Below the pieces are notes generated by a model, which ran no database searches, was not told the origin of the DNA, and saw nothing but the letters and a program-made list of their open reading frames with translations. Below are positions 1 to 64,000 of a DNA stretch of 64,000 nucleotides, in pieces; positions within the stretch are counted from its first letter, which is position 1; each line of letters starts with the position of its first letter. Source of the DNA: Methylobacterium sp. Leaf108 (GTDB taxonomy: Bacteria > Pseudomonadota > Alphaproteobacteria > Rhizobiales > Beijerinckiaceae); assembly GCF_001423265.1 (NCBI RefSeq), contig NZ_LMND01000035.1, forward strand, positions 126,639-190,638, given 5' to 3'. A program made the translations under genes and the position numbers.

Positions 1-1
1 C

Positions 2-589
2 CCCGAGACGCTGCTCGCCTTCGCGATGAACGGCGAGCCTCTCGCCCCCGAGCACGGCCATCCGTTGCGAGTGGTGGTGCCGGGCTTTGCCGGCATCCGC
101 AGCCCGAAATGGCTCGCCCGCATCACGGTGCAGGATCACCCCTCCGACAACCCGATGCAGGCCGACGACTACAAGCTGTTTCCGCCCGACGTGACCGCCG
201 AGACCGCGGACCCCGTCCACGGCATCACCATCGAGGCGATGCCGCTCAACAGCGCGATCTGCGAGCCCGCCCGCGGCGCAGCGTTGAAGGCCGGCCGGCA
301 AGCGATCCGCGGCTACGCCATCGCCAGCGACCGCGCGGTCGCCCGCGTCGATGTCTCGACGGATGGCGGTCGCAGCTGGGCGCAGGCCCGGATCGAGCGC
401 GATGCCGACGCGCCCTACGCCTGGACGTTCTGGGAGATCGAGCGCGAGCTGACGACCGGCGAGCACGAACTCGCGGTGCGGGCCTGGGATTCCGCCGGCC
501 AGACCCAGCCGGCCGCGCCCGACGACACCTGGAACTACAAGGGCTACCTCAGCGCCGCCTGGCACCGGGTACGGGTCACGGTGGCCTGA
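2..589 (+). CDS. Sulfite oxidase-type molybdopterin oxidoreductase, C-terminal part (cut by window edge)
   Basis: The reading frame is open from the left edge, so only the last 195 residues are present. They match the end of the Mo-pterin domain plus the Mo-co dimerisation (Ig-like) domain of the sulfite oxidase family: the segment around residues 9-25 (NGEPLAPEHG followed by RVVVPG), then KWL and a DY-K-F motif, then an Ig-like beta domain with VDVSTDGGRSW. Family members oxidise sulfite to sulfate in the periplasm, passing electrons to a cytochrome; related enzymes act on other substrates, so the substrate is inference. The N-terminus with any Tat signal and the Mo-ligand cysteine lies outside the window. 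The gene converges on a DUF202 gene, with a two-base gap between the stop codons. Confidence 0.85.
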   Translation, partial: PETLLAFAMNGEPLAPEHGHPLRVVVPGFAGIRSPKWLARITVQDHPSDNPMQADDYKLFPPDVTAETADPVHGITIEAMPLNSAICEPARGAALKAGRQAIRGYAIASDRAVARVDVSTDGGRSWAQARIERDADAPYAWTFWEIERELTTGEHELAVRAWDSAGQTQPAAPDDTWNYKGYLSAAWHRVRVTVA

Positions 590-591
590 CC

Positions 592-963
592 TCACGCCCA
601 GAGCAGGGCGGTAGCCGCGAGGCCCGAGATCGCGATGAGCAGGGCCGCGATCCCAACGGTGAGGAGGCGCGGCATCATCGGGATCTCGGCATGGGCGAGC
701 CGTGCCCGGATCGCCCGGTCCCGCCACACGGCACCGGCGAACGAGGCGAGCGCGCAGGCGATCAGCGTCAGCGACAGCACCTTCAGCGGCCAGACCGCGA
801 GCACCTCTCGCAGGAAGCGCTGCGCGGCGAGGCCGACGCCGAGGAAGGCGAGCCCGGTGCGAAGCCACGCGACGAAGGTGCGCTCGGCCGCCAGCACGGT
901 CCGGTCCTCAGCGAGCCTGACCCGCGGGTCGTCTGGCGGCACGGGTTTCGCGGGCTCGCTCAT
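592..963 (-). CDS. DUF202 (YidH-like) small inner-membrane protein
   Basis: This 123-residue protein has the DUF202 pattern: a charged N-terminus with the conserved LAEDRT-LAAERTF-AWLRTGLAF stretch at about residues 17-40, then three hydrophobic segments (about 34-48, 60-80 and 97-120). DUF202 proteins are small integral membrane proteins of unknown function. Its start overlaps the stop of the upstream LysR gene in an ATGA arrangement, so it is very probably the last gene of the minus-strand operon that begins with the exported repeat protein. It converges on the molybdoenzyme gene with almost no gap. Function is unknown. Confidence 0.85.
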   Translation of the reverse strand: MSEPAKPVPPDDPRVRLAEDRTVLAAERTFVAWLRTGLAFLGVGLAAQRFLREVLAVWPLKVLSLTLIACALASFAGAVWRDRAIRARLAHAEIPMMPRLLTVGIAALLIAISGLAATALLWA

Positions 964-1850
964 TCGGCATCCGCCGTTGCGATCAAATCGAGCAGCGCGT
1001 CGGCGGCCCGGCTGCGGTAGCGCTCCTTGTGGCGCAGTACCCGGAACGGCCGGCTCGGCAGGGCGAACGCCGCCCGTACCAGGGTCCCGGCTCGAAGCGC
1101 TGCGGCGACCACGGTCTCGGACAGCACGGCGGCCCCGCCCCCGGCCTCGACGGCGGCGCGGACCGCCTCGTTAGAAGGCAGTTCGAGCGTGACCCGGAGC
1201 CGGGCCACGGCCAGACCGGCCTCCGTGAGCGCCGCCTCGAAAGCCGAGCGGGTTCCCGATCCCGCCTCGCGCAGCACCCAATTGGCCGTTGCGAGCTCCT
1301 TGAGTTCGAGGGCAGTAGCCCCGGCGAAGGGATGGCCAGGAGCGACTACGAGGACAAGCTGGTCTCGCGCGATGGTCGTGCTCGCGAGCGTCGGGTCGTC
1401 CAGCGCTCCCTCAACGAAGCCGAGTTCGGCCTGCCCGGCGCGGACCGCGTCGGCGGCGTCGGTGGTGTTGCCCACCGCCAGCCGGATAGCGATCTCGGGG
1501 TAGGCCCGGCGGAAGGCAACGAGATGGCGCGGCAGCCAGTCGCTGGCGATGGTCTGGCTGGCGTAAAGCGCCAACGTCCCTCGTCGCATGCCGCTGAGGT
1601 CTGCGAGCACCAGTTCGGCGGCCTCCGCCCGGGCGAGCACGGCACGGGCCTCGACAAGGAACGTGCGCCCCGCCTCGGTCAGCTCGATCCCGCGGCCGAC
1701 CCGGTGGAACAACTTGGTGGCGTGACGCCCCTCGATATTGGCGATCGCCGCGCTGACCGCCGACTGGACGAGGTTCAGTGCCTCGGCGGCCCGCGTCACG
1801 TGCTGCCGCTCGGCCACCGCCACGAAGATGCGGAGCTGGTCGAGGGTCAT
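960..1850 (-). CDS. LysR-family transcriptional regulator
   Basis: The 296-residue length is standard for LysR regulators. Residues 1-60 form the winged helix-turn-helix (LDQLRIFVAVAERQ, TRAAEALNLVQSAVSAAI, LFHRVGRG, LTEAG). Residues 90-293 form the periplasmic-binding-protein-like effector domain. It resembles the CysB/CbbR-type subgroup, but the effector cannot be read from sequence. It is translationally coupled on both sides, with a 4-base ATGA overlap with the anti-sigma gene upstream and with DUF202 downstream. This is unusual, because LysR genes are normally transcribed divergently from their target. The convergent sulfite-oxidase-type gene could be a target, but that is only inference. 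Confidence 0.92.
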   Translation of the reverse strand: MTLDQLRIFVAVAERQHVTRAAEALNLVQSAVSAAIANIEGRHATKLFHRVGRGIELTEAGRTFLVEARAVLARAEAAELVLADLSGMRRGTLALYASQTIASDWLPRHLVAFRRAYPEIAIRLAVGNTTDAADAVRAGQAELGFVEGALDDPTLASTTIARDQLVLVVAPGHPFAGATALELKELATANWVLREAGSGTRSAFEAALTEAGLAVARLRVTLELPSNEAVRAAVEAGGGAAVLSETVVAAALRAGTLVRAAFALPSRPFRVLRHKERYRSRAADALLDLIATADAE

Positions 1851-2656
1851 GGCTGCTGCCGATCCGGCGCGAGGCCGCGGACCTGCGCATCAACCGCCTG
1901 CGCGACGGTGAGCAGCCGGGCCTCGTCGGTCCGACCGGTGACGACGTAGGACATGCCGCCATCGACCCAGGAGAAAGCGGCGACGTCGCCCTCGCGGGCG
2001 AAGCGGAACACTGTGCGGCCATCCGCATCGCCCACGCGGCTGTAGAGCGTCAGCCGGGTGCCGTGGTCGTCGTCGTACATCAGCATCGCTGCGGATTCGG
2101 ACCCAGCGGGCAACAACCGCCCGCCCATCAGGCGGAAGCCGTAGGCCGTGAGGTCGGGGGTGGTCACCGCCCGGCCGAGGCGCTTCGAGAGCCACGTCAC
2201 AAGGTGCGGCTTCTCGTCGGCGCGCACCTCCACCGGATGCACCGCCTCGACCACGTAGGTGCGGAAGGCCGCCACTGCGTCGTCGGTCGCCGGCTCGGTT
2301 CGCGCGAGCGTGACCGTGGGTACCTGCCGCGCGGCATGGCCGAACCAGCCGGCGGCACCGCCGACCGCGAGGCAGAACACGGCCGTAGCCGCGACCGGAA
2401 GCCAGCGCCCGGTTATTGGGCGATGTCGCGAGCGGATGTTGGCCACCCGGAGCCGCGCCGGGATCGCCTCCTCGGCAATCGGCGCGAGGCGGGTACGCAA
2501 GCGCTCGCGCAGGGCGCGATCCGCCGAGACCTCGGCCGCCCGCGCGGGGTTTCCCCTGAGCCATGCCTCGACCAGCGCCTGCCGCTCCGGTTCGAGATGA
2601 CCGTCGATCAGGCCGTGCAGGTCGTCCTCGCCGACCGGGCGCGGATCCCCGCTCAT
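1847..2656 (-). CDS. Membrane anti-sigma factor
   Basis: This 269-residue protein has an N-terminal cytoplasmic segment of about 90 residues (DDLHGLIDGHL, typical of the anti-sigma domain that clamps an ECF sigma factor), one transmembrane helix at about residues 87-107, and a roughly 160-residue periplasmic domain. It overlaps the ECF sigma gene by four bases, the usual arrangement for a sigma/anti-sigma pair. No HxxxCxxC zinc motif is visible, so it is not a ZAS-type redox anti-sigma. Release of the sigma factor by proteolysis or ligand sensing in the periplasm is expected from the family but not shown here. Confidence 0.85.
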   Translation of the reverse strand: MSGDPRPVGEDDLHGLIDGHLEPERQALVEAWLRGNPARAAEVSADRALRERLRTRLAPIAEEAIPARLRVANIRSRHRPITGRWLPVAATAVFCLAVGGAAGWFGHAARQVPTVTLARTEPATDDAVAAFRTYVVEAVHPVEVRADEKPHLVTWLSKRLGRAVTTPDLTAYGFRLMGGRLLPAGSESAAMLMYDDDHGTRLTLYSRVGDADGRTVFRFAREGDVAAFSWVDGGMSYVVTGRTDEARLLTVAQAVDAQVRGLAPDRQQP

Positions 2657-3162
2657 TTCACCCTCCTTAACAAGCCGATTCGGCCCGTTTCCAGAAAACT
2701 TCGCATCCGCTCCCGGGCTCGGCTTAACCGCGACATCACCGTGCCCAGTGGTACTCCGAGCACCTGCGCCGCTTCCGCATAAGACAGATCCTCGACCGCG
2801 ACGAGCAGTAGCACTGAGCGCTGCTCCTCGGGCAGGGCGTCGAGTCCGGTGAGCACGTCGCGTGCCCCCATAACGGCCTCAGGGTCGGCACCCGGATCGG
2901 GCACCTGCTCCAAAGCCTCAGCGCCGACATCGATGCCGCGCCGGCCCCGGCGTCGAACAGTGCCGAGGAACAGGTTGCGCTCGATCGTGAACAGCCAGGC
3001 TCGCAGGTCGCCGTCGCGGCGACGTCCGGACCAGCCGGACAACGCCCGCTCCAACGTGTCCTGGACGAGGTCATCCGCCGCTTCGCGGTCCCGCAACAGT
3101 GCGACTGCGTAGCGCCGCAACGCTGGGATCTGCGGTTCGATGAGGGCGGCGATCTCGTCCAC
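2653..3162 (-). CDS. ECF RNA polymerase sigma factor
   Basis: This 169-residue protein has the two ECF domains: region 2 (residues about 10-75, with ADDLVQDTLERAL and RAWLFTIERNLF) and region 4 (about 105-160, with LPEEQRSVLLLV, SYAEAAQVLGVPLGTVMSRLSRARERM). It would direct RNA polymerase to a small regulon, held inactive by the membrane anti-sigma encoded immediately downstream (4-base overlap). The exported repeat protein gene lies 13 bases upstream on the same strand. A comparable pairing of sigma, anti-sigma and COG4315 protein occurs in many alphaproteobacteria, but the inducing signal is not evident. I could not identify a convincing ECF promoter upstream of the operon. Confidence 0.93.
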   Translation of the reverse strand: MDEIAALIEPQIPALRRYAVALLRDREAADDLVQDTLERALSGWSGRRRDGDLRAWLFTIERNLFLGTVRRRGRRGIDVGAEALEQVPDPGADPEAVMGARDVLTGLDALPEEQRSVLLLVAVEDLSYAEAAQVLGVPLGTVMSRLSRARERMRSFLETGRIGLLRRVK

Positions 3163-3175
3163 GAGGCTTTACCGA

Positions 3176-3559
3176 TCAGGGCTTGGCGATGTGCCATGCA
3201 CCGTTGAGGAATCCGTCGCCGGTGATGTCGCCGGGCTTCGTATCCTTGGCGAAGGTGTAGAGCGGCTTGCCCTTGTAGGCCCACTGCATCGTCCCGTCGT
3301 CCCGCGTCACCATCGTCCAGTCGCCACTAGCAGCCGAGCCGGAGGCGGCCATCAGTGCCGGCCAGTTGGCGGCGCAGGGGCCGTTGCACATCGACTTGCC
3401 GCCCATGTCCTTGTCGAAGGTGTAGAGGGTCATGCTCTTGGAATCGACGAGCGCCGGCCCCTTGGCAGTCTCGGCCGTCATCGCAGGCGCAGCGGCCTGG
3501 GCGGCGACGGCGGAGAAGGCGAAGGCCGCAAAGGCAGCGCGGATCAGCATGGTGTGCAT
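3176..3559 (-). CDS. Exported COG4315-type repeat protein
   Basis: This 127-residue protein has a clear signal peptide (hydrophobic residues 5-21, cleavage near AQA-AAP). The mature part holds the two copies of the motif seen in COG4315 proteins (the former secreted repeat of unknown function): LYTFDKD with CNGPCAANWP, then PLYTFAKD followed by GD-TGDG and W. The start at 3559 has a GGAGA ribosome-binding site; a second ATG nine bases in is possible. It is the promoter-proximal gene of the operon with the ECF sigma factor, so it may be both target and signal-related partner of that sigma system (inference). Molecular function is unknown. Confidence 0.85.
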   Translation of the reverse strand: MHTMLIRAAFAAFAFSAVAAQAAAPAMTAETAKGPALVDSKSMTLYTFDKDMGGKSMCNGPCAANWPALMAASGSAASGDWTMVTRDDGTMQWAYKGKPLYTFAKDTKPGDITGDGFLNGAWHIAKP

Positions 3560-4183
3560 GAGTGAGGTCTCCGGCGGTCGACCATGACCGCATCGGGAGA
3601 GATGCCGAACGGGCGCGTCTATTCCACTGACACACGAAAAAGATTGGTGACGTCAGCGTGACCACCGACTCGTCCTCAACCACGGCATACGGCCGTCACC
3701 CAGGAGCAGTCAGAGGAATGATGCGGCGGCGTCACCACTCTGAAAGGCGGAGATCCGAGATCATGCCCTCGCACGGCGAGATCGACTGCAACGTCTGCTT
3801 TCAAGAGATACGTTGGCTTGCTCTTACGGCGTAGTTGGGTCGCAAGCGGCGATTCAGCCCCTGCGGGCCGGAGGTCCGTTGTTGGCGCAAAGCGGTAATG
3901 ATGTCCGCAACGTAATGGGGCCGCTGGCAAGGACTGTGCTGGAGGTCGCGGGGGCAGGTGTAGGCGCCATCCGAACACCAGTAGGCGGATGCGACCGCTG
4001 AAGTTTCAAACACTTGACCTCGCCTCATGCGGCCAGCATTTGGTGATGGTGTGCGGCGGGTGGTGCCGGTGCTGTCGGATACCAGGCCTGGGACGGCCGG
4101 CCGTCGTCGGTCGTATCGGTAGTTGGGTAGGGCGACGAAGGTAGGCGGGCGACCGCGTGTTGGCCGTCCTTGTCGGTACCTTG
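3560..4183. other. 624-base gene-free stretch
   Basis: I see no convincing gene. Open frames exist on both strands but they lack ribosome-binding sites, normal composition and recognisable sequence. The part nearest 3559 should hold the promoter of the exported-repeat/ECF operon. A 28-base element at 3993-4020 recurs at 10065-10092. From about 3700 onward the composition shifts away from the backbone, marking the left edge of the accessory region. Confidence 0.5.
3993..4020 (+). repeat. 28-bp direct repeat, left copy
   Basis: This element matches 10065-10092 in the same orientation at 25 of 28 positions; the shared core is TTTCAAACACTTG with GACCGCT before it. The two copies bracket the nuclease-like and PHP-ATPase genes. 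It could be an insertion footprint or a dispersed element of the genome. Confidence 0.6.
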
Positions 4184-4843
4184 CTATGCAGTCGCGAGGT
4201 GTAGGTTGAGCTGATGCAGCCACCACTCCGTGAGCGCGGCAAGTTCGTTGGGGATGGTTGGCGACCACCAGAACTCCGGAATGAGGCGGGTTGCGATGGT
4301 CAGCCGTGTCTCCAGTCGCCGGCCGCTGCAGTGGATGGGTTCAAGGATGAAGCTTAGCAGTAACGTGCTGTCGTGGCCTCCATGCTCCGGCTCGTCCGCG
4401 GTGCTGACCGTGAGGTGATAGGGTGATCTGTGAGCTGTCTGAAGCGGCCGACGCTCTTCAACGTGGCCGTCGGCGCTGCACACTCGCATGGCACTGTTGG
4501 CATGCGGGCGTAGGTCGAGTTCGACTGCGACGAAGCTGGGTTGCTGTAGATCGAGGGCTGGCTTGAATTCCTGCAGATCGACGAGTGCGCGGCTCAGCAT
4601 GCCAGGCGTCGTTCGGAAGCGCTGGCTTGTGACGTAGGTGTCAAAGGTCTGGCGGTTGGGTGATGTGAGCACGGTGGTGACGTCCGAGAGAAGACGCCGC
4701 ACCGCATGCTGGGCGGACAAACCGTAGTGGGGAATAAGAAGTGCCGCTACCATGAAGTAGAGGCTGTAGGGCAGGAGAAGTGTGGCTGCGTCCGCCCTGA
4801 CATCGCGGGCGGCGTCGCCGGTCGTTGGGCCGGCTTTGGCCAA
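4184..4843 (-). CDS. Protein of unknown family, start uncertain
   Basis: The longest reading is 219 residues from a TTG at 4843 that sits directly after an in-frame stop and has no ribosome-binding site. A later start, for example the Met at about residue 32 (FMVAALLIPHYG), is possible, as is a frameshift near 4850. Coding character is good: acidic and aromatic residues are evenly spread and the end (PEFWWSPTIPNELAALTEWWLHQLN) looks conserved. No known domain is recognised and there is no signal peptide; the hydrophobic stretch near residues 22-38 is short. It lies 183 bases downstream of the PD-(D/E)XK-like gene on the same strand, so the two may be co-transcribed. Confidence 0.5.
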   Translation of the reverse strand: MAKAGPTTGDAARDVRADAATLLLPYSLYFMVAALLIPHYGLSAQHAVRRLLSDVTTVLTSPNRQTFDTYVTSQRFRTTPGMLSRALVDLQEFKPALDLQQPSFVAVELDLRPHANSAMRVCSADGHVEERRPLQTAHRSPYHLTVSTADEPEHGGHDSTLLLSFILEPIHCSGRRLETRLTIATRLIPEFWWSPTIPNELAALTEWWLHQLNLHLATA

Positions 4844-5026
4844 TTAATCGATGAAGGCGTGTCTGGATATAGCTTCGCTCTGCAGCGGTCTGGTGATGCC
4901 ATCAAGCGCTCGTGAGGGTGGTCACTGTGGCTAAACATTCCTCAGGCGTTGTGAGTCCCGGCGTGCTGTATTGCCGGGACCCAATGTTGGGGTGGTAATG
5001 GTGCGGGCCGCGGCGCCCGGAGGTTG

Positions 5027-6172
5027 TCAGGCGGCCTTGCGGTGCGGTTGTGCTTCGGGACGGGATCGTTTCCGGTTGGCGTTCCGGGGATGCACGAACA
5101 GGTTGGTCTCGTTCGGGGCGGCATCGAGCTGCAGTTCGCCATCGACCAGCCACCAGTCGGTGTAGCGGCGGTGCAGTGCGCGGGCGTGGTCCGTGAGGCC
5201 CGTTGCCGCGAGTGCCGTGATCGCCTGCTCCAGCGTGCGGGGGATGAATGGGATCGGTCCACTCGCCGGGTCACGAAGGTGGCGGGTGTAGGTGGTGGCC
5301 GCAGTCGCGGTGAGTGTGTTGTGCTGGGGGGCAATGAGTACCAGCACGGCTCGGTCGGCAAAGCCCTGGTCGAGGATGGTGGCGGCGAGGCAGTGCTGGC
5401 GGAACAGCTGCTGGCAGGGGTTGGCGTGCAACGTGGCGGCGGCGGGGTCCACGAAGAGGTTTGTGGTCGGGGCGATGGCGGCGTAACGGGGGCTGAAGCG
5501 CGGCACCGTCTCGAAGCTGCTCTCGCTGTACTTTACTTCGATACCGACGAAGAGCCGCTCGCCTGTCTCACTGCGCCCACGCACGGCGACGTCGAAGGCG
5601 GTGCCATCCTGGGTGAAGCGGGCATCGCCGCGGCCCGGGCTGTGCTCGAAGGCGAGGTCCGTGACCTCCTTCATTAGCCCTGGGATGAACTCCCCCATGA
5701 AGCGGGTGGCCAGGACGAGGTCGCGGGCGAGCAGGCCGAACAGGTTGAAGGTCAGGGGCTGCGACGAAAGCAGGTTGGTCTCGAGGCGGTCCAGGTCATA
5801 AACGGCGCCTGGTTCACGGTAGGCCAGGGCCCGGGCCACGACCGGGACGATGCCCGGGTGGATGAAGTTGGTGCCCTGCTCGCCTGCCGCGGTGCCGATG
5901 CGGGAGCCGAGGCGACGGCGGCGCTTGCCCGAAGAATCGGTGTGGTAGCCGATGGGCAGGTCGCGGTCCTCACGCCAGAGGGCCTGGAGGAACCGGGCGG
6001 CGGCCTTGAACCGGTGGTCGGCGCGCACGAAGACGTGGTGGTGGCGCCGGGCGGCCTCGGGGATGAGCGGTACGCGCTCGATCGGGCCCAGATCGCCTGG
6101 GTCGATGAGGTCATGAAGGTGTGTGGGGACAGCGTCGCCGGTCCCTGCGGGGACAGGAAGGTAGTTGACCAT
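5027..6172 (-). CDS. PD-(D/E)XK nuclease-like protein (PGN_0703-type)
   Basis: This 381-residue protein has a motif set fitting a PD-(D/E)XK endonuclease fold: Glu176 in FEHSPGRGD, Asp194 in TAFDVAV, and Glu212-Val-Lys214 in GIEVKYSES. The segments FLQALWRE, LPIG and NLLSSQPLTFNLFG are those of the family annotated as PGN_0703-type putative restriction endonucleases. I recall that family from memory and have not searched for it. DNA cleavage is inferred from the fold; no methyltransferase partner is present here. The ATG start is clear. Its neighbours are an unrecognised gene downstream and a divergent PHP-ATPase gene about 630 bases upstream. GC is lower than in the backbone, suggesting transfer. 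Confidence 0.75.
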   Translation of the reverse strand: MVNYLPVPAGTGDAVPTHLHDLIDPGDLGPIERVPLIPEAARRHHHVFVRADHRFKAAARFLQALWREDRDLPIGYHTDSSGKRRRRLGSRIGTAAGEQGTNFIHPGIVPVVARALAYREPGAVYDLDRLETNLLSSQPLTFNLFGLLARDLVLATRFMGEFIPGLMKEVTDLAFEHSPGRGDARFTQDGTAFDVAVRGRSETGERLFVGIEVKYSESSFETVPRFSPRYAAIAPTTNLFVDPAAATLHANPCQQLFRQHCLAATILDQGFADRAVLVLIAPQHNTLTATAATTYTRHLRDPASGPIPFIPRTLEQAITALAATGLTDHARALHRRYTDWWLVDGELQLDAAPNETNLFVHPRNANRKRSRPEAQPHRKAA

Positions 6173-6806
6173 GGTGGTTGGTGTCCTGACGGCGACCGCG
6201 GTGCTGCGGTCAGGTCAGGGTTCCCGGGTCGGCCGGCAGGATGAACACGGGCTGGATTGGGTCTGAGCGTATGCCTGTCCGGGCACTTGGAACGGCGAGG
6301 TATGCCAGCCGGCTGTCAGTGTGGTGGTCGGCGTCGTGTGGTGCAACGCGTTGGTGGTGGTCGTAGGCATCGTGGCCATCGTCATCTGGCGGTCGTGGTG
6401 TGTACGTCTTCTTCCTGCTCGCCGGGGGTGTTTTTTATCTGAAGATTTAGCGGTTCAGAAAGCCGAGAGACATGCGATTGCCTTGCGGGCCTTCGCAGGG
6501 ATGCGCTGGTGTGTCTTTTCATTCCTACGTGGTTGAGCCATTTCCGAAGTTGGCCCTTTGCAGAAGCTAGGATCGTCCGCTTTCGGGCACCTCTATACGC
6601 TCGGTCGAACAGCGGTAGTTGGCCGGAAGTGGACCGACCGCTTCCGTAATTCAGAATGAAGGAAGGGGCTTTTGGCTCGACGCCTCAAAATCCCTCTCGC
6701 TTATTCATAAATTCCAATCTCCGGTTGCCTTGATCTCCAGTTGCGCCGAAAATGAGATGCGGCACATTGGTGAGCCGTCCTGTCGGCACACGTTCGGAAA
6801 GTCCCC
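6173..6806. other. 634-base divergent intergenic region
   Basis: This AT-richer stretch lies between the nuclease-like gene and the PHP-ATPase gene, which are divergent. Small open frames on the plus strand have poor composition and no recognisable sequence. It presumably holds both promoters; no clear operator or terminator is visible. Confidence 0.5.
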
Positions 6807-9794
6807 TTGCTCGCTACGCTCAATTCTGGATCCCGTTGGCACCGATGGGACCCCCACATTCACGCACCCGGCACCATCATGAACGACCAATTCCGGGGCG
6901 AGAACCGCGCCTCGGAATACGTGCGCCTGTTGAACGAAGCGTCGCCAGAGATCCATGCAATCGGCGTTACCGACTACTACGTCCTGGACACCTATGAAGA
7001 GATCTGCGCACGGCGCGCCGAGCTCTCCCGCTGCGCTCTGATATTCCCAAACGTTGAGCTTCGACTGGGCCTTCAGACCGTGAAGGGCCGGTTCATCAAC
7101 CTACACTTGCTGATCTCGCCGGATGGCGCAGATCACGTTGCCTCGGCCAAGCGTTTCTTAGAGCAGCTTACCTTCGAGGCACACGGTGACACCTATCGAT
7201 GCCGGCGCGACGAGCTAATAAGGTTGGGCCGCGCTGCTGATCCATCAAAAGTGTCCGAGCTTGCTGCGCTGTCGCACGGCGCCCTACAGTTCAAGGTTGA
7301 GTTCAGTCAGCTCCGTACCGCGTACGGGAAGAGCGATTGGGCGAACACGAATGTCCTCATCGCGGTTTCTGGGACCGAGACCGACGGGACTTCAGGCATG
7401 CGGAACGCTGCCGACCAGACGTTGCGCGAGGAGATGGAGCACTTCGCCGATGTCATCTTCGCTAGCAGCGGCGCCCAGCGTGACTTCTGGCTCGCCCGAA
7501 AGACCGCGAGTGAGGGCGAGCTGAAGCAGCGTTACCGCGGCCTGAAGCCCTGTCTCCACGGCTGCGATGCACATGCTCTGGCAACCGTCGGCCTACCTGA
7601 CGCGGACCGCTACTCCTGGATCAAGGGCGATGTCCGGTTTGATGCCTTGCGGCAGGCCTGCATCGATCCCGCGGGGCGCACCTATGTCGGATCGGCCGCG
7701 CCGGTTGGCAGTGTAGGGTCGGAAGTCATCAGGCGGGTTGAGATCCTGAACACAGATTGGGCGCAGACTTCGGTGATCGAACTCAACCCTGGACTTGTGA
7801 CAATCATCGGCGCGCGAGGGTCTGGGAAGACCGCGCTGGCTGACATGATCGCTGCCGGTTGCGACGCGCTTCCAAACCGCTTGAGCCCGGCCTCTTTCAT
7901 GGCGCGCGCTCAGAACCGCAATGTCCGAACCGGAGCGCGGTCTAATCTACTGGGAGGGGCTGCGGTCCGGATCGAGTGGGATGACGACGACATTGTTGAG
8001 CGTCCGATTGACGGAACCTGGGTAGCATCATCAAGCGATTTCCCCCGCGCGCGATACCTCTCCCAGCAATTCGTCGAGGAGCTTTGTTCGTCTGACGGCA
8101 TGACGGACGAGCTGGTTGGAGAAATCGAACGCGTCATTTTCGCATCCCATTCGCTTGTGGATCGAGACGGCGCCATCAATTTCGACGATATGCGAGACGA
8201 AGCGACGGCCCGGTTTGCACAGGCGCGGAGGCGCGCAGAGGATGCCGTTGCCAATATATCCGAAGAGATTAACACCGAGCTGGAGAAGCAGCGGCAGCTT
8301 ACTGACTTGCAGGGGCATGCCAAACGGCGCGCGATAATAATCGAGTCCTTGGAGGCTGACCGCAAGAAACTGGTCACAACAGGCAGCGAGGATCGGGTGC
8401 AGCGTCTTGCCGAACTGACTGCAGCGGCCGACTACGCGCGAGGACAGATCAGGGCGTGGAACGCTCGGAAGAGTGCCGTTGCAATTCTGCAGGACGAGGT
8501 CAGGCATTTTCAGAACGTTGGCGCTCTGACGGCGCTGGCTCAATCCAAGGCGAGACATCGTGCTGCTGCTCTGGAAGAGACCGACTGGTCTGCATTCCTG
8601 CTTGAGTACGCCGGCGATGTTGATTCTACACTAACCAACCGGGCATCAGCCGCTCAGAAAAGTTCGGATAGTTGGCGGGGTAAGGCCGTCTCCGTCGTCG
8701 ACCTACGGACGGCCTTGATCGCGCCTAACGCTGACCTCTCGCGGGAAAGTTTGGCAATCCTTGACGCCGAGATCGGCCGTATCCAAGCGCAGATCAACAC
8801 GGACTCGACCACTGCGGCGCGGTACGCGGCGGTTTCAAAGAAAGTTGACGAGGAGCGAGCTGCTCTGAACCAGCTCAACGACAGGATCACGGACGCTCTG
8901 CAGGCGAGTACCCGCGCCGGCGAACTGCGAAACACCAGGAACGAGACCTATCGAGAGATTTTCAAGTCAATCGTTCAAGAACAGGAGACGCTCCGGGGGC
9001 TGTACGCCCCACTGACCGAGCGTCTCTCAGCCGCCTCGAAAACGGTTGCAAAGCTCTCGTTTTCCGTGAACCGTAACGTTGACCTTGATAGCTGGGCCGC
9101 TAAGGGCGAGAAACTTTTCGATCTAAGGGGAGGAGACTTCAAGGGTCGTGGCACACTCCGAGAGTATGCCGAGAAAGCCCTGCGATCAGCTTGGGAAGAA
9201 GGCGACGAGCAGGCCGTGTTCGGGGCGATCTCCGATTTCCTATCTCAACATCAGCGGACCCTGCTAGATCTAGCCAACGTCCCACGTGCCGACGCGGCGA
9301 ATTTCCGGCACTGGGCCAAGCAGTTCGCTAAATGGCTGTACGGGACCTCGCACATCACACTGACCTACAGCATCGATTATGACGGCATCGACATCCGGCA
9401 CTTGTCGCCGGGGACCCGCGGTATCGTTCTCCTGCTGCTGTACCTTGCTCTAGACGACACCGACACGCGGCCGCTAATTATCGATCAACCAGAAGAAAAT
9501 CTTGATCCGAAAAGCATTTACGACGAGTTGGTTCAGCTTTTCATGACAGCGAAGAATATGCGTCAAGTAATTATGGTGACTCACAACGCCAATCTTGTGA
9601 TAAATACAGACGCCGATCAGATCATAGTTGCTAAAGCTGGACCGCATAAGCGTGGTCATCTTCCGCCTATTACCTACAACTCTGGCGGACTCGAAGAACT
9701 GGGTATCCGCACAGCTGTGTGCGGTATTCTTGAAGGCGGCGAGATTGCCTTCAAGGAGCGTGCGCGACGGCTGCGTGTCGCTTTGGATAGGTAG
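6807..9794 (+). CDS. PHP-domain / SMC-like AAA ATPase (TrlF/Ppl type)
   Basis: This is a 995-residue fusion. Residues 1-290 form a PHP-type metal-dependent phosphoesterase domain (WDPHIHAPGT with His17 and His19; GVTDYY; PNVELRL; HGCDAH near 250). Residues 320-995 form an SMC/Rad50-like ATPase: Walker A GARGSGKT at 335-342, a long coiled-coil region about 455-780, an ABC-like signature LSPGTRG near 866-872, Walker B LIIDQPEENLD near 890-900 and the switch MVTHNAN. NCBI names such proteins TrlF-family AAA-like ATPases, and the PHP-ATPase architecture matches the single-gene anti-phage system Ppl. Nucleic-acid cleavage gated by ATP is inferred. The start is a TTG; no better start fits the conserved N-terminus. 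GC is low relative to the backbone. Confidence 0.85.
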   Translation: MLATLNSGSRWHRWDPHIHAPGTIMNDQFRGENRASEYVRLLNEASPEIHAIGVTDYYVLDTYEEICARRAELSRCALIFPNVELRLGLQTVKGRFINLHLLISPDGADHVASAKRFLEQLTFEAHGDTYRCRRDELIRLGRAADPSKVSELAALSHGALQFKVEFSQLRTAYGKSDWANTNVLIAVSGTETDGTSGMRNAADQTLREEMEHFADVIFASSGAQRDFWLARKTASEGELKQRYRGLKPCLHGCDAHALATVGLPDADRYSWIKGDVRFDALRQACIDPAGRTYVGSAAPVGSVGSEVIRRVEILNTDWAQTSVIELNPGLVTIIGARGSGKTALADMIAAGCDALPNRLSPASFMARAQNRNVRTGARSNLLGGAAVRIEWDDDDIVERPIDGTWVASSSDFPRARYLSQQFVEELCSSDGMTDELVGEIERVIFASHSLVDRDGAINFDDMRDEATARFAQARRRAEDAVANISEEINTELEKQRQLTDLQGHAKRRAIIIESLEADRKKLVTTGSEDRVQRLAELTAAADYARGQIRAWNARKSAVAILQDEVRHFQNVGALTALAQSKARHRAAALEETDWSAFLLEYAGDVDSTLTNRASAAQKSSDSWRGKAVSVVDLRTALIAPNADLSRESLAILDAEIGRIQAQINTDSTTAARYAAVSKKVDEERAALNQLNDRITDALQASTRAGELRNTRNETYREIFKSIVQEQETLRGLYAPLTERLSAASKTVAKLSFSVNRNVDLDSWAAKGEKLFDLRGGDFKGRGTLREYAEKALRSAWEEGDEQAVFGAISDFLSQHQRTLLDLANVPRADAANFRHWAKQFAKWLYGTSHITLTYSIDYDGIDIRHLSPGTRGIVLLLLYLALDDTDTRPLIIDQPEENLDPKSIYDELVQLFMTAKNMRQVIMVTHNANLVINTDADQIIVAKAGPHKRGHLPPITYNSGGLEELGIRTAVCGILEGGEIAFKERARRLRVALDR

Positions 9795-10268
9795 CGATTT
9801 GTCGAGCGAATTAGCAATTGATAGCAAACATCTAATGGCTGCATTAGAGGAAGCGCCATGACTTTGCCGACGTTTGATTTTGGCGTGAAGCTGAACGTTC
9901 GGATTTTGGCGATGATCTGCTGTCGGCTTGTGGCGTAAAGCGGTTTCTATATTCCCCTTGTGCCAGCTTATTTAGTTGCCGCAGGTAAGTCTGTCCCCGT
10001 CGGGGCTGAGCGACAGCTCGCGGGTGTCCGTGATGCCGCTATCCCGGCAGAAGATGGATACGCGGACCGCTCAACTTTCAAACACTTGGCCTGGGCTGTT
10101 TCGGGTAGCTTTCTTGGATGTGGGCGAGACGGTTGACAGTCATCCCGTCGGGAGCTTGTCACCTTTGTTCTCGCTGACCAAATAGTAGGAGGGGGTCGGT
10201 CTGTCGGAAGGACGTTCGCCATGAATTCTGCGATGATGCTCCCTTGAGGGCGCTCCTCTGCCTTGGGC
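9795..10268. other. 474-base gene-free stretch with the right-hand direct repeat
   Basis: This lies between the ends of the PHP-ATPase gene and a minus-strand gene, so the genes converge. No convincing coding frame is present. The AT-rich first 150 bases have the composition of the ATPase gene; from about 9960 GC rises toward the backbone level. It contains the second copy of the 28-bp direct repeat. Confidence 0.5.
10065..10092 (+). repeat. 28-bp direct repeat, right copy
   Basis: This is the second copy of the element at 3993-4020, differing at three positions. It lies 271 bases beyond the end of the PHP-ATPase gene, near the place where GC composition returns toward that of the neighbours. 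Confidence 0.6.
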
Positions 10269-10733
10269 TCAGCTGCGGTAGTGCACGTCGGATCGCACGA
10301 CGTGGCGCTGTTCAGTCAGGCCAAATCGCCGGACGAGTTCGGCGACCGTGTCGGGCCGTTGAAGCCGCCGGTCGGCGTAGAGGGTGAACAACACGGCCGG
10401 CCGCATGTAGACGACACGCCCGCGCGGGAAGACCTCGTACTCATGCGCAGCGATTGCGGCGGGCAGGCCCTGGCGGCGCAGAGCCGTGGCTCCGAGCCGC
10501 CGCCATCCCTCCCAGACTTCGTTGTGCCCGTGGGGATGGGTGAGGCAGTCGCCGTAGCTTTCCGCTTCCGCCAAGGGTGTGCGGTGAGTGACGAGCACGG
10601 TTCTGTCGTCTTCCGGCACGCCCCAGAAGATGCCGACCGACGGTACGGTCGCCGCCTTTTTCTCCGGGCATTCCGGTCTGCGTTCAGCCTCGAAGTGCAT
10701 GGAATGTCTCTCTGATCGGCGGGTGGTACTCAT
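10269..10733 (-). CDS. Protein of unknown function
   Basis: This 154-residue protein has no signal peptide or recognised domain. The central part (SVGIFWGVPEDDRTVLVTHRTPLAEAESYGDCLTHPHGHNEVW, residues about 33-75) looks well structured; the rest reads PRGRVVYM and VAELVRRFGL. The ATG overlaps the stop of the exported-protein gene upstream in an ATGA arrangement, so the pair is translationally coupled; a second Met at residue 12 (MHFEAERR) is an alternative start. I recall similar uncharacterised proteins in Methylobacterium but cannot name a family. It is the last gene of the minus-strand group 12327-10269. Confidence 0.7.
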   Translation of the reverse strand: MSTTRRSERHSMHFEAERRPECPEKKAATVPSVGIFWGVPEDDRTVLVTHRTPLAEAESYGDCLTHPHGHNEVWEGWRRLGATALRRQGLPAAIAAHEYEVFPRGRVVYMRPAVLFTLYADRRLQRPDTVAELVRRFGLTEQRHVVRSDVHYRS

Positions 10734-11266
10734 GGCCTCAGGATGTCCTCGGGCCGTGTGATCGGCGTCTCCGCCGGTCCTTTCTCCTCCTGCTCCGGGT
10801 AGCCGAACCGGCGGGCAAGGTCGGTGGTGTCCTCTTGGCTGCCTGCGCCGATCGCATGGCAGACGGCGAAGTAGATCGTCGCCGCCGTCTCCAGCACGCC
10901 CGGCGGTCCGAACGCGGCGTTGATCGGCAGGTACTCCGCGGCCCAGCGACCCTGTGCATCGCGATCGATAAGTGCCGGCTTCGACTTGGAGCAGAAGACG
11001 TAGCTGGTTCTCGCTTGCCCGCCCTGCCGCTGTGTCTTGCGGGCGTAGTTGCTGTCCGGGTGGTGGGACTGCCAGCCCTCGAGCACGACCTTGAACAACG
11101 CCCCCATCTTCGCGGTGCCGGCCAGATCTTTCTCCTCGACGCTGAACCAGTTGCAGGTGCTCATGTGGCAGCGCCCGGGGATCAGCTCGGCCGCGTTGGT
11201 CGGGGCAGGTGTCAGGCTTAGGCAGGCGAGGAGGGCCGCGAGCTTTCGTGTCGTTGGTCTGTGCAT
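10730..11266 (-). CDS. Exported protein with four cysteines, unknown function
   Basis: This 178-residue protein starts at the ATG at 11266. A signal peptide is clear (residues 1-25, cleavage near TNA-AEL). The mature part has paired cysteines (GRCHMSTCNW) and later single ones (VFCSKSK, AVCHAIG), suggesting disulfides in the periplasm. No known domain is recognised. The frame extends upstream of the chosen start, but that part reads as non-coding. It is coupled by a 4-base overlap to the next gene, and a related-looking exported protein gene lies 44 bases upstream. Function is not predictable from sequence. Confidence 0.7.
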   Translation of the reverse strand: MHRPTTRKLAALLACLSLTPAPTNAAELIPGRCHMSTCNWFSVEEKDLAGTAKMGALFKVVLEGWQSHHPDSNYARKTQRQGGQARTSYVFCSKSKPALIDRDAQGRWAAEYLPINAAFGPPGVLETAATIYFAVCHAIGAGSQEDTTDLARRFGYPEQEEKGPAETPITRPEDILRP

Positions 11267-11310
11267 GGGGCCGCTCCAATCATGGTGCTGAAAGTGCTCG
11301 TGGGGCATCG

Positions 11311-11805
11311 TCAAAACACGAACTTCCAGTCGAAGCGGCGAACACGAGCGGCCGTGTCGGTGAGGTGGGCCGTGCACAGGATGACGATGTCCTGCTTGAT
11401 CGGCGTTGTCCCCGCCCGCACCGGGTTCGGCTTGACCATGAAGCACAGGCCGGTGGCCGGCCAATGCCGTTGGCTGTCGGGGTTCCCCACCGGCATCAGC
11501 GTCACCGAGGTCAGGCGCAGGGCGTAGCCGTAGGCGTTCTCCATGTCGGGTGCCTGGGCGGTCGCGAACGCCACCACCGTCTTCACGCCGGCCTTGGCCT
11601 CGTCGTAGCCGGTGACGAGTGTGATCTCGCCCTGGCCGTCGTCGACGAGCCGGAAGTCGTGGTTGCAGCGACAAACCTGGCCGTCGACCTTGAGGTCGAG
11701 GCACAACCCCGCCTTTGTCTCGTCGACCGGCGGATTGGCGTGGGCCGCCGGGGCGGCAAGGAGCAGGGCAAGCGTCAGGGTTGCACGCGGCAGCAGGGTG
11801 CGCAT
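11311..11805 (-). CDS. Exported Cys-containing protein, unknown function
   Basis: This 164-residue protein has a strong signal peptide (residues 1-24, cleavage at AHA-NPP). The mature domain carries GLCLDLKVDGQVCRCNHDF near the N-terminus and further cysteines in GLCFMVKP and VILCTAHLTD, so it probably forms disulfides in the periplasm. No family is recognised. It belongs to a run of four minus-strand genes (12327 to 10269), three of which encode exported proteins with several cysteines, which suggests an envelope role for the group (inference). Confidence 0.7.
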   Translation of the reverse strand: MRTLLPRATLTLALLLAAPAAHANPPVDETKAGLCLDLKVDGQVCRCNHDFRLVDDGQGEITLVTGYDEAKAGVKTVVAFATAQAPDMENAYGYALRLTSVTLMPVGNPDSQRHWPATGLCFMVKPNPVRAGTTPIKQDIVILCTAHLTDTAARVRRFDWKFVF

Positions 11806-11907
11806 GGGGCGGCTCCGTTTCGGAGGCAGGAGAGAGGGTGGACCGGGGGGCGGCCAGTCGCGGCAGTGGACGAACGCGGCTGTGGTCGCGCTCGGCCCTA
11901 GTCCGGA

Positions 11908-12327
11908 TCAGCGGCGCTTGAGCGCTCCGGCGAAATCGCAGGACATTCCGTGGTAGTCGCTGCAGTTCTGCGCCGACATCGTCACGCGGCTGCGATCGGG
12001 GCTGAAGCGCAGCGTCACCTCGCAGGTCTGCTCGCTGCCCTCACCCTTCTGGCGCAGTCGCAGGGTGCCGGGATTGATCAGGGTGGCCAGTCCACCCACG
12101 CTGCCGGTGCACTCGTTCGGCACGGCGGTGTCGGTGGTGACGTAATACTCGGGCCGGTTCGGTTCGGTCGAAACGTCGGCGACGCGCAGGGTGAGGAGCC
12201 CTTCGCCGCGGCCCTGGAAGCGGCCTTCGAGACGCGGTTCAGATTGGGCCTGCTCGGAGAAGCACAGCAGAGCCAAGAGGGCGGCGTGGAAGGTGCCGCG
12301 GGTGAGGGCGGGAGTGGGCAGCGACAT
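11908..12327 (-). CDS. Exported small protein, unknown function
   Basis: This 139-residue protein has an N-terminal hydrophobic segment (about 13-25) and a likely cleavage site at AQS-EPR. The mature part contains LTLRVADVSTEPNRPEYYV, NECTGSVGG, EQTCEVTLRFSPD and NCSDYHGMSC, giving four cysteines, a possible two-disulfide beta-rich fold. No recognised domain is present. It is the first gene of the four-gene minus-strand group, with 102 bases to the next gene. The start is an ATG 16 bases inside a slightly longer intergenic region without a strong ribosome-binding site. Confidence 0.65.
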   Translation of the reverse strand: MSLPTPALTRGTFHAALLALLCFSEQAQSEPRLEGRFQGRGEGLLTLRVADVSTEPNRPEYYVTTDTAVPNECTGSVGGLATLINPGTLRLRQKGEGSEQTCEVTLRFSPDRSRVTMSAQNCSDYHGMSCDFAGALKRR

Positions 12328-12405
12328 GATGACGAAGTCCCGTCGGGGCTCGAACGAGCCGGGACTAGGGATTCACGTAGACCCCCCTCGGAATTTACAG
12401 CTGAG

Positions 12406-12448
12406 CGCAGATTGTGGGTGCGGCTGGCGGTCGCATCCACAATCTGCG
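12406..12448. repeat. Strong inverted repeat (hairpin) below the nuclease module
   Basis: This has perfect 12-base arms, CGCAGATTGTGG (12406-12417) and its reverse complement (12437-12448). The stem extends by four more pairs (TGCG/CGCA) across a single mismatch, around a 9-base loop. It lies 19 bases beyond the stop of the PD-(D/E)XK-like gene. There is no U-run on either side, so it is not a textbook terminator; it could be a terminator, a protein-binding palindrome or a mobile-element remnant. Confidence 0.7.
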
Positions 12449-12467
12449 AGCGTGTCGAGACGATTAG

Positions 12468-13511
12468 CTACGGTCGCCGGAAGGCGTTGCTGGTGCCCGC
12501 GCCCGGGTTGCCGATGGCCCGGACTGCGAGACTGAACGGCTCTGCCTGCAGTCGGTTGAGGTGCCCGCCGAGGATGCCATTGCGCTGGTTGGCGTCGAAG
12601 CCGAACACGACGAGCCGTGGGCGCGGGTCGACCCGCAAACACCGCTTTCCCTTGGCGACTTCTGCTGCCAACGGATCGCGCCGCCAGAGATCGGCCTCCG
12701 ATACGCCTGTGGTTCCCTGCACCCGCTGGCGCAGGGCGTCGAGCCGAGTGAGGTCTTGGCACAGCGCCTGGTAGCCGGCGACGAGCCGATCGGCTTCCCG
12801 GGTCAGGGTCTCTGTGTAGCGCGCCACCTGCTCGACGATCGCTGGCACGTTGTCCGGCGCGGCGCGCAGTTCTGGATTCGCGGCGATCTTAGCCTCGTGG
12901 AACACCAGCCACGCCTCGTCTGGGTTGCCCCTCTCCTCCAGGCTCGCCACGTCGAGCCGGTCCTGCCTCTGGGTTGGGGACGCGACTGCCGTGCCGTCTA
13001 GTAGCGCCGCGTCGGCCTCGACACCCTCGTTGTTGTGCTCGTCGTTCCCCGTGGTGGTGTTGCCGGGTGTGGAACCCGTCAGCGCAATCTCGACATCGAT
13101 CACGTTGGTGGCGTTGCGCAGCAGCCGGTGCAGGCCAGTCTTCTCCAGGCCTGCCAGTGCGGAAGCGGCCCGAAGCATCTCGGCCAAGGTCGCGGGACCG
13201 GCATAGTCCGTCCATACGGCGCTGGCCGGGTCGATCCCGAAGCCCCCTGCCGGGTCGAGCCGAACCGTCGTTTGGCGCTGGCGCAGGAGATACTTGGCGT
13301 GCGTCTCCGCCGTGACCGTGCCGTTCGGGAAGGTGACGCGGAAGATCGAGGCGCCGCGGTGGTAGACGTTCACTGCCTCGCGCCGCACCGCCAGGATCAG
13401 GTCGGGGTGAGCGAGCACGTCCTGCCACCAACCTGCCCGTTCCGCCAAGGCCTCCAGGGCGTCGATGAAGCTGGGGCTCAGGGCCCGGAAAACGGAAACT
13501 GGATTATTCAC
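12468..13511 (-). CDS. PD-(D/E)XK nuclease-like protein in RNase J-like module
   Basis: This is a 347-residue protein from a GTG whose bases overlap the stop of the upstream gene (GTGA); an in-frame TTG 18 bases earlier is less likely. The central part carries the signature of a PD-(D/E)XK nuclease: DVEIALTG, then Asp187 in RLDVASLEE, then Glu206-Ala-Lys208 in VFHEAKIAANPELR, followed by a helix QVARYTETL. A low-complexity acidic linker (about 150-180, GNTTTGNDEHNNEG) precedes it, and the C-terminal domain ends with PRPRLVVFGFD and GGHLNRLQ. I do not recognise a named family. Its coupling to an RNase J-like protein suggests the two act together on nucleic acid (inference). Confidence 0.7.
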   Translation of the reverse strand: MNNPVSVFRALSPSFIDALEALAERAGWWQDVLAHPDLILAVRREAVNVYHRGASIFRVTFPNGTVTAETHAKYLLRQRQTTVRLDPAGGFGIDPASAVWTDYAGPATLAEMLRAASALAGLEKTGLHRLLRNATNVIDVEIALTGSTPGNTTTGNDEHNNEGVEADAALLDGTAVASPTQRQDRLDVASLEERGNPDEAWLVFHEAKIAANPELRAAPDNVPAIVEQVARYTETLTREADRLVAGYQALCQDLTRLDALRQRVQGTTGVSEADLWRRDPLAAEVAKGKRCLRVDPRPRLVVFGFDANQRNGILGGHLNRLQAEPFSLAVRAIGNPGAGTSNAFRRP

Positions 13512-14758
13512 GCTGCACACTCCCACCAAGTCCCGTCCTGTTCGATGCGCACGCTTGGTCCGAACAGCGCCGGGAACTGCTCGGGTGCGAAGGTGTGAAT
13601 GGGTACGAGCCGGCGCGGGCCGATCGCCTCGACGAGGCGTCTGAGGTCCGGGATGCTTGCGTGCCCCGAGGTGTGGGCGTGAGTGAGTGGGATGGCACGG
13701 GCGGCTAGGTCAGCCGCGAGTGCCTGCCCTCGCGGCTGGCGCAGGTAGCCGTCCCACTGTGACCAGATCGCGCGTGCGTCGGTGAGGCACCCGGCCCGGT
13801 CGAGGTCGGGCAGCAGCGAGTGGCGGAACAGAAGGGCGGCCCGCGGTGCCAGGGTGGCGAGGTCCTCCGCGTAGATGCGGTTCCTGCCGTGCCGTTCGAT
13901 TAGGTCGAACCGGTTGGTCCTCTTGATGCGGACGCGCTGGTGGTGGGGCACGAAGACGGCGACGTTCGGCCAGTCGGATTGTGGGATGCGCGGATTGCCG
14001 GTCGCAGCCAGGACCTCGGCGGCGTAGAGGTCGATGACGAGGGTCCGGCCGGCACGCTTGCAGGCACGGTAGAGTGAGACCACGCGATCGATGTTCTGGG
14101 CCGAGGCCGCGACCAGGGCGAGTCCCACGGTGTCCTCGAACAAGTCGACGAAGCGGTCCTCGATCTCTACCTCGGTCGGGAAGGTGCGGTTGTCGTCGAG
14201 CCGGCCGAGGCTTGAGCCTTCCATCAGCAGGGTGTCGATGTCTTGCGGCGGCTCGCGCAGCAGTCGCTCGAACAGCGCGCCCTTGCGCCCGTGCCCGCGT
14301 AGGTCGCCCGAGTACAGCAGGCGCTGTCCGCCTGCCTCCACCAGCAGGGCGTAGGCATCGTAGGCCGAGTGGTCGACGAGGATGGGGGTAACCGTGAACG
14401 GTATGAAGGTGAGCGGCTGGCGGTCTGTAAACGTGATGGTGTTGGTGGGCACGTGGCAATCGGGGACGAAGGCGAATGCCGCCTGCAGAATACGAAGGGT
14501 GGCAGCGCCGAGCGCCACCGGCAGGTCCGGCCCGGCGAGGTGACTGAGGCCGATGTGGTCGCGGTGGCCGTGGCTGAGTACGAGAGCGAGCAGATCTGCG
14601 CCGCCGGTTAGACCATCGATCACCGGGTGGCGGCTCGTGTCCTCAGGGTCCCCGTCCAGTGGTAGGCCGAAGTCCAGTAGAAGGCGGGAACCTTCGTGCT
14701 CCAGCTCGACGCAACTGCCGCCGATCTCGTGCGCGCCGCGATGGATGCGCACCCGCAT
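13508..14758 (-). CDS. RNase J-like MBL-fold / beta-CASP metallohydrolase
   Basis: This 416-residue protein starts at the ATG at 14758, which places the conserved RIHRGAHEIGGSC at the N-terminus (a GTG at 14779 is an alternative). Metallo-beta-lactamase motifs are present: SHGHRDHIG (about 71-79, zinc ligands), VDHSAYDAY (about 132), YSGDLR (about 152) and a second-half HTSGHAS (about 355) plus VPIHTFAPEQF, as in RNase J and other beta-CASP nucleases. It lacks the C-terminal domain of housekeeping RNase J (roughly 550 residues), so it is not that enzyme. RNA or DNA processing is inferred. It is coupled by a 4-base overlap to the PD-(D/E)XK-like gene and divergent from an XRE regulator. Confidence 0.85.
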   Translation of the reverse strand: MRVRIHRGAHEIGGSCVELEHEGSRLLLDFGLPLDGDPEDTSRHPVIDGLTGGADLLALVLSHGHRDHIGLSHLAGPDLPVALGAATLRILQAAFAFVPDCHVPTNTITFTDRQPLTFIPFTVTPILVDHSAYDAYALLVEAGGQRLLYSGDLRGHGRKGALFERLLREPPQDIDTLLMEGSSLGRLDDNRTFPTEVEIEDRFVDLFEDTVGLALVAASAQNIDRVVSLYRACKRAGRTLVIDLYAAEVLAATGNPRIPQSDWPNVAVFVPHHQRVRIKRTNRFDLIERHGRNRIYAEDLATLAPRAALLFRHSLLPDLDRAGCLTDARAIWSQWDGYLRQPRGQALAADLAARAIPLTHAHTSGHASIPDLRRLVEAIGPRRLVPIHTFAPEQFPALFGPSVRIEQDGTWWECAA

Positions 14759-14836
14759 CGAAATGAAGTCCCCATACACCGCACTGATGGCGTGACGGGG
14801 ATAACCGTCTCAAGTCAGCGTCTCACGGCAATTGTG

Positions 14837-14850
14837 TCGAACATATTCGA
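14837..14850. promoter_or_regulatory. Candidate operator palindrome TCGAA-CATA-TTCGA
   Basis: This short palindrome (5-base arms, 4-base centre) lies in the gap between the RNase J-like gene and the XRE regulator gene, 37 bases before the regulator start and 79 bases before the divergent gene. Position and symmetry fit a binding site for a dimeric XRE repressor, but a single short palindrome can occur by chance. Confidence 0.35.
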
Positions 14851-14886
14851 TGGTTTCAGCCTGGGCAAGCTGGTCGCGTCCGAACC

Positions 14887-15147
14887 ATGGACGGACGAGC
14901 CCGCGTGGCGTGGCATCTGCGACGATTGCGGGTTGAACGGGGGCTTTCTCAGGAAGCGCTTGCCGTCGATGCTGGCGTGGACCGCGGCTACGTGAGTGGG
15001 ATTGAGCGGCGCAGCTTCAATCCCACGATCGACGTATTAGATCGCCTTGCTGTTGCCCTACGGGTCGACGTGGCCGAGTTTCTGGTGCGTCCAGCCGAAG
15101 GTGATCAGCCTCCGCTGCCCCTCAGACCGGGACGCCGTCGAGATTGA
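14887..15147 (+). CDS. XRE-family helix-turn-helix regulator
   Basis: This 86-residue protein is almost wholly a Cro/CI-type helix-turn-helix: LRRLRVERGLSQEALAVDAGVDRGYVSGIERR and NPTIDVLDRLAVALRVDVAEFL (residues 11-65). It is short enough to be a single-domain DNA-binding regulator, usually a repressor of the adjacent genes. It is divergent from the RNase J-like/nuclease pair, with a small palindrome in the shared gap, as expected for control of a restriction-modification, toxin-antitoxin or defence module. The ATG start is preceded by a weak ribosome-binding site. The tRNA-Ser gene follows about 180 bases downstream. Confidence 0.88.
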   Translation: MDGRARVAWHLRRLRVERGLSQEALAVDAGVDRGYVSGIERRSFNPTIDVLDRLAVALRVDVAEFLVRPAEGDQPPLPLRPGRRRD

Positions 15148-15251
15148 TTGCCGGGAAAAGCCTGAGCTTTAGCGACTTGCGGAGGATGCGAGACGAGATG
15201 CAGGGTTCGACCGTGGAAGCCCGTCGATGTCCGCTTATGTTCGTGATCGTT

Positions 15252-15275
15252 ATTGGGGCCACCATTGGGGCCATG
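15252..15275. repeat. 12-bp tandem repeat in AT-rich tRNA-proximal gap
   Basis: Two near-identical 12-base units (ATTGGGGCCACC, ATTGGGGCCATG) are followed by an AT-rich tract (15285-15325) that runs up to the 3' end of tRNA-Ser. The abrupt fall in GC here and the tRNA position are typical of the edge of an integrated element, but no integrase gene or second tRNA end is visible in the window. Confidence 0.5.
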
Positions 15276-15325
15276 TAAGAGACGGTCAAATTTTATTAAC
15301 TAAATCAAGAACTTACAGGTACATT

Positions 15326-15415
15326 TGGCGGAAGGGGTGGGATTCGAACCCACGGTGGAGTTGCCCCCACGGCGGTTTTCAAGACCGCTGCCTTAAACCA
15401 CTCGGCCACCCTTCC
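15326..15415 (-). tRNA. tRNA-Ser (anticodon UGA)
   Basis: On the minus strand the 90 bases fold as a class II tRNA: acceptor GGAAGGG/CCCTTCC, D-arm with GAGTGG, anticodon stem GCGGT/ACCGC with loop CTTGAAA (anticodon TGA), a long variable arm (CGTGGGGG...CTCCACC), T-arm GTGGG-TTCGAAT-CCCAC, discriminator G and an encoded CCA. It reads UCA serine codons. The gene sits between the accessory region (lower coordinates, at its 3' end) and the backbone, the usual place for tRNA-targeting integration. Confidence 0.97.
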
Positions 15416-15499
15416 GGAGCGCAGGCCGCCCGGACATCGCGTCTCTACGCCCAAACCGCCGGGACGGAAATCGGTATTTCCCGGCGGCGGGACGAGCGC

Positions 15500-17716
15500 T
15501 CAGGACAGGCTCTTCAGGCGATCGAGGAGCGGGCGGTCGTGGAGGACCGCCAGGCGCTCCTTCGGCGACAGCCAGGCCGTCGCCTCGTCCAGGGTCCGGG
15601 CCTCGGCGAGCTTGGCCGCCGCCAACGTCCGGTCCGGATCGATGGCGCCACGGGAACGCGGGCTGGCCGGGGGCAGCATCAGGGCATGGGCGGCCGCCAG
15701 GTGCGCGTCGGCGTGGATGGCGGCGAGCGCGGGGGCGTCGTCGAGGCCCATGGCGGCGTTACGCCGGGCGAGGCTGCCGGCGGCGGTGGCCACGGCGGGG
15801 GGATCGCGCTCCTCCGGGGTCATCAGGAGCCCGAGGCGCTTGAGGCCGAGCCCCCAGGCGAGTTGCCCGCTCGCCCAGGAGATCGGGATGGCCAGCACCA
15901 GGCCGAGGATGGTCGGCGACATCCACAGGAACAGCGAGGTGGCGATGGCGAAGGCCGCGACCCCCGTCACCAGGCCCAGCGCCATGTGCCAGCGGTGGCG
16001 GCGCACGATGTCCGAGAACGGGATCGAGCCGTCGTCGCGCCGCTGCGGGTTCCAGCCGGTGTCGCGGCCCGCCAGGATCTGGAAGACCGAGCCCGACTGG
16101 ATCAGCATCGCGATGGGCGCGATGAGCGCCGACAGCAGGGTCTCGATCAGGCTCGAGAGCACCAGCCGGAGCGCGCCGCCGCTGGCCCGGCGCACCGGCC
16201 CGTCGAACAGGGCGAGGAGGAGGCCGAGGAGCTTGGGCGCCAGCAGGATGCCCATGGTCAGGCCGAAGAGCTGGAGCGCGCGCACCGGGTCGAACCGCGG
16301 CCAGTTCGGGAACAGGCCGGAATCGCCGGAGAAATAATCGGGCTGGATCGTGGCCGTCTGCAGCACCAGCGCGATGCCGACCACGAGCTGGGCGAGCCAG
16401 AGCGGGGAGGCGACGTAGCCGGCGATGCCGGTGGCGAAATGCTGGCGCGAGGCCGCCCGCAGGCCGGCAGCGCCGATGATGCCCGAGTGCTGGAGGTTGC
16501 CCTGCGCCCAGCGCCGGTCTCGCACAGCCACGTCGATGAGAGAAGGCGGGCTCTCCTCGTAGGAGCCCGGCAGGGTCGGCAGCATCGTCACGCTCCAGCC
16601 GGCGCGCCGGATCAGCGCCGCCTCGACGAAGTCGTGGGACAGGACGTGGCCGCCGAACGGCGGCTTGCCGGGCAGGTCGGGCAGGCCGCAGGCCTGCGCG
16701 AAGGCGCGGGTGCGGATGATGGCGTTGTGGCCCCAGTAGTTGCCGTCCGACCCAGACCAGGCCGAGAGGCCGGTGGCGATCACCGGCCCGTAGATCCGGG
16801 CGGCGAACTGCTGCACGCGGGCGAACAGGGTGTTGCGGTTGATGATGAGCGGCAGCGACTGGACGATGCCGGCGTCCGGGTCCGCCTCCATGGCGGAGGC
16901 GAGCGCCACGATGCAGGGGCCGCTCATCAGGCTGTCGGCATCGAGCACCAGCATGTGGTCGTAGGAGGCGCCCCAGCGGCTCACGAAGTCGCCGATGTTG
17001 CCGGCCTTGCGATGATGGTTCTTGGCCCGGTGGCGGTAGTACAGGCGCGCCTCGGGTCCGAGGCGCTCGCGCAGAGCCAGGAAAGCGCGCTCCTCGGCGA
17101 TCCAGGCGTCGCCCTGGGTCGAATCCGACAGCACGAACCAGTCGAAGGCGGCGCCGTGGCCGGTGGCCTCGACCTCGGCCCGCATCGCCTCGATGCCCGC
17201 GAAGGTGCGGGCGGTGGCCTCGTTGTAGACCGGCATCACCACCGCGGTGCGTGTGGCGAGCGCCCCGGCCAGGGGTTTGTGGCGCGGTGCGCGCAACAGC
17301 ACGACGAACCCGAGGATCGCGCCCGTGAAGGCCAGCGCGATCCAGGAGAAGTTGAGGGTGAAGAGGACGAGCAGCACGTACTGCAGCGCCGTGGTGCCGC
17401 CTGAGACCGAGACCACTTCGTACATCTGCAGGGCGCCGTAGGCGGTCAGCAGTGCCGCGCCTCCAAACACGAAGGCGCGCGCCAGCCAGGGGCGGCGTTC
17501 GGGCCGGGCCGGGCGATGGCCGGAGCGCGGGTCCCAGGCGCCGAGGTCCTGCACCGGCATCGCCAGCGGTGCTTCCGGCGGCATCGCGTGATGGGCCTCC
17601 GGCGGGACGGCGGATGTCGCCTCGGTCGGCCTGGCCGGACCCGCCTCCGGGGGCGGGGCGGGATGCCGGTCGGCGTCGGAATGCGGGGGGGTCAGGGTGT
17701 CCAACGGTACAGCCAT
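15500..17716 (-). CDS. mdoH: Glucans biosynthesis glucosyltransferase OpgH (MdoH)
   Basis: This 738-residue inner-membrane enzyme polymerises UDP-glucose into the linear beta-glucan backbone of osmoregulated periplasmic glucans. After a proline-rich N-terminus, membrane segments occur at about 85-105 and 115-145, then a family 2 glycosyltransferase domain with VVMPVYNE, LSDSTQGDAW, DADS (DxD) and RDRRWAQGN (QxxRW-like), then several C-terminal membrane helices (about 435-620). The start at 17716 lies inside the end of the upstream opgG-type gene (25-base overlap), showing co-translation. A longer upstream frame exists but would run far into the opgG gene in another frame, so it is rejected. 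Confidence in the family is high. Confidence 0.93.
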   Translation of the reverse strand: MAVPLDTLTPPHSDADRHPAPPPEAGPARPTEATSAVPPEAHHAMPPEAPLAMPVQDLGAWDPRSGHRPARPERRPWLARAFVFGGAALLTAYGALQMYEVVSVSGGTTALQYVLLVLFTLNFSWIALAFTGAILGFVVLLRAPRHKPLAGALATRTAVVMPVYNEATARTFAGIEAMRAEVEATGHGAAFDWFVLSDSTQGDAWIAEERAFLALRERLGPEARLYYRHRAKNHHRKAGNIGDFVSRWGASYDHMLVLDADSLMSGPCIVALASAMEADPDAGIVQSLPLIINRNTLFARVQQFAARIYGPVIATGLSAWSGSDGNYWGHNAIIRTRAFAQACGLPDLPGKPPFGGHVLSHDFVEAALIRRAGWSVTMLPTLPGSYEESPPSLIDVAVRDRRWAQGNLQHSGIIGAAGLRAASRQHFATGIAGYVASPLWLAQLVVGIALVLQTATIQPDYFSGDSGLFPNWPRFDPVRALQLFGLTMGILLAPKLLGLLLALFDGPVRRASGGALRLVLSSLIETLLSALIAPIAMLIQSGSVFQILAGRDTGWNPQRRDDGSIPFSDIVRRHRWHMALGLVTGVAAFAIATSLFLWMSPTILGLVLAIPISWASGQLAWGLGLKRLGLLMTPEERDPPAVATAAGSLARRNAAMGLDDAPALAAIHADAHLAAAHALMLPPASPRSRGAIDPDRTLAAAKLAEARTLDEATAWLSPKERLAVLHDRPLLDRLKSLS

Positions 17717-19275
17717 GTTTCGGTCACGGGCCTGTCGTCGCGCCGCAGGAGGAGCCGCAATTCGCAGGCCTTCGCACCGGCCGGATCGAGCTCGAACGCC
17801 ACCCGCACCGTCCGCCGCTCGGGATAGCGGTAGAGCGTGCGCGTCACGATCGTGCCGGGGGAAGCCGTGAGCTCGGTCTGGAGTTCCGCGCCGCCGGTGA
17901 AGTCGTCGCCGCTGAAATCCACCGCGAACCGGCGCCGGCCCTCGGCCGAGCCGCGGCCGCTGCGGGTGGCGGTGACGGGGGCCAGCCGCAGCCGCTCGGG
18001 CGCGTCCCATCCCCAGGTCAGGCGGTAGGCCAGGGCCCGCTCGGCCCCGGCCGCCAGCCCTTCCTTGGGGCGCCAATAGGCCAGCACGTTCTCGTTGGCG
18101 TCGGAATCGCTCGGGATCTCCAGCAGGCTGACCGCGCCCGCCCCCCAGGGCTCGCGCGGCTCGGCCCAGAGCGAGGGGCGGCGCTCCCAGCCGTTGATGT
18201 CGTCCTGGTAGGTGGCGTAGTCGCGCGAGCGCTGCATCAGGCCGAAGCCCTTCGGGCTCTCGTCGAGGAAGGACGAGATCTGCAGGGTCTCTGGGTTGCG
18301 CAGCGGCCGCCAGATCGCCTCGTTGGCGCCGGTGCGGATGCGCAGGCCCTCCGAGCCGTGGACGGCGGCGCGGATGTCCTCGGCGCCGCGCCGCTCGCTC
18401 GGCCCGAACAGGTAGCGCGTCGTCATGCTGGCCAGCCCGAGGTGGTCGAGGGCGGCGCGGGCGAACAGGGTGCCCGAGACCTCGGCGGTGGAGGCCGGGC
18501 CGGGCCGGCAGTCGATCCGCAGGGCGGCGGTGGCCGATTCGGATTCGACGAGGGCGTGGATCACGATCGCGTCAGGAGCGGCCGGACGCTCGATCCAGAG
18601 GGCGCGGAACTGCGGGAACTCCTCGCCGCGCGGATCGGCCGGGCGCAGGGTCAAGGCGCGGGCGGTGGCGCCGAAGCGTTGGCCCGAGGCGACGAGGCGG
18701 AAGAAGGAGGCCCCTTGGAACAGGGCGAAATCGGCCAGATCCCCGCCGCCGAACCGAGACCGGATACGGATGCCGGAATAGCCCGGGTCGTCCTTGAAGG
18801 CGGGCAGCGCCGGCCCGCCCTCGGCAAAGCGCGCCGGATCGTAGGGCACCGGCCGCTGGACGCCGTCCGCGACGAGGGTGAGCGTCACGCGGTCGCCGTA
18901 GACCGAGCCGCGGTGCAGCGGTTCGACGGTGAAGCCGAGGTCGTCGCCGGCAAAGATCGCGCTGCCGGGGACCGTGCGGATGGCGGCGTACTGGTCGCGA
19001 CTCAGGCCGGACAGGGACTCGGGCAGGTCTGCCGCCGGGCGCTGGTAGGGCTTGGCGGCGAGCGCCCGGGCGAGATCGGTAACGAGGCCGGGCGAGAACG
19101 GCGTGCCGGCGGCGGGCAGGGCGGAGGCGGCCTCCTGCGCCGCGGCCGCGGCCGGCGCCAGGGCGAGGGCGGCCATCGCCACGCCCCCCTGGCGCAGAAC
19201 GTCCCTGCGGGTCGAGCCGGAGTCCGGGGGGAGCGAGGGGGATCGGAAGGGGGTGGACCGGGTCGGCAGGGTCAT
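17692..19275 (-). CDS. Glucan biosynthesis protein OpgG/OpgD, Tat-exported
   Basis: This 527-residue periplasmic protein matches the MdoG family, needed for the final structure of osmoregulated periplasmic glucans. The chosen ATG at 19275 gives an N-terminal STRRDVLRQGG followed by an alanine-rich hydrophobic stretch (about 20-45), a twin-arginine signal. In E. coli the Tat-exported paralogue is OpgD and the Sec-exported one is OpgG, so this may be closer to OpgD; one gene appears to serve here. Family motifs include PYQRP, DQYAAIR and the C-terminal ETWLYRW. It is upstream of and overlaps the glucosyltransferase gene. The frame continues upstream but that part is not typical coding. Confidence 0.9.
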   Translation of the reverse strand: MTLPTRSTPFRSPSLPPDSGSTRRDVLRQGGVAMAALALAPAAAAAQEAASALPAAGTPFSPGLVTDLARALAAKPYQRPAADLPESLSGLSRDQYAAIRTVPGSAIFAGDDLGFTVEPLHRGSVYGDRVTLTLVADGVQRPVPYDPARFAEGGPALPAFKDDPGYSGIRIRSRFGGGDLADFALFQGASFFRLVASGQRFGATARALTLRPADPRGEEFPQFRALWIERPAAPDAIVIHALVESESATAALRIDCRPGPASTAEVSGTLFARAALDHLGLASMTTRYLFGPSERRGAEDIRAAVHGSEGLRIRTGANEAIWRPLRNPETLQISSFLDESPKGFGLMQRSRDYATYQDDINGWERRPSLWAEPREPWGAGAVSLLEIPSDSDANENVLAYWRPKEGLAAGAERALAYRLTWGWDAPERLRLAPVTATRSGRGSAEGRRRFAVDFSGDDFTGGAELQTELTASPGTIVTRTLYRYPERRTVRVAFELDPAGAKACELRLLLRRDDRPVTETWLYRWTP

Positions 19276-19629
19276 GCGGCCTTCATGTCGGTTCGTTCGA
19301 AGCGGCGAACACGGGGGTCGTTCGCACGGGCGGTCGATGGCCTCCCTACCATGCCGGGGCCTGAACGGGGCGTTAAGGACTCGTGCCGACCGGCCCGGAA
19401 GGCCAAGCGACTTTCGGGCCATCGGCGGAGGCGCCGGTTCGCCCGTGCGGCGTCGGTTTGCCCGCGTCAAAGTTGGCTTGGCCGCGTCAAAGTTGGCTTG
19501 GCCGCACGAACCTGATTAGACCGCCTGATTGGACCGTCGGCGCGATTCCACGGGGGCCGCCCGGCCGGTCGTCGACCTGTTGTCCGGGCAAGCGTGCACC
19601 GGCGCGACGAACCGCGAGGCGAAGGCAGG
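19276..19629. other. 354-base divergent promoter region
   Basis: This region lies between the divergent opgG-type gene and glmU. It carries a 20-bp tandem duplication (19462-19501). Promoters of both genes must lie here; I cannot identify them confidently. No small gene is seen. Confidence 0.5.
19462..19501. repeat. 20-bp tandem repeat, two perfect copies
   Basis: The unit CCGCGTCAAAGTTGGCTTGG occurs twice head to tail, with a degenerate flank before it (GTCGGTTTGC). It is in the opgG-glmU gap and is one of several 15-20 bp tandem duplications in this window. Confidence 0.9.
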
Positions 19630-21021
19630 ATGACCACACGACACGGATCGGCCGGACGGACTCTCACGGCGATCGTCCTGGCCGCCGGCAAGGGCACGCG
19701 GATGCGGTCGGCGCTGCCCAAGGTCCTGCATGCCGTCGCCGGCCGGACCATGCTCGGGCACGTCCTCACCGCCGCCCGGGAGGCGGGTGCCGGGCGTATC
19801 GCGGTGGTGGCCGAGCCGGGTCAGGCGGCGGTGGAGGCCGAGGTCGCCGCCATCGCCCCCGGGGCGCGGGTCCATCCCCAGGCCGAGCGCCTGGGCACCG
19901 CGCACGCGGTGCTGGCCGCCCGCGACACCCTGGCCGAGGATGCCGACGACGTCGTGGTCGCCTTCGGCGACACCCCGCTCGTCACCGCCGCGACCCTGAC
20001 GCGCCTGCGCGCGCCGCTGGCCGAGGGTGCGGCCATCGCCGTCCTCGCCTTCGACACCGACAGGCCAACGGGTTACGGCCGTGTCCTCACGCAGGATGGC
20101 AGCGTCACCGCGATCCGCGAGGACAAGGACGCCACGGACGAGGAGCGCCGCGTCGGCCTGTGCAACGCCGGGCTGATGGCCCTGTCCGGGCGCCACGCGC
20201 TGGCCATCCTGGACCGGATCGGCAACGCCAACGCCGCGGGCGAATACTATCTCACCGACGCCGTCGCCCTGGCGGTGGCCGAGGGCCTGTCCGTCGCCGT
20301 GGTGCGAGTGGAGGAGGCGGAGGCGCAGGGGGTCAACGACCGCGTCCAGCTCGCCGTGGCGGAGGCCGAGATCCAGTCGCGCCTGCGCCGCGCCGCCCAG
20401 ATCGGCGGGGCGACGCTGGTGGCGCCGGAGACGGTTTTCCTGAGCGTCGACACGGTGTTGGGCCAGGACGTTCTGGTGGAGCCTCATGTGGTGTTCGGGC
20501 CGCGCGTCACGGTGGGGGACGGCTGCGTCATCCATGCCTTCTCGCACCTCGAAGGGGCGAGCCTGGAACCGGGCGTGACCATCGGGCCCTACGCCCGGCT
20601 GCGCCCCGGCGCGGTGCTGGAGACGGGCTCGCGGGTCGGCAACTTCGTGGAACTGAAGAACACCCGCCTCGGGGCCGGCGCCAAGGCCAACCACCTGACC
20701 TACCTCGGCGATTCGACGGTGGGGGCGGGCGCCAACGTCGGCGCGGGCACCATCACCTGCAACTACGACGGGGTGAACAAGCACCGCACATCGATCGGGG
20801 CGGGGGCCTTCGTCGGCTCCAACAGCGCCCTGGTCGCCCCGGTCGCGGTGGGGGCGGGGGCCATCGTCGGGGCCGGGTCGGTGGTGACCGCGGACGTGCC
20901 CGCCGACGGGCTCGCGGTAGCCCGCGCCCGCCAGGTCAACCGCCCGGAGGGGGCCAGGCTCTGGCGCGCGACCAAGGGGCTGGTGCGCAAACCGGAAACC
21001 AAGACGCACGAAAAGCCCTGA
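19630..21021 (+). CDS. glmU: Bifunctional UDP-GlcNAc pyrophosphorylase / GlcN-1-P acetyltransferase GlmU
   Basis: This 463-residue enzyme acetylates glucosamine-1-phosphate and then uridylates it to UDP-GlcNAc for peptidoglycan and lipid A. The N-terminal pyrophosphorylase domain shows VLAAGKGTRMRSALPKVLH (about 13-31) and the uridine-binding GTAHAV region. The C-terminal half is a left-handed beta-helix acetyltransferase with the hexapeptide-type pattern and LKNT and NYDG motifs. The start ATG at 19630 has a good ribosome-binding site (GAAGGCAGG); an upstream in-frame start is less likely. It is followed 145 bases later by glmS, which catalyses an earlier step of the same pathway. Confidence 0.97.
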   Translation: MTTRHGSAGRTLTAIVLAAGKGTRMRSALPKVLHAVAGRTMLGHVLTAAREAGAGRIAVVAEPGQAAVEAEVAAIAPGARVHPQAERLGTAHAVLAARDTLAEDADDVVVAFGDTPLVTAATLTRLRAPLAEGAAIAVLAFDTDRPTGYGRVLTQDGSVTAIREDKDATDEERRVGLCNAGLMALSGRHALAILDRIGNANAAGEYYLTDAVALAVAEGLSVAVVRVEEAEAQGVNDRVQLAVAEAEIQSRLRRAAQIGGATLVAPETVFLSVDTVLGQDVLVEPHVVFGPRVTVGDGCVIHAFSHLEGASLEPGVTIGPYARLRPGAVLETGSRVGNFVELKNTRLGAGAKANHLTYLGDSTVGAGANVGAGTITCNYDGVNKHRTSIGAGAFVGSNSALVAPVAVGAGAIVGAGSVVTADVPADGLAVARARQVNRPEGARLWRATKGLVRKPETKTHEKP

Positions 21022-21166
21022 CGGCGGGGAGACCTGTAGGCCTTTCCTCACAGGCCCGTTCAACAATCGGCCGATCGGCACACCGCACGATCGATGTGCT
21101 GGCCACGCATCGACCGGTTCCGATACAAGCACGACCACGAACGGTTTTGACGAGAGACAACGGATC

Positions 21167-22993
<1,827 letters not shown>

Positions 22994-22995
22994 CC

Positions 22996-23022
22996 GATCA
23001 CGCCGCCCGGCGGGCCGTGATC
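22996..23022. terminator. Hairpin at glmS / sensor-kinase convergent junction
   Basis: Seven-base perfect arms GATCACG (22996-23002) and CGTGATC (23016-23022) flank a GC-rich centre. It starts 3 bases past the glmS stop and overlaps the last codons of the convergent kinase gene. It could end transcription from both sides, but there is no U-tract, so the call rests on position and symmetry. Confidence 0.4.
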
Positions 23023-26000
23023 ACGGGCAGGGCCCGGCGTACCCAGGCGATCTCCTCGCGCACGCGGTCGAGCTGGAGGCGGCTTCGTGCCTCGTCGCGG
23101 TCGGGCCCGGTGCAGACCTGCTCCATCGTCCGGCAGGCGTCCGAGAGGCGCCCGAAGCCGAGCAGCCCCGCGCTCGAGACGAGGGCATGGGCATCTCCGC
23201 CGACCGCCGGCCAGTCGGCGGCGTCCCGCACCGGGGCGGCAAAGCGCCGGTCGAGCTCGGACGCGAACCGGGCGAGCATCTGGCCGAGGCTCGCCGGGCC
23301 GAGCAGGTCGTGCAGCTCGTCGAGGATGGCCGGGTCATGGCCGGGGGCGGGCGCTTGGTCACGGTCGTCCTGCGTCGGCACGCCGGCGTCCGGTCCGCGC
23401 ACGCTCGGGCCGGCCCAATGCGCCACCGCCGCCCGGAGCCGCGCGGGCGCGAACGGCTTGCCGATGTGATCGTCCATCCCCGCCTCGCGGCAGCGGGCGA
23501 CGTCGTCGGTCATGACGTTGGCGGTCATGGCCAGGATCGGCAGGCGCGCGAAGGCGCCGCCGAGGCCGCGGATGCGCCGCGTCGCCTCGAGGCCGTCCAT
23601 CACCGGCATCTGCACGTCCATCAGCACGAGGTCGTAGGCCACGCGGGTCACCGCCTCCACCGCCGCCGCTCCGTCGAGGACCACGTCGACGCGATGGCCC
23701 CAGCCGCTCAGCAGCGTCACGGCGAGTTCCCGGTTCATGTCCACATCCTCGGCCAGGAGGATGTGGGCGCACCGGCCGACGGCGGTGCCGGCCCGGGCGT
23801 CGGCATCGGCCGCCCCCTCGACGGCGGGGGTGGCGGCCACCGGCAGGGCGATGGCGAAGGAGAAGCGCGAGCCCTCGCCCTCGGCGCTGTCGAGGTCGAT
23901 CGTGCCGCCCATCATCTCCACGAGGCTGCGGCAGATCGAGAGGCCGAGGCCGGTGCCCCCGTACCGCCGGGCGGTGGAGCCGTCGACCTGGCTGAACCGC
24001 TGGAACAGGCGGTGGCGCTTCTCCTGCGGGATGCCGATGCCGGTGTCGGTCACGGTGAAGCGGATCCGGGCGCGCTCGCCGCCCTCCTCGGTGGCGACGT
24101 GCAGGTGCACGCGGCCGGCCGCCGTGAACTTCACCGCGTTGGAGAGCAGGTTCAGCAGGACCTGGCGCAGGCGGGCATCGTCGCCCACGAGGCGTTCGGG
24201 CACGCCCGCCTCGACCTGCGCGGTCAGCGCCAGGCCCTTGGCGTCGGCCTCGTTGCGCAGGAGGGCGACGGCGCCCTCGACGAGGTCGTGCGGCGAGAAC
24301 GGCTGCGGGTCGAGCGCGAGGCTGCCCGCCTCCAGCTTCGAGACGTCGAGGACGTCGTTGACGATGGACAGGAGCGTGGTGCTGGCGTCCTGGACGAGGC
24401 GGGTGTAGCGGCGCAGCATCGGCGTGCGCAGATCGGGGCTGTCGAGCATCAGGCCCGAGAAGCCGATGATGCTGTTGAGGGGCGTGCGCAGCTCGTGACT
24501 CATGCTGGCGAGGAACTCGCCCTTGGCGGCGGCGGCGGCCTCGGCTGCCTCCTTGGCGGCGCGCAGCTCCTCCTGCCGTTCGTGACGCTCCGAGACGTCG
24601 CGCACGGCCACCATCATGCTGGCCGGAGCGCCGGTGGCGGGGTCGCGGATCAGCCGGTACTTCGACTCGACCCAGGTGAACGACCCGTCCTTGCGCCGGA
24701 ACCGGTGGGTGCTCACCCCCTGGTCGATCCGGCCCTCGCGCAGGGCGGTCAGGATCTCGCCCAGCCGCGCGGCGTCCTCGGGATGCACCATCGCCTCCGG
24801 ATGGGCGCCGACGAGCTCCTCCGGTCCGTAGCCGAGGAGGTCGACGCTGGCGGGCGAGACGTAGTGGCGGACCCCGTCGATGCCGGAGAGCACGATCATG
24901 TCGGTGGCCGTCTGGGCCAGCAGGCGGTAGCGCGCCTCGCTCTCCTTGAACGCCCGGTCGCTGCGGCGGCGCGGGGTGATGTCGGTATAGGTGCGCACCG
25001 CGCCGCCCTCGGGCAGGGCGACGGTGCGGACTTCGAGCACGGTGCCGTCGCGGCACTCGCGCTCGAACACGGCTGCGCAGCGCGCCACGTCGCCCTCGTC
25101 GGGAAAGCGCCGCGCCTGGGGGTCGGCGGGATCGGCCTCGCCGTGCCGCAGATGCCCCTCGAGGTCGCGGCCGAGCACCGGGGCGCGCGCCATCATGGCG
25201 TCCGTAATGCCGAGGAGGTCGCGCGCGCGCCGGTTGCAGACCTGGACGACGCCGCGGGCGTCGGTCTCGATCAGGCCCTGCTCCATGGTGTCGAGGGTGT
25301 TGCGCAGGGTGGCGCTGGTGATGCGGGCGCTGCGCTCGGCCTGCCGCGTCTGGGCATCGGAGCGCTGGCGGCGGCCGATCTCGCTGGCGAGCGACAGCAG
25401 GGACAGGACGAGGACGAGGGTCGTGCCGCCGGCGATGGGCGCCTGGGTCCAGACGCTCCTGCGCCATTCGGCCAGGGCCGTGTCGCGCGACTGGGTGGCG
25501 CTGACGTAGAGCGGGTAGGAGGGCACGAAGCCGAGCGCCAGGACGCGCTCGATGCCGTCGGTGGACCCCGCCGACCAGAACGGCCTGGTCTGGCGCGCCA
25601 GGACGTAGCGCTTGTAGTTCTCGGTGGCCGCGTAGTTCTTGCCGACCGCGCTCGGCAGGTCGGGCGAGCGCACCAAGAGGGTGCCGTCGGCCCGCCACAG
25701 GGAGAGGGTGGAGCCGGCGCCGAGGTCGAGGGCGTCGTAGACCTCCTGGAACGCGGCCGGATTGAGGGAGGCGACGACCATGCCCGCGAAGGATCCGTCC
25801 GCGCGGGTGATGCGGCGGATCAGGGGCAGGGTCGGCAGCTTGCTGACGCGCCCGGTCACCGGCCGGCCGACGACGAGGCCGGTCTGGCCGTCGCCGTGCA
25901 GGGCCTCGACGTAGTCCCGGTCCCCGAATTCCGTGGACCGGGCCGGGAACGCTCCCGCCTCGTGGATCAGGCGGCCCGACGCATCGAGGATCATGACGTT

Positions 26001-26300
26001 GTTGAGGTGGCGCGACTGCGCGAGGCGGTCGCGCAGGGCCTTGTGGATCACCTCGGGCGAAAGGCCGTCCATGTCCGGCCCGATCACGGAGATCACCGCC
26101 TGGAGGTAGGTGTCCACCGTCTCCAGGGTGCGGGCCGCGTGCTGTTCGAGGGCGCGGGTGGTGTTGGCGGTGCTGGTCTCGGCGACGTGCAGGGCCTGCC
26201 CGTACTGCTGGTGCAGATGGTTCGCCACCACCGCGGGAATGCCGATGCCGACGACGACGGCGGCGGCCTTGAACCCGGCGCTCAATGTGGGCCGTCTCAT
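22998..26300 (-). CDS. Hybrid sensor histidine kinase (Cache-PAS-PAS-HisKA-HATPase-REC-Hpt)
   Basis: This is a 1100-residue membrane kinase. Residues about 8-26 form the first membrane helix; a periplasmic double-Cache-like sensor runs to about 285, and a second helix follows (about 288-310). Two PAS domains follow (about 330-450 and 455-580). The kinase core has FLASMSHELRTPLNSIIG (phospho-His near 601), NLLSNAVKFT, DTGIGIP and GTGLGLSI. A receiver domain has the Asp in LMDVQMPVMDG (near 894), and the C-terminal Hpt has a His in DAHALVSSAG (near 1037). Such phosphorelay kinases pass phosphate to a separate regulator; none is encoded next to it. I chose the ATG at 26300, which has a GGAAAG site; a start at 26369 is possible. 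Confidence 0.92.
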   Translation of the reverse strand: MRRPTLSAGFKAAAVVVGIGIPAVVANHLHQQYGQALHVAETSTANTTRALEQHAARTLETVDTYLQAVISVIGPDMDGLSPEVIHKALRDRLAQSRHLNNVMILDASGRLIHEAGAFPARSTEFGDRDYVEALHGDGQTGLVVGRPVTGRVSKLPTLPLIRRITRADGSFAGMVVASLNPAAFQEVYDALDLGAGSTLSLWRADGTLLVRSPDLPSAVGKNYAATENYKRYVLARQTRPFWSAGSTDGIERVLALGFVPSYPLYVSATQSRDTALAEWRRSVWTQAPIAGGTTLVLVLSLLSLASEIGRRQRSDAQTRQAERSARITSATLRNTLDTMEQGLIETDARGVVQVCNRRARDLLGITDAMMARAPVLGRDLEGHLRHGEADPADPQARRFPDEGDVARCAAVFERECRDGTVLEVRTVALPEGGAVRTYTDITPRRRSDRAFKESEARYRLLAQTATDMIVLSGIDGVRHYVSPASVDLLGYGPEELVGAHPEAMVHPEDAARLGEILTALREGRIDQGVSTHRFRRKDGSFTWVESKYRLIRDPATGAPASMMVAVRDVSERHERQEELRAAKEAAEAAAAAKGEFLASMSHELRTPLNSIIGFSGLMLDSPDLRTPMLRRYTRLVQDASTTLLSIVNDVLDVSKLEAGSLALDPQPFSPHDLVEGAVALLRNEADAKGLALTAQVEAGVPERLVGDDARLRQVLLNLLSNAVKFTAAGRVHLHVATEEGGERARIRFTVTDTGIGIPQEKRHRLFQRFSQVDGSTARRYGGTGLGLSICRSLVEMMGGTIDLDSAEGEGSRFSFAIALPVAATPAVEGAADADARAGTAVGRCAHILLAEDVDMNRELAVTLLSGWGHRVDVVLDGAAAVEAVTRVAYDLVLMDVQMPVMDGLEATRRIRGLGGAFARLPILAMTANVMTDDVARCREAGMDDHIGKPFAPARLRAAVAHWAGPSVRGPDAGVPTQDDRDQAPAPGHDPAILDELHDLLGPASLGQMLARFASELDRRFAAPVRDAADWPAVGGDAHALVSSAGLLGFGRLSDACRTMEQVCTGPDRDEARSRLQLDRVREEIAWVRRALPVITARRAA

Positions 26301-26636
26301 CGCCGTCCGTCGCTTTCCATCACCGCGCGCGATCCGCCCGGCGCGGCCGGGCCGGCGCCATACGATCACACAGACATCAAGACATCCCTACACCCGCAAA
26401 GCCCTTCGATCGGCAAGGCGTTTCGCCCGACGCCGCCCGCGAAAGCGCGTGGCCGATGCGCGCGGGACACGGGCCGAAAGCGGGCCGGGCGATCCGCCCT
26501 CCGCTTGAGGTCGCGAGCCCGACTCGCTAACCCTTGCGGGTAGGGACCGCGTACGGGTCCCCGTTCCATCGATCCCCCGTGTTTTCGGTCCGCCGGATTC
26601 CCGGTTCCAGAGTCACGGCCCCAGCGAGACGTCCCC

Positions 26637-27416
26637 TTGCGCGAAACGGTCCTGCCGACACCGGAACCGCCCGACCTCCCCGGCACCCGCCCGCGCCTGA
26701 GCAAGCGCGGGCGCCTGCGGACCTATTTCCTCACCGGCATCATCGTGGCCGGGCCGCTGGCCATCACCATCTACCTCACGTGGTACTTCATCAGCCTGAT
26801 CGACAGCTGGGTGAAGCCGCTGGTGCCGCCGAGCTACCTGCCGGACCATTACCTGCCGTTCTCGATTCCCGGCCTCGGCCTCCTCATCGCCTTCTTCGCG
26901 GTGACGCTGCTGGGCTTCCTCACCGCCAACCTCGTCGGGCGCAGCGTCGTCGAGTTCGGGGAGGTGCTGCTCGCGCGCACTCCGGTAATCTCGGGGCTGT
27001 ACAAGGGGTTGCGGCAGATCTTCGAGACGCTGTTTTCCGCCAACGGCACCTCGTTCCGCACGGTGGGGCTCGTCGAATTCCCGGTGAAGGGCACCTGGTC
27101 GGTGGTGTTCGTGTCGGCCCCGGCCGGCCCCGACGTACAGACCGCCCTCGATCCGGCGGGCGACCATGTCGGCGTGTTCCTGCCCTGCGCGCCCAACCCG
27201 ACCACGGGCTTCTTCTTCTACCTGCCGCGCGCCGACATCATCGAGGTGGAGATCAGCGTCGACGACGCGGCCAAGCTCGTCATGTCGGCGGGCGTGATCC
27301 AGCCCGAGGACCCCCAGGCCAGGCTCCATGCCATGGCGGCGAGCCTGCGCACGGCACAGACCGAGGCGGCGCCGTCGTCCGCCGGGCGCAAGGCCCCCGC
27401 CAGCCAGGATGCCTGA
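26637..27416 (+). CDS. DUF502 membrane protein
   Basis: This 259-residue protein has two membrane helices (about 29-52 and 78-102: FLTGIIVAGPLAITIYLTWY and LGLLIAFFAVTLLGFL) followed by a soluble domain with RTPVISGLYKGLRQI, VEFPVKGTW and PNPTTGFFFY. These are hallmarks of DUF502, a widespread envelope family of unknown function that commonly sits near recG/glmS in alphaproteobacteria. The start is TTG at 26637 with no clear ribosome-binding site; no ATG fits better. It is divergent from the hybrid kinase, separated by about 340 bases. Confidence 0.9.
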   Translation: MRETVLPTPEPPDLPGTRPRLSKRGRLRTYFLTGIIVAGPLAITIYLTWYFISLIDSWVKPLVPPSYLPDHYLPFSIPGLGLLIAFFAVTLLGFLTANLVGRSVVEFGEVLLARTPVISGLYKGLRQIFETLFSANGTSFRTVGLVEFPVKGTWSVVFVSAPAGPDVQTALDPAGDHVGVFLPCAPNPTTGFFFYLPRADIIEVEISVDDAAKLVMSAGVIQPEDPQARLHAMAASLRTAQTEAAPSSAGRKAPASQDA

Positions 27417-27443
27417 GCCGGCGCCGGGCCGCGCACCGCCGGT

Positions 27444-27776
27444 TCAGTTGTGGACCGTCAGCGCCGCCTTCTCGACGGGAAGCGTCGGCGGCGTGGCGTC
27501 GGCGATCCGCTCGCTCGAGCGGGGGACCGAGCGGGTGCCGGCCCAGTCCGTGGCGATCTGCACACCGAGCATCAGCACCAGCGCGGCGACGAGGGCGTTG
27601 GCCGCCATCTGGAAGGGGCGGGCCGCCCGGCGCACGGACAGCATCACCGCCTCCGCCGCGGGTTCGACGGGCGCCGGACCGTCGGAGATCGGGAGCAGCC
27701 ACGGCTCGCTCGGAAGGCCGTTGACGCCCCCCATCTCGTGGGCACCCGGCAGGTTCTGGAACAGTCCGCTCGACAT
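27444..27776 (-). CDS. Small protein with one membrane segment, unknown function
   Basis: This 110-residue protein starts at the ATG at 27776, six bases after a perfect AGGAGG ribosome-binding site (27784-27789); the frame is open further upstream and includes another ATG adjacent to that site. A single hydrophobic segment (about residues 62-80, ANALVAALVLMLGVQIA) follows a soluble N-terminal part with no signal-peptide features. No recognised family. It converges on the DUF502 gene (27-base gap). Confidence 0.65.
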   Translation of the reverse strand: MSSGLFQNLPGAHEMGGVNGLPSEPWLLPISDGPAPVEPAAEAVMLSVRRAARPFQMAANALVAALVLMLGVQIATDWAGTRSVPRSSERIADATPPTLPVEKAALTVHN

Positions 27777-28102
27777 ATCCATCCTCCTGAAACATCTGTG
27801 GCGGCGCAGCCTGGACGGCCGTTCGTTCATGTTCAGTTAATCAGAGATTATGGCTACTTCAAGCTCACGATGCCCGCATCGGGCCCGCGCACGCCCCGCG
27901 AGTGCCTGGCCGGCACGTGAGACGCCCCCTACAACATGTTGTCGTGGAACGAGAAACCGCTTCGTTGGGGCGCCGCTGCGCGGTCGTGGTGGCGGTCGTG
28001 CCGGGGCCTACGGCGATCGGCCCGCGGCGACCCGCGCCGTTCGGCTTCGCGTCGTCCCCGCTCGTTTCCTGAACGGAACGCCGCCCCTTCGCCTCGGGAT
28101 CC

Positions 28103-28144
28103 CGCCCCGAGATCACCCCGCCCCGAGATCACCCCGCCCCGAGC
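28103..28144. repeat. 16-bp tandem repeat at the recG 3' end
   Basis: The unit CGCCCCGAGATCACCC is present 2.6 times, and the repeat includes the last codons and stop of recG, so slippage there would change the RecG C-terminus slightly. It is another example of the short tandem duplications near gene ends in this window. The gap 27777-28102 between the two minus-strand genes holds nothing else I can support. Confidence 0.85.
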
Positions 28145-30315
28145 AGGCGAATCGCGGCGTCCCGCTCGAACAGGTAGAGCAACACCCTGAGGGCACGGCC
28201 GCGCTCGCTCTTCAGGCCCGGATCGCGGGCGACCACGAGCTGGGCGTCGTCGCGGGCGGCCTGGAGCAGGTCGCCGTCGCTTTCCAGATTCGCGAGCCGG
28301 AAGGCGGCCAGCCCCGACTGGCGGGTGCCGAGCACCTCGCCCTCGCCGCGCAGGCGCAGGTCCTCCTCGGCGATGCGAAAGCCGTCCTCGGTCTCGCGCA
28401 TGGTCTCGAGCCGGGCGCGGGCGACCTGGCCGAGAGGGCCGCGATAGAGCAGCAGGCAGGTCGAGGCCCCGGCGCCGCGCCCGACCCGCCCGCGCAGCTG
28501 GTGGAGCTGGGCGAGGCCGAAGCGCTCGGCATGCTCGATCACCATGATGGTGGCTTCCGGCACGTCGACGCCGACCTCCACCACGGTGGTCGCCACCAGG
28601 ATCCGGGTCTCGCCGCGGGAGAACCGCTCCATCGCCGCGTCCTTGTCCGGCCCCGGCATCCGGCCGTGGATGAGGCCGACGGCGGCGCCGAACTCCTGGG
28701 CGAGGTCGGCGAAGCGGTCCTCGGCGGCGGCGAGATCGACGTATTCGGATTCGGCCACCAGCGGGCAGATCCAGTAGACCCGGTCACCCGCGGCCACGGC
28801 CCTGCCTAGGGCGGCCACGACCTCGTCGAGGCGGTCGGTGGAGACGAGGCGGGTGACGATCGGCTGGCGCCCGGCCGGCTTCTCGTCCAGCACCGAGACG
28901 TCCATGTCGCCGAAACAGGTCAGGGCCAGGGTCCGGGGAATCGGGGTCGCGGTCATCACGAGGATGTCCACGGCCTGGCCCTTGGCGCCCAGCGCCAGGC
29001 GCTGGTGCACGCCGAAGCGGTGCTGCTCGTCCACCACCGCCAGGCCGAGGTCGTGGAAGGCGACGCCGTCCTGGAACAGCGCGTGGGTGCCGACCAGAAT
29101 GTCGATGCGCCCCTCCGCGAGGTCGAGGAGCGTCGCCCGGCGCTCGGCGGCCCTGTCGCGGCCGGTGAGCAGACGCAGGCGCAACGGGCCGGCCATGGCG
29201 GTGAGCCGGGCGAGGTGCTGACGCGCCAGGATCTCGGTGGGCGCCATCAGGGCGGCCTGGCGCCCGGCCTCGACGGCGCTGGCCATGGCGAGCAGCGCCA
29301 CGGCGGTCTTACCCGAGCCGACGTCGCCCTGGAGCAGGCGCAGCATGCGCCGGTCGGAGGCGAGGTCGGCGCGGATCTCGGCAAGCGCCCGGCCTTGCGC
29401 GCCCGTGAGCGAGAAGGGCAGGGCGGCCGCGATCCTGTCCGACAGGTGGCCGTCGCCGGCGTTGGCGCGGCCCGGCGCCCGGCGGCTGCGGGCGCGGGTG
29501 AGGGCCAGCGCCAGTTGCGAGGCCAGGAGTTCGTCGTAGGCGAGCCGCCGCCGGGCCGGGCCGGCGGCCACGGTGCCGTCGGCGGCCGGCGGGGCGGGCG
29601 CGCCCTCCGGCCTGTGCTCGGCCTTGAGGGCGTCGGCGAAGGCGGGTAGCCCGTTCTTGGAAAGCCAGGCCGGGTCCTGCCATTCGGGCAAGCTCGGCAG
29701 CCGGTCGAGGGCGGCGTGCGCCAGCTTCGAGATCGCCCGCGAGGTCAGCCCTTCGGTGGCGCCGTAGACCGGCTCGACCGCCGGGAGGGCCGCGAGCCCC
29801 GCCTCGTCGACGACGCGCGAGGGATGCACCATCTGGCGGTGGCCGTCATAGAGGTCGATGCGCCCGGTGATGTAGCGGTGGGCGCCCAGCGGCAGCATCT
29901 TCTCGACGCGGGCCGCGGGCATGCCGAAGAACACCAAGGTCACGTCGCCGGTGGCATCCTCCACCAGCACCCGGTAGGGGCGCTTGCCCGGCCCCGGCTG
30001 GGGCGCCCGGTAGCCGGTGACCGTGACGCCCAGCGTCACCGGCTCGCCCGGCGGCGCCTCGCTGATCGAGCCCAGGAGCTTTCGCACCACCCCGCCCTGG
30101 GGCAGGTGGAACAGGAGGTCGACGATCCGGGCCGGGCGCTCGGGGGTGCCCAGCAGCCGCTCGATCATCGGTGCCATCTTCGGCCCGACGCCGGGAAGGC
30201 CGCGGGCGGGGGCGAACAGCGGATCGAGGATGCTCGGGCGCAGGGGCGCAGGGCCGCCCGCGTCCGGCGCGGCGCTGGCCCCGGTGGGGCTGGGGGTCGG
30301 GTCCGGGCGGGTCAT
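28129..30315 (-). CDS. recG: ATP-dependent DNA helicase RecG
   Basis: This 728-residue helicase reverses stalled replication forks and branch-migrates Holliday junctions. An N-terminal wedge/OB domain (about 40-200, with LPGVGPKM and LFHLPQG) binds the fork; the SF2 core has GDVGSGKT (Walker A, about 325-332), VVDEQHRFGV (motif II DEQH), TATPIPRTL and QLRGRVGRG. The length fits the usual 690-730. The minus-strand gene is divergent from sdhE and mfd, a typical alphaproteobacterial order. The extreme C-terminus abuts a 16-bp tandem repeat. Confidence 0.97.
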   Translation of the reverse strand: MTRPDPTPSPTGASAAPDAGGPAPLRPSILDPLFAPARGLPGVGPKMAPMIERLLGTPERPARIVDLLFHLPQGGVVRKLLGSISEAPPGEPVTLGVTVTGYRAPQPGPGKRPYRVLVEDATGDVTLVFFGMPAARVEKMLPLGAHRYITGRIDLYDGHRQMVHPSRVVDEAGLAALPAVEPVYGATEGLTSRAISKLAHAALDRLPSLPEWQDPAWLSKNGLPAFADALKAEHRPEGAPAPPAADGTVAAGPARRRLAYDELLASQLALALTRARSRRAPGRANAGDGHLSDRIAAALPFSLTGAQGRALAEIRADLASDRRMLRLLQGDVGSGKTAVALLAMASAVEAGRQAALMAPTEILARQHLARLTAMAGPLRLRLLTGRDRAAERRATLLDLAEGRIDILVGTHALFQDGVAFHDLGLAVVDEQHRFGVHQRLALGAKGQAVDILVMTATPIPRTLALTCFGDMDVSVLDEKPAGRQPIVTRLVSTDRLDEVVAALGRAVAAGDRVYWICPLVAESEYVDLAAAEDRFADLAQEFGAAVGLIHGRMPGPDKDAAMERFSRGETRILVATTVVEVGVDVPEATIMVIEHAERFGLAQLHQLRGRVGRGAGASTCLLLYRGPLGQVARARLETMRETEDGFRIAEEDLRLRGEGEVLGTRQSGLAAFRLANLESDGDLLQAARDDAQLVVARDPGLKSERGRALRVLLYLFERDAAIRLLGAG

Positions 30316-30576
30316 CGGCGAGACATGGCGGTGGCCTCACCCTCGTACCCACAAGCGCCCTTCGGTTCCAGCACCCGCGCTCGGGCGGCGCAGGCTGCGG
30401 CGAGGACACGCGCACCGGCTGCGGCAACCCGCCCTAGGTCGCGCCGAAGACGTGAAGATTATGCCCTCCCGCACACGAGAAGGGCCGGCGCGGTCGGCCC
30501 GGGTGCTGCCCTTTCCGGCGCCGCTCCCCATATCCGGCCTTCGACCTGTCCGATTCCCCACCATGGGATGCCCACG

Positions 30577-30873
30577 ATGTCCGGCACCACCCGCACCAGC
30601 GCCGACCTCGATCCGCGCCGCCGCCGCACCCTGTTCCGGGCCTGGCACCGGGGCATCCGCGAGATGGACCTGATCATGGGCCGCTTCGCCGACGCCGAGA
30701 TCGGGTCCTTCAGCGAGGAGGAGCTGGCGCAGTTCGAGGCACTGATCGAGGTGCCCGACCGCGACCTGTTCCGCTGGCTCACCGGCGAGGACCCGACCCC
30801 GGAGAACTACGACACCCCGCTGTACCGCCGCCTCCGGGCGTTCCATAAGCACGACGCGCCGATCCACGGCTGA
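30577..30873 (+). CDS. sdhE: FAD assembly factor SdhE (Sdh5-like)
   Basis: This 98-residue helical protein has the SdhE signature: RRRTLFRAWHRGIREMDLIMGRF (RG-x-RE motif near residues 26-30 for flavin attachment), FSEEELAQFEALIEVPDRDLF and LTGED. It promotes covalent flavinylation of the SdhA subunit of succinate dehydrogenase. The ATG at 30577 is chosen; an ATG nine bases earlier is possible. It lies between the divergent recG and the same-strand mfd, a conserved neighbourhood in Rhizobiales. Confidence 0.93.
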   Translation: MSGTTRTSADLDPRRRRTLFRAWHRGIREMDLIMGRFADAEIGSFSEEELAQFEALIEVPDRDLFRWLTGEDPTPENYDTPLYRRLRAFHKHDAPIHG

Positions 30874-31105
30874 CGATGGCGGTGGATCCATGGATCTGCC
30901 ATCGCTCGACGTCCCACGCGCTGTCTCCTCCCTGAGGCGCCGCTGCCAAGCGGAGGGCTCCGGGAATCGTCGGGTGGGCTGGAGGCCGCCTTCGAGGCCC
31001 GCTACAGCGGGCACCTCAGGATGAGGTGGCGGGTTGGATGGAGCAGGAGTCCAGCCCCGCCCGGCCTTCCGTCGATCTCTCGCACGAGTTCAAAACCCCG
31101 ACCCG

Positions 31106-34100
31106 ATGGCCAAACCCCAGCCCAAAGCCCCCGTCCCCGCCGCTCCCAAGCCGCAGACCGCCCGCTTCGCCCTGCCGAAATCGGGGGCGCTCGCCCGCGC
31201 CATCGAGGCGCTCAAGGCCGGAAAGAGCCCGACGCTGGTCAACGTGCCCGACGGGTTCGACGCCGTGGTGGTGGCCGACCTCGCCCGCGCCCTGGCGGCG
31301 CGCGCGGAGGGACCGGCAGTGCTGGTGCACGTGGCCCGCGATTCCGGCCGCTCGGCCGCCTTCCGCAGCGCCCTGTCGTTCGTCGCCCCCGAGATCGAGG
31401 CGATGAGCGTGCCGGCCTGGGACTGCCAGCCCTACGACCGCGTCTCGCCCAACCCCGCCGTCGCTGCCGAGCGCATGACCGCGCTCTCGCGCATCACCCG
31501 CTCGCGGTCGTCGGAGGAGCGCCCGCGCATCCTCTGCACCACGGTGAACGCCCTCGTGCAGCGCGTCCCGCCCCGCGAGAAGATCGCGGTGGAGACGTTC
31601 TCGGCGGCGATCGGCAACGTCATCCCGATGGACACCGTCACCGCCTGGGTCGAGGCCAACGGCTTTCTGCGCACGGGGACGGTGCGGGACACGGGCGAAT
31701 ACGCGGTGCGCGGCGGCATCCTCGACCTGTCGCCGCCGGGCCTGCCCAACCCGATCCGCCTCGACTTCTTCGGCGACACGCTGGAATCGATCAGGGCCTT
31801 CGACCCCGAGACCCAGCGCACGGTCGGGTCCTTGCGCTCCCTCGACCTCGTGCCGATGAGCGAGGTCCAGCTCACCACCGAGACGATCCGGCGCTTCCGC
31901 CAGGGCTACGTGGCGCAGTTCGGTGCCGCGACCCGCGACGACCGCCTCTACGAGACCCTGAGCGAAGGCCGGCGCTACGCCGGGCTCGAACATTGGATGC
32001 CGCTGTTCCACGACCGGCTCGACACCCTGTTCGACTACCTCGCCGGCGTGCCGCTGGTGTTCGACCCGCAGGTGGAGGAGGCCGCCGCCGAGCGCCTCGC
32101 GCTGATCGGGGATTACTACGAGGCCCGCGCCGAGGCGATGAAGACGCCCTCCACGGGGGTGGCGCCCTACAAGCCCCTGAAGCCCGACGCGCTCTATCTC
32201 GGGGCGGCGGAATGGGACAAGCGCGTGGCCGCGGCCAGCGTGGTGCGCCTCACCGGCTTCTCGATGCCCGAGGCCCCGGACGACGGCACCATCGACTGCG
32301 AGGCCCACACCGGCCGAAGCTTCGCCACCGAGCGCGCCGACGATTCCGCCAGCGTCTTCGACGCGGCGGTGGCCCACATGAAGGACCTGCAGGGTTCGGG
32401 ACATCACGTCATCCTCGGGGCGTGGTCCGAGGGCTCGCGCGACCGGCTCTGCGGCGTGCTCGCCGACCACGGCCTCAAGAAGCCGGTCCAGATCAACACG
32501 CTGGGCGCCGTCAACGCGTTGAAGCGCGGCGCGGACGTGGCGGTGGCGGTGTGGGGCCTGGAGTCCGGCTTCGTCATCGACCGGCTGGCGGTGATCTCCG
32601 AGGGCGACATCCTCGGCGACCGGCTGGTGCGCCAGAAGCGCAAGGCCAAGCGCCCACAGGACATCATCCTCGAGGTCCAGGCGCTCCAGCCCGGCGACCT
32701 CGTGGTCCATGCCGACCACGGCATCGGCCGGTTCGTCGGGCTGAAGACCATCACCGCCGCGGGTGCGCCGCACGACTGCCTCGAACTCCAGTACGCCGGC
32801 GGCCTGCTGCTCCTGCCGGTGGAGAACATCGAGCTCCTGACCCGCTACGGCTCCGAGGACGCCGAGGTCGCCCTGGACCGGCTCGGCGGCGGTGCCTGGC
32901 AGGCCCGCAAGGCGCGGATGAAGAAGCGCATCCTCGAGATGGCCGGCCAGCTCATCAAGGTCGCCGCCGAGCGCTTCGTGCGCCAGGCCCCCCGCCTCGT
33001 GGCGCCGGACGGCCTCTACGGCGAATTCGCCGCGCGCTTCCCCTTCGACGAGACCGAGGACCAGGCCACCGCCATCGACGCGGTCCTGTCCGACCTCAAC
33101 GAGGGCCGGCCGATGGACCGCCTCGTGTGCGGCGACGTCGGCTTCGGCAAGACCGAGGTGGCCCTGCGCGCCGCCTTCGCCTGCGCCATCTCCGGCAAGC
33201 AGGTGGCGGTGGTGGTGCCCACCACCCTGCTGGCGCGCCAGCACTTCCGGACCTTCGCCGAGCGCTTCAAGGGCCTGCCCGTGGAGGTGGCGCAGATGTC
33301 GCGCTTCGTCTCGAACACCGAGATGAAGCGGGTCCGCGACGGGCTCGCTGGCGGCACCGTCGACATCGTCGTCGGCACCCATGCGCTGCTGGCCAAGGCC
33401 GTCGGCTTCAAGGACCTCGGCCTCATCATCGTCGACGAGGAGCAGCACTTCGGCGTCGCCCACAAGGAGCGCCTCAAGAATCTCCAGGCCGACGTCCACG
33501 TGCTCACCCTCTCGGCGACCCCGATCCCGCGCACCCTGCAGCTGGCCATGACCGGGGTGCGCGAGCTCTCGATCATCGCGACCCCGCCGGTGGACCGCCT
33601 CGCCGTGCGCACCTTCGTGATGCCGTTCGATCCGCTCCTGATCCGCGAGGCCCTGCTGCGCGAGCGTTTTCGCGGGGGGCAGTCGTTCTACGTGGTGCCC
33701 AGGATCGAGGATCTGGCCGAGGTCAAGAGCTTCCTCGACCGGGAGATGCCAGAGACCAAGGTGGCGGTGGCCCACGGGCAGATGGCGGCGGGCCAGTTGG
33801 AGGACGTCATGACGGCCTTCTACGAGGGCCAGTTCGACGTGCTGCTCTCCACCACCATCGTGGAATCGGGCCTCGACATCCCCACCGCCAACACGCTGAT
33901 CGTCCATCGGGCCGACATGTTCGGGCTGGCCCAGCTCTACCAGCTGCGCGGCCGGGTCGGGCGCGCCAAGGCGCGGGCCTACGCGCTGTTCACGACGCCG
34001 GCCAACCGCACCCTCACGGTGCAGGCCGAAAAGCGCCTCAAGGTGCTCCAGACCCTCGACACCCTGGGCGCCGGCTTCCAGCTCGCCAGCCACGACCTCG

Positions 34101-34768
34101 ACATCCGCGGGGCCGGCAACCTGCTCGGCGACGCCCAGTCCGGCCACATCAAGGAGGTCGGCTACGAACTCTACCAGCAGATGCTGGAGGACGCCGTCAC
34201 CGCCCTCAAGGCCGGGATCGAGGAGCCGGTGGAGGAGGCGTGGTCGCCCACCATCGCGCTCGGCGCCCCCGTCACCATCCCCGAGCACTACGTCGAGGAC
34301 CTCACCGTGCGGCTCGGCCTCTACCGCCGGCTCTCGACCCTCGAGAACGACGCCGAGATGGAGAGTTTCGGGGCCGAGCTGATCGACCGGTTCGGGCCGC
34401 TGCCGCCGGAGGTCGAGCAGCTGCTGCGCATCGTCACCATCAAGATCCTGTGCCGCGACACCAACATCGAGAAGGTCGAGGCCGGGCCGAAAGGCATCGT
34501 CATCCACTTCCGCGACAAGTCGTTCGCCAACCCGCAGGGGCTGGTGGCCTACGTGGCGGGCCAGGCCTCCTTCGCGAAGGTCCGCCCCGACATGAGCATC
34601 GTCTTCATCCGCGAGCTCACCACGATCCCCGAGCGCCTGAGCGTGACGACCACGGTGCTGCGGGAACTGGCCAAGATCGCCAAGGCCAAGGCCGGAGCGA
34701 CCAAGGCTGCAACGAACGGAGGCACGCCGGCGAAGGCGGCGGCCCCTGCGGCGAGAAAGGCGGGCTGA
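31106..34768 (+). CDS. mfd: Transcription-repair coupling factor Mfd
   Basis: This 1220-residue translocase removes RNA polymerase stalled at lesions and recruits UvrA. The N-terminal UvrB-homology region occupies residues about 25-380, the RNA polymerase interaction (CarD-like) domain is at about 528-590 (GDLVVHADHGIGRFVGLK), and the RecG-like motor has GDVGFGKTEVALRAAF (about 675), DEEQHFGV (about 777) and TATPIPRTLQ, with a C-terminal regulatory domain after about 1000. The ATG at 31106 is chosen; a longer in-frame start at 31034 gives a non-conserved tail. The C-terminal 30 residues are Ala/Lys-rich. Its partner uvrA is about 5 kb downstream on the other strand. Confidence 0.97.
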   Translation: MAKPQPKAPVPAAPKPQTARFALPKSGALARAIEALKAGKSPTLVNVPDGFDAVVVADLARALAARAEGPAVLVHVARDSGRSAAFRSALSFVAPEIEAMSVPAWDCQPYDRVSPNPAVAAERMTALSRITRSRSSEERPRILCTTVNALVQRVPPREKIAVETFSAAIGNVIPMDTVTAWVEANGFLRTGTVRDTGEYAVRGGILDLSPPGLPNPIRLDFFGDTLESIRAFDPETQRTVGSLRSLDLVPMSEVQLTTETIRRFRQGYVAQFGAATRDDRLYETLSEGRRYAGLEHWMPLFHDRLDTLFDYLAGVPLVFDPQVEEAAAERLALIGDYYEARAEAMKTPSTGVAPYKPLKPDALYLGAAEWDKRVAAASVVRLTGFSMPEAPDDGTIDCEAHTGRSFATERADDSASVFDAAVAHMKDLQGSGHHVILGAWSEGSRDRLCGVLADHGLKKPVQINTLGAVNALKRGADVAVAVWGLESGFVIDRLAVISEGDILGDRLVRQKRKAKRPQDIILEVQALQPGDLVVHADHGIGRFVGLKTITAAGAPHDCLELQYAGGLLLLPVENIELLTRYGSEDAEVALDRLGGGAWQARKARMKKRILEMAGQLIKVAAERFVRQAPRLVAPDGLYGEFAARFPFDETEDQATAIDAVLSDLNEGRPMDRLVCGDVGFGKTEVALRAAFACAISGKQVAVVVPTTLLARQHFRTFAERFKGLPVEVAQMSRFVSNTEMKRVRDGLAGGTVDIVVGTHALLAKAVGFKDLGLIIVDEEQHFGVAHKERLKNLQADVHVLTLSATPIPRTLQLAMTGVRELSIIATPPVDRLAVRTFVMPFDPLLIREALLRERFRGGQSFYVVPRIEDLAEVKSFLDREMPETKVAVAHGQMAAGQLEDVMTAFYEGQFDVLLSTTIVESGLDIPTANTLIVHRADMFGLAQLYQLRGRVGRAKARAYALFTTPANRTLTVQAEKRLKVLQTLDTLGAGFQLASHDLDIRGAGNLLGDAQSGHIKEVGYELYQQMLEDAVTALKAGIEEPVEEAWSPTIALGAPVTIPEHYVEDLTVRLGLYRRLSTLENDAEMESFGAELIDRFGPLPPEVEQLLRIVTIKILCRDTNIEKVEAGPKGIVIHFRDKSFANPQGLVAYVAGQASFAKVRPDMSIVFIRELTTIPERLSVTTTVLRELAKIAKAKAGATKAATNGGTPAKAAAPAARKAG

Positions 34769-34922
34769 GGGACCATCCCGCACGCCCGTGCGGCCGTGCC
34801 GCGGGGCGGGACGCCCTCAGGGCTGGACGGGCGTCCTGACACGCACCCGTGATGCCGGTTCCCGGCCGTGTTCCGGCGGACCGCGCTTTACGCGATGGGG
34901 TTTCCGGCCTTAGCGTCCCGCC

Positions 34923-36590
34923 ATGTCACCGGTCCCGTCTCCCGCCGCCCTGCAGGCCACCGCCGTCGGGAATGCTCCCGAATGGTCGGTAAGCGACCTC
35001 GCCGGGGCGCTCAGGCGCACCCTCGAGGATGCCTTCGGGCATGTCCGCCTGCGCGGCGAAATCTCCGGCTATCGCGGCCAGCACGGCTCGGGCCACGCCT
35101 ATTTCTCGCTCAAGGACGGCTCGGCCCGCATCGACGCCGTGGTCTGGAAGGGCACCTTCAACCGCCTCCGCCAGAAGCCCAAGGAAGGGTTGGAGGTGAT
35201 CGCCACCGGGCGGATCACGACGTTCGCCGGCAAGTCCTCCTACCAGATCGTCGTCGAGGCCCTGGAGCCGGCCGGCATCGGCGCCTGGATGGCGCTGCTC
35301 GATGAGCGCAAGCGCGTCCTGGCCGCCGAGGGGCTGTTCGCACCCGAGCGCAAGCGGGCGATCCCCTACCTGCCCTGGGTCGTGGGCGTCGTGACCTCGC
35401 CCACCGGTGCGGTCATCCGCGACATCCTGCACCGGCTCGCCGACCGCTTCCCCCGTCCGGTGCTGGTCTGGCCGGTACGGGTGCAGGGGGAGGGGGCGGC
35501 CGACGAGATCGCCGCCGCCATCCGCGGCTTCAACGCGCTTAGTCCCGATGGGCCGATCCCGCGGCCCGACGTGCTGATCGTCGCCCGCGGCGGCGGCTCG
35601 ATCGAGGACCTCTGGGCCTTCAACGAGGAGGCGGTGGTGCGCGCCGTCGCGGACGGCACCATCCCGCTGATCTCGGCGGTGGGGCACGAGACCGACACCA
35701 CCCTGATCGACTTCGTGTCCGACCGGCGCGCGCCAACCCCCACGGGGGCCGCCGAGATGGCGGTGCCGGTGCGTGCCGACCTCCTGGCCGAAATCCGCGA
35801 CCTCGGCGCCCGCCAGCGCGAGGGCATCGAACGCCGGCTGGTGCGCGAGGCCCGCGACCTGCGTGCCCTGGTGCGTGCCCTGCCCGCGGCCGATGCGGTG
35901 CTGGCGGGCAAGCGCCAGCGCCTCGACCTCGCCGAGGCCCGGCTGGTGCCGGCGCTGGCCGGCAATGCCCGCGTCCACCGCGCGCGCTTCGCCCGCCTCG
36001 CCGAGCGGATCGGCCGCCATCCCCCCGCCCTGGCACTGGCCATGGCGCGCGGGCGCCTGCGGCTGGTGGCGGACAAGCCGCGCGAGGCCCTGCACTTCGG
36101 TACCCTGCGCAAGCGCGAGGCGCTGACCCACCTGAGCCGGCGCCTGTCGCTGGCGCAGGCGGCCACCCTCGGGCGGGCCAGGACCGCGGCCGCCCGCGAC
36201 GGCGAGCGCCTCGGCGCCCTGGCCCTGCGCCTCGCGACCGCCGCCGCCCGCCTCGGCGAGCGCCGGCGCGACCGGCTGGCGGCCCTGGGCGGGCTGCTGG
36301 GCTCCCTCAGCTACCGGGCGGTGCTGGCGAGGGGCTTCGCCCTGGTGCGCGACGCCGCCGGCGGAGCCGTGCGCGGGACCGCGACCCTCGGGCCGGGCGA
36401 GCGGCTCACCCTGGAATTCGCCGATGGCCGGATCGGCGTCGTCACCGACGGCCACGCCCCCCCCGGCGAGGACGCGCCGCAGAAGCCCGCGCCCGCCCGG
36501 CGCAGGCGCGCGGCCCAGAAGCGCGGTGTCGTGGACACCACGGTCGAGGCGTCGGCCGCCGCCCCGCAGGGGTCGCTGTTCGACGTGTGA
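34923..36590 (+). CDS. xseA: Exodeoxyribonuclease VII large subunit XseA
   Basis: This 555-residue protein begins with an OB-fold DNA-binding domain (EWSVSDLAGALRRTLEDAFG, VRLRGEISGYRGQHGSGHAYFSLKD) and has the catalytic motifs of the family: ARGGGSIEDLWAFNEE and SAVGHETDTTLIDFVSDRRAPTPTGAAE (about 220-275). A long helical region follows (about 290-470), and a Pro/Lys-rich C-terminal tail is longer than in E. coli (456 residues). The partner small subunit (xseB) is not in this window. Exonuclease VII degrades single-stranded DNA in mismatch and recombination pathways. Confidence 0.95.
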   Translation: MSPVPSPAALQATAVGNAPEWSVSDLAGALRRTLEDAFGHVRLRGEISGYRGQHGSGHAYFSLKDGSARIDAVVWKGTFNRLRQKPKEGLEVIATGRITTFAGKSSYQIVVEALEPAGIGAWMALLDERKRVLAAEGLFAPERKRAIPYLPWVVGVVTSPTGAVIRDILHRLADRFPRPVLVWPVRVQGEGAADEIAAAIRGFNALSPDGPIPRPDVLIVARGGGSIEDLWAFNEEAVVRAVADGTIPLISAVGHETDTTLIDFVSDRRAPTPTGAAEMAVPVRADLLAEIRDLGARQREGIERRLVREARDLRALVRALPAADAVLAGKRQRLDLAEARLVPALAGNARVHRARFARLAERIGRHPPALALAMARGRLRLVADKPREALHFGTLRKREALTHLSRRLSLAQAATLGRARTAAARDGERLGALALRLATAAARLGERRRDRLAALGGLLGSLSYRAVLARGFALVRDAAGGAVRGTATLGPGERLTLEFADGRIGVVTDGHAPPGEDAPQKPAPARRRRAAQKRGVVDTTVEASAAAPQGSLFDV

Positions 36591-36756
36591 AGCCGAATCT
36601 GGCTCACGGCGTGCTTGCCGACGAGCGTCCGCCATGGCGTCGGGACGAGCCCGGCGGCCCGAGCATGGGACGCATCCCGGCCGGACCGCTCGCGCAGGGT
36701 CCCGCAGCCGTGCTTAAAGGGCGCGCGGCGAACCCCGGCCCGACGAGGAGAGGCCT

Positions 36757-36984
36757 ATGACAACCACGATCGACAGCGGCCAGAAACTGCACCTCGTCTT
36801 CGGCGGTGAACTCGAGAGCCTCGACGGAGTCGACTTCAAGGACGTGCCCGGCCTCGACATCGTCGGCATCTTCCCCGATTTCGCCTCGGCCCAGGCCGCC
36901 TGGAAGTCGAAGGCGCAGGCGACCGTGGACAGCGCCCAGACGCGCTACTTCGTCGTGCATCTGCACCGTCTTCTCGCGCCCTGA
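36757..36984 (+). CDS. DUF4170 small protein
   Basis: This 75-residue protein consists of one compact domain (LHLVFGGELESLDGVDFKD, VGIFPDFASAQAAWKSKAQATVDSAQTRYFVVHLHRLL) that matches the DUF4170 pattern of alphaproteobacteria; function is unknown. The ATG follows a purine-rich GACGAGGAGAGG site. It lies between xseA and prs on the same strand. Confidence 0.85.
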   Translation: MTTTIDSGQKLHLVFGGELESLDGVDFKDVPGLDIVGIFPDFASAQAAWKSKAQATVDSAQTRYFVVHLHRLLAP

Positions 36985-37213
36985 TTGCCGGGACGGGGCA
37001 GGGCGCGTCGCCGACGGTGCCCGGGGCCTGGGATGACGGCGGACCGCTCGCATGAAGGCATTGTGACGCCCCCCCGCCGCTGTTAAGAGCGCGGGCATCG
37101 ACGAGGCCGGTCCCCGCGCGCCGTGCGGGCCCACGCCCGTCGTTCGGCCACGCGCACCGGGTCGGGTGCCATCCACGCCTGTCGGCGCGAGCACACTGGT
37201 GGAAAGTCCCGGC

Positions 37214-38158
<945 letters not shown>

Positions 38159-38531
38159 GCCGCCCCGGCTTCCTTCGACGTCCGGAACCCGTTCGTCCGT
38201 CACCATCGAAAAGCCTGCGGGGACGATCGCGGCCGGCGTTCGGCCGGCCCTGTCGCGCCCGTCCTGCCGAAGGCGAGGGATGGGGCGGTCCGACGTGAGG
38301 TCACGTCGGGCTCCGGACGTCCCGCCCTGCGCGACCGACCGCGCCCGGCCGAACCGGGAGCCGGGCCCGCCCCTGCGTGCGAGGCGGCGATCCATCGACC
38401 GGAGCCGGACCACCGATGGCGCGACGCGCTCGCACCGGACGAAGCCGCGACAACGAACGGCGGCCCCTTGCGTCCCTCGACGATCCGAAAGGCCCACGGG
38501 GGCCGGTCGCTCGCAGCCGGAGGCTACCCCG
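38159..38531. other. Gene-free stretch after prs
   Basis: Roughly 370 GC-rich bases between the stop of prs and the terminator of the convergent outer-membrane gene. Several imperfect inverted repeats are visible (for example around 38286-38330) that could end prs transcription. No coding frame is convincing. Confidence 0.5.
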
Positions 38532-38570
38532 AAAACGAAAAGGTCGCCCCCGGACGAACCGGGAGCGACC
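38532..38570 (-). terminator. Rho-independent terminator of the outer-membrane-type gene
   Basis: On the minus strand, GGTCGCTCCCGG-TTCG-TCCGGGGGCGACC (stem about 12 pairs, TTCG tetraloop) is followed by CCTTTTCGTTTT. It lies 43 bases past the stop of the gene that ends at 38614. This is the clearest intrinsic terminator in the window. Confidence 0.85.
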
Positions 38571-38613
38571 ATTCAGATCGGTTCAGAGGATGAACGGATC
38601 TGGACTTGCGAGA

Positions 38614-39576
38614 TCAGTACTTGCGGACGATCGGAGCGGCCGAAGCGACGACCGGGGTCGGCGAGTACAGCGGCACGATCACGCGGAACCAACCCTCGAC
38701 CGTGTCGGCGCGACGGACGGCGTTCGCGACGGTGGTGGCGACATAGGCCTGGGCCGTGAACGGTCCGAAGTCGTAGCCGATGAGGCCGCCGAGCGAGAAG
38801 TTGCCGCGGTTGCGGAAGGCGAGGCTGTTCGGGCTGGTGTCGAGGTTGACGGTGCCGTAGCCGATGGCGCCGATCTCGAACTTGCCGAACTTCTTGGTCG
38901 CGGTCAGGTCGAGGTTGAGCGAGTCGGAGATGATGAACGGTCCACGGGTACCGAAAGCGTTGTTGCCGCCGAAGGTGGCCGGGGAGTCGTAGAAGTTGCC
39001 GGTCAGGTTGGCGGTGAGGTTGTAGCCGTCGCCGGTGTAGCTGATGGCGATGCCGGCGCGGTAGGTGTTCGAGGCCAGCTGCGGCAGCACGGGGGTGGCG
39101 AAGGTGGTGCCGGCGTTGTTCACGAGAACGCCGCGGTCGCCGTTGAGCTCGTTCAGGTAGACACCGCCGAGCAAGCTGACGCCGACGTTGCCGCCGAGGT
39201 CGAACGCCCAGATGCCGCCCACGAAGGTGCCGACGTTGATGGACAGGTCACGCGAACCGTTCGGGCCGCCGTTCTTGCCGAAGGCGAAGACGGTCGGGGG
39301 AGCGACGAGCAGCTCGATGCGGCCGCCGAAGGGAACGAACGGGGTCGACCACACCAGCACCGGGACGTTCACGCCGACGTCGACGCTGCCGGGGGTGACG
39401 TTCTCGTTGCTGCGGTAGACGAACGTGTTCAGCGCGTAGATGCCCTCGGGCAGCGGAGCGCCGGTGGCCAGACCGACCTGCTCACCGGGAACGGTGGTGG
39501 TCTGGGCATAGGACGCGGTAGCGGTCATGGTCATCGTGGCCGCAAGTGCTCCAGCGGCCAGCCAGTTCTTCGTCAT
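38614..39576 (-). CDS. Outer-membrane beta-barrel protein, phenol_MetA_deg/SphA-like
   Basis: This 320-residue protein has a signal peptide (residues 1-23, cleavage at SYA-QTT). The mature part is Gly/Asn/aromatic-rich with alternating hydrophobicity (LNTFVYRSNENVTPGSVDVGVNVPVLVWSTPFV, FIISDSLNLDLTATKKFGKFEIGAIGYGTVNL, GLIGYDFGPFTAQAYVATTV), as in PF13557-type transporter/barrel proteins linked to aromatic or lipid compounds in other bacteria. It ends with a basic-aromatic PIVRKY. The long upstream gap (513 bases), good ribosome-binding site (GGGAAGGAAAAACACG) and strong terminator suggest a highly expressed gene. Substrate is unknown. Confidence 0.8.
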   Translation of the reverse strand: MTKNWLAAGALAATMTMTATASYAQTTTVPGEQVGLATGAPLPEGIYALNTFVYRSNENVTPGSVDVGVNVPVLVWSTPFVPFGGRIELLVAPPTVFAFGKNGGPNGSRDLSINVGTFVGGIWAFDLGGNVGVSLLGGVYLNELNGDRGVLVNNAGTTFATPVLPQLASNTYRAGIAISYTGDGYNLTANLTGNFYDSPATFGGNNAFGTRGPFIISDSLNLDLTATKKFGKFEIGAIGYGTVNLDTSPNSLAFRNRGNFSLGGLIGYDFGPFTAQAYVATTVANAVRRADTVEGWFRVIVPLYSPTPVVASAAPIVRKY

Positions 39577-40089
39577 CGTGTTTTTCCTTCCCAAGGATTT
39601 CAGGCGTCCGCGACGCAGCCTTACGCACCTTCCCGCTTGGTCCACCGCTTGGTCGCGGTGTGATTCGCAGTCGGTGTGTGGCCCCCCATTGCGGCCCCAA
39701 GTCGCGTCTCAACGCTGAGAACTATTCTACAGGTCGGCGGCGAATGACAGGGGGATGCTCGCCGGCAAGGCAGTTCCAAATCGACCGTTGCGCAAAAGCC
39801 GCAATTCGGCTGCACTGCCTGGAAAGGATTCGTTAAGGTCTTGCCCAAGATCTCGTGACGAAGACCTTGGGTTTGTCCGGGACGCGTCGGCAGAATAACG
39901 CAAGACGATCAATCGCTTGATCGGGGGCCTACGGCCGGGACGATTGCGCAATCGCGCGTCGACCGATGCGCAAACCGGCGTCACGGCCTCGCCCGCCCCG
40001 ACGGTCCGCCGGAGGCCTCCAGCGGGCCCCAAACGGGCAGCGACCGCCCGAATCACGGGCAGGCGCGCCTTTCCGGAGCGACGCCGGCT
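39577..40089. other. 513-base gap between uvrA and the outer-membrane-type gene
   Basis: Both genes are on the minus strand; uvrA ends at 40090. The gap has no convincing gene. An imperfect hairpin around 39847-39874 (CCCAAG...CTTGGG arms) may end uvrA transcription, and the part near 39577-39700 should hold the promoter and a long leader of the outer-membrane-type gene. Confidence 0.45.
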
Positions 40090-43266
<3,177 letters not shown>

Positions 43267-43757
43267 CGGGTCTCTTCGGAATCACGCGTGGAGCGACCGT
43301 GGCGGCACCGGCCGGGCCGAACCCGCGCGGGCCGCGGTCGTTCGGTGGTTGCTATGTCGTCCGGGCGGATCGGATCGGCAAGAGCCCCGGGTCGGCAAGA
43401 ACCCGAGAGCGGCAAGAGCCCGGGAGTGGCGAGAGCCCGGGACCGGCGAGAGCCCGACACCGGCTCCGGCGCGAGTAGCCGCACCGGCGCGGCGGCTCGT
43501 CTCGCACGCGCCACAAGGTTTCGCCCGATGCCGGCCGCCGGCGAAGGATCTGCCTTTGCAGCGCCAAGGCATTCGCGCGGGGGCGGCCCACCCGTTCGAG
43601 ATACCGATCCGTTTACGGACCGCGCTGCAACGATCTTAACTCAGGATTAAACCCTATGGTGGTATTTTTTCACATCGAATACATGCGTCGGCGGATCTGA
43701 TCGACGCGGATGCGCGTCGGTCCCGGTCGACACCGGGGCGGGACGCCGGAGGCCATC
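43267..43757. other. 491-base divergent gap between uvrA and a chemoreceptor gene
   Basis: This contains a 17-bp minisatellite of five copies (43376-43460) and the promoters of uvrA and of the PAS-chemoreceptor gene. No SOS (LexA) box of the alphaproteobacterial GTTC-N7-GTTC type was recognised by eye upstream of uvrA. No gene. Confidence 0.5.
43376..43460. repeat. 17-bp tandem repeat, five copies
   Basis: Units CGGCAAGAGCCCGGGAG and close variants (CGGCGAGAGCCCGACAC and so on) occur head to tail with no spacers. It is not a CRISPR: the unit is short and there is no unique spacer. The period is not a multiple of three, and no gene reads through it. Confidence 0.95.
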
Positions 43758-45239
43758 ATGATCGACGTATGGGGCAGATCGTCCTTCGAGCAGAAGGCGA
43801 CGCTGGCGGCACTCTCCCAGTCCAACGGCATCATCGAGTTCGATCTCGACGGCGTCATCATCACCGCCAACGAGCGGTTCCTGGAGGTGGTCGGCTACGA
43901 CCTGTCCGAGATCCAGGGCCGGCACCACAGGCTGTTCGTGGAGGCCGACGAACAGGCCGGCGCCGCCTATGCCGACTTCTGGCAGAACCTCCGGTCCGGC
44001 CGCTACCAGGCCGCCCAGTACCGGCGCCTGGGCAAGGGCGGCCGCGAGGTGTGGATCGAGGCGTCCTACAACCCGGTCCTCGACCGCTCCGGCCGACCGT
44101 TCAAGGTCGTGAAGATCGCCACCGACGTGACCGCCCGCAAGCTCATGGATGCCGATCGCCAGGGTCAGATCGAGGCCATCGGCAAGTCGCAGGCGGTGAT
44201 CGCGTTCGACCTCGACGGCACCATCCTGGACGCCAACGCCAACTTCCTGTCGACCCTCGGCTTCGACCTGTCGGAGATCGTGGGCCGCCACCACGGCATC
44301 TTCGTGGAGCCGGAGGTGCGGGCGGGCGCCGCCTACGGCGAGTTCTGGGCGGCCCTGCGCCGGGGCGTCTACCAGGCCGGCCAGTTCAAGCGCATCGCCA
44401 AGGACGGCCGCGCGGTCTGGATCGAGGCCTCCTACAACCCGATCCTGGACGCCAGCGGGCGGCCCTACAAGATCGTCAAGTTCGCGAGCGACGTCACCGC
44501 GCAGGTGACGATGCTGATGAAGCTCCAGGCCCTGCTGGAACGGAATTTCGGCGAGATCGACGGGGCCCTGGCCGTGTCGGACCGCGAATCCGCGGCCGCG
44601 GCGCAGGCGGCCGGCTCCACCTCCACCAACGTCCAGACCATGGCGGCGGCGGCCGAGGAACTGGCGGCCTCGGTCTGCGAGATCTCGCAGAGCATGTCCA
44701 AGTCCCGCCACGCCACGGACGACGCGCAGAACCAGGTCAAGGCCGCCGGCGCCTTCACGCACAGGCTCACCGAGGCGGCCACCGCCATGGGCGGCATCGT
44801 CGGCCTGATCCAGACCATCGCCGGCCAGATCAACCTGCTCGCCCTCAACGCCACCATCGAATCCGCCAGGGCGGGGGAGGCCGGCCGGGGCTTCGCGGTG
44901 GTGGCCCAGGAGGTCAAGAACCTCGCCAACCAGGCCGCGACGGCGACACAGCGCATCTCCACCGAGATCGACAGCGTCCAGGCGATCTCGCGGCAGGTGG
45001 CGGGCTCCCTCGACCGGATCGGCGGCAGCGTCGAGACGATGCGCGACCACGTGATCGCCACCGCCGCGGCGGTGGAGGAACAGAGCGTGGTCACGCAGGA
45101 CATGTCCTCGAACATGCAGGTCGCCGCCGAGGCCGTGACCGCCATCGCCCGCAACCTCCACGGCATCACGGGCTCCGTCGGCAGTGTCTCGCAGGCGGTG
45201 GCGACCACGAAGGACGCCGTGCGCGTCCTGGCCCGATAG
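43758..45239 (+). CDS. Cytoplasmic chemoreceptor with two tandem PAS domains
   Basis: This 493-residue protein has two closely similar PAS domains (about 15-130 and 140-250; each has the FDLDG...N..FL, GRHH and [22 protein letters not shown] pattern, so they look duplicated from each other), then a methyl-accepting signalling domain with [35 protein letters not shown] (about 355-390). No membrane segment is present, so it senses an intracellular signal, probably redox or a small molecule bound by PAS; heme-ligand residues cannot be assigned from sequence. ATG at 43758 follows a CCGGAGGCC site. Another chemoreceptor gene follows 247 bases later. Confidence 0.92.
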
Positions 45240-45485
45240 GCGTCAGGCGGGGACCTCCACGGGCAGGGGACGGCGGCCGCCACCGCCGGAAACGCATGCC
45301 TTGCCGGGCCGCCGGAGATGTCGGCGGGACAGCATGCGCGGCCGATAGACGAGACTTCGCCTCGCAGGCTAAATTTGCGACGAGGATGCGCAAACAAAAG
45401 GCAAAGGCCGACCCTTCAACCTTCCCTTTACATGAAGTCCGGCAGGGTGCCCGCAGATCTCTGGTACCTCGAGGCTTGCGGTTCG

Positions 45486-47540
45486 ATGACGTTCGGTGTT
45501 TTGCGGTCCCTGCGGTCGCGTATTCTTCTCGTGGCCTTGGCCCCGTGCCTCGCCTTCGCCGTCGTGGCCGGCCTCGCGATCGACGAGCGCGTCGGCCAGC
45601 GCACCGAGATGGCGCGGATGGAGGACCTTGTCGGCCTCGCCGCCCGCGTCGGCGCCTTCGTCCACGAGGCCCAGCGCGAGCGCGGTGCATCGAGCCTGTT
45701 CCTCGGCTCGAAGGGCACCACCTTCAAGGAGGAGCTCGCCCGCCAGCGCCTCCTCACCGACGCCGGCCGGGAGGCCTTGGGCGAGACCTACGACCGGATG
45801 CACGCGGCCGGGTTGGGCACGAGCTTCGAGGGCCGGGGCGAGGCCCTGCGCAAGGGGCTCGGGCAGTTGCCCGCGCATCGCAAGGCGGTCGACGACCTCG
45901 CCCGGACGCCGGCCCAGAACTTGGCCGCCTATTCCGGCCTGATCGGTTCGGCCCTCGACCTCGTCCGCGAGATGTCGCAGGTGACGGCCAGCGGCGACAT
46001 CACCACCCGCGTCTCGGCCTATGCCGCGTTCCTGTCGCTCAAGGAGTTCGCCGGACAGGAGCGCGCCACCGCCGCGGCGATCTTCGGCTCGGGTCGGCTC
46101 GACCTCGCCGCCCTCGGACGGATCGCCACCCTCGCGGCCAACCAGTCCACCTACGAAGCGGTCTTCCGCCGTGCCGCGACGCCGGCCCAGCAGGCGATGC
46201 TCGACACGGCGCGCGCCGGCGCGGCCTCGCGCGAGGTCGAGCGGCTGCGCGCCGTCATCCTCGACACCGTCCCCGGCCAGCCCCTCGCCTTCACCGACGG
46301 ACCGGCCTGGTTCCGCCTCGCCTCGGAGCGCATCGACGCCCTCAAGGGCATCGAGGATCGCCTGTCGTCGGATCTCGCGCAGGCGGCCGGAACCGCACGG
46401 GCCGCGGCCGGCGACGCCGTCGTCGCCTGGACCGCCGCGAGCCTGGCCACTCTCCTGGCGTCCTGCCTCGTCGCCTTCGCCTTCGGCACCGCCATCGCCC
46501 GTCCGCTCTCGCGCATCGCCACCGCCCTGACGGCGATCGGGCGCGACGAGGACGCCGGTGCGCTCCCCGAGGGGGGACCGCGCGAGGTCCGCGCCATCGC
46601 CGCCGCCGCGGTGGAGTTCCGCGACAGCCTCGCCGAGGGCCGGGCCAGCCGCAGCCGGGGCGACCGGGCGATGGCCGCGGCCGCCGCGGACCGCCGCGCC
46701 GCCATGTTCGCGCTGGCCGACAGCTTCGAGGCGAGAGCCGGCGGCATCGTCGAGGCGGTCTCGGCCTCCTCGACGCAACTCGAATCGGCCGCCCACCACC
46801 TGTCCCGTGCGGCCGCCGACACCTCGTCGCTGAGCGAGGCCGTCGCCGTCGCCTCCCGCGAGGCCGCCGCCAGCGCCGATACGGTCGCGGCGGCCACCGA
46901 GGAGCTCACCGCCTCGGTGCGCGGGATCGGCGAGCGCGTCGGCGCCTCGGCCGCCGTCGCCGACGAGGCCGAGCGCAACGCCGCCCGGGTCACAGAGGAG
47001 GTCAACCGCCTCTCGATGGCCGCCGGCAGCATCGGCCAGATCGTCGGGCTGATCTCCGACATCGCCGGGCAGACCAACCTGCTCGCCCTCAACGCCACCA
47101 TCGAGGCGGCGCGGGCCGGAGAGGCCGGGCGCGGGTTCGCCGTCGTCGCCGCCGAGGTCAAGAGCCTGGCGAGCCAGACCGCGAAGGCGACGCAGGAGAT
47201 CGCCGGCAAGGTCTCGGAGATCACCGCCTCCACCGAGTCCTCCGTCGCCGCGATCCGGGGCATCGCCGAGGTGATCCAGCGCATGGGCCTGATCTCCGCC
47301 GAGATCGCGGCCTCCGTCGAGGAGCAGGGCGCGGCGACCCTCGAGATCGCCCGCACCACCGCCCAGACCTCGGACGGGACGCGGACGGTCTCCGGCCACA
47401 TCGCGGGGGTGAGCGAGGCGGCGCTCTCGACCAGCGGCGGCTCGGCGCAGGTGCTCGATGCGGCCAGGGACCTCTCGCGCCAGGCCACGGTGCTGCGCAC
47501 CGAGGTGGCGGACTTCCTGGCGACGGTGCGCGCCGCCTGA
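45486..47540 (+). CDS. Membrane chemoreceptor with NIT-type sensor domain
   Basis: This 684-residue protein has a first membrane helix at about 12-32, then an all-helical periplasmic domain whose [15 protein letters not shown] resembles NIT domains (nitrate/nitrite sensing); a second helix is at about 313-337 with a HAMP linker ([15 protein letters not shown]), then a methyl-accepting domain with [35 protein letters not shown] (about 530-565). Nitrate/nitrite sensing is inference from the domain only. The ATG at 45486 gives a sensible membrane helix; an ATG at 45432 is also in frame. It ends 49 bases from the convergent Crp/Fnr gene, which may respond to related signals. Confidence 0.9.
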
Positions 47541-47589
47541 CGCGCCAGCGGGCTCGTGCTTGCGGCCGAAGGAAGATGAGCGGCCGGCC

Positions 47590-48405
47590 TCAGGCCGGCC
47601 GGATCGCGCCCTCGTCGGGCGGATCGACCGCCACGAGGCGCCCGGAGGGGCCGTAGACGGCCCCGAGCACGTCCTCGTAGTGCCGGGCCACCATCGCGTG
47701 GCAGTCGCAGGCCGCCGCCCGGACCCGTGCCCGGTCGAGGATGGTGATGCGGCCGCGGCCGACCTCGACGAGGCCCCGCTGCTGCAGGGTGCGCAGGACG
47801 CGGGTGAGGTAGGTCCGCTGCACCCCGAGCATGGCCGCCAGGAGTTCGTGGGTCACCGGCAGGACCTCGGTGCCGATCCGGTCCTGCAGGGTCAGGAGCC
47901 AGCGCAGGCAGCGTTCCTCGATCGGGTGGAGGGCGTTGCAGGCCACCGACTGCAGCACCTGCGCCAGCAGGCAGTCGGCGTAGCGGACGAACAGGTCGGC
48001 GAGCGCCGGCGACAGGCGCTTGGCCTCCTGCAGCCGCAGGGCCTCGATCCGCAGGACCGGGCCGCCGATCTGGACCACCGCCGAGGTCGAGGCCGGCAGG
48101 CAGCCGTTGCTCACCACCCCGCCGACGGCGCCCTCGCGGCCGATCGTGGCCGCCTCGGCGCTGCGCCCGTCGCGCATGGCGACCAGCAGGGTCGTCACGG
48201 TCAGGTCGCAGGGAAACGAGATGACCGACACCGCCTCGCCCGCCGTGAACAGCCGGTCGCCGCGCCGGGTGTGGACGAGCTCCATGTGCGGCGCCAGGCG
48301 CGCGCGGTCCGGCGCCTGCAGCGCCCTGAGCAGGAGGTTGCCCTCGAAGGAGATCGCGGGAGCGGGCGCCGCGGCCGGCCGCGACGGGGCGTCTGTCGTG
48401 TTCAC
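47590..48405 (-). CDS. Crp/Fnr-family transcriptional regulator
   Basis: This 271-residue regulator has an N-terminal cyclic-nucleotide-binding-like beta-roll (about 25-150, RGDRLFTAGEAV, VISFPCDLTV) and a C-terminal Crp-type helix-turn-helix (about 195-240, THELLAAMLGVQRTYLTRVLRTLQQRGLVEV). The [4Fe-4S] cysteine spacing of FNR is not obvious. The start GTG at 48405 gives the normal length; the frame is open upstream. Ligand unknown; similar proteins in Methylobacterium respond to growth or stress conditions. It converges on the NIT-chemoreceptor gene. Confidence 0.9.
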   Translation of the reverse strand: MNTTDAPSRPAAAPAPAISFEGNLLLRALQAPDRARLAPHMELVHTRRGDRLFTAGEAVSVISFPCDLTVTTLLVAMRDGRSAEAATIGREGAVGGVVSNGCLPASTSAVVQIGGPVLRIEALRLQEAKRLSPALADLFVRYADCLLAQVLQSVACNALHPIEERCLRWLLTLQDRIGTEVLPVTHELLAAMLGVQRTYLTRVLRTLQQRGLVEVGRGRITILDRARVRAAACDCHAMVARHYEDVLGAVYGPSGRLVAVDPPDEGAIRPA

Positions 48406-48498
48406 TGTGCGACCTCGGTGGGGAGCCGTCGCCGATCGTGCCGGCGGCCCACGGCGGCGCTGACCGTAAGCGGGTTCGTGTTGGCAGGCCAACACTTT

Positions 48499-48534
48499 AC
48501 CCTGCTGAAGTCCTTGACCCTGCTGAAGTCCTCG
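48499..48534. repeat. 18-bp tandem repeat, two copies
   Basis: The unit ACCCTGCTGAAGTCCTTG occurs twice head to tail (one change, in the last bases) in the 309-base gap 48406-48714 upstream of the Crp/Fnr gene. The rest of the gap should contain that gene's promoter. Confidence 0.9.
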
Positions 48535-48714
48535 GTCTGTCGCAGGCTTTCAAGGCAAACCCGGTGACCGCTTCTGCGAAACCCGCTTCGCATCGGATAC
48601 CTGCGAAAGCCGACAACCCGCTTGCGGCCCGCCGCCGGAGAGCAGCCCCCACGGAAGCGCGCAGCGGTTTCGCGATGAGGACCAGTGCCGGTAGAGCCCG
48701 CCCGGACGCGGCCT

Positions 48715-48957
48715 TCAGCCCTGGCCGGCCTCCTCGCCCTCGCCGATGCAGTCGAGGGCGCGCTCGACGGCGCTCACGGCGTCGAGCAGGTTCTGCACGG
48801 TGCGCTCGACCTCCCGGGTCGGCCGGCCCATGGCGGCGGCCCGCTCGCTCAGCGCCTGGAGCTGGTCGAGGAGGGAAAACAGGTCGTCGGCCACCGCCAC
48901 GACGTCGCCGCGCGTCGGGGAGGGTTCGGGCCGGCGGAAGGGAACCACGTTGCTCAT
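48715..48957 (-). CDS. Small helical protein, unknown function
   Basis: This 80-residue protein starts at ATG 48957 (MSNVVPFRRPEPSP). Residues about 17-75 are a long amphipathic helix or pair of helices with heptad-like spacing (DDLFSLLDQLQALSERAAAMGRPTREVERTVQNLLDAVSAVERALDCI). No signal peptide or recognised domain. A second ATG nine bases upstream is in frame. Divergent from a lipoprotein gene. Function not predictable. Confidence 0.6.
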   Translation of the reverse strand: MSNVVPFRRPEPSPTRGDVVAVADDLFSLLDQLQALSERAAAMGRPTREVERTVQNLLDAVSAVERALDCIGEGEEAGQG

Positions 48958-49184
48958 GACCGTCATCTGCACGCAAACGCGGCCGAAAGGCCAGACGGCG
49001 CGGCGGCGGCACGGCCCCAATAGCGGCGTCCTACCCCGGTCTTCTGGTGCCGTGGTCACTTTTTGCGTGGCGCAAGGACATCACTTGGCGGCGAAGCGTC
49101 GACGGCCCGTTCATCATGCGCTTGACGGGGGCAGCCCCCGGCAGCACCACGGCTCACGATCCGTCAAGCCGGGAACCCCACGCG

Positions 49185-49403
49185 ATGCGCCTGCCCCACC
49201 TCGTCCTCGCCGTCGTCCTCTGCGGCGGGCTCGGCGCCTGCAACACGGACACCGGTCCCAACGGCCGCAGCGCCCTGTCGGAGACCTTCGACACCGGCAA
49301 CTACCGCCAGTCGAGCAACACCAACGGCACCCAGACCCGCCGCGACGTGAACCGCCAGTACACGGCCCCGTCGCTGCCCTCAATCATGTTCCGAGGCAAC
49401 TGA
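49185..49403 (+). CDS. Small lipoprotein
   Basis: This 72-residue protein has a type II signal peptide: charged start, hydrophobic core (LPHLVLAVVLCGG) and lipobox LGAC with the lipidated Cys at residue 19. The mature part is short, polar and Asn/Thr/Ser-rich (NTDTGPNGRSALSETFDTGNYRQSSNTNGTQTRRD). It should be anchored in the envelope. No family assigned. The ATG at 49185 is chosen over an upstream in-frame one because it starts the signal peptide exactly. It converges on the gene ending at 49440. Confidence 0.75.
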   Translation: MRLPHLVLAVVLCGGLGACNTDTGPNGRSALSETFDTGNYRQSSNTNGTQTRRDVNRQYTAPSLPSIMFRGN

Positions 49404-49411
49404 GGCCGTTC

Positions 49412-49454
49412 ACCGCTTGGCCATCGACCGCTTGGCCATTCACCGCTTGGCCAT
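49412..49454. repeat. 15-bp tandem repeat at a gene stop
   Basis: The unit ACCGCTTGGCCATCG is repeated about three times across the stop of the minus-strand gene ending at 49440. Read on that strand the last codons (MAKR, stop) are repeated downstream, so a slip or read-through would add a MAKR-S/T-like tail. Confidence 0.9.
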
Positions 49455-50480
49455 CGCGTCGGCGAAGGCGGCGAGGCGGTTGCGGGCGTAGACCGGCAGG
49501 CCGGCGCTGATCGAGGTGCCGGTGTTGAAGGACGAATTGCCCATCAGCACCTGGGCCGGCAGCAGGTTCTTGAGGACCGGCACGCGGGCGTACTCCTGCT
49601 TGCGGTCGAGCACGTCCGCCTTGATCGCCAGCGCCATGTAGGTGGTGACGACGCTCTTGGCGGGATCGCCCGGCAGTGGCTGGACCACCGCCAGGAACTT
49701 GCCGAAGCGCAGGATCTGGTTGACCCAGAAGATCGTCTGTTCGAGCCCGCCGGCCACCGGCGTCTCGATGCCTGTCAACGTCGAAAGACCCGCGGCCTCG
49801 GCGGCAGGAAGGGTGCGCAGCTCGCTCTGGAACGAGACGAATTCGGCGACCTTCTTGGCCGCCCCTTCCTCGAGCTTGTTGGCGAGCTTGACGCCCAGGG
49901 GCAGCTTGCCCTCCAGGTCGTAGCGCGACTCGATGCAGACGGTGCCCGGCGCGCACCACGGCCGGTCGGGGCGCTTCGCGAAGGCGGCGGCCGGGTCCTT
50001 GGTCGGGGTCACGTCGGCGGGGTCGAGCGCCTTGTGCTTGATCACCGGGTCCATCGTCGCGACGAAGGGCAGGGTGGCGTAGGCCGAGAGGTCGATGGCC
50101 TCGGGCGCCTTGGGCAGCACGAAGCGCCCCTGCGCCACGTAGACCTTGAGGGTCTCGTGGCGGGGTTTCGCGACGCCGTTGACGGTGACCGTGTAGTCGG
50201 GCTCGGCGTAGGCCGGGTAGGGGGCCAGCGCCGCGCGCTCGGCCGGCCGGCTCTTGCCCCAGTCGAGGTAGGGCACGAGCCCGCTCTCGGGGTTCGAGGG
50301 GTTGTCGCGGTGGTCCGTGAACAGGATCGTGCCCGGCTTCAGGCCGGCCAATCCCGCCGGGGTGATCGCCGGCACGTCCTTGATCCGTTCGGAGAGGGCG
50401 GCCGGGGTTTGGGCTTCGGCGACGGCCGGGGCCGCCAGGCTCAGGCCGAGGAGAAGGGTCGCGGCAAGCTGCGTCTGCAC
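49440..50480 (-). CDS. Exported protein of unknown function
   Basis: This 346-residue protein has a GTG start and a signal peptide (residues 1-23, cleavage at AEA-QTP). The mature part includes LKPGTILFTDHRDNPSNPESGLVPYLDWGK and ILRFGKFLAVVQPLPGD and ends in AAFADAMAKR. One pair of cysteines (WCAPGTVCIESRYD) could form a disulfide. No family is recognised. It lies 35 bases downstream of the penicillin-binding protein gene on the same strand and may be co-transcribed, suggesting an envelope role (inference). The end lies inside a tandem repeat. Confidence 0.75.
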   Translation of the reverse strand: MQTQLAATLLLGLSLAAPAVAEAQTPAALSERIKDVPAITPAGLAGLKPGTILFTDHRDNPSNPESGLVPYLDWGKSRPAERAALAPYPAYAEPDYTVTVNGVAKPRHETLKVYVAQGRFVLPKAPEAIDLSAYATLPFVATMDPVIKHKALDPADVTPTKDPAAAFAKRPDRPWCAPGTVCIESRYDLEGKLPLGVKLANKLEEGAAKKVAEFVSFQSELRTLPAAEAAGLSTLTGIETPVAGGLEQTIFWVNQILRFGKFLAVVQPLPGDPAKSVVTTYMALAIKADVLDRKQEYARVPVLKNLLPAQVLMGNSSFNTGTSISAGLPVYARNRLAAFADAMAKR

Positions 50481-50515
50481 GTCGGGCGCCTCGGATGTCG
50501 GGATCGGTGGGGGGC

Positions 50516-53500
50516 TCAGTAGCGCGGGTCGTCGCCGAAGAGATAGTCGGGATCGCGGCGGCGCGGGCGCGGATAGGCGTCGTCCTCGCCGAAGGGCGAG
50601 CGGCTGGCGCCGGGCCAGGGCTGGTAGGTCTCGGGCTGGCGGTTGCGCAGGGGCGTGCCGCGGCCCCCGAAGGGATCGAGGGGATCGACCTCGGCGCGCC
50701 GGCGCCGGCGTAAGGTTTCGAGCACCTCCTGGTCCGGGTCGGTGCCGGCATCGGCGCTGCCGTCGACCCCTTCGAGGTCGCCGTCCTCGGCGTCGGGGCG
50801 CATGGCGGTGCGGGTCTCGCCGGGCAGCAGCCGGTAGCGGGTCTCGGCCATGCGCCCGTCCTTGAGGCGGAAATGCTCCATGAAGCCGCCCTCGGCGGTG
50901 GGCGCGCCGCTGCGCGCGTCGATCGGCAGGTCGACGAGGAGGTTTCGCGATTCCGCGGTCGGCGGCGCCAGCGGGGTCTTGGCCACGCCGTTGGCCCAGG
51001 CCGCCTGGAACAGGCTGCCGGCGATGGGCACGGCGACATGGCCGCCGGTCTGGCCGCGCCCCAGCGTCCGCCGGGTGCCGTCGGCGTTGTCGTAGCCGAC
51101 CCAGACCACCACGGTGATCTCGTTGGAGAAGCCCGCGAACCAGGCGTCGTTCTCGTTCTCGGAGGTGCCGGTCTTGCCCGCGACATAGGCGGAGACGCGG
51201 GCGAGCGCGGCGGCGGTGCCGTGATGGGTCACCCCCTGCAGCATGGTCTTGAGCTGGTAGAAGGCGACCGCGTCGGCCGAGCCGATCCGCACCGGGGCGC
51301 GGGTGCCGCGCTGGTAGATCGCCTTGCCGTCGCGCTCCACCGCCTCCAGCACGTGGGGGGCGGGGCGCGCACCCTCGTTGGCGATGGCCGCATAGAAGGC
51401 GGCCAGATCGAGCATCCGCACCGGCTGCGAGCCGAGCACGAAGGGATAGTAGCGCTCGCACTCGGCGTAGAGTTGCGCCTCCAGCGCCAGGTCGCAGATC
51501 CGCTGGAGGCTCGCCGGTGCCGTCGGGGCGATGCCGCCCTGGAGCAGGCGGGCGGTGACGAGGTTCTTCGAGAACTCGAGGCCCCGGCGCAGGGTGATCG
51601 CGCCCGAGCCGCCGCCGTCGTAGTTCTTGGGGCTCCAGGAATCGCCGGCCCCGCCGATGGGCGGCAGCGTCACGGGGGAATCGAGCACCAGGGTGTTGGG
51701 CTGCAGGCCCGCGTTGAGCGCGGCGAGATAGGTGAGGGGCTTCAAGGTCGAGCCCGGCTGGCGCACGGTCTGCGTCACCCGGTTGAGCTGGCTGACCGGG
51801 TAGGAGAAGCCCCCGGCCATGGCCAGGATCGCGCCCGTGCGGTTCTCGATGACCACCGCCGCGCCCTGGACCGCCGGGCGCACCCGGATCTCGGCGCGCA
51901 GGGTCTTGGCCTTGGCGTCGCGCAGCTTCACCCGCACCACATCGTAGGTCTGGAGGCGGCCCCGCGCCGGGCCGGGGTCGAGGCTGGCGGTGCGGCCGTC
52001 GGCGAGGCCGACCCTCACCGCCCCGCCCCTGGCGTCGAGCACCACCGCCAGCGGCCAGTGGACGTCGTAGAGCACCGGCCGGGCCGCTTCGAGGGCGCGC
52101 CGCCAGGTGGGTTTTTCGAGCAGGGGCTTGTCCGTCGTCGGCTTGTCAGCCGTCTTGGCGCGCGCGACCGGTTTGGCCTCGACGGACTCGGTCGCCTTGG
52201 GCGCCGGCGGCGTCATCGCCGCCGCCTTGGCGTCGCCGCCCACGAGCAGGGGAACGCCGTTGACCAGCGCCGGCGAGGCGGCCGCGGCCTTCTGCGGCTC
52301 CGCGGCCGCCGGCGGAACCGTCACCGGGCCGCCCTCGAGCTTGCGGATCGCCTCGGCGAGGCTGAACTCCGGCCCCTCGTAGGTCTGGCGCCCGGTGGCG
52401 CGCTCGTAGGTGGAAAGCCCGTCCTGCAGGGCGGTCTCGGTGGCGCGCTGCAGCCCGGCGTTGAGGGTCGAGCGCAGGGTGTAGGAGGCCGCCGTCAGGG
52501 ATTCGAGGCCCGCGAAGGTGCGCGCCTCGCGGGCGAGGTGATCGACCACGTAGAACCCGGTATCGCGCCGGCTCGCCTCGCCGGAGACGAGGCCCAGCGG
52601 CGCGTTGGCGGCCTGGGCCAGCTCCGCCTCGGTGATCGTGCCCTCGTCCTTCATCCGGGCGAGCACGTAGGCCCGCCGTTCGCGGGCGCGCTCGGGGTAT
52701 TTGTCGGGGCTGTAGAAGTTCGGGCCCTTGGGCATGCCCGCCAGCAGCGCCGCCTCGGTGAGGGTCAGCGCGCCCACCGATTTGCCGAAGTAGCTGCGCG
52801 CCGCCATCTCGATGCCGTAGGCGCCGCGCCCGAGGTAGATCGCGTTGAGGTAGAGCCCGAGGATCTCGGACTTCGACAGGATGCGCTCCAGGCGCGCCGC
52901 CACGATCATCTCGCGGATCTTGCGCTCGTAGGTGACGTCGTCGCCCACCATCAGGTTCTTGACCACCTGCTGGGTGATGGTGGAGCCGCCCGCCGGCCGA
53001 CCCGGCGAGGCGAGGTTGCCGATGAAGGCGCGGATGACGCCGCGCTCGTCGATGCCCCGGTGCGTCTCGAACCTCTTGTCCTCGGCCGCGACGAACGCCT
53101 TTTGGACCATGACGGGCACCGTGGCGATCGGCACCACCAGGCGCCGGCCGTTGGGCTCGAAGGTCTCCGAGAAGCGCTTGCCCGCCCGGTCGAGGATGAG
53201 GCTCACGCCCGGGAGCTTGGGGTCCTTCCAGGTCTCGGCCGCCGGCAGGTCGGCGGCGGCCTTGTTGTAGAACGCGATCACCTCGCTCGCCTCGAAGGGC
53301 GAATCCTTCGGGGTCTCGCCCTTGCAGAACTGGCGGTAGCTGACGTTGAGCTCGCCGATGTCGAGCCCGTGCAGGAGCTTGGGCGCACCCGCCCCCGCCA
53401 CCGCGGTGGGGTCCTCCATGGCGGTGGAGATGAGGTCGTCGAGGTTGATGTCCTCGATGTCGAAGGCTTTTCGCATGTGGGCGCAACCGTCGCGCAGGAT

Positions 53501-53620
53501 CTGCACCACCTGCGGCCCGTCGGTGGCCGGATCGAACTGCGTCTTCACCGCGTCCGGCCGGGTCGTCACCTGACTGAGCGTCAGGGCCGTCGCGAACAGC
53601 TTGATCAGGATGATATTCAT
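50516..53620 (-). CDS. Class A penicillin-binding protein (PBP1-type)
   Basis: This 1034-residue bifunctional murein synthase has a signal/anchor near the N-terminus (MNIILIKLFATALTLS). A family 51 transglycosylase (about 180-345) shows AAEDKRFETHRGI, GGSTITQQ and KSEILGLYLNAIYLG. A penicillin-binding transpeptidase shows SxxK (STLK in RQPGSTLKPL, near 623), SxN (SKN in EFSKNLVTA, near 684) and KTGTSENEN (near 815). Between them is a basic/acidic linker and OB-like insert (about 420-600). About 130 residues precede the glycosyltransferase domain and look like an extra N-terminal module. It polymerises and cross-links glycan strands in the periplasm. Confidence 0.95.
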   Translation of the reverse strand: MNIILIKLFATALTLSQVTTRPDAVKTQFDPATDGPQVVQILRDGCAHMRKAFDIEDINLDDLISTAMEDPTAVAGAGAPKLLHGLDIGELNVSYRQFCKGETPKDSPFEASEVIAFYNKAAADLPAAETWKDPKLPGVSLILDRAGKRFSETFEPNGRRLVVPIATVPVMVQKAFVAAEDKRFETHRGIDERGVIRAFIGNLASPGRPAGGSTITQQVVKNLMVGDDVTYERKIREMIVAARLERILSKSEILGLYLNAIYLGRGAYGIEMAARSYFGKSVGALTLTEAALLAGMPKGPNFYSPDKYPERARERRAYVLARMKDEGTITEAELAQAANAPLGLVSGEASRRDTGFYVVDHLAREARTFAGLESLTAASYTLRSTLNAGLQRATETALQDGLSTYERATGRQTYEGPEFSLAEAIRKLEGGPVTVPPAAAEPQKAAAASPALVNGVPLLVGGDAKAAAMTPPAPKATESVEAKPVARAKTADKPTTDKPLLEKPTWRRALEAARPVLYDVHWPLAVVLDARGGAVRVGLADGRTASLDPGPARGRLQTYDVVRVKLRDAKAKTLRAEIRVRPAVQGAAVVIENRTGAILAMAGGFSYPVSQLNRVTQTVRQPGSTLKPLTYLAALNAGLQPNTLVLDSPVTLPPIGGAGDSWSPKNYDGGGSGAITLRRGLEFSKNLVTARLLQGGIAPTAPASLQRICDLALEAQLYAECERYYPFVLGSQPVRMLDLAAFYAAIANEGARPAPHVLEAVERDGKAIYQRGTRAPVRIGSADAVAFYQLKTMLQGVTHHGTAAALARVSAYVAGKTGTSENENDAWFAGFSNEITVVVWVGYDNADGTRRTLGRGQTGGHVAVPIAGSLFQAAWANGVAKTPLAPPTAESRNLLVDLPIDARSGAPTAEGGFMEHFRLKDGRMAETRYRLLPGETRTAMRPDAEDGDLEGVDGSADAGTDPDQEVLETLRRRRRAEVDPLDPFGGRGTPLRNRQPETYQPWPGASRSPFGEDDAYPRPRRRDPDYLFGDDPRY

Positions 53621-53668
53621 CGAGCGGCGGGCACCGGGGCGGATGGACGGGACGTGCGGACTGAGCGG

Positions 53669-53700
53669 GCGTCCCTCCTCCCCATTGCGGGGAGGGACGC
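53669..53700. repeat. REP-like palindrome with TTGCGGGGAGG core
   Basis: An inverted repeat GCGTCCCTC...GAGGGACGC around CCCCATTGCGGGG, in the gap upstream of the penicillin-binding protein gene. It shares a core with two palindromes at the right end of the window. Confidence 0.7.
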
Positions 53701-53809
53701 CGATCGCGCTCGACGGACCCCGCACCCGCGAGCACGAGGTGCGCGAGCGTCAGGGCCGTCGAGCCTCAAGAAGGCCTGACAACGCGGCTGTATTGTGGAG
53801 GCCGCCCGC

Positions 53810-55444
53810 CTACTTGTTCCGCCCGAGCAACACCAGCCACCCGATCCCGATCACGAACACGCCCAACCCCACCGTGACGAAGGCCGGGGTGCCCAGATCC
53901 ATGAAGCGCGGGGCGAGCTGCGTCGCGAAGGCGGCCACGATCAGGGCCACGGCGACGCGGGCGGCGGCCCGCTCGATGCCGCGGGTGAGCTTGTCGATGC
54001 CCTTCACCTCGATCTCGACGGTGACGCGGCCCTGCTTGAGGCGCACCAGCATCAGGTGGATCAGGGTCGGCAGCTCGGAGGCCGCGCCGAACAGGCCGGC
54101 GCCCACCGCCTCGACCTTGCGGGTCAGCCCCTTGATCGAGAACTGCGAGGCGAGCTTGCTCTTCACGGTGGGGCCGGCGGCGGTGAAGAGGTCGAACTTC
54201 GGGTCGAGCTGGCGCATCACGCCGTCGGCCGTCACCAGGCCCTTGAACAGGATGGCGAGGTCGGTGGGCATGGCCAGATCGTTCTCGCGGGCCATGGTCA
54301 TGAAGTCGGTGAGCAGGTCGCCGAAGTTGAGGGCCGCCCCGGCATGGCGGTTGATGAAGGCCTGCGAGGAGGCCTCGAGCTTGGTCAGGTCCGGGTTGCT
54401 CGCCCCGGTCCAGTCGAGGAGCACCGCCATCAGCCCGTCGGCGTCCTCCTTGAGCATGGCGCCGATCAGCATCAGGAGCTGGGTGCGGCGGCGCTCGGAC
54501 AGCCGGCCGATGATGCCGAAGTCGATGAAGCCGATGCGGTCGCCGCTCATCGCCAGCATGTTGCCGGGGTGCGGATCGGCGTGGAACACGCCCTCGATCA
54601 GGGCCATCTGCAGGAAGGCGTCGGTGCCCTTCTGGGCCAGCAGCACCTTGTCGATCCCGGCCGCGTCGAGGCGGGCATGGTCGTTGGGCGGGATGCCGTG
54701 GATGAACTCCTGCACGAGGACGCGCTCGGAGGTCCATTCCCAGTGGATCTTGGGCACCACGATGTCGTCGCGCTCGGAGAAGATCGCCGCGATGGTCTCG
54801 CAGTTGCGCGCCTCGTTGACGAGGTCGAGCTCGCCGTAGAGGCCGCCGGCCAGGTGGCGCATCTGCTCCTGGGGCTGGTAGCGCCCGAACTCCGGCCATT
54901 CGGCCACGACGATGCGGGTGGCGTGCGCCAGCAGGCGCAGGTCCGCCTCGATGATCTTGCGCAGGCCCGGCCGCAGCACCTTCACCACCACGTCCTCGCC
55001 GGTGTGGAGGCGGGCGCGGTAGACCTGGGCGATGGAGGCGGAGGCGAGCGGCGTCGTGTCGAACTCGGCGAAGACCTCCTCGGGGGTGCCCCCGAGGTCG
55101 GCCTCCAGCTGCGGCCGGATGCGCTCCCACGGGACCGGCGCCACCTGGCTGTGCAGCTTGGCCAGCTCGTCGGTCCACTCCGGGGTGAGCAGGTCGGGCC
55201 GGCTCGCCAGGATCTGCCCGAGCTTGACGAAGGTCGGCCCCAGGGTCTCGATCGCCCGGCGCACCCGCTGGGGCTGCGACAGGCGGGTGATGTCCACCCG
55301 CGGCGCCCTGCGCTTGGCCAGCCGCGCCACATGGGCGATGCCGAGGCGGTCCACCACCTTGTTGACGCCGTACCCGACCAGCACGGCCGTGATCTCGCCC
55401 AGGCGCTGACGGTCCCGGGCGGCGACGAAGGCGGTTCTCAGCAT
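53810..55444 (-). CDS. ubiB: UbiB/ABC1-ADCK-family protein (ubiquinone biosynthesis)
   Basis: This 544-residue protein belongs to the UbiB atypical kinase family needed for ubiquinone synthesis. KxGQ motif (TFVKLGQILASRPDLL, about 70), VVVKVLRPG ATP-binding lysine, ExD-type LVNEARN, HADPHPGN catalytic loop and FIDFGIIG (DFG) are all present, then two C-terminal membrane helices (about 495-540). The substrate step is not defined even in well-studied species. The ATG at 55444 fits the family start. It is divergent from a metallohydrolase gene. Confidence 0.93.
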   Translation of the reverse strand: MLRTAFVAARDRQRLGEITAVLVGYGVNKVVDRLGIAHVARLAKRRAPRVDITRLSQPQRVRRAIETLGPTFVKLGQILASRPDLLTPEWTDELAKLHSQVAPVPWERIRPQLEADLGGTPEEVFAEFDTTPLASASIAQVYRARLHTGEDVVVKVLRPGLRKIIEADLRLLAHATRIVVAEWPEFGRYQPQEQMRHLAGGLYGELDLVNEARNCETIAAIFSERDDIVVPKIHWEWTSERVLVQEFIHGIPPNDHARLDAAGIDKVLLAQKGTDAFLQMALIEGVFHADPHPGNMLAMSGDRIGFIDFGIIGRLSERRRTQLLMLIGAMLKEDADGLMAVLLDWTGASNPDLTKLEASSQAFINRHAGAALNFGDLLTDFMTMARENDLAMPTDLAILFKGLVTADGVMRQLDPKFDLFTAAGPTVKSKLASQFSIKGLTRKVEAVGAGLFGAASELPTLIHLMLVRLKQGRVTVEIEVKGIDKLTRGIERAAARVAVALIVAAFATQLAPRFMDLGTPAFVTVGLGVFVIGIGWLVLLGRNK

Positions 55445-55720
55445 GACGACAAGGGGCTACCCCGGCTGGCGTTTTCGGATGGACGGGCGGACGAAGGGGC
55501 ACGGGGGATCGCCGGGTCACCGGACGGATCGGCCGTATCCGCTCGATCAGCGCCCGCTAACCGCCGGGCGAGGCCGAAGTTTGGCGGGCCGCGGTTTTTG
55601 CGTGCCCCGGCGACGTCGCACCCGTGCCGGGGCCGACCCCCGTGTGACAGGTCGCGCAAGGACGCTTAGACCGTCGGGCATCCGCGCCGACGGGCGCCTC
55701 GATGGAGCAAAGCGGTCCCG

Positions 55721-56365
55721 ATGCCAGGCACGCCCCGCGCCGGAATCATCCCGGTGACACCCTTCCAGCAGAACTGCACCCTGATCTGGTCCGACGAGAC
55801 CAAGGTCGGCGCCGTGGTCGACCCTGGCGGCGACCTCGACCGGATCGTGGCGGCCATCGCCGCCCAGGGCATCACGATCGAGAAGATCCTGCTCACCCAC
55901 GGCCACATCGACCACGCCGGCGGCGCCGACGAGCTGCGCGAGCGACTGGCGGTGCCGATCGAGGGCCCGCACGAGGCCGACCGCTACCTCCTCGACAGCC
56001 TGCCCGCCACGGGCGCCAACTACGGCCTCGAGGGCGCCCGCGCCGTGACACCGGACCGCTGGCTGGCGGACGGGGACCTGGTCACGGTGGGCGAGCTCGC
56101 CTTCGACATCCTCCACGCGCCGGGCCATTCGCCGGGCAGCGTCGTGTTCGTGAGCCGGGACGCCCGCTTCGCGCTGGTGGGCGACGTGGTGTTCAAGGGC
56201 TCGGTCGGCCGCACCGACCTGCCCGGCGGCAGCCACGACCAGCTCATCCGCGCCATCAAGGAGAAGGTGCTGCCGCTGGGCGACGACATCGCCTTCATTC
56301 CCGGCCACGGCCCCACGAGCACCCTGGGCGAGGAGCGGCTGACGAACCCGTTCCTGCAGGATTGA
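55721..56365 (+). CDS. MBL-fold hydrolase, glyoxalase II-like
   Basis: This 214-residue protein has the metallo-beta-lactamase zinc motif LTHGHIDHAGGADEL (about 66-80), a second His in LHAPGHSPGSVVF and GDVVFKGSVGRTDLPGGSHDQL. It matches the short hydroxyacylglutathione hydrolase-like family (thioester hydrolases of glyoxalase II type), but the substrate is not certain because the long C-terminal glutathione-binding domain of classic GloB is missing. Start at ATG 55721. Lies between ubiB (divergent) and a small membrane protein. Confidence 0.9.
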   Translation: MPGTPRAGIIPVTPFQQNCTLIWSDETKVGAVVDPGGDLDRIVAAIAAQGITIEKILLTHGHIDHAGGADELRERLAVPIEGPHEADRYLLDSLPATGANYGLEGARAVTPDRWLADGDLVTVGELAFDILHAPGHSPGSVVFVSRDARFALVGDVVFKGSVGRTDLPGGSHDQLIRAIKEKVLPLGDDIAFIPGHGPTSTLGEERLTNPFLQD

Positions 56366-56518
56366 GCCGCTCCGATCGGCCTGCAGCGATTCCGGCACCG
56401 TGGTGGCGGTGCATCGGAAAGGGTGGTCGGAGGGTTGCCCCTTGCCACTCGTCCGGCCACCCGCTCATATCGTGGGACCGGTCGTCGTGTGACCGGTTCG
56501 TCTGAAGGAAGGCCGTCG

Positions 56519-56788
56519 ATGGCAGAGGTTGCGCCATTTGATCTCGAGGAGCAGCGCGCCAGGATCGAGCGCTCGCACGAGGAAACTCGGAAATTCGTCG
56601 CCGAGCAGCACAAGCTGATTGCCGAGCAAGGCAAACTCGTCTCGGAGCAGAGCAAGCTCGCGGCAGAAGCGTCGAAGCTTGGCCGGGACCGAATGCTCGC
56701 ATCTTGGCAGATCGCGTTGTCCGGCATGGCTGCGGGGGCCGCGTTTTTCGGAGCCGGCGCCGCTTTCATCAAAGTTCTTGGGTCGTGA
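56519..56788 (+). CDS. Small coiled-coil membrane protein
   Basis: This 89-residue protein has a long charged helix (residues about 8-55, EEQRARIERSHEETRKFVAE and repeats of EQ-KL) with a repeat of the KLxxEQ motif, followed by one membrane segment (about 67-85). The start at 56519 has a GAAGGAAGG ribosome-binding site. It could be a cytoplasm-facing coiled coil anchored in the inner membrane. No recognised family; function unknown. Confidence 0.65.
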   Translation: MAEVAPFDLEEQRARIERSHEETRKFVAEQHKLIAEQGKLVSEQSKLAAEASKLGRDRMLASWQIALSGMAAGAAFFGAGAAFIKVLGS

Positions 56789-56876
56789 CGAAAACCGCGT
56801 TGTGACGGCTGGTGCGGGAGGTTCGGTCATGCCTGACACGTCGATATCAGCGATCACCGCTTTGTAGAGGATCAGC

Positions 56877-57839
56877 ATGCAGGCGAGACAGATCGGCCGC
56901 TCCGGCCTCCTCGTGGCGCCGCTCTGCCTCGGGGGCAACGTGTTCGGCTGGACCGCCGACGAGGCGACCTCCTTCGCCATCCTCGACCGGTTCGTCGAGG
57001 CCGGGCTGAACTTCGTCGACACGGCCGACGTCTATTCGCGCTGGGCCTCCGGCCACGAGGGCGGCGAATCCGAGACGGTGATCGGCAACTGGTTCAAGCG
57101 GAGCGGCCACCGCGACAAGGTCGTGCTGGCGACCAAGGTCGGGATGGACATGGGCCCCGACGGCAAAGGCCTGTCCGCCGCCCATATCGAGCGGGCGGCG
57201 GAGGCCTCCCTGCGCCGTCTCCGGACCGACCGGATCGACCTCTACCAGTCGCATGCCGACAACCACGCCACCCCGATCGAGGAGACGCTGCGGGCCTACG
57301 AACGGCTGATCGAGGCCGGCAAGGTCCGGGCGATCGGCGCCTCGAACTACTCGGCCGCCCGCCTGCGCAGCGCCCTCGACATCGCCAAGCGCGAGGGCCT
57401 GGCGCGCTACGAATGCCTGCAGCCCGACTACAGCCTGGCCGAACGGGCCGGCTACGAATCCGAGCTCGAACCCCTGTGCCGGCGCCAGAACCTCGGGGTG
57501 ATCGGCTACTTCTCCCTGGCCGCGGGGTTCCTCACCGGCAAGTACCGCTCGGAGCATGCCGCGGAAGGGCGCGCACGCGGCGGCAACGTCCAGAAATACC
57601 TCACCCCGCGCGGTTTCGCGCTCCTCGACGTCCTCGATGCGGTGGCCGCCGAGCACGACGCCACCCCCGCGCAGGTGGCGCTCGCCTGGCTGATCGCCCG
57701 CCCGGGGGTGACCGCCCCCATCGCCAGCGCCACCTCGGTCGCGCAGCTGGACGAGCTGATCGGCGCGGTCTCCCTGACCCTGTCGCCCTCGGGGCGCGAC
57801 AGGCTCAACGCGGCCAGCGCCGGCGGCGTCAGGGCCTGA
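56877..57839 (+). CDS. Aldo/keto reductase
   Basis: This 320-residue protein is a typical NADPH-dependent aldo/keto reductase barrel: FVDTADVYSRW (catalytic Asp and Tyr), VVLATKVG (catalytic Lys), YQSHADNHATP (catalytic His) and NYSAARL with the C-terminal cofactor motif PIASATSVAQLDEL. The family reduces aldehydes and ketones of many kinds; the physiological substrate cannot be assigned. It lies 88 bases downstream of the small coiled-coil gene and 157 bases upstream of gyrB. Confidence 0.92.
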   Translation: MQARQIGRSGLLVAPLCLGGNVFGWTADEATSFAILDRFVEAGLNFVDTADVYSRWASGHEGGESETVIGNWFKRSGHRDKVVLATKVGMDMGPDGKGLSAAHIERAAEASLRRLRTDRIDLYQSHADNHATPIEETLRAYERLIEAGKVRAIGASNYSAARLRSALDIAKREGLARYECLQPDYSLAERAGYESELEPLCRRQNLGVIGYFSLAAGFLTGKYRSEHAAEGRARGGNVQKYLTPRGFALLDVLDAVAAEHDATPAQVALAWLIARPGVTAPIASATSVAQLDELIGAVSLTLSPSGRDRLNAASAGGVRA

Positions 57840-57912
57840 GCCGCCCCCTCGGGGCCGCCCACAGCCACGCTGCCCGAGAACGATGCATTTACAAGGGATG
57901 CCGCCTATATAA

Positions 57913-60459
<2,547 letters not shown>

Positions 60460-60594
60460 GATGGTTTCCGCTTGGATCAAGCGGGACCCGTATCACCGAG
60501 CCCGCGCGGCGCATGAGCGAAGCCCATTTCCGCATCACGAAGTGATCAACGGGAAATGGTATGATCCCGGCGGCGAAGGGCAGGAGGGTCGGTC

Positions 60595-60990
60595 TTACCG
60601 GCGGGGCTTCTGCATCGGCACGACCGTGCTCCCGGGCGCACCTGCGGTCTTGGGAGCGCCCGTAGTCTTGGGAGCGCTCGTAGTCTTGGGAGCGCCCTTA
60701 TTCTTGGATGCGCTCGTGTTCTTGGACGCGGCCACGGTCTTCGGCTTGCCGAACGGCTTGAGCGGGCCCTGCGGGTCCAGGGCGGCCCGGGCGAGGTCCT
60801 GGGGGCGCGGCGCACCGTTCGCGATGCGCCTGAGGGCGTCGGCCATCTCCTCGATCATCTGGGCCGATTCCCCCTCCAGGGTCTCCTCCGCCCTGATGCC
60901 GTTGAGCTCCGGGGCGATCTCCTCGGCCGCTTCGCGCAGCTCGGCGACGAGTTCGGCGGCGGAATAGCGAGGGGGAGGGGTCTGGGCCAT
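60595..60990 (-). CDS. Small protein with repeat-encoded Lys/Pro-rich tail
   Basis: This 131-residue protein has two parts. The first 80 residues are acidic and helical (SAAELVAELREAAEEIAPELNGIRAEE). The last 45 are a Lys/Pro/Thr-rich tail (SASKNKGAPKTTSAPKTTGAPKTAGAP) encoded by an 18-bp tandem repeat. It has no recognised domain, signal or membrane segment. The tail resembles basic, disordered DNA- or RNA-binding tails, but binding is not shown. It converges on gyrB (136 bases) and is divergent from a response regulator. Confidence 0.65.
   Translation of the reverse strand: MAQTPPPRYSAAELVAELREAAEEIAPELNGIRAEETLEGESAQMIEEMADALRRIANGAPRPQDLARAALDPQGPLKPFGKPKTVAASKNTSASKNKGAPKTTSAPKTTGAPKTAGAPGSTVVPMQKPRR
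60647..60736. repeat. 18-bp tandem repeat, about five copies
   Basis: The units GTCTTGGGAGCGCCCGTA and variants encode the hexapeptide (A/S)PKTT(S/G)-like tail of the gene at 60595-60990. The period is a multiple of three. Confidence 0.92.
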
Positions 60991-61271
60991 GCCCGGACCA
61001 TGGCAGGCGCAGGGTCGCCCGACAATCCGACGCCGCGGCGACTCCGAGCCGGCATGGCCCGAAAACGGCCCGCGACAAGACCTGCCGACTTGCGTGGCAG
61101 GCCCGCGTCAGTATGGGAACCGTGGGAGAGGCCGCTCGCTTAAAGAACGGGCTGCTGCGTTGCAAAACGACGGAGTTCGCGACGGCCGTCGGTCCCCGGA
61201 TCGCCACGGGACCGATTTTCGCATCTCCCTCGCCGACCCGAAGCTTCACATGTGCCGGACAGGACGACACC

Positions 61272-61646
61272 ATGGTCAAGATACTGCTCGTCGAGGACCA
61301 TGAAGAGATCTGGGACTTCCTGTCCCGGCGGCTGAAGCGGCGCGGCTACGACGTCATGCTCGCCCACGACGGCGAGGCCGGCATCCAGCAGGCCCGCTCC
61401 GGCCGCCCCGACGTCATCCTGCTCGACATGAACCTGCCGATCCTCGACGGCTGGTCGGCGGCCCGCGCGCTGAAGTCGGGCGCCGACACGCAGCGCATCC
61501 CGATCATCGCGCTCACCGCCCACGCCATGTCGGGGGATCGCGACAAGGCGATCCAGGCCGGCTGCAACGACTACCACCCCAAGCCCGTGGATTTTTCCAA
61601 GCTGCTGACCCAGATCAACGCCGCGGTCGCCGCACCGGCCGACTGA
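61272..61646 (+). CDS. Single-domain response regulator (DivK/CheY-like)
   Basis: This 124-residue receiver domain has the acidic pocket LLVEDHEE, the phospho-acceptor Asp in ILLDMNLPILDGW, Thr/Ala in LTAHAMSG and the conserved Lys in HPKPVDFSKLL. No output domain follows, so it works by protein-protein contact, as DivK does in the alphaproteobacterial cell cycle. Assignment as DivK itself is not certain: many single-domain regulators share this form. The ATG at 61272 gives the standard N-terminus. Confidence 0.88.
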   Translation: MVKILLVEDHEEIWDFLSRRLKRRGYDVMLAHDGEAGIQQARSGRPDVILLDMNLPILDGWSAARALKSGADTQRIPIIALTAHAMSGDRDKAIQAGCNDYHPKPVDFSKLLTQINAAVAAPAD

Positions 61647-61721
61647 TCGCACCGCAGCTTTCCCCGGCGTCCCGTCCGACGACGAGACGCCCGTCGCTCC
61701 CCAGGACGAGACGTCATCTTC

Positions 61722-63644
61722 ATGAGCGACGACCCGATCACCGCCCGCCTCCTGCGGCAGGCGATGCCGATCTTCACGGCGCTGGCCTCGTGCCTCCTCG
61801 TGATGACCATCGCCGCGGCCCTGTCGCTGGGCCGCGAGATCTTCGTGCCGGTGATCCTGGCGATCCTGCTCAGCTTCGTCCTGGTGCCGGCGGTGCGGCT
61901 GCTGCGCCGCCTGCGCACGCCGCGGGTGGCGGCCGTGCTGGCGGTCGTCCTCGTCGCCTTCGGCTCGCTGCTCGGGGTGACCCTGCTCATCGTCAACGAG
62001 GCCGCCAACCTCGCCTCCGAGCTGCCGCGCTACCAGATCACCATGCGCGAGAAGATCGCCGCCCTGAAGGAGGCGACCGCGGGCAGCGGCACGCTCTCGC
62101 GCATGCTCGACATGGTGCAGGAGATCGGCACCGAACTGCAGCCCGAGCTGAAGGAGCAGCCCGTGACCGGGGAGGCGGGCACCCTCGAGCGGCCGCTCCA
62201 CGTCCAGATCGCGGCGGAGAAGGGCGGGTTGCTCGGCACCCTGCGCACCGTGGCCGAGCCGATCCTTCACCCGCTGGCGACCACGGGCCTGATCCTGATC
62301 TTCACCATCTTCATCCTCCTGCAGCGGGAGGACCTGCGCAACCGCGCGATCCGGCTGGCCGGCTCGAACGACCTGCGCCGCACCACCGCGGCCATCGACG
62401 ACGCGGTCGGCCGCCTCAGCCGGTTCTTCCTCGCCCAGCTCGTGCTCAACGTCGCCTTCGGCATCGTCATCGGAGTCGGTCTGTGGCTGATCGGCGTGCC
62501 CAACCCGATCCTGTTCGGGTCGCTGGCGGCGATCCTGCGGTTCGTGCCCTACGTCGGCGCGGTGATCAGCGCGGTCCTGCCCCTGGTGGTGGCCGCCGCC
62601 GTCGATCCCGGCTGGACCATGGTGGTGGCGGTCGCCGTCTTGTTCGTGGTTGTGGAGCCGATCGCCGGCCACGTGATCGAGCCGCTGCTCTACGGCCATT
62701 CCACCGGGCTCTCGCCCATCGCGGTGATCCTGGCGGCGACGATCTGGGCCTTCCTGTGGGGGCCGATCGGCCTCGTGCTCGCCACCCCGATCACGGTCTG
62801 CCTCGTGGTACTGGGGCGGCATATCGACGGGTTCTGGTTCCTCGACGTGATCCTGGGCGACCAGCCGGCGCTGTCGCCGCCTGAGATCTTCTACCAGCGC
62901 ATGCTGGCCGGCGACCCGGCCGAGGCGATCGACCAGGGGCGGATGTTCCTCAAGGCGCGGGCGCTCGTCACCTACTACGACGAGGTGGCGCTCGCCGGCC
63001 TGCGGCTGGCGCAGGAGGACCTGGCGCGCGGGACCCTCGACTGGGAGCGCCAGGACGAGGTCGGCGCGGCCATGCGCACGGTGGTCGGGCAACTGGGCGG
63101 GTTGCTCAATCTTCGCGCCAAGCCGCGCGATCCCCGCCGGCTCAAGGACAGGCTCGGCAACCGCGAGGCCGCCGCGGCCGTAGCGGCGGTGGGGGCCGAC
63201 CGCGCCGCGGCCACCGTCGTCCTCGGCTCGGACGATCTCCTGCCGGCCTGGCGCGGCCCGGCCCCGGTGCTGTGCATCTCCAGCCGCGGCCCCTTCGACG
63301 AGGCGGCGACCCTGATGCTGAGCCAGATCCTCGGCCAGCACGGCCTGGCCTCGCAGGTCGTCTCGCTCGCCGCCCTGCGCAAGGGCGAACGGCCGCCGGT
63401 GAGCGAGGGCATCGCGCTCGTCTGCTTCTCCTACCTCGAGCCGATCAGCCTCTCGCAGATCCGCCTCGACGTGCGCCAGGCCCGCATCGCGCTTCCCGGC
63501 GTGAAGGTGCTGGTGGGGTTCTGGCGCGAGCGCGACCCCTCCTCGATCGAGCGCCTGCGCCGGACGATCTCGGCCGACGTGCTCGTCACCACCCTGAACG
63601 GGGCGCTGGACGCGGCGCTGGGGTTTTCGCGCAAGGTCTCGTGA
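61722..63644 (+). CDS. AI-2E family transporter with long C-terminal domain
   Basis: This 640-residue membrane protein has its N-terminal half (residues about 15-380) in the TqsA/PerM pattern: several membrane helices, including a paired set near 190-340 with SLAAILRFVPYVGAVISAVLPL and GHVIEPLLYG. Members export small molecules such as quorum signals or act in cell division; substrate unknown. The last about 250 residues are a soluble extension without recognised motifs (SLRLAQEDLARGTLDWER... APVLCISSRGPFDEAAT), far longer than the usual ~350-residue family members. A strong hairpin starts 17 bases after the stop. Confidence 0.85.
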   Translation: MSDDPITARLLRQAMPIFTALASCLLVMTIAAALSLGREIFVPVILAILLSFVLVPAVRLLRRLRTPRVAAVLAVVLVAFGSLLGVTLLIVNEAANLASELPRYQITMREKIAALKEATAGSGTLSRMLDMVQEIGTELQPELKEQPVTGEAGTLERPLHVQIAAEKGGLLGTLRTVAEPILHPLATTGLILIFTIFILLQREDLRNRAIRLAGSNDLRRTTAAIDDAVGRLSRFFLAQLVLNVAFGIVIGVGLWLIGVPNPILFGSLAAILRFVPYVGAVISAVLPLVVAAAVDPGWTMVVAVAVLFVVVEPIAGHVIEPLLYGHSTGLSPIAVILAATIWAFLWGPIGLVLATPITVCLVVLGRHIDGFWFLDVILGDQPALSPPEIFYQRMLAGDPAEAIDQGRMFLKARALVTYYDEVALAGLRLAQEDLARGTLDWERQDEVGAAMRTVVGQLGGLLNLRAKPRDPRRLKDRLGNREAAAAVAAVGADRAAATVVLGSDDLLPAWRGPAPVLCISSRGPFDEAATLMLSQILGQHGLASQVVSLAALRKGERPPVSEGIALVCFSYLEPISLSQIRLDVRQARIALPGVKVLVGFWRERDPSSIERLRRTISADVLVTTLNGALDAALGFSRKVS

Positions 63645-63661
63645 GGGAGGCATCCGCCTCG

Positions 63662-63698
63662 ACGCGCGTCCCTCGCCCTTGCGGGGAGGGACGCGCGT
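63662..63698. terminator. Perfect 12-bp palindrome downstream of the AI-2E gene (REP-like)
   Basis: Arms ACGCGCGTCCCT (63662-63673) and its complement (63687-63698) surround a GC-rich centre, 17 bases after the stop. It is both a likely transcription terminator and a member of the TTGCGGGGAGG palindrome family found elsewhere in the window. Confidence 0.6.
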
Positions 63699-63759
63699 GT
63701 GGGGGTGATCCCGCCGGCCTCGACGGGCTGAGGGTCAACACCGCCACACCCACCTCCGG

Positions 63760-63782
63760 CTCCTCCCCGCAAGGGGGAGGAG
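63760..63782. repeat. REP-like palindrome, inverted orientation
   Basis: CTCCTCCCC-GCAA-GGGGGAGGAG type hairpin, the same core as the palindromes at 53669 and 63662 but inverted. Lies in the short gap before the partial regulator gene. Confidence 0.7.
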
Positions 63783-63825
63783 AGAGGCGTTCGGTCGCCG
63801 ATGCGAACCTATCGAAGGGTGTCTC

Positions 63826-64000
63826 TCACACGCCCGCCCCCACCAGCGTCCGCAGCGAATCCGACAGGTCGTTGAGGCTCAGGCCGCCCTTCTGCAGCAC
63901 GCGGTCGGCCTGGCCGGCCAGGCGCCGGCGGTCGTCGGCGGTGATGTCCTTGGCGGTGAGCACCACCACGGGGATGTCGCGCCACTCCGGGTGGGCGCGC
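63826..64000 (-). CDS. Receiver-domain protein, C-terminal part (cut by window edge)
   Basis: The last about 58 residues of a minus-strand protein whose start lies beyond the window. The sequence HPEWRDIPVVVLTAKDITADDRRRL and VLQKGGLSL is the beta4-alpha4-beta5 part of a receiver domain (LTA with the conserved Thr, KG with the conserved Lys), close to the C-terminus. It is therefore a hybrid kinase or response regulator ending in a receiver domain. The acceptor Asp is outside the window. Confidence 0.75.
   Translation of the reverse strand, partial: RAHPEWRDIPVVVLTAKDITADDRRRLAGQADRVLQKGGLSLNDLSDSLRTLVGAGV

Follow-up and report, generated by a model that had tools for sequence, protein, structure and literature searches.

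The window, a 64,000-nucleotide stretch of a contig of Methylobacterium sp. Leaf108, carries between positions 12406 and 15147 a module of three genes: on the reverse strand, P0002, a beta-CASP metallo-beta-lactamase-fold (MBL; RNase J-like) enzyme of 416 aa (13508–14758, ATG start, with an alternative upstream GTG start at 14779), and P0001, a PD-(D/E)XK-type nuclease of 347 aa (12468–13511, GTG start), and on the forward strand P0003, a divergent XRE-family regulator of 86 aa (14887–15147; HTH_3, 3e-14). By their ORF coordinates, the MBL stop and the nuclease start share the reverse-strand GTGA at 13508–13511. The gap between P0002 and P0003 holds the palindrome TCGAACATATTCGA (14837–14850), followed by TGGTT, and in an alignment of eight rows that includes the window, five have a perfect GGCTATAGCC at the corresponding position; the palindrome of the window is a probable operator of the XRE protein, judged from sequence. 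The best PADLOC models for P0003 are restriction-modification control proteins (7.5e-13), and its relatives face the MBL gene in other loci, the XRE gene being present in some copies of the module only. Directly 3' of the nuclease gene, on the reverse strand, a hairpin at 12406–12448 (17-nt arms, 12406–12422 and 12432–12448, 94% complementary) folds at −30.9 kcal/mol (z −4.6), which none of 200 shuffles equals; it is absent from the terminator-like site calls and probably serves as a transcript end or stabiliser. A tRNA-Ser (TGA) gene (15326–15415, reverse strand) adjoins the module. The layout read in the first-pass annotation, namely a 4-base coupling of the two enzyme genes, a divergent XRE regulator with a palindrome in the shared gap, a strong hairpin past the last gene and a nearby tRNA-Ser, therefore holds throughout.

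Scanned in Pfam from its longer start, P0002 matches Lactamase_B_2 (1.2e-12) and RMMBL (8.5e-5). The RNase J model TIGR00649 scores it at 51.1 bits against a cutoff of 400, with the best stretch at 15–249, so that it is RNase J-like without the C-terminal domain, as had been proposed. The residues D29, HxHxDH 63–68, H130, D152, E180 and H366 are kept in 99/99 full-length MBLs, and H388 in 98 of them, a set (used also for the tree) picked as nearly full length, so that intact copies are favoured in this count. The best solved-structure match of the family profile is EF2904 (PDB 2az4; 2.7e-27), a protein of 429 aa deposited as hypothetical, which, like the RNase J family, shares the MBL, beta-CASP and RMMBL motifs with P0002; P0002 differs from RNase J itself in its score, in the missing domain and in its coupled nuclease gene. 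Motif C is reported to be valine in DNA-acting and histidine in RNA-acting beta-CASP enzymes (PMC3095777). The P0002 family has histidine, and the substrate of P0002 is on this basis most likely RNA, a prediction from one residue. A housekeeping RNase J reading was rejected; the genome encodes, besides P0002, a longer RNase J-like protein of 570 aa (L002; E 2.6e-4, 25% identity to a part of the query), whose gene adjoins an ORF read as biotin-ligase-like.

P0001 consists of an N-terminal domain (residues ≈ 13–120) and a nuclease core (≈ 121–310) with the active-site motif D187-x18-E206-A-K208, the very signature noted at first pass, whose D187, E206 and K208 are invariant in all 38 aligned homologues. 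The predicted structure (pLDDT 88.8, pTM 0.87) shows the alpha-beta-beta-beta-alpha-beta core of the PD-(D/E)XK superfamily (H122–132, E137–143, E185–192, E199–209, H224–238, E299–303), the fold for which a structural check had been suggested. Invariant motif and confident model together make P0001 a PD-(D/E)XK nuclease, with its activity predicted. Its relations lie far off: solved structures match the model at Z 4.5–5.5 (HamA, Cdn1, FokI, Shedu, Can2, Card1 and BsoBI, intermixed with other folds), Foldseek with the model gives no match at E ≤ 0.001, no solved structure is sequence-related to the family, and P0001 gets no Pfam match that passes the cutoff and, at E ≤ 1, no match at all from NCBIfam or PADLOC.

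The MBL gene and a PD-(D/E)XK nuclease gene are linked far beyond this genome. The pair recurs in several phyla, where plasmids, chromosomes and metagenome bins carry it, although most of the genome-contig loci are metagenome bins, so that the phyla named may include contamination; it is present at six of nine plasmid places, in either gene order. Among 80 genome-contig MBL loci, split into partner classes by hand, 29 have a nuclease of the P0001 family (C1) encoded on the MBL's strand and no more than 1.3 kb off (19 overlapping or touching, five within 150 nt, five farther), 36 others have a different PD-(D/E)XK-type protein, either coupled or separated by a single gene, and five are weaker cases (L031, L074, L081, L082, L084). 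One gene intervenes at L047, L051 and L060 among the 29 and at L058, L072 and L075 among the 36; the nuclease of L012 is internally deleted and that of L018 truncated by the contig end. A partner was found in all but 10 (L023, L030, L038, L055, L063, the first copy of L064, L068, L070, L076 and L091), four of which lie at contig ends. Conversely, the 61 ORFs of the C1 family (some places counted twice) lack a nearby MBL at two independent places only, both of which retain an MBL remnant, and in 398 Pseudomonadota genomes drawn evenly, the MBL was found at E ≤ 1e-40 in nine, with a coupled PD-(D/E)XK partner in 9/9. Homologues found mostly apart would have spoken against a joint system; they are co-located, which supports the first-pass inference that the two enzymes form one system. 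At one locus (L161), seen once and at a contig edge, MBL and nuclease are fused into a single ORF. The divergence of the MBL and of the C1 nuclease is correlated (r = 0.58 over 45 pairs; the largest of 2000 permutations gave 0.20).

The partner is not always the same nuclease. MBLs 73–85% identical may carry partners without detectable relation, with different families at L071/L075 (85% MBL identity), L067/L069 (79%) and L022/L041 (78%), so that the MBL looks like the constant core of the module and the nuclease like its exchangeable half. On the MBL tree the C1 label switches at least 12 times, of which some changes may be divergence and not exchange, since C1 may have distant relatives in L045, L065 and L085. 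The strict D..(E/D)xK pattern occurs in 34/56 coupled non-C1 neighbours versus 47/335 ORFs more than 3 kb away (p = 7e-13), both groups being drawn from the same 92 loci with L001 (a copy of L092), L002 and L094 left out. The family C3 has invariant E93, D135 and E151-x-K153, and its model matches Can2 (Z 8.8), McrBC chain N (8.0) and FokI (7.6), with no Foldseek match at E ≤ 0.001; structure models cover C1 and C3, many single partner families being assigned by short motif and reading. Profile-profile comparison links L029 to C30 (95%), L085 to C1 (91%), L065 to C1 (75%) and C3 to C9 (72%), and more weakly L045 to C1 (59%), C6 to C30 (43%), C3 to C29 (21%) and L085 to C29 (14%), while the remaining links reach at most 11%, though frequently with the motifs aligned, and those of C2, C4, C5, C12, C13, C15, C31 and the PDDEXK_13-type C8 stay below 6%. 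With so few confident links, we do not claim common descent of all partners. In Pfam, 49 neighbours (the best 25 of 42 families) gave RmuC at L090, PDDEXK_4 at L033 and one weak PDDEXK_5, and the partners at L041, L067 and L075 had no match. Some loci add a DnaQ-like exonuclease; at L071 a single ORF holds both this exonuclease and a PD-(D/E)XK-type region, the latter recognised by motif. The natural exchange pairs, whose MBLs are 73–85% identical, offer a direct test of which half determines the target.

The neighbourhood of the alphaproteobacterial copies is rich in known defence models, a co-occurrence that had been put forward as a check. At E ≤ 1e-10 we counted 102 PADLOC models in 134 flanking proteins versus seven in 133 control proteins, a count of models, the first 25 of them identified by name, and not of proteins, against arbitrary control stretches (20 chosen, three of them nonexistent) unmatched for accessory regions. 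The scan took in 134 of 276 flanking and 133 of 161 control ORFs and omitted one sampled flanking ORF belonging to the nuclease family itself (L064). Within the genus the module is patchy, occurring in 11 of 37 genomes and in four of these as remnants only. GC content is 0.53–0.69 over ≈ 4–15 kb of the window and mostly 0.69–0.76 beyond. Positions 1–16500 hold no direct repeat of ≥ 18 nt (seed 14) and the tRNA 3' end has a single copy in the window, so that no attachment-site pair is shown. Searched against 31 genomes of the genus, including the window's own, each flank matches in 31/31, the left often in short pieces only; the strong matches of the two flanks lie ≈ 100 kb apart in G389 and ≈ 690 kb apart in G283, so that no clean empty site is drawn. 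None of 50,697 phage records matches the module at E ≤ 1e-5. The MBL is found on six viral contigs, where a C1 nuclease accompanies it on two (L099, L100), a C3-type partner on L098 and a neighbour bearing the motif on L101; a reading as a phage module was not taken.

HamA, Shedu SduA and Can2/Card1 are PD-(D/E)XK nucleases of defence systems. P0001 resembles them weakly (HamA, Z 5.5 over 179 residues, rmsd 5.6; Shedu, 4.7; Can2, 4.7; Card1, 4.6), values that may reflect a common arrangement only, no sequence relation having been found, and unlike Hachiman (HamB) or Can2/Card1, the module has no helicase or CARF partner among its three proteins. As in restriction-modification with a C protein, a restriction-like nuclease gene is accompanied by a small divergent XRE regulator; in contrast to type II restriction-modification, the three proteins include no methyltransferase match, with an MBL enzyme instead. 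Cas14 of Type VII CRISPR (NF045584) is likewise a beta-CASP protein in an immune context, but the P0002 N-terminus matches it weakly (24.5 bits, cutoff 800), and the other module proteins match no CRISPR family in Pfam, NCBIfam or PADLOC. According to a further account, MBL hydrolase-trypsin protease pairs have been acquired repeatedly by Hachiman, AVAST, Lamassu and DRT, HamA has a D-GEXK nuclease motif, and the protease-paired MBL, for which ComEC serves as the comparison, is made as a pro-enzyme that a trypsin-like protease cuts and leaves RNA uncleaved (PMC12799240). The present module likewise couples an MBL-fold nuclease gene with a second gene, whereas P0002 is beta-CASP/RNase J-like and its partner is a PD-(D/E)XK protein with intact active-site residues. 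Neither P0001 nor P0003 matches a protease family in Pfam or NCBIfam, which places the module outside the HamM type. In PADLOC-DB 2.0.0, neither P0001 nor P0002 matches a component of a known system at E ≤ 1 (zero models for either), the pair has no name among the models of Pfam, NCBIfam and PADLOC, and a search of titles and abstract openings, with subscription journals mostly outside it, found the pair nowhere described; the earlier impression of a pairing outside the named defence systems thus stands.

We believe, with a probability of about 0.6, that the module is one copy of a two-gene nuclease system of defence type that moves horizontally and is so far undescribed. The linkage of the two genes is shown, and from indirect evidence we infer a defence role for the pair, in which an XRE repressor sitting on the intergenic palindrome would hold expression low, and the trigger would be foreign DNA (phage or plasmid) entering or replicating. 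The PD-(D/E)XK half, with its own N-terminal domain, would recognise and cut this DNA, and the MBL half, in contact with it, would then degrade nearby nucleic acid, presumably RNA. In other copies, PD-(D/E)XK-type nucleases of other families take the place of P0001; we propose that this half differs between copies because target choice depends on it. A broader reading, of a widespread bacterial and archaeal immune system in which a beta-CASP core has recruited a dozen or more restriction-fold families as target-setting partners, is tentative, somewhat short of an even chance. If true, it would be a two-nuclease counterpart, acting on DNA and RNA simultaneously, to the exchangeable-effector design of CBASS and Lamassu, with the swap, unlike theirs, limited to one catalytic fold.

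The module might instead serve DNA repair or end processing (resection, plasmid maintenance) on mobile elements, which we regard as unlikely. The PD-(D/E)XK and beta-CASP folds are both found in repair enzymes, and the plasmid and tRNA-linked locations and the DnaQ-like exonuclease at some loci, including L071, would suit such a role; patchy presence with decay inside one genus, the many defence models in the flanks and the repeated change of nuclease argue against it, as does the motif C histidine in place of the valine of DNA-acting beta-CASP enzymes (PMC3095777). It is more doubtful still that the two genes form a toxin-antitoxin or abortive pair, one enzyme toxic, the other neutralising and XRE in control, as gene overlap, regulator and patchy presence might suggest. 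A type II toxin is kept only with its antitoxin, whereas each half here occurs full-length alone: the nuclease with an MBL remnant only at L122 (active-site motif intact) and L125, the MBL with no nuclease found at L011 and with the internally deleted one at L012. Partners of differing families are also ill-suited to a specific fit. That P0002 acts as a second RNase J, accessory in RNA processing, with the nuclease a hitch-hiker, is a very improbable reading despite the RNase J-like sequence and the separate, longer L002, given the coupled PD-(D/E)XK-type partners of many families, the fusion ORF and the correlated divergence of the two proteins.

The XRE regulator P0003 (14887–15147, plus strand) is divergent from the RNase J-like beta-CASP MBL protein P0002 (13508–14758, minus strand), and the stop of the latter overlaps by GTGA the start of the PD-(D/E)XK-type nuclease P0001 (12468–13511, minus strand); the coordinates thus bear out the three-gene arrangement proposed in the first-pass annotation. 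A stable hairpin (12406–12448) lies 3′ of the nuclease gene, and tRNA-Ser(TGA) is at 15326–15415. The region from about 4 to 15 kb has a lower GC content than most of the window, and the host genome is 4.47 Mb. We put the probability that the MBL protein and the nuclease form one functional unit at about 95%. The pair is absent from Pfam, NCBIfam, and PADLOC, and has no description in the literature searched; unpublished or subscription-only accounts may exist.

The coupling also holds in genomes not chosen by partner: among 398 evenly drawn Pseudomonadota genomes, nine carry the MBL gene (E ≤ 1e-40), and a coupled nuclease is present in all nine (the window, seven further members of the P0001 family, C1, and one of another partner family, C9). 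Bacterial and archaeal genome contigs hold at least 362 MBL relatives, and the best 80 of these, analyzed here, come from several phyla and two archaea by record title, mostly as metagenome bins. Partners in these 80 loci were assigned by hand. C1 is found on the MBL strand in 29 of them, including L012, a locus with a full-length MBL and an internally deleted nuclease; taking the longest ORFs, the two genes overlap or touch in 19, lie within 150 nt in 5, and are farther apart in 5 (1.2 kb at most). By tblastn, 13 of 72,556 plasmids carry the MBL; C1 adjoins it at six of the nine plasmid places fetched (Rhizobium, Ochrobactrum, Sphingomonas twice, Cupriavidus, and Cereibacter), the nuclease lying either before or after the MBL. 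The phage records searched contained no MBL. In one of the nine Pseudomonadota genomes (L161:37–1911, minus strand), a single 624-residue open frame runs without a stop from the MBL into the N-terminal nuclease region, and then meets a stop inside the nuclease half near the contig edge; as this is one draft genome, the copy may be broken or misassembled.

The nuclease appears to be the exchangeable half. A different coupled protein with a nuclease signature, of the D..(E/Q)xK type or, in two, the ExE type, occurs in a further 36 of the 80 loci, the partner being the next gene but one from the MBL in three; these comprise the families C3 (10 loci), C9 (5), C30 with the L029 protein (4), C29 (3), and smaller groups, with Pfam identifying the L090 partner as RmuC and that of L033 as PDDEXK_4. 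Five of the remaining loci are weaker cases and ten have no partner found. As an objective check on ORFs of 200–550 residues in 92 loci, a strict nuclease pattern occurs in 34 of 56 coupled non-C1 neighbors, versus 47 of 335 ORFs over 3 kb away (p = 7e-13), and in all 31 C1 neighbors. The predicted C3 structure (pLDDT 75.4, pTM 0.79) has PD-(D/E)XK nucleases as its top matches (Can2, Z 8.8; McrBC chain N, 8.0; FokI, 7.6; a Pyrococcus repair endonuclease, 7.6); Foldseek alone gave no match at E ≤ 0.001.

Within C1 loci, MBL and nuclease distances correlate (r = 0.58, 45 pairs; largest of 2000 permutations, 0.20), and on a quick tree of 99 MBLs with hand-made partner labels the C1 label changes at least 12 times, nine of these forced by starred branches, against a shuffle mean of 33; all 18 labels require 36 changes, and the labels of L045, L065, and L085 may represent distant C1 relatives. 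MBLs that are 85% (L071/L075), 79% (L067/L069), 78% (L022/L041), and 73% (L053/L069) identical have partners from families without detectable relation. These comparisons point to exchange of the partner, beyond common descent alone.

P0001 reached no family above cutoff in Pfam, NCBIfam, or PADLOC, has no sequence-related solved structure that we could find, and its model gave no Foldseek match at E ≤ 0.001. R43, Y50, E141, R185, D187, E206, and K208 are invariant across 38 homologues. The PD-(D/E)XK core expected by the first pass is present in the AlphaFold2 model (34 sequences; pLDDT 88.8, pTM 0.87) as an alpha-beta-beta-beta-alpha-beta arrangement with a separate N-terminal domain. In VIA-align, residues 20–131 match YjbR (Z 6.0), and the remainder, or most of the chain, matches HamA (Z 5.5, 179 residues, rmsd 5.6), followed by Cdn1 (5.0), FokI (4.8), Shedu (4.7), Can2 (4.7), Card1 (4.6), and BsoBI (4.5); a frataxin-like protein and, at Z 4.5 and below, small GTPases are also listed. 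The modest nuclease scores (Z 4.5–5.5) and the invariant motif support a predicted PD-(D/E)XK fold with no particular relative.

P0002 matches broad MBL models, with RNase J models below their cutoffs, and among solved structures its closest relatives are EF2904 (PDB 2az4, 429 residues) and RNase J, with CPSF73 among those that follow. D29, H63, H65, D67, H68, H130, D152, E180, and H366 are present in all 99 aligned, nearly full-length MBLs; 98 of them retain H388 (motif C). Motifs are named as in the MTH1203 description (PMC3095777), their transfer to this family being our own placement; according to that paper, a motif C histidine marks RNA-acting and a valine DNA-acting beta-CASP enzymes. 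The most economical division of labor, offered tentatively, would have the exchangeable half cut DNA and the constant half RNA.

The unit probably serves defence against mobile DNA. Among 134 proteins flanking 27 loci recorded as alphaproteobacterial and the window, 102 PADLOC models were reached (E ≤ 1e-10), compared with 7 (mad3, mad8, AriA, three RtcR models, HTH_VI) among 133 proteins in 17 arbitrary 15-kb control stretches from nine genomes of the class, whose accessory DNA is unmatched to the flanks; these totals do not count systems, because one protein can reach several models. The 25 flank models named include DpdF, GajB, PD-Lambda-1, a TIR-Argonaute partner, PDC-S26, PsyrT, type II methyltransferases, WYL, and generic ATPase models. 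Distribution is patchy: the MBL (E ≤ 1e-20) occurs in 11 of 37 genomes of the genus, window included, seven copies being full length or nearly so and four only remnants. C1 occurs in 4 of 385 genomes of the class, with an adjoining MBL in the window, L093, and L095 and only an N-terminal MBL remnant in L094/L125. Twelve fetched stretches from relatives (L111–L122) hold both genes in eight cases, four of these (L111, L112, L113, L115) also having the divergent XRE, and a tRNA gene lies within six (tRNA-Gln in four, tRNA-Ser in two). A toxin-antitoxin pair is argued against by the survival of either half alone, as in L122 (full-length nuclease, MBL remnant), L012, and L011 (MBL present, no nuclease found in the locus).

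P0003-like proteins face the MBL in L013–L015, L111–L113, and L115, and adjoin its remnant in L120. A perfect GGCTATAGCC is found in five of eight aligned XRE–MBL gaps, the window among the eight, and TGGTT on the XRE side is common to all; the window gap carries TCGAACATATTCGA, and L115 and L120 have imperfect versions. WYL-domain regulators (C5) lie near the MBL in eight other loci, the L093 member being confirmed by Pfam.

Several further genes lie nearby. Roughly 3 kb from P0001, the window encodes a TrlF-family AAA-like ATPase (6807–9794, plus strand; NF045780, 649 bits), with distant matches to Ppl and other defence ATPases, and a PDDEXK_13 nuclease (5027–6172, minus strand; PF20796, 2.4e-101), relatives of which (C8) lie upstream of the module in L013–L015, more distantly in L016, and also in L111. 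Beyond the hairpin, small genes (10269–12327, minus strand), some with starts that read as signal-peptide-like, reached no Pfam family above cutoff; in L111 three of them occur in conserved order with the module, in L122 these three are close to the orphan nuclease, and relatives of the 10269 gene (C2) are near the MBL in ten loci. In L008, the Cereibacter azotoformans plasmid pORIO1, the pair is followed by a metallophosphoesterase gene amid Mu-type, Tn3, TniB, and TniQ transposition genes. PAD_porph (arginine/agmatine deiminase-like) genes lie beside or near the MBL in L065, L070, L101 (by Pfam), and L009. DnaQ-like exonucleases (C6) are near it in L035, L071, L064, L057, and L009; in L071 a single ORF combines an RNase_T exonuclease domain with a PD-(D/E)XK-type region, and it is this region that links L035 to the cluster. 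ADP-ribosylglycohydrolase genes adjoin the C1 gene at L060:8684–9901 (Pfam 1.7e-75), between nuclease and MBL, and at L125:8214–8858 (1.9e-35).
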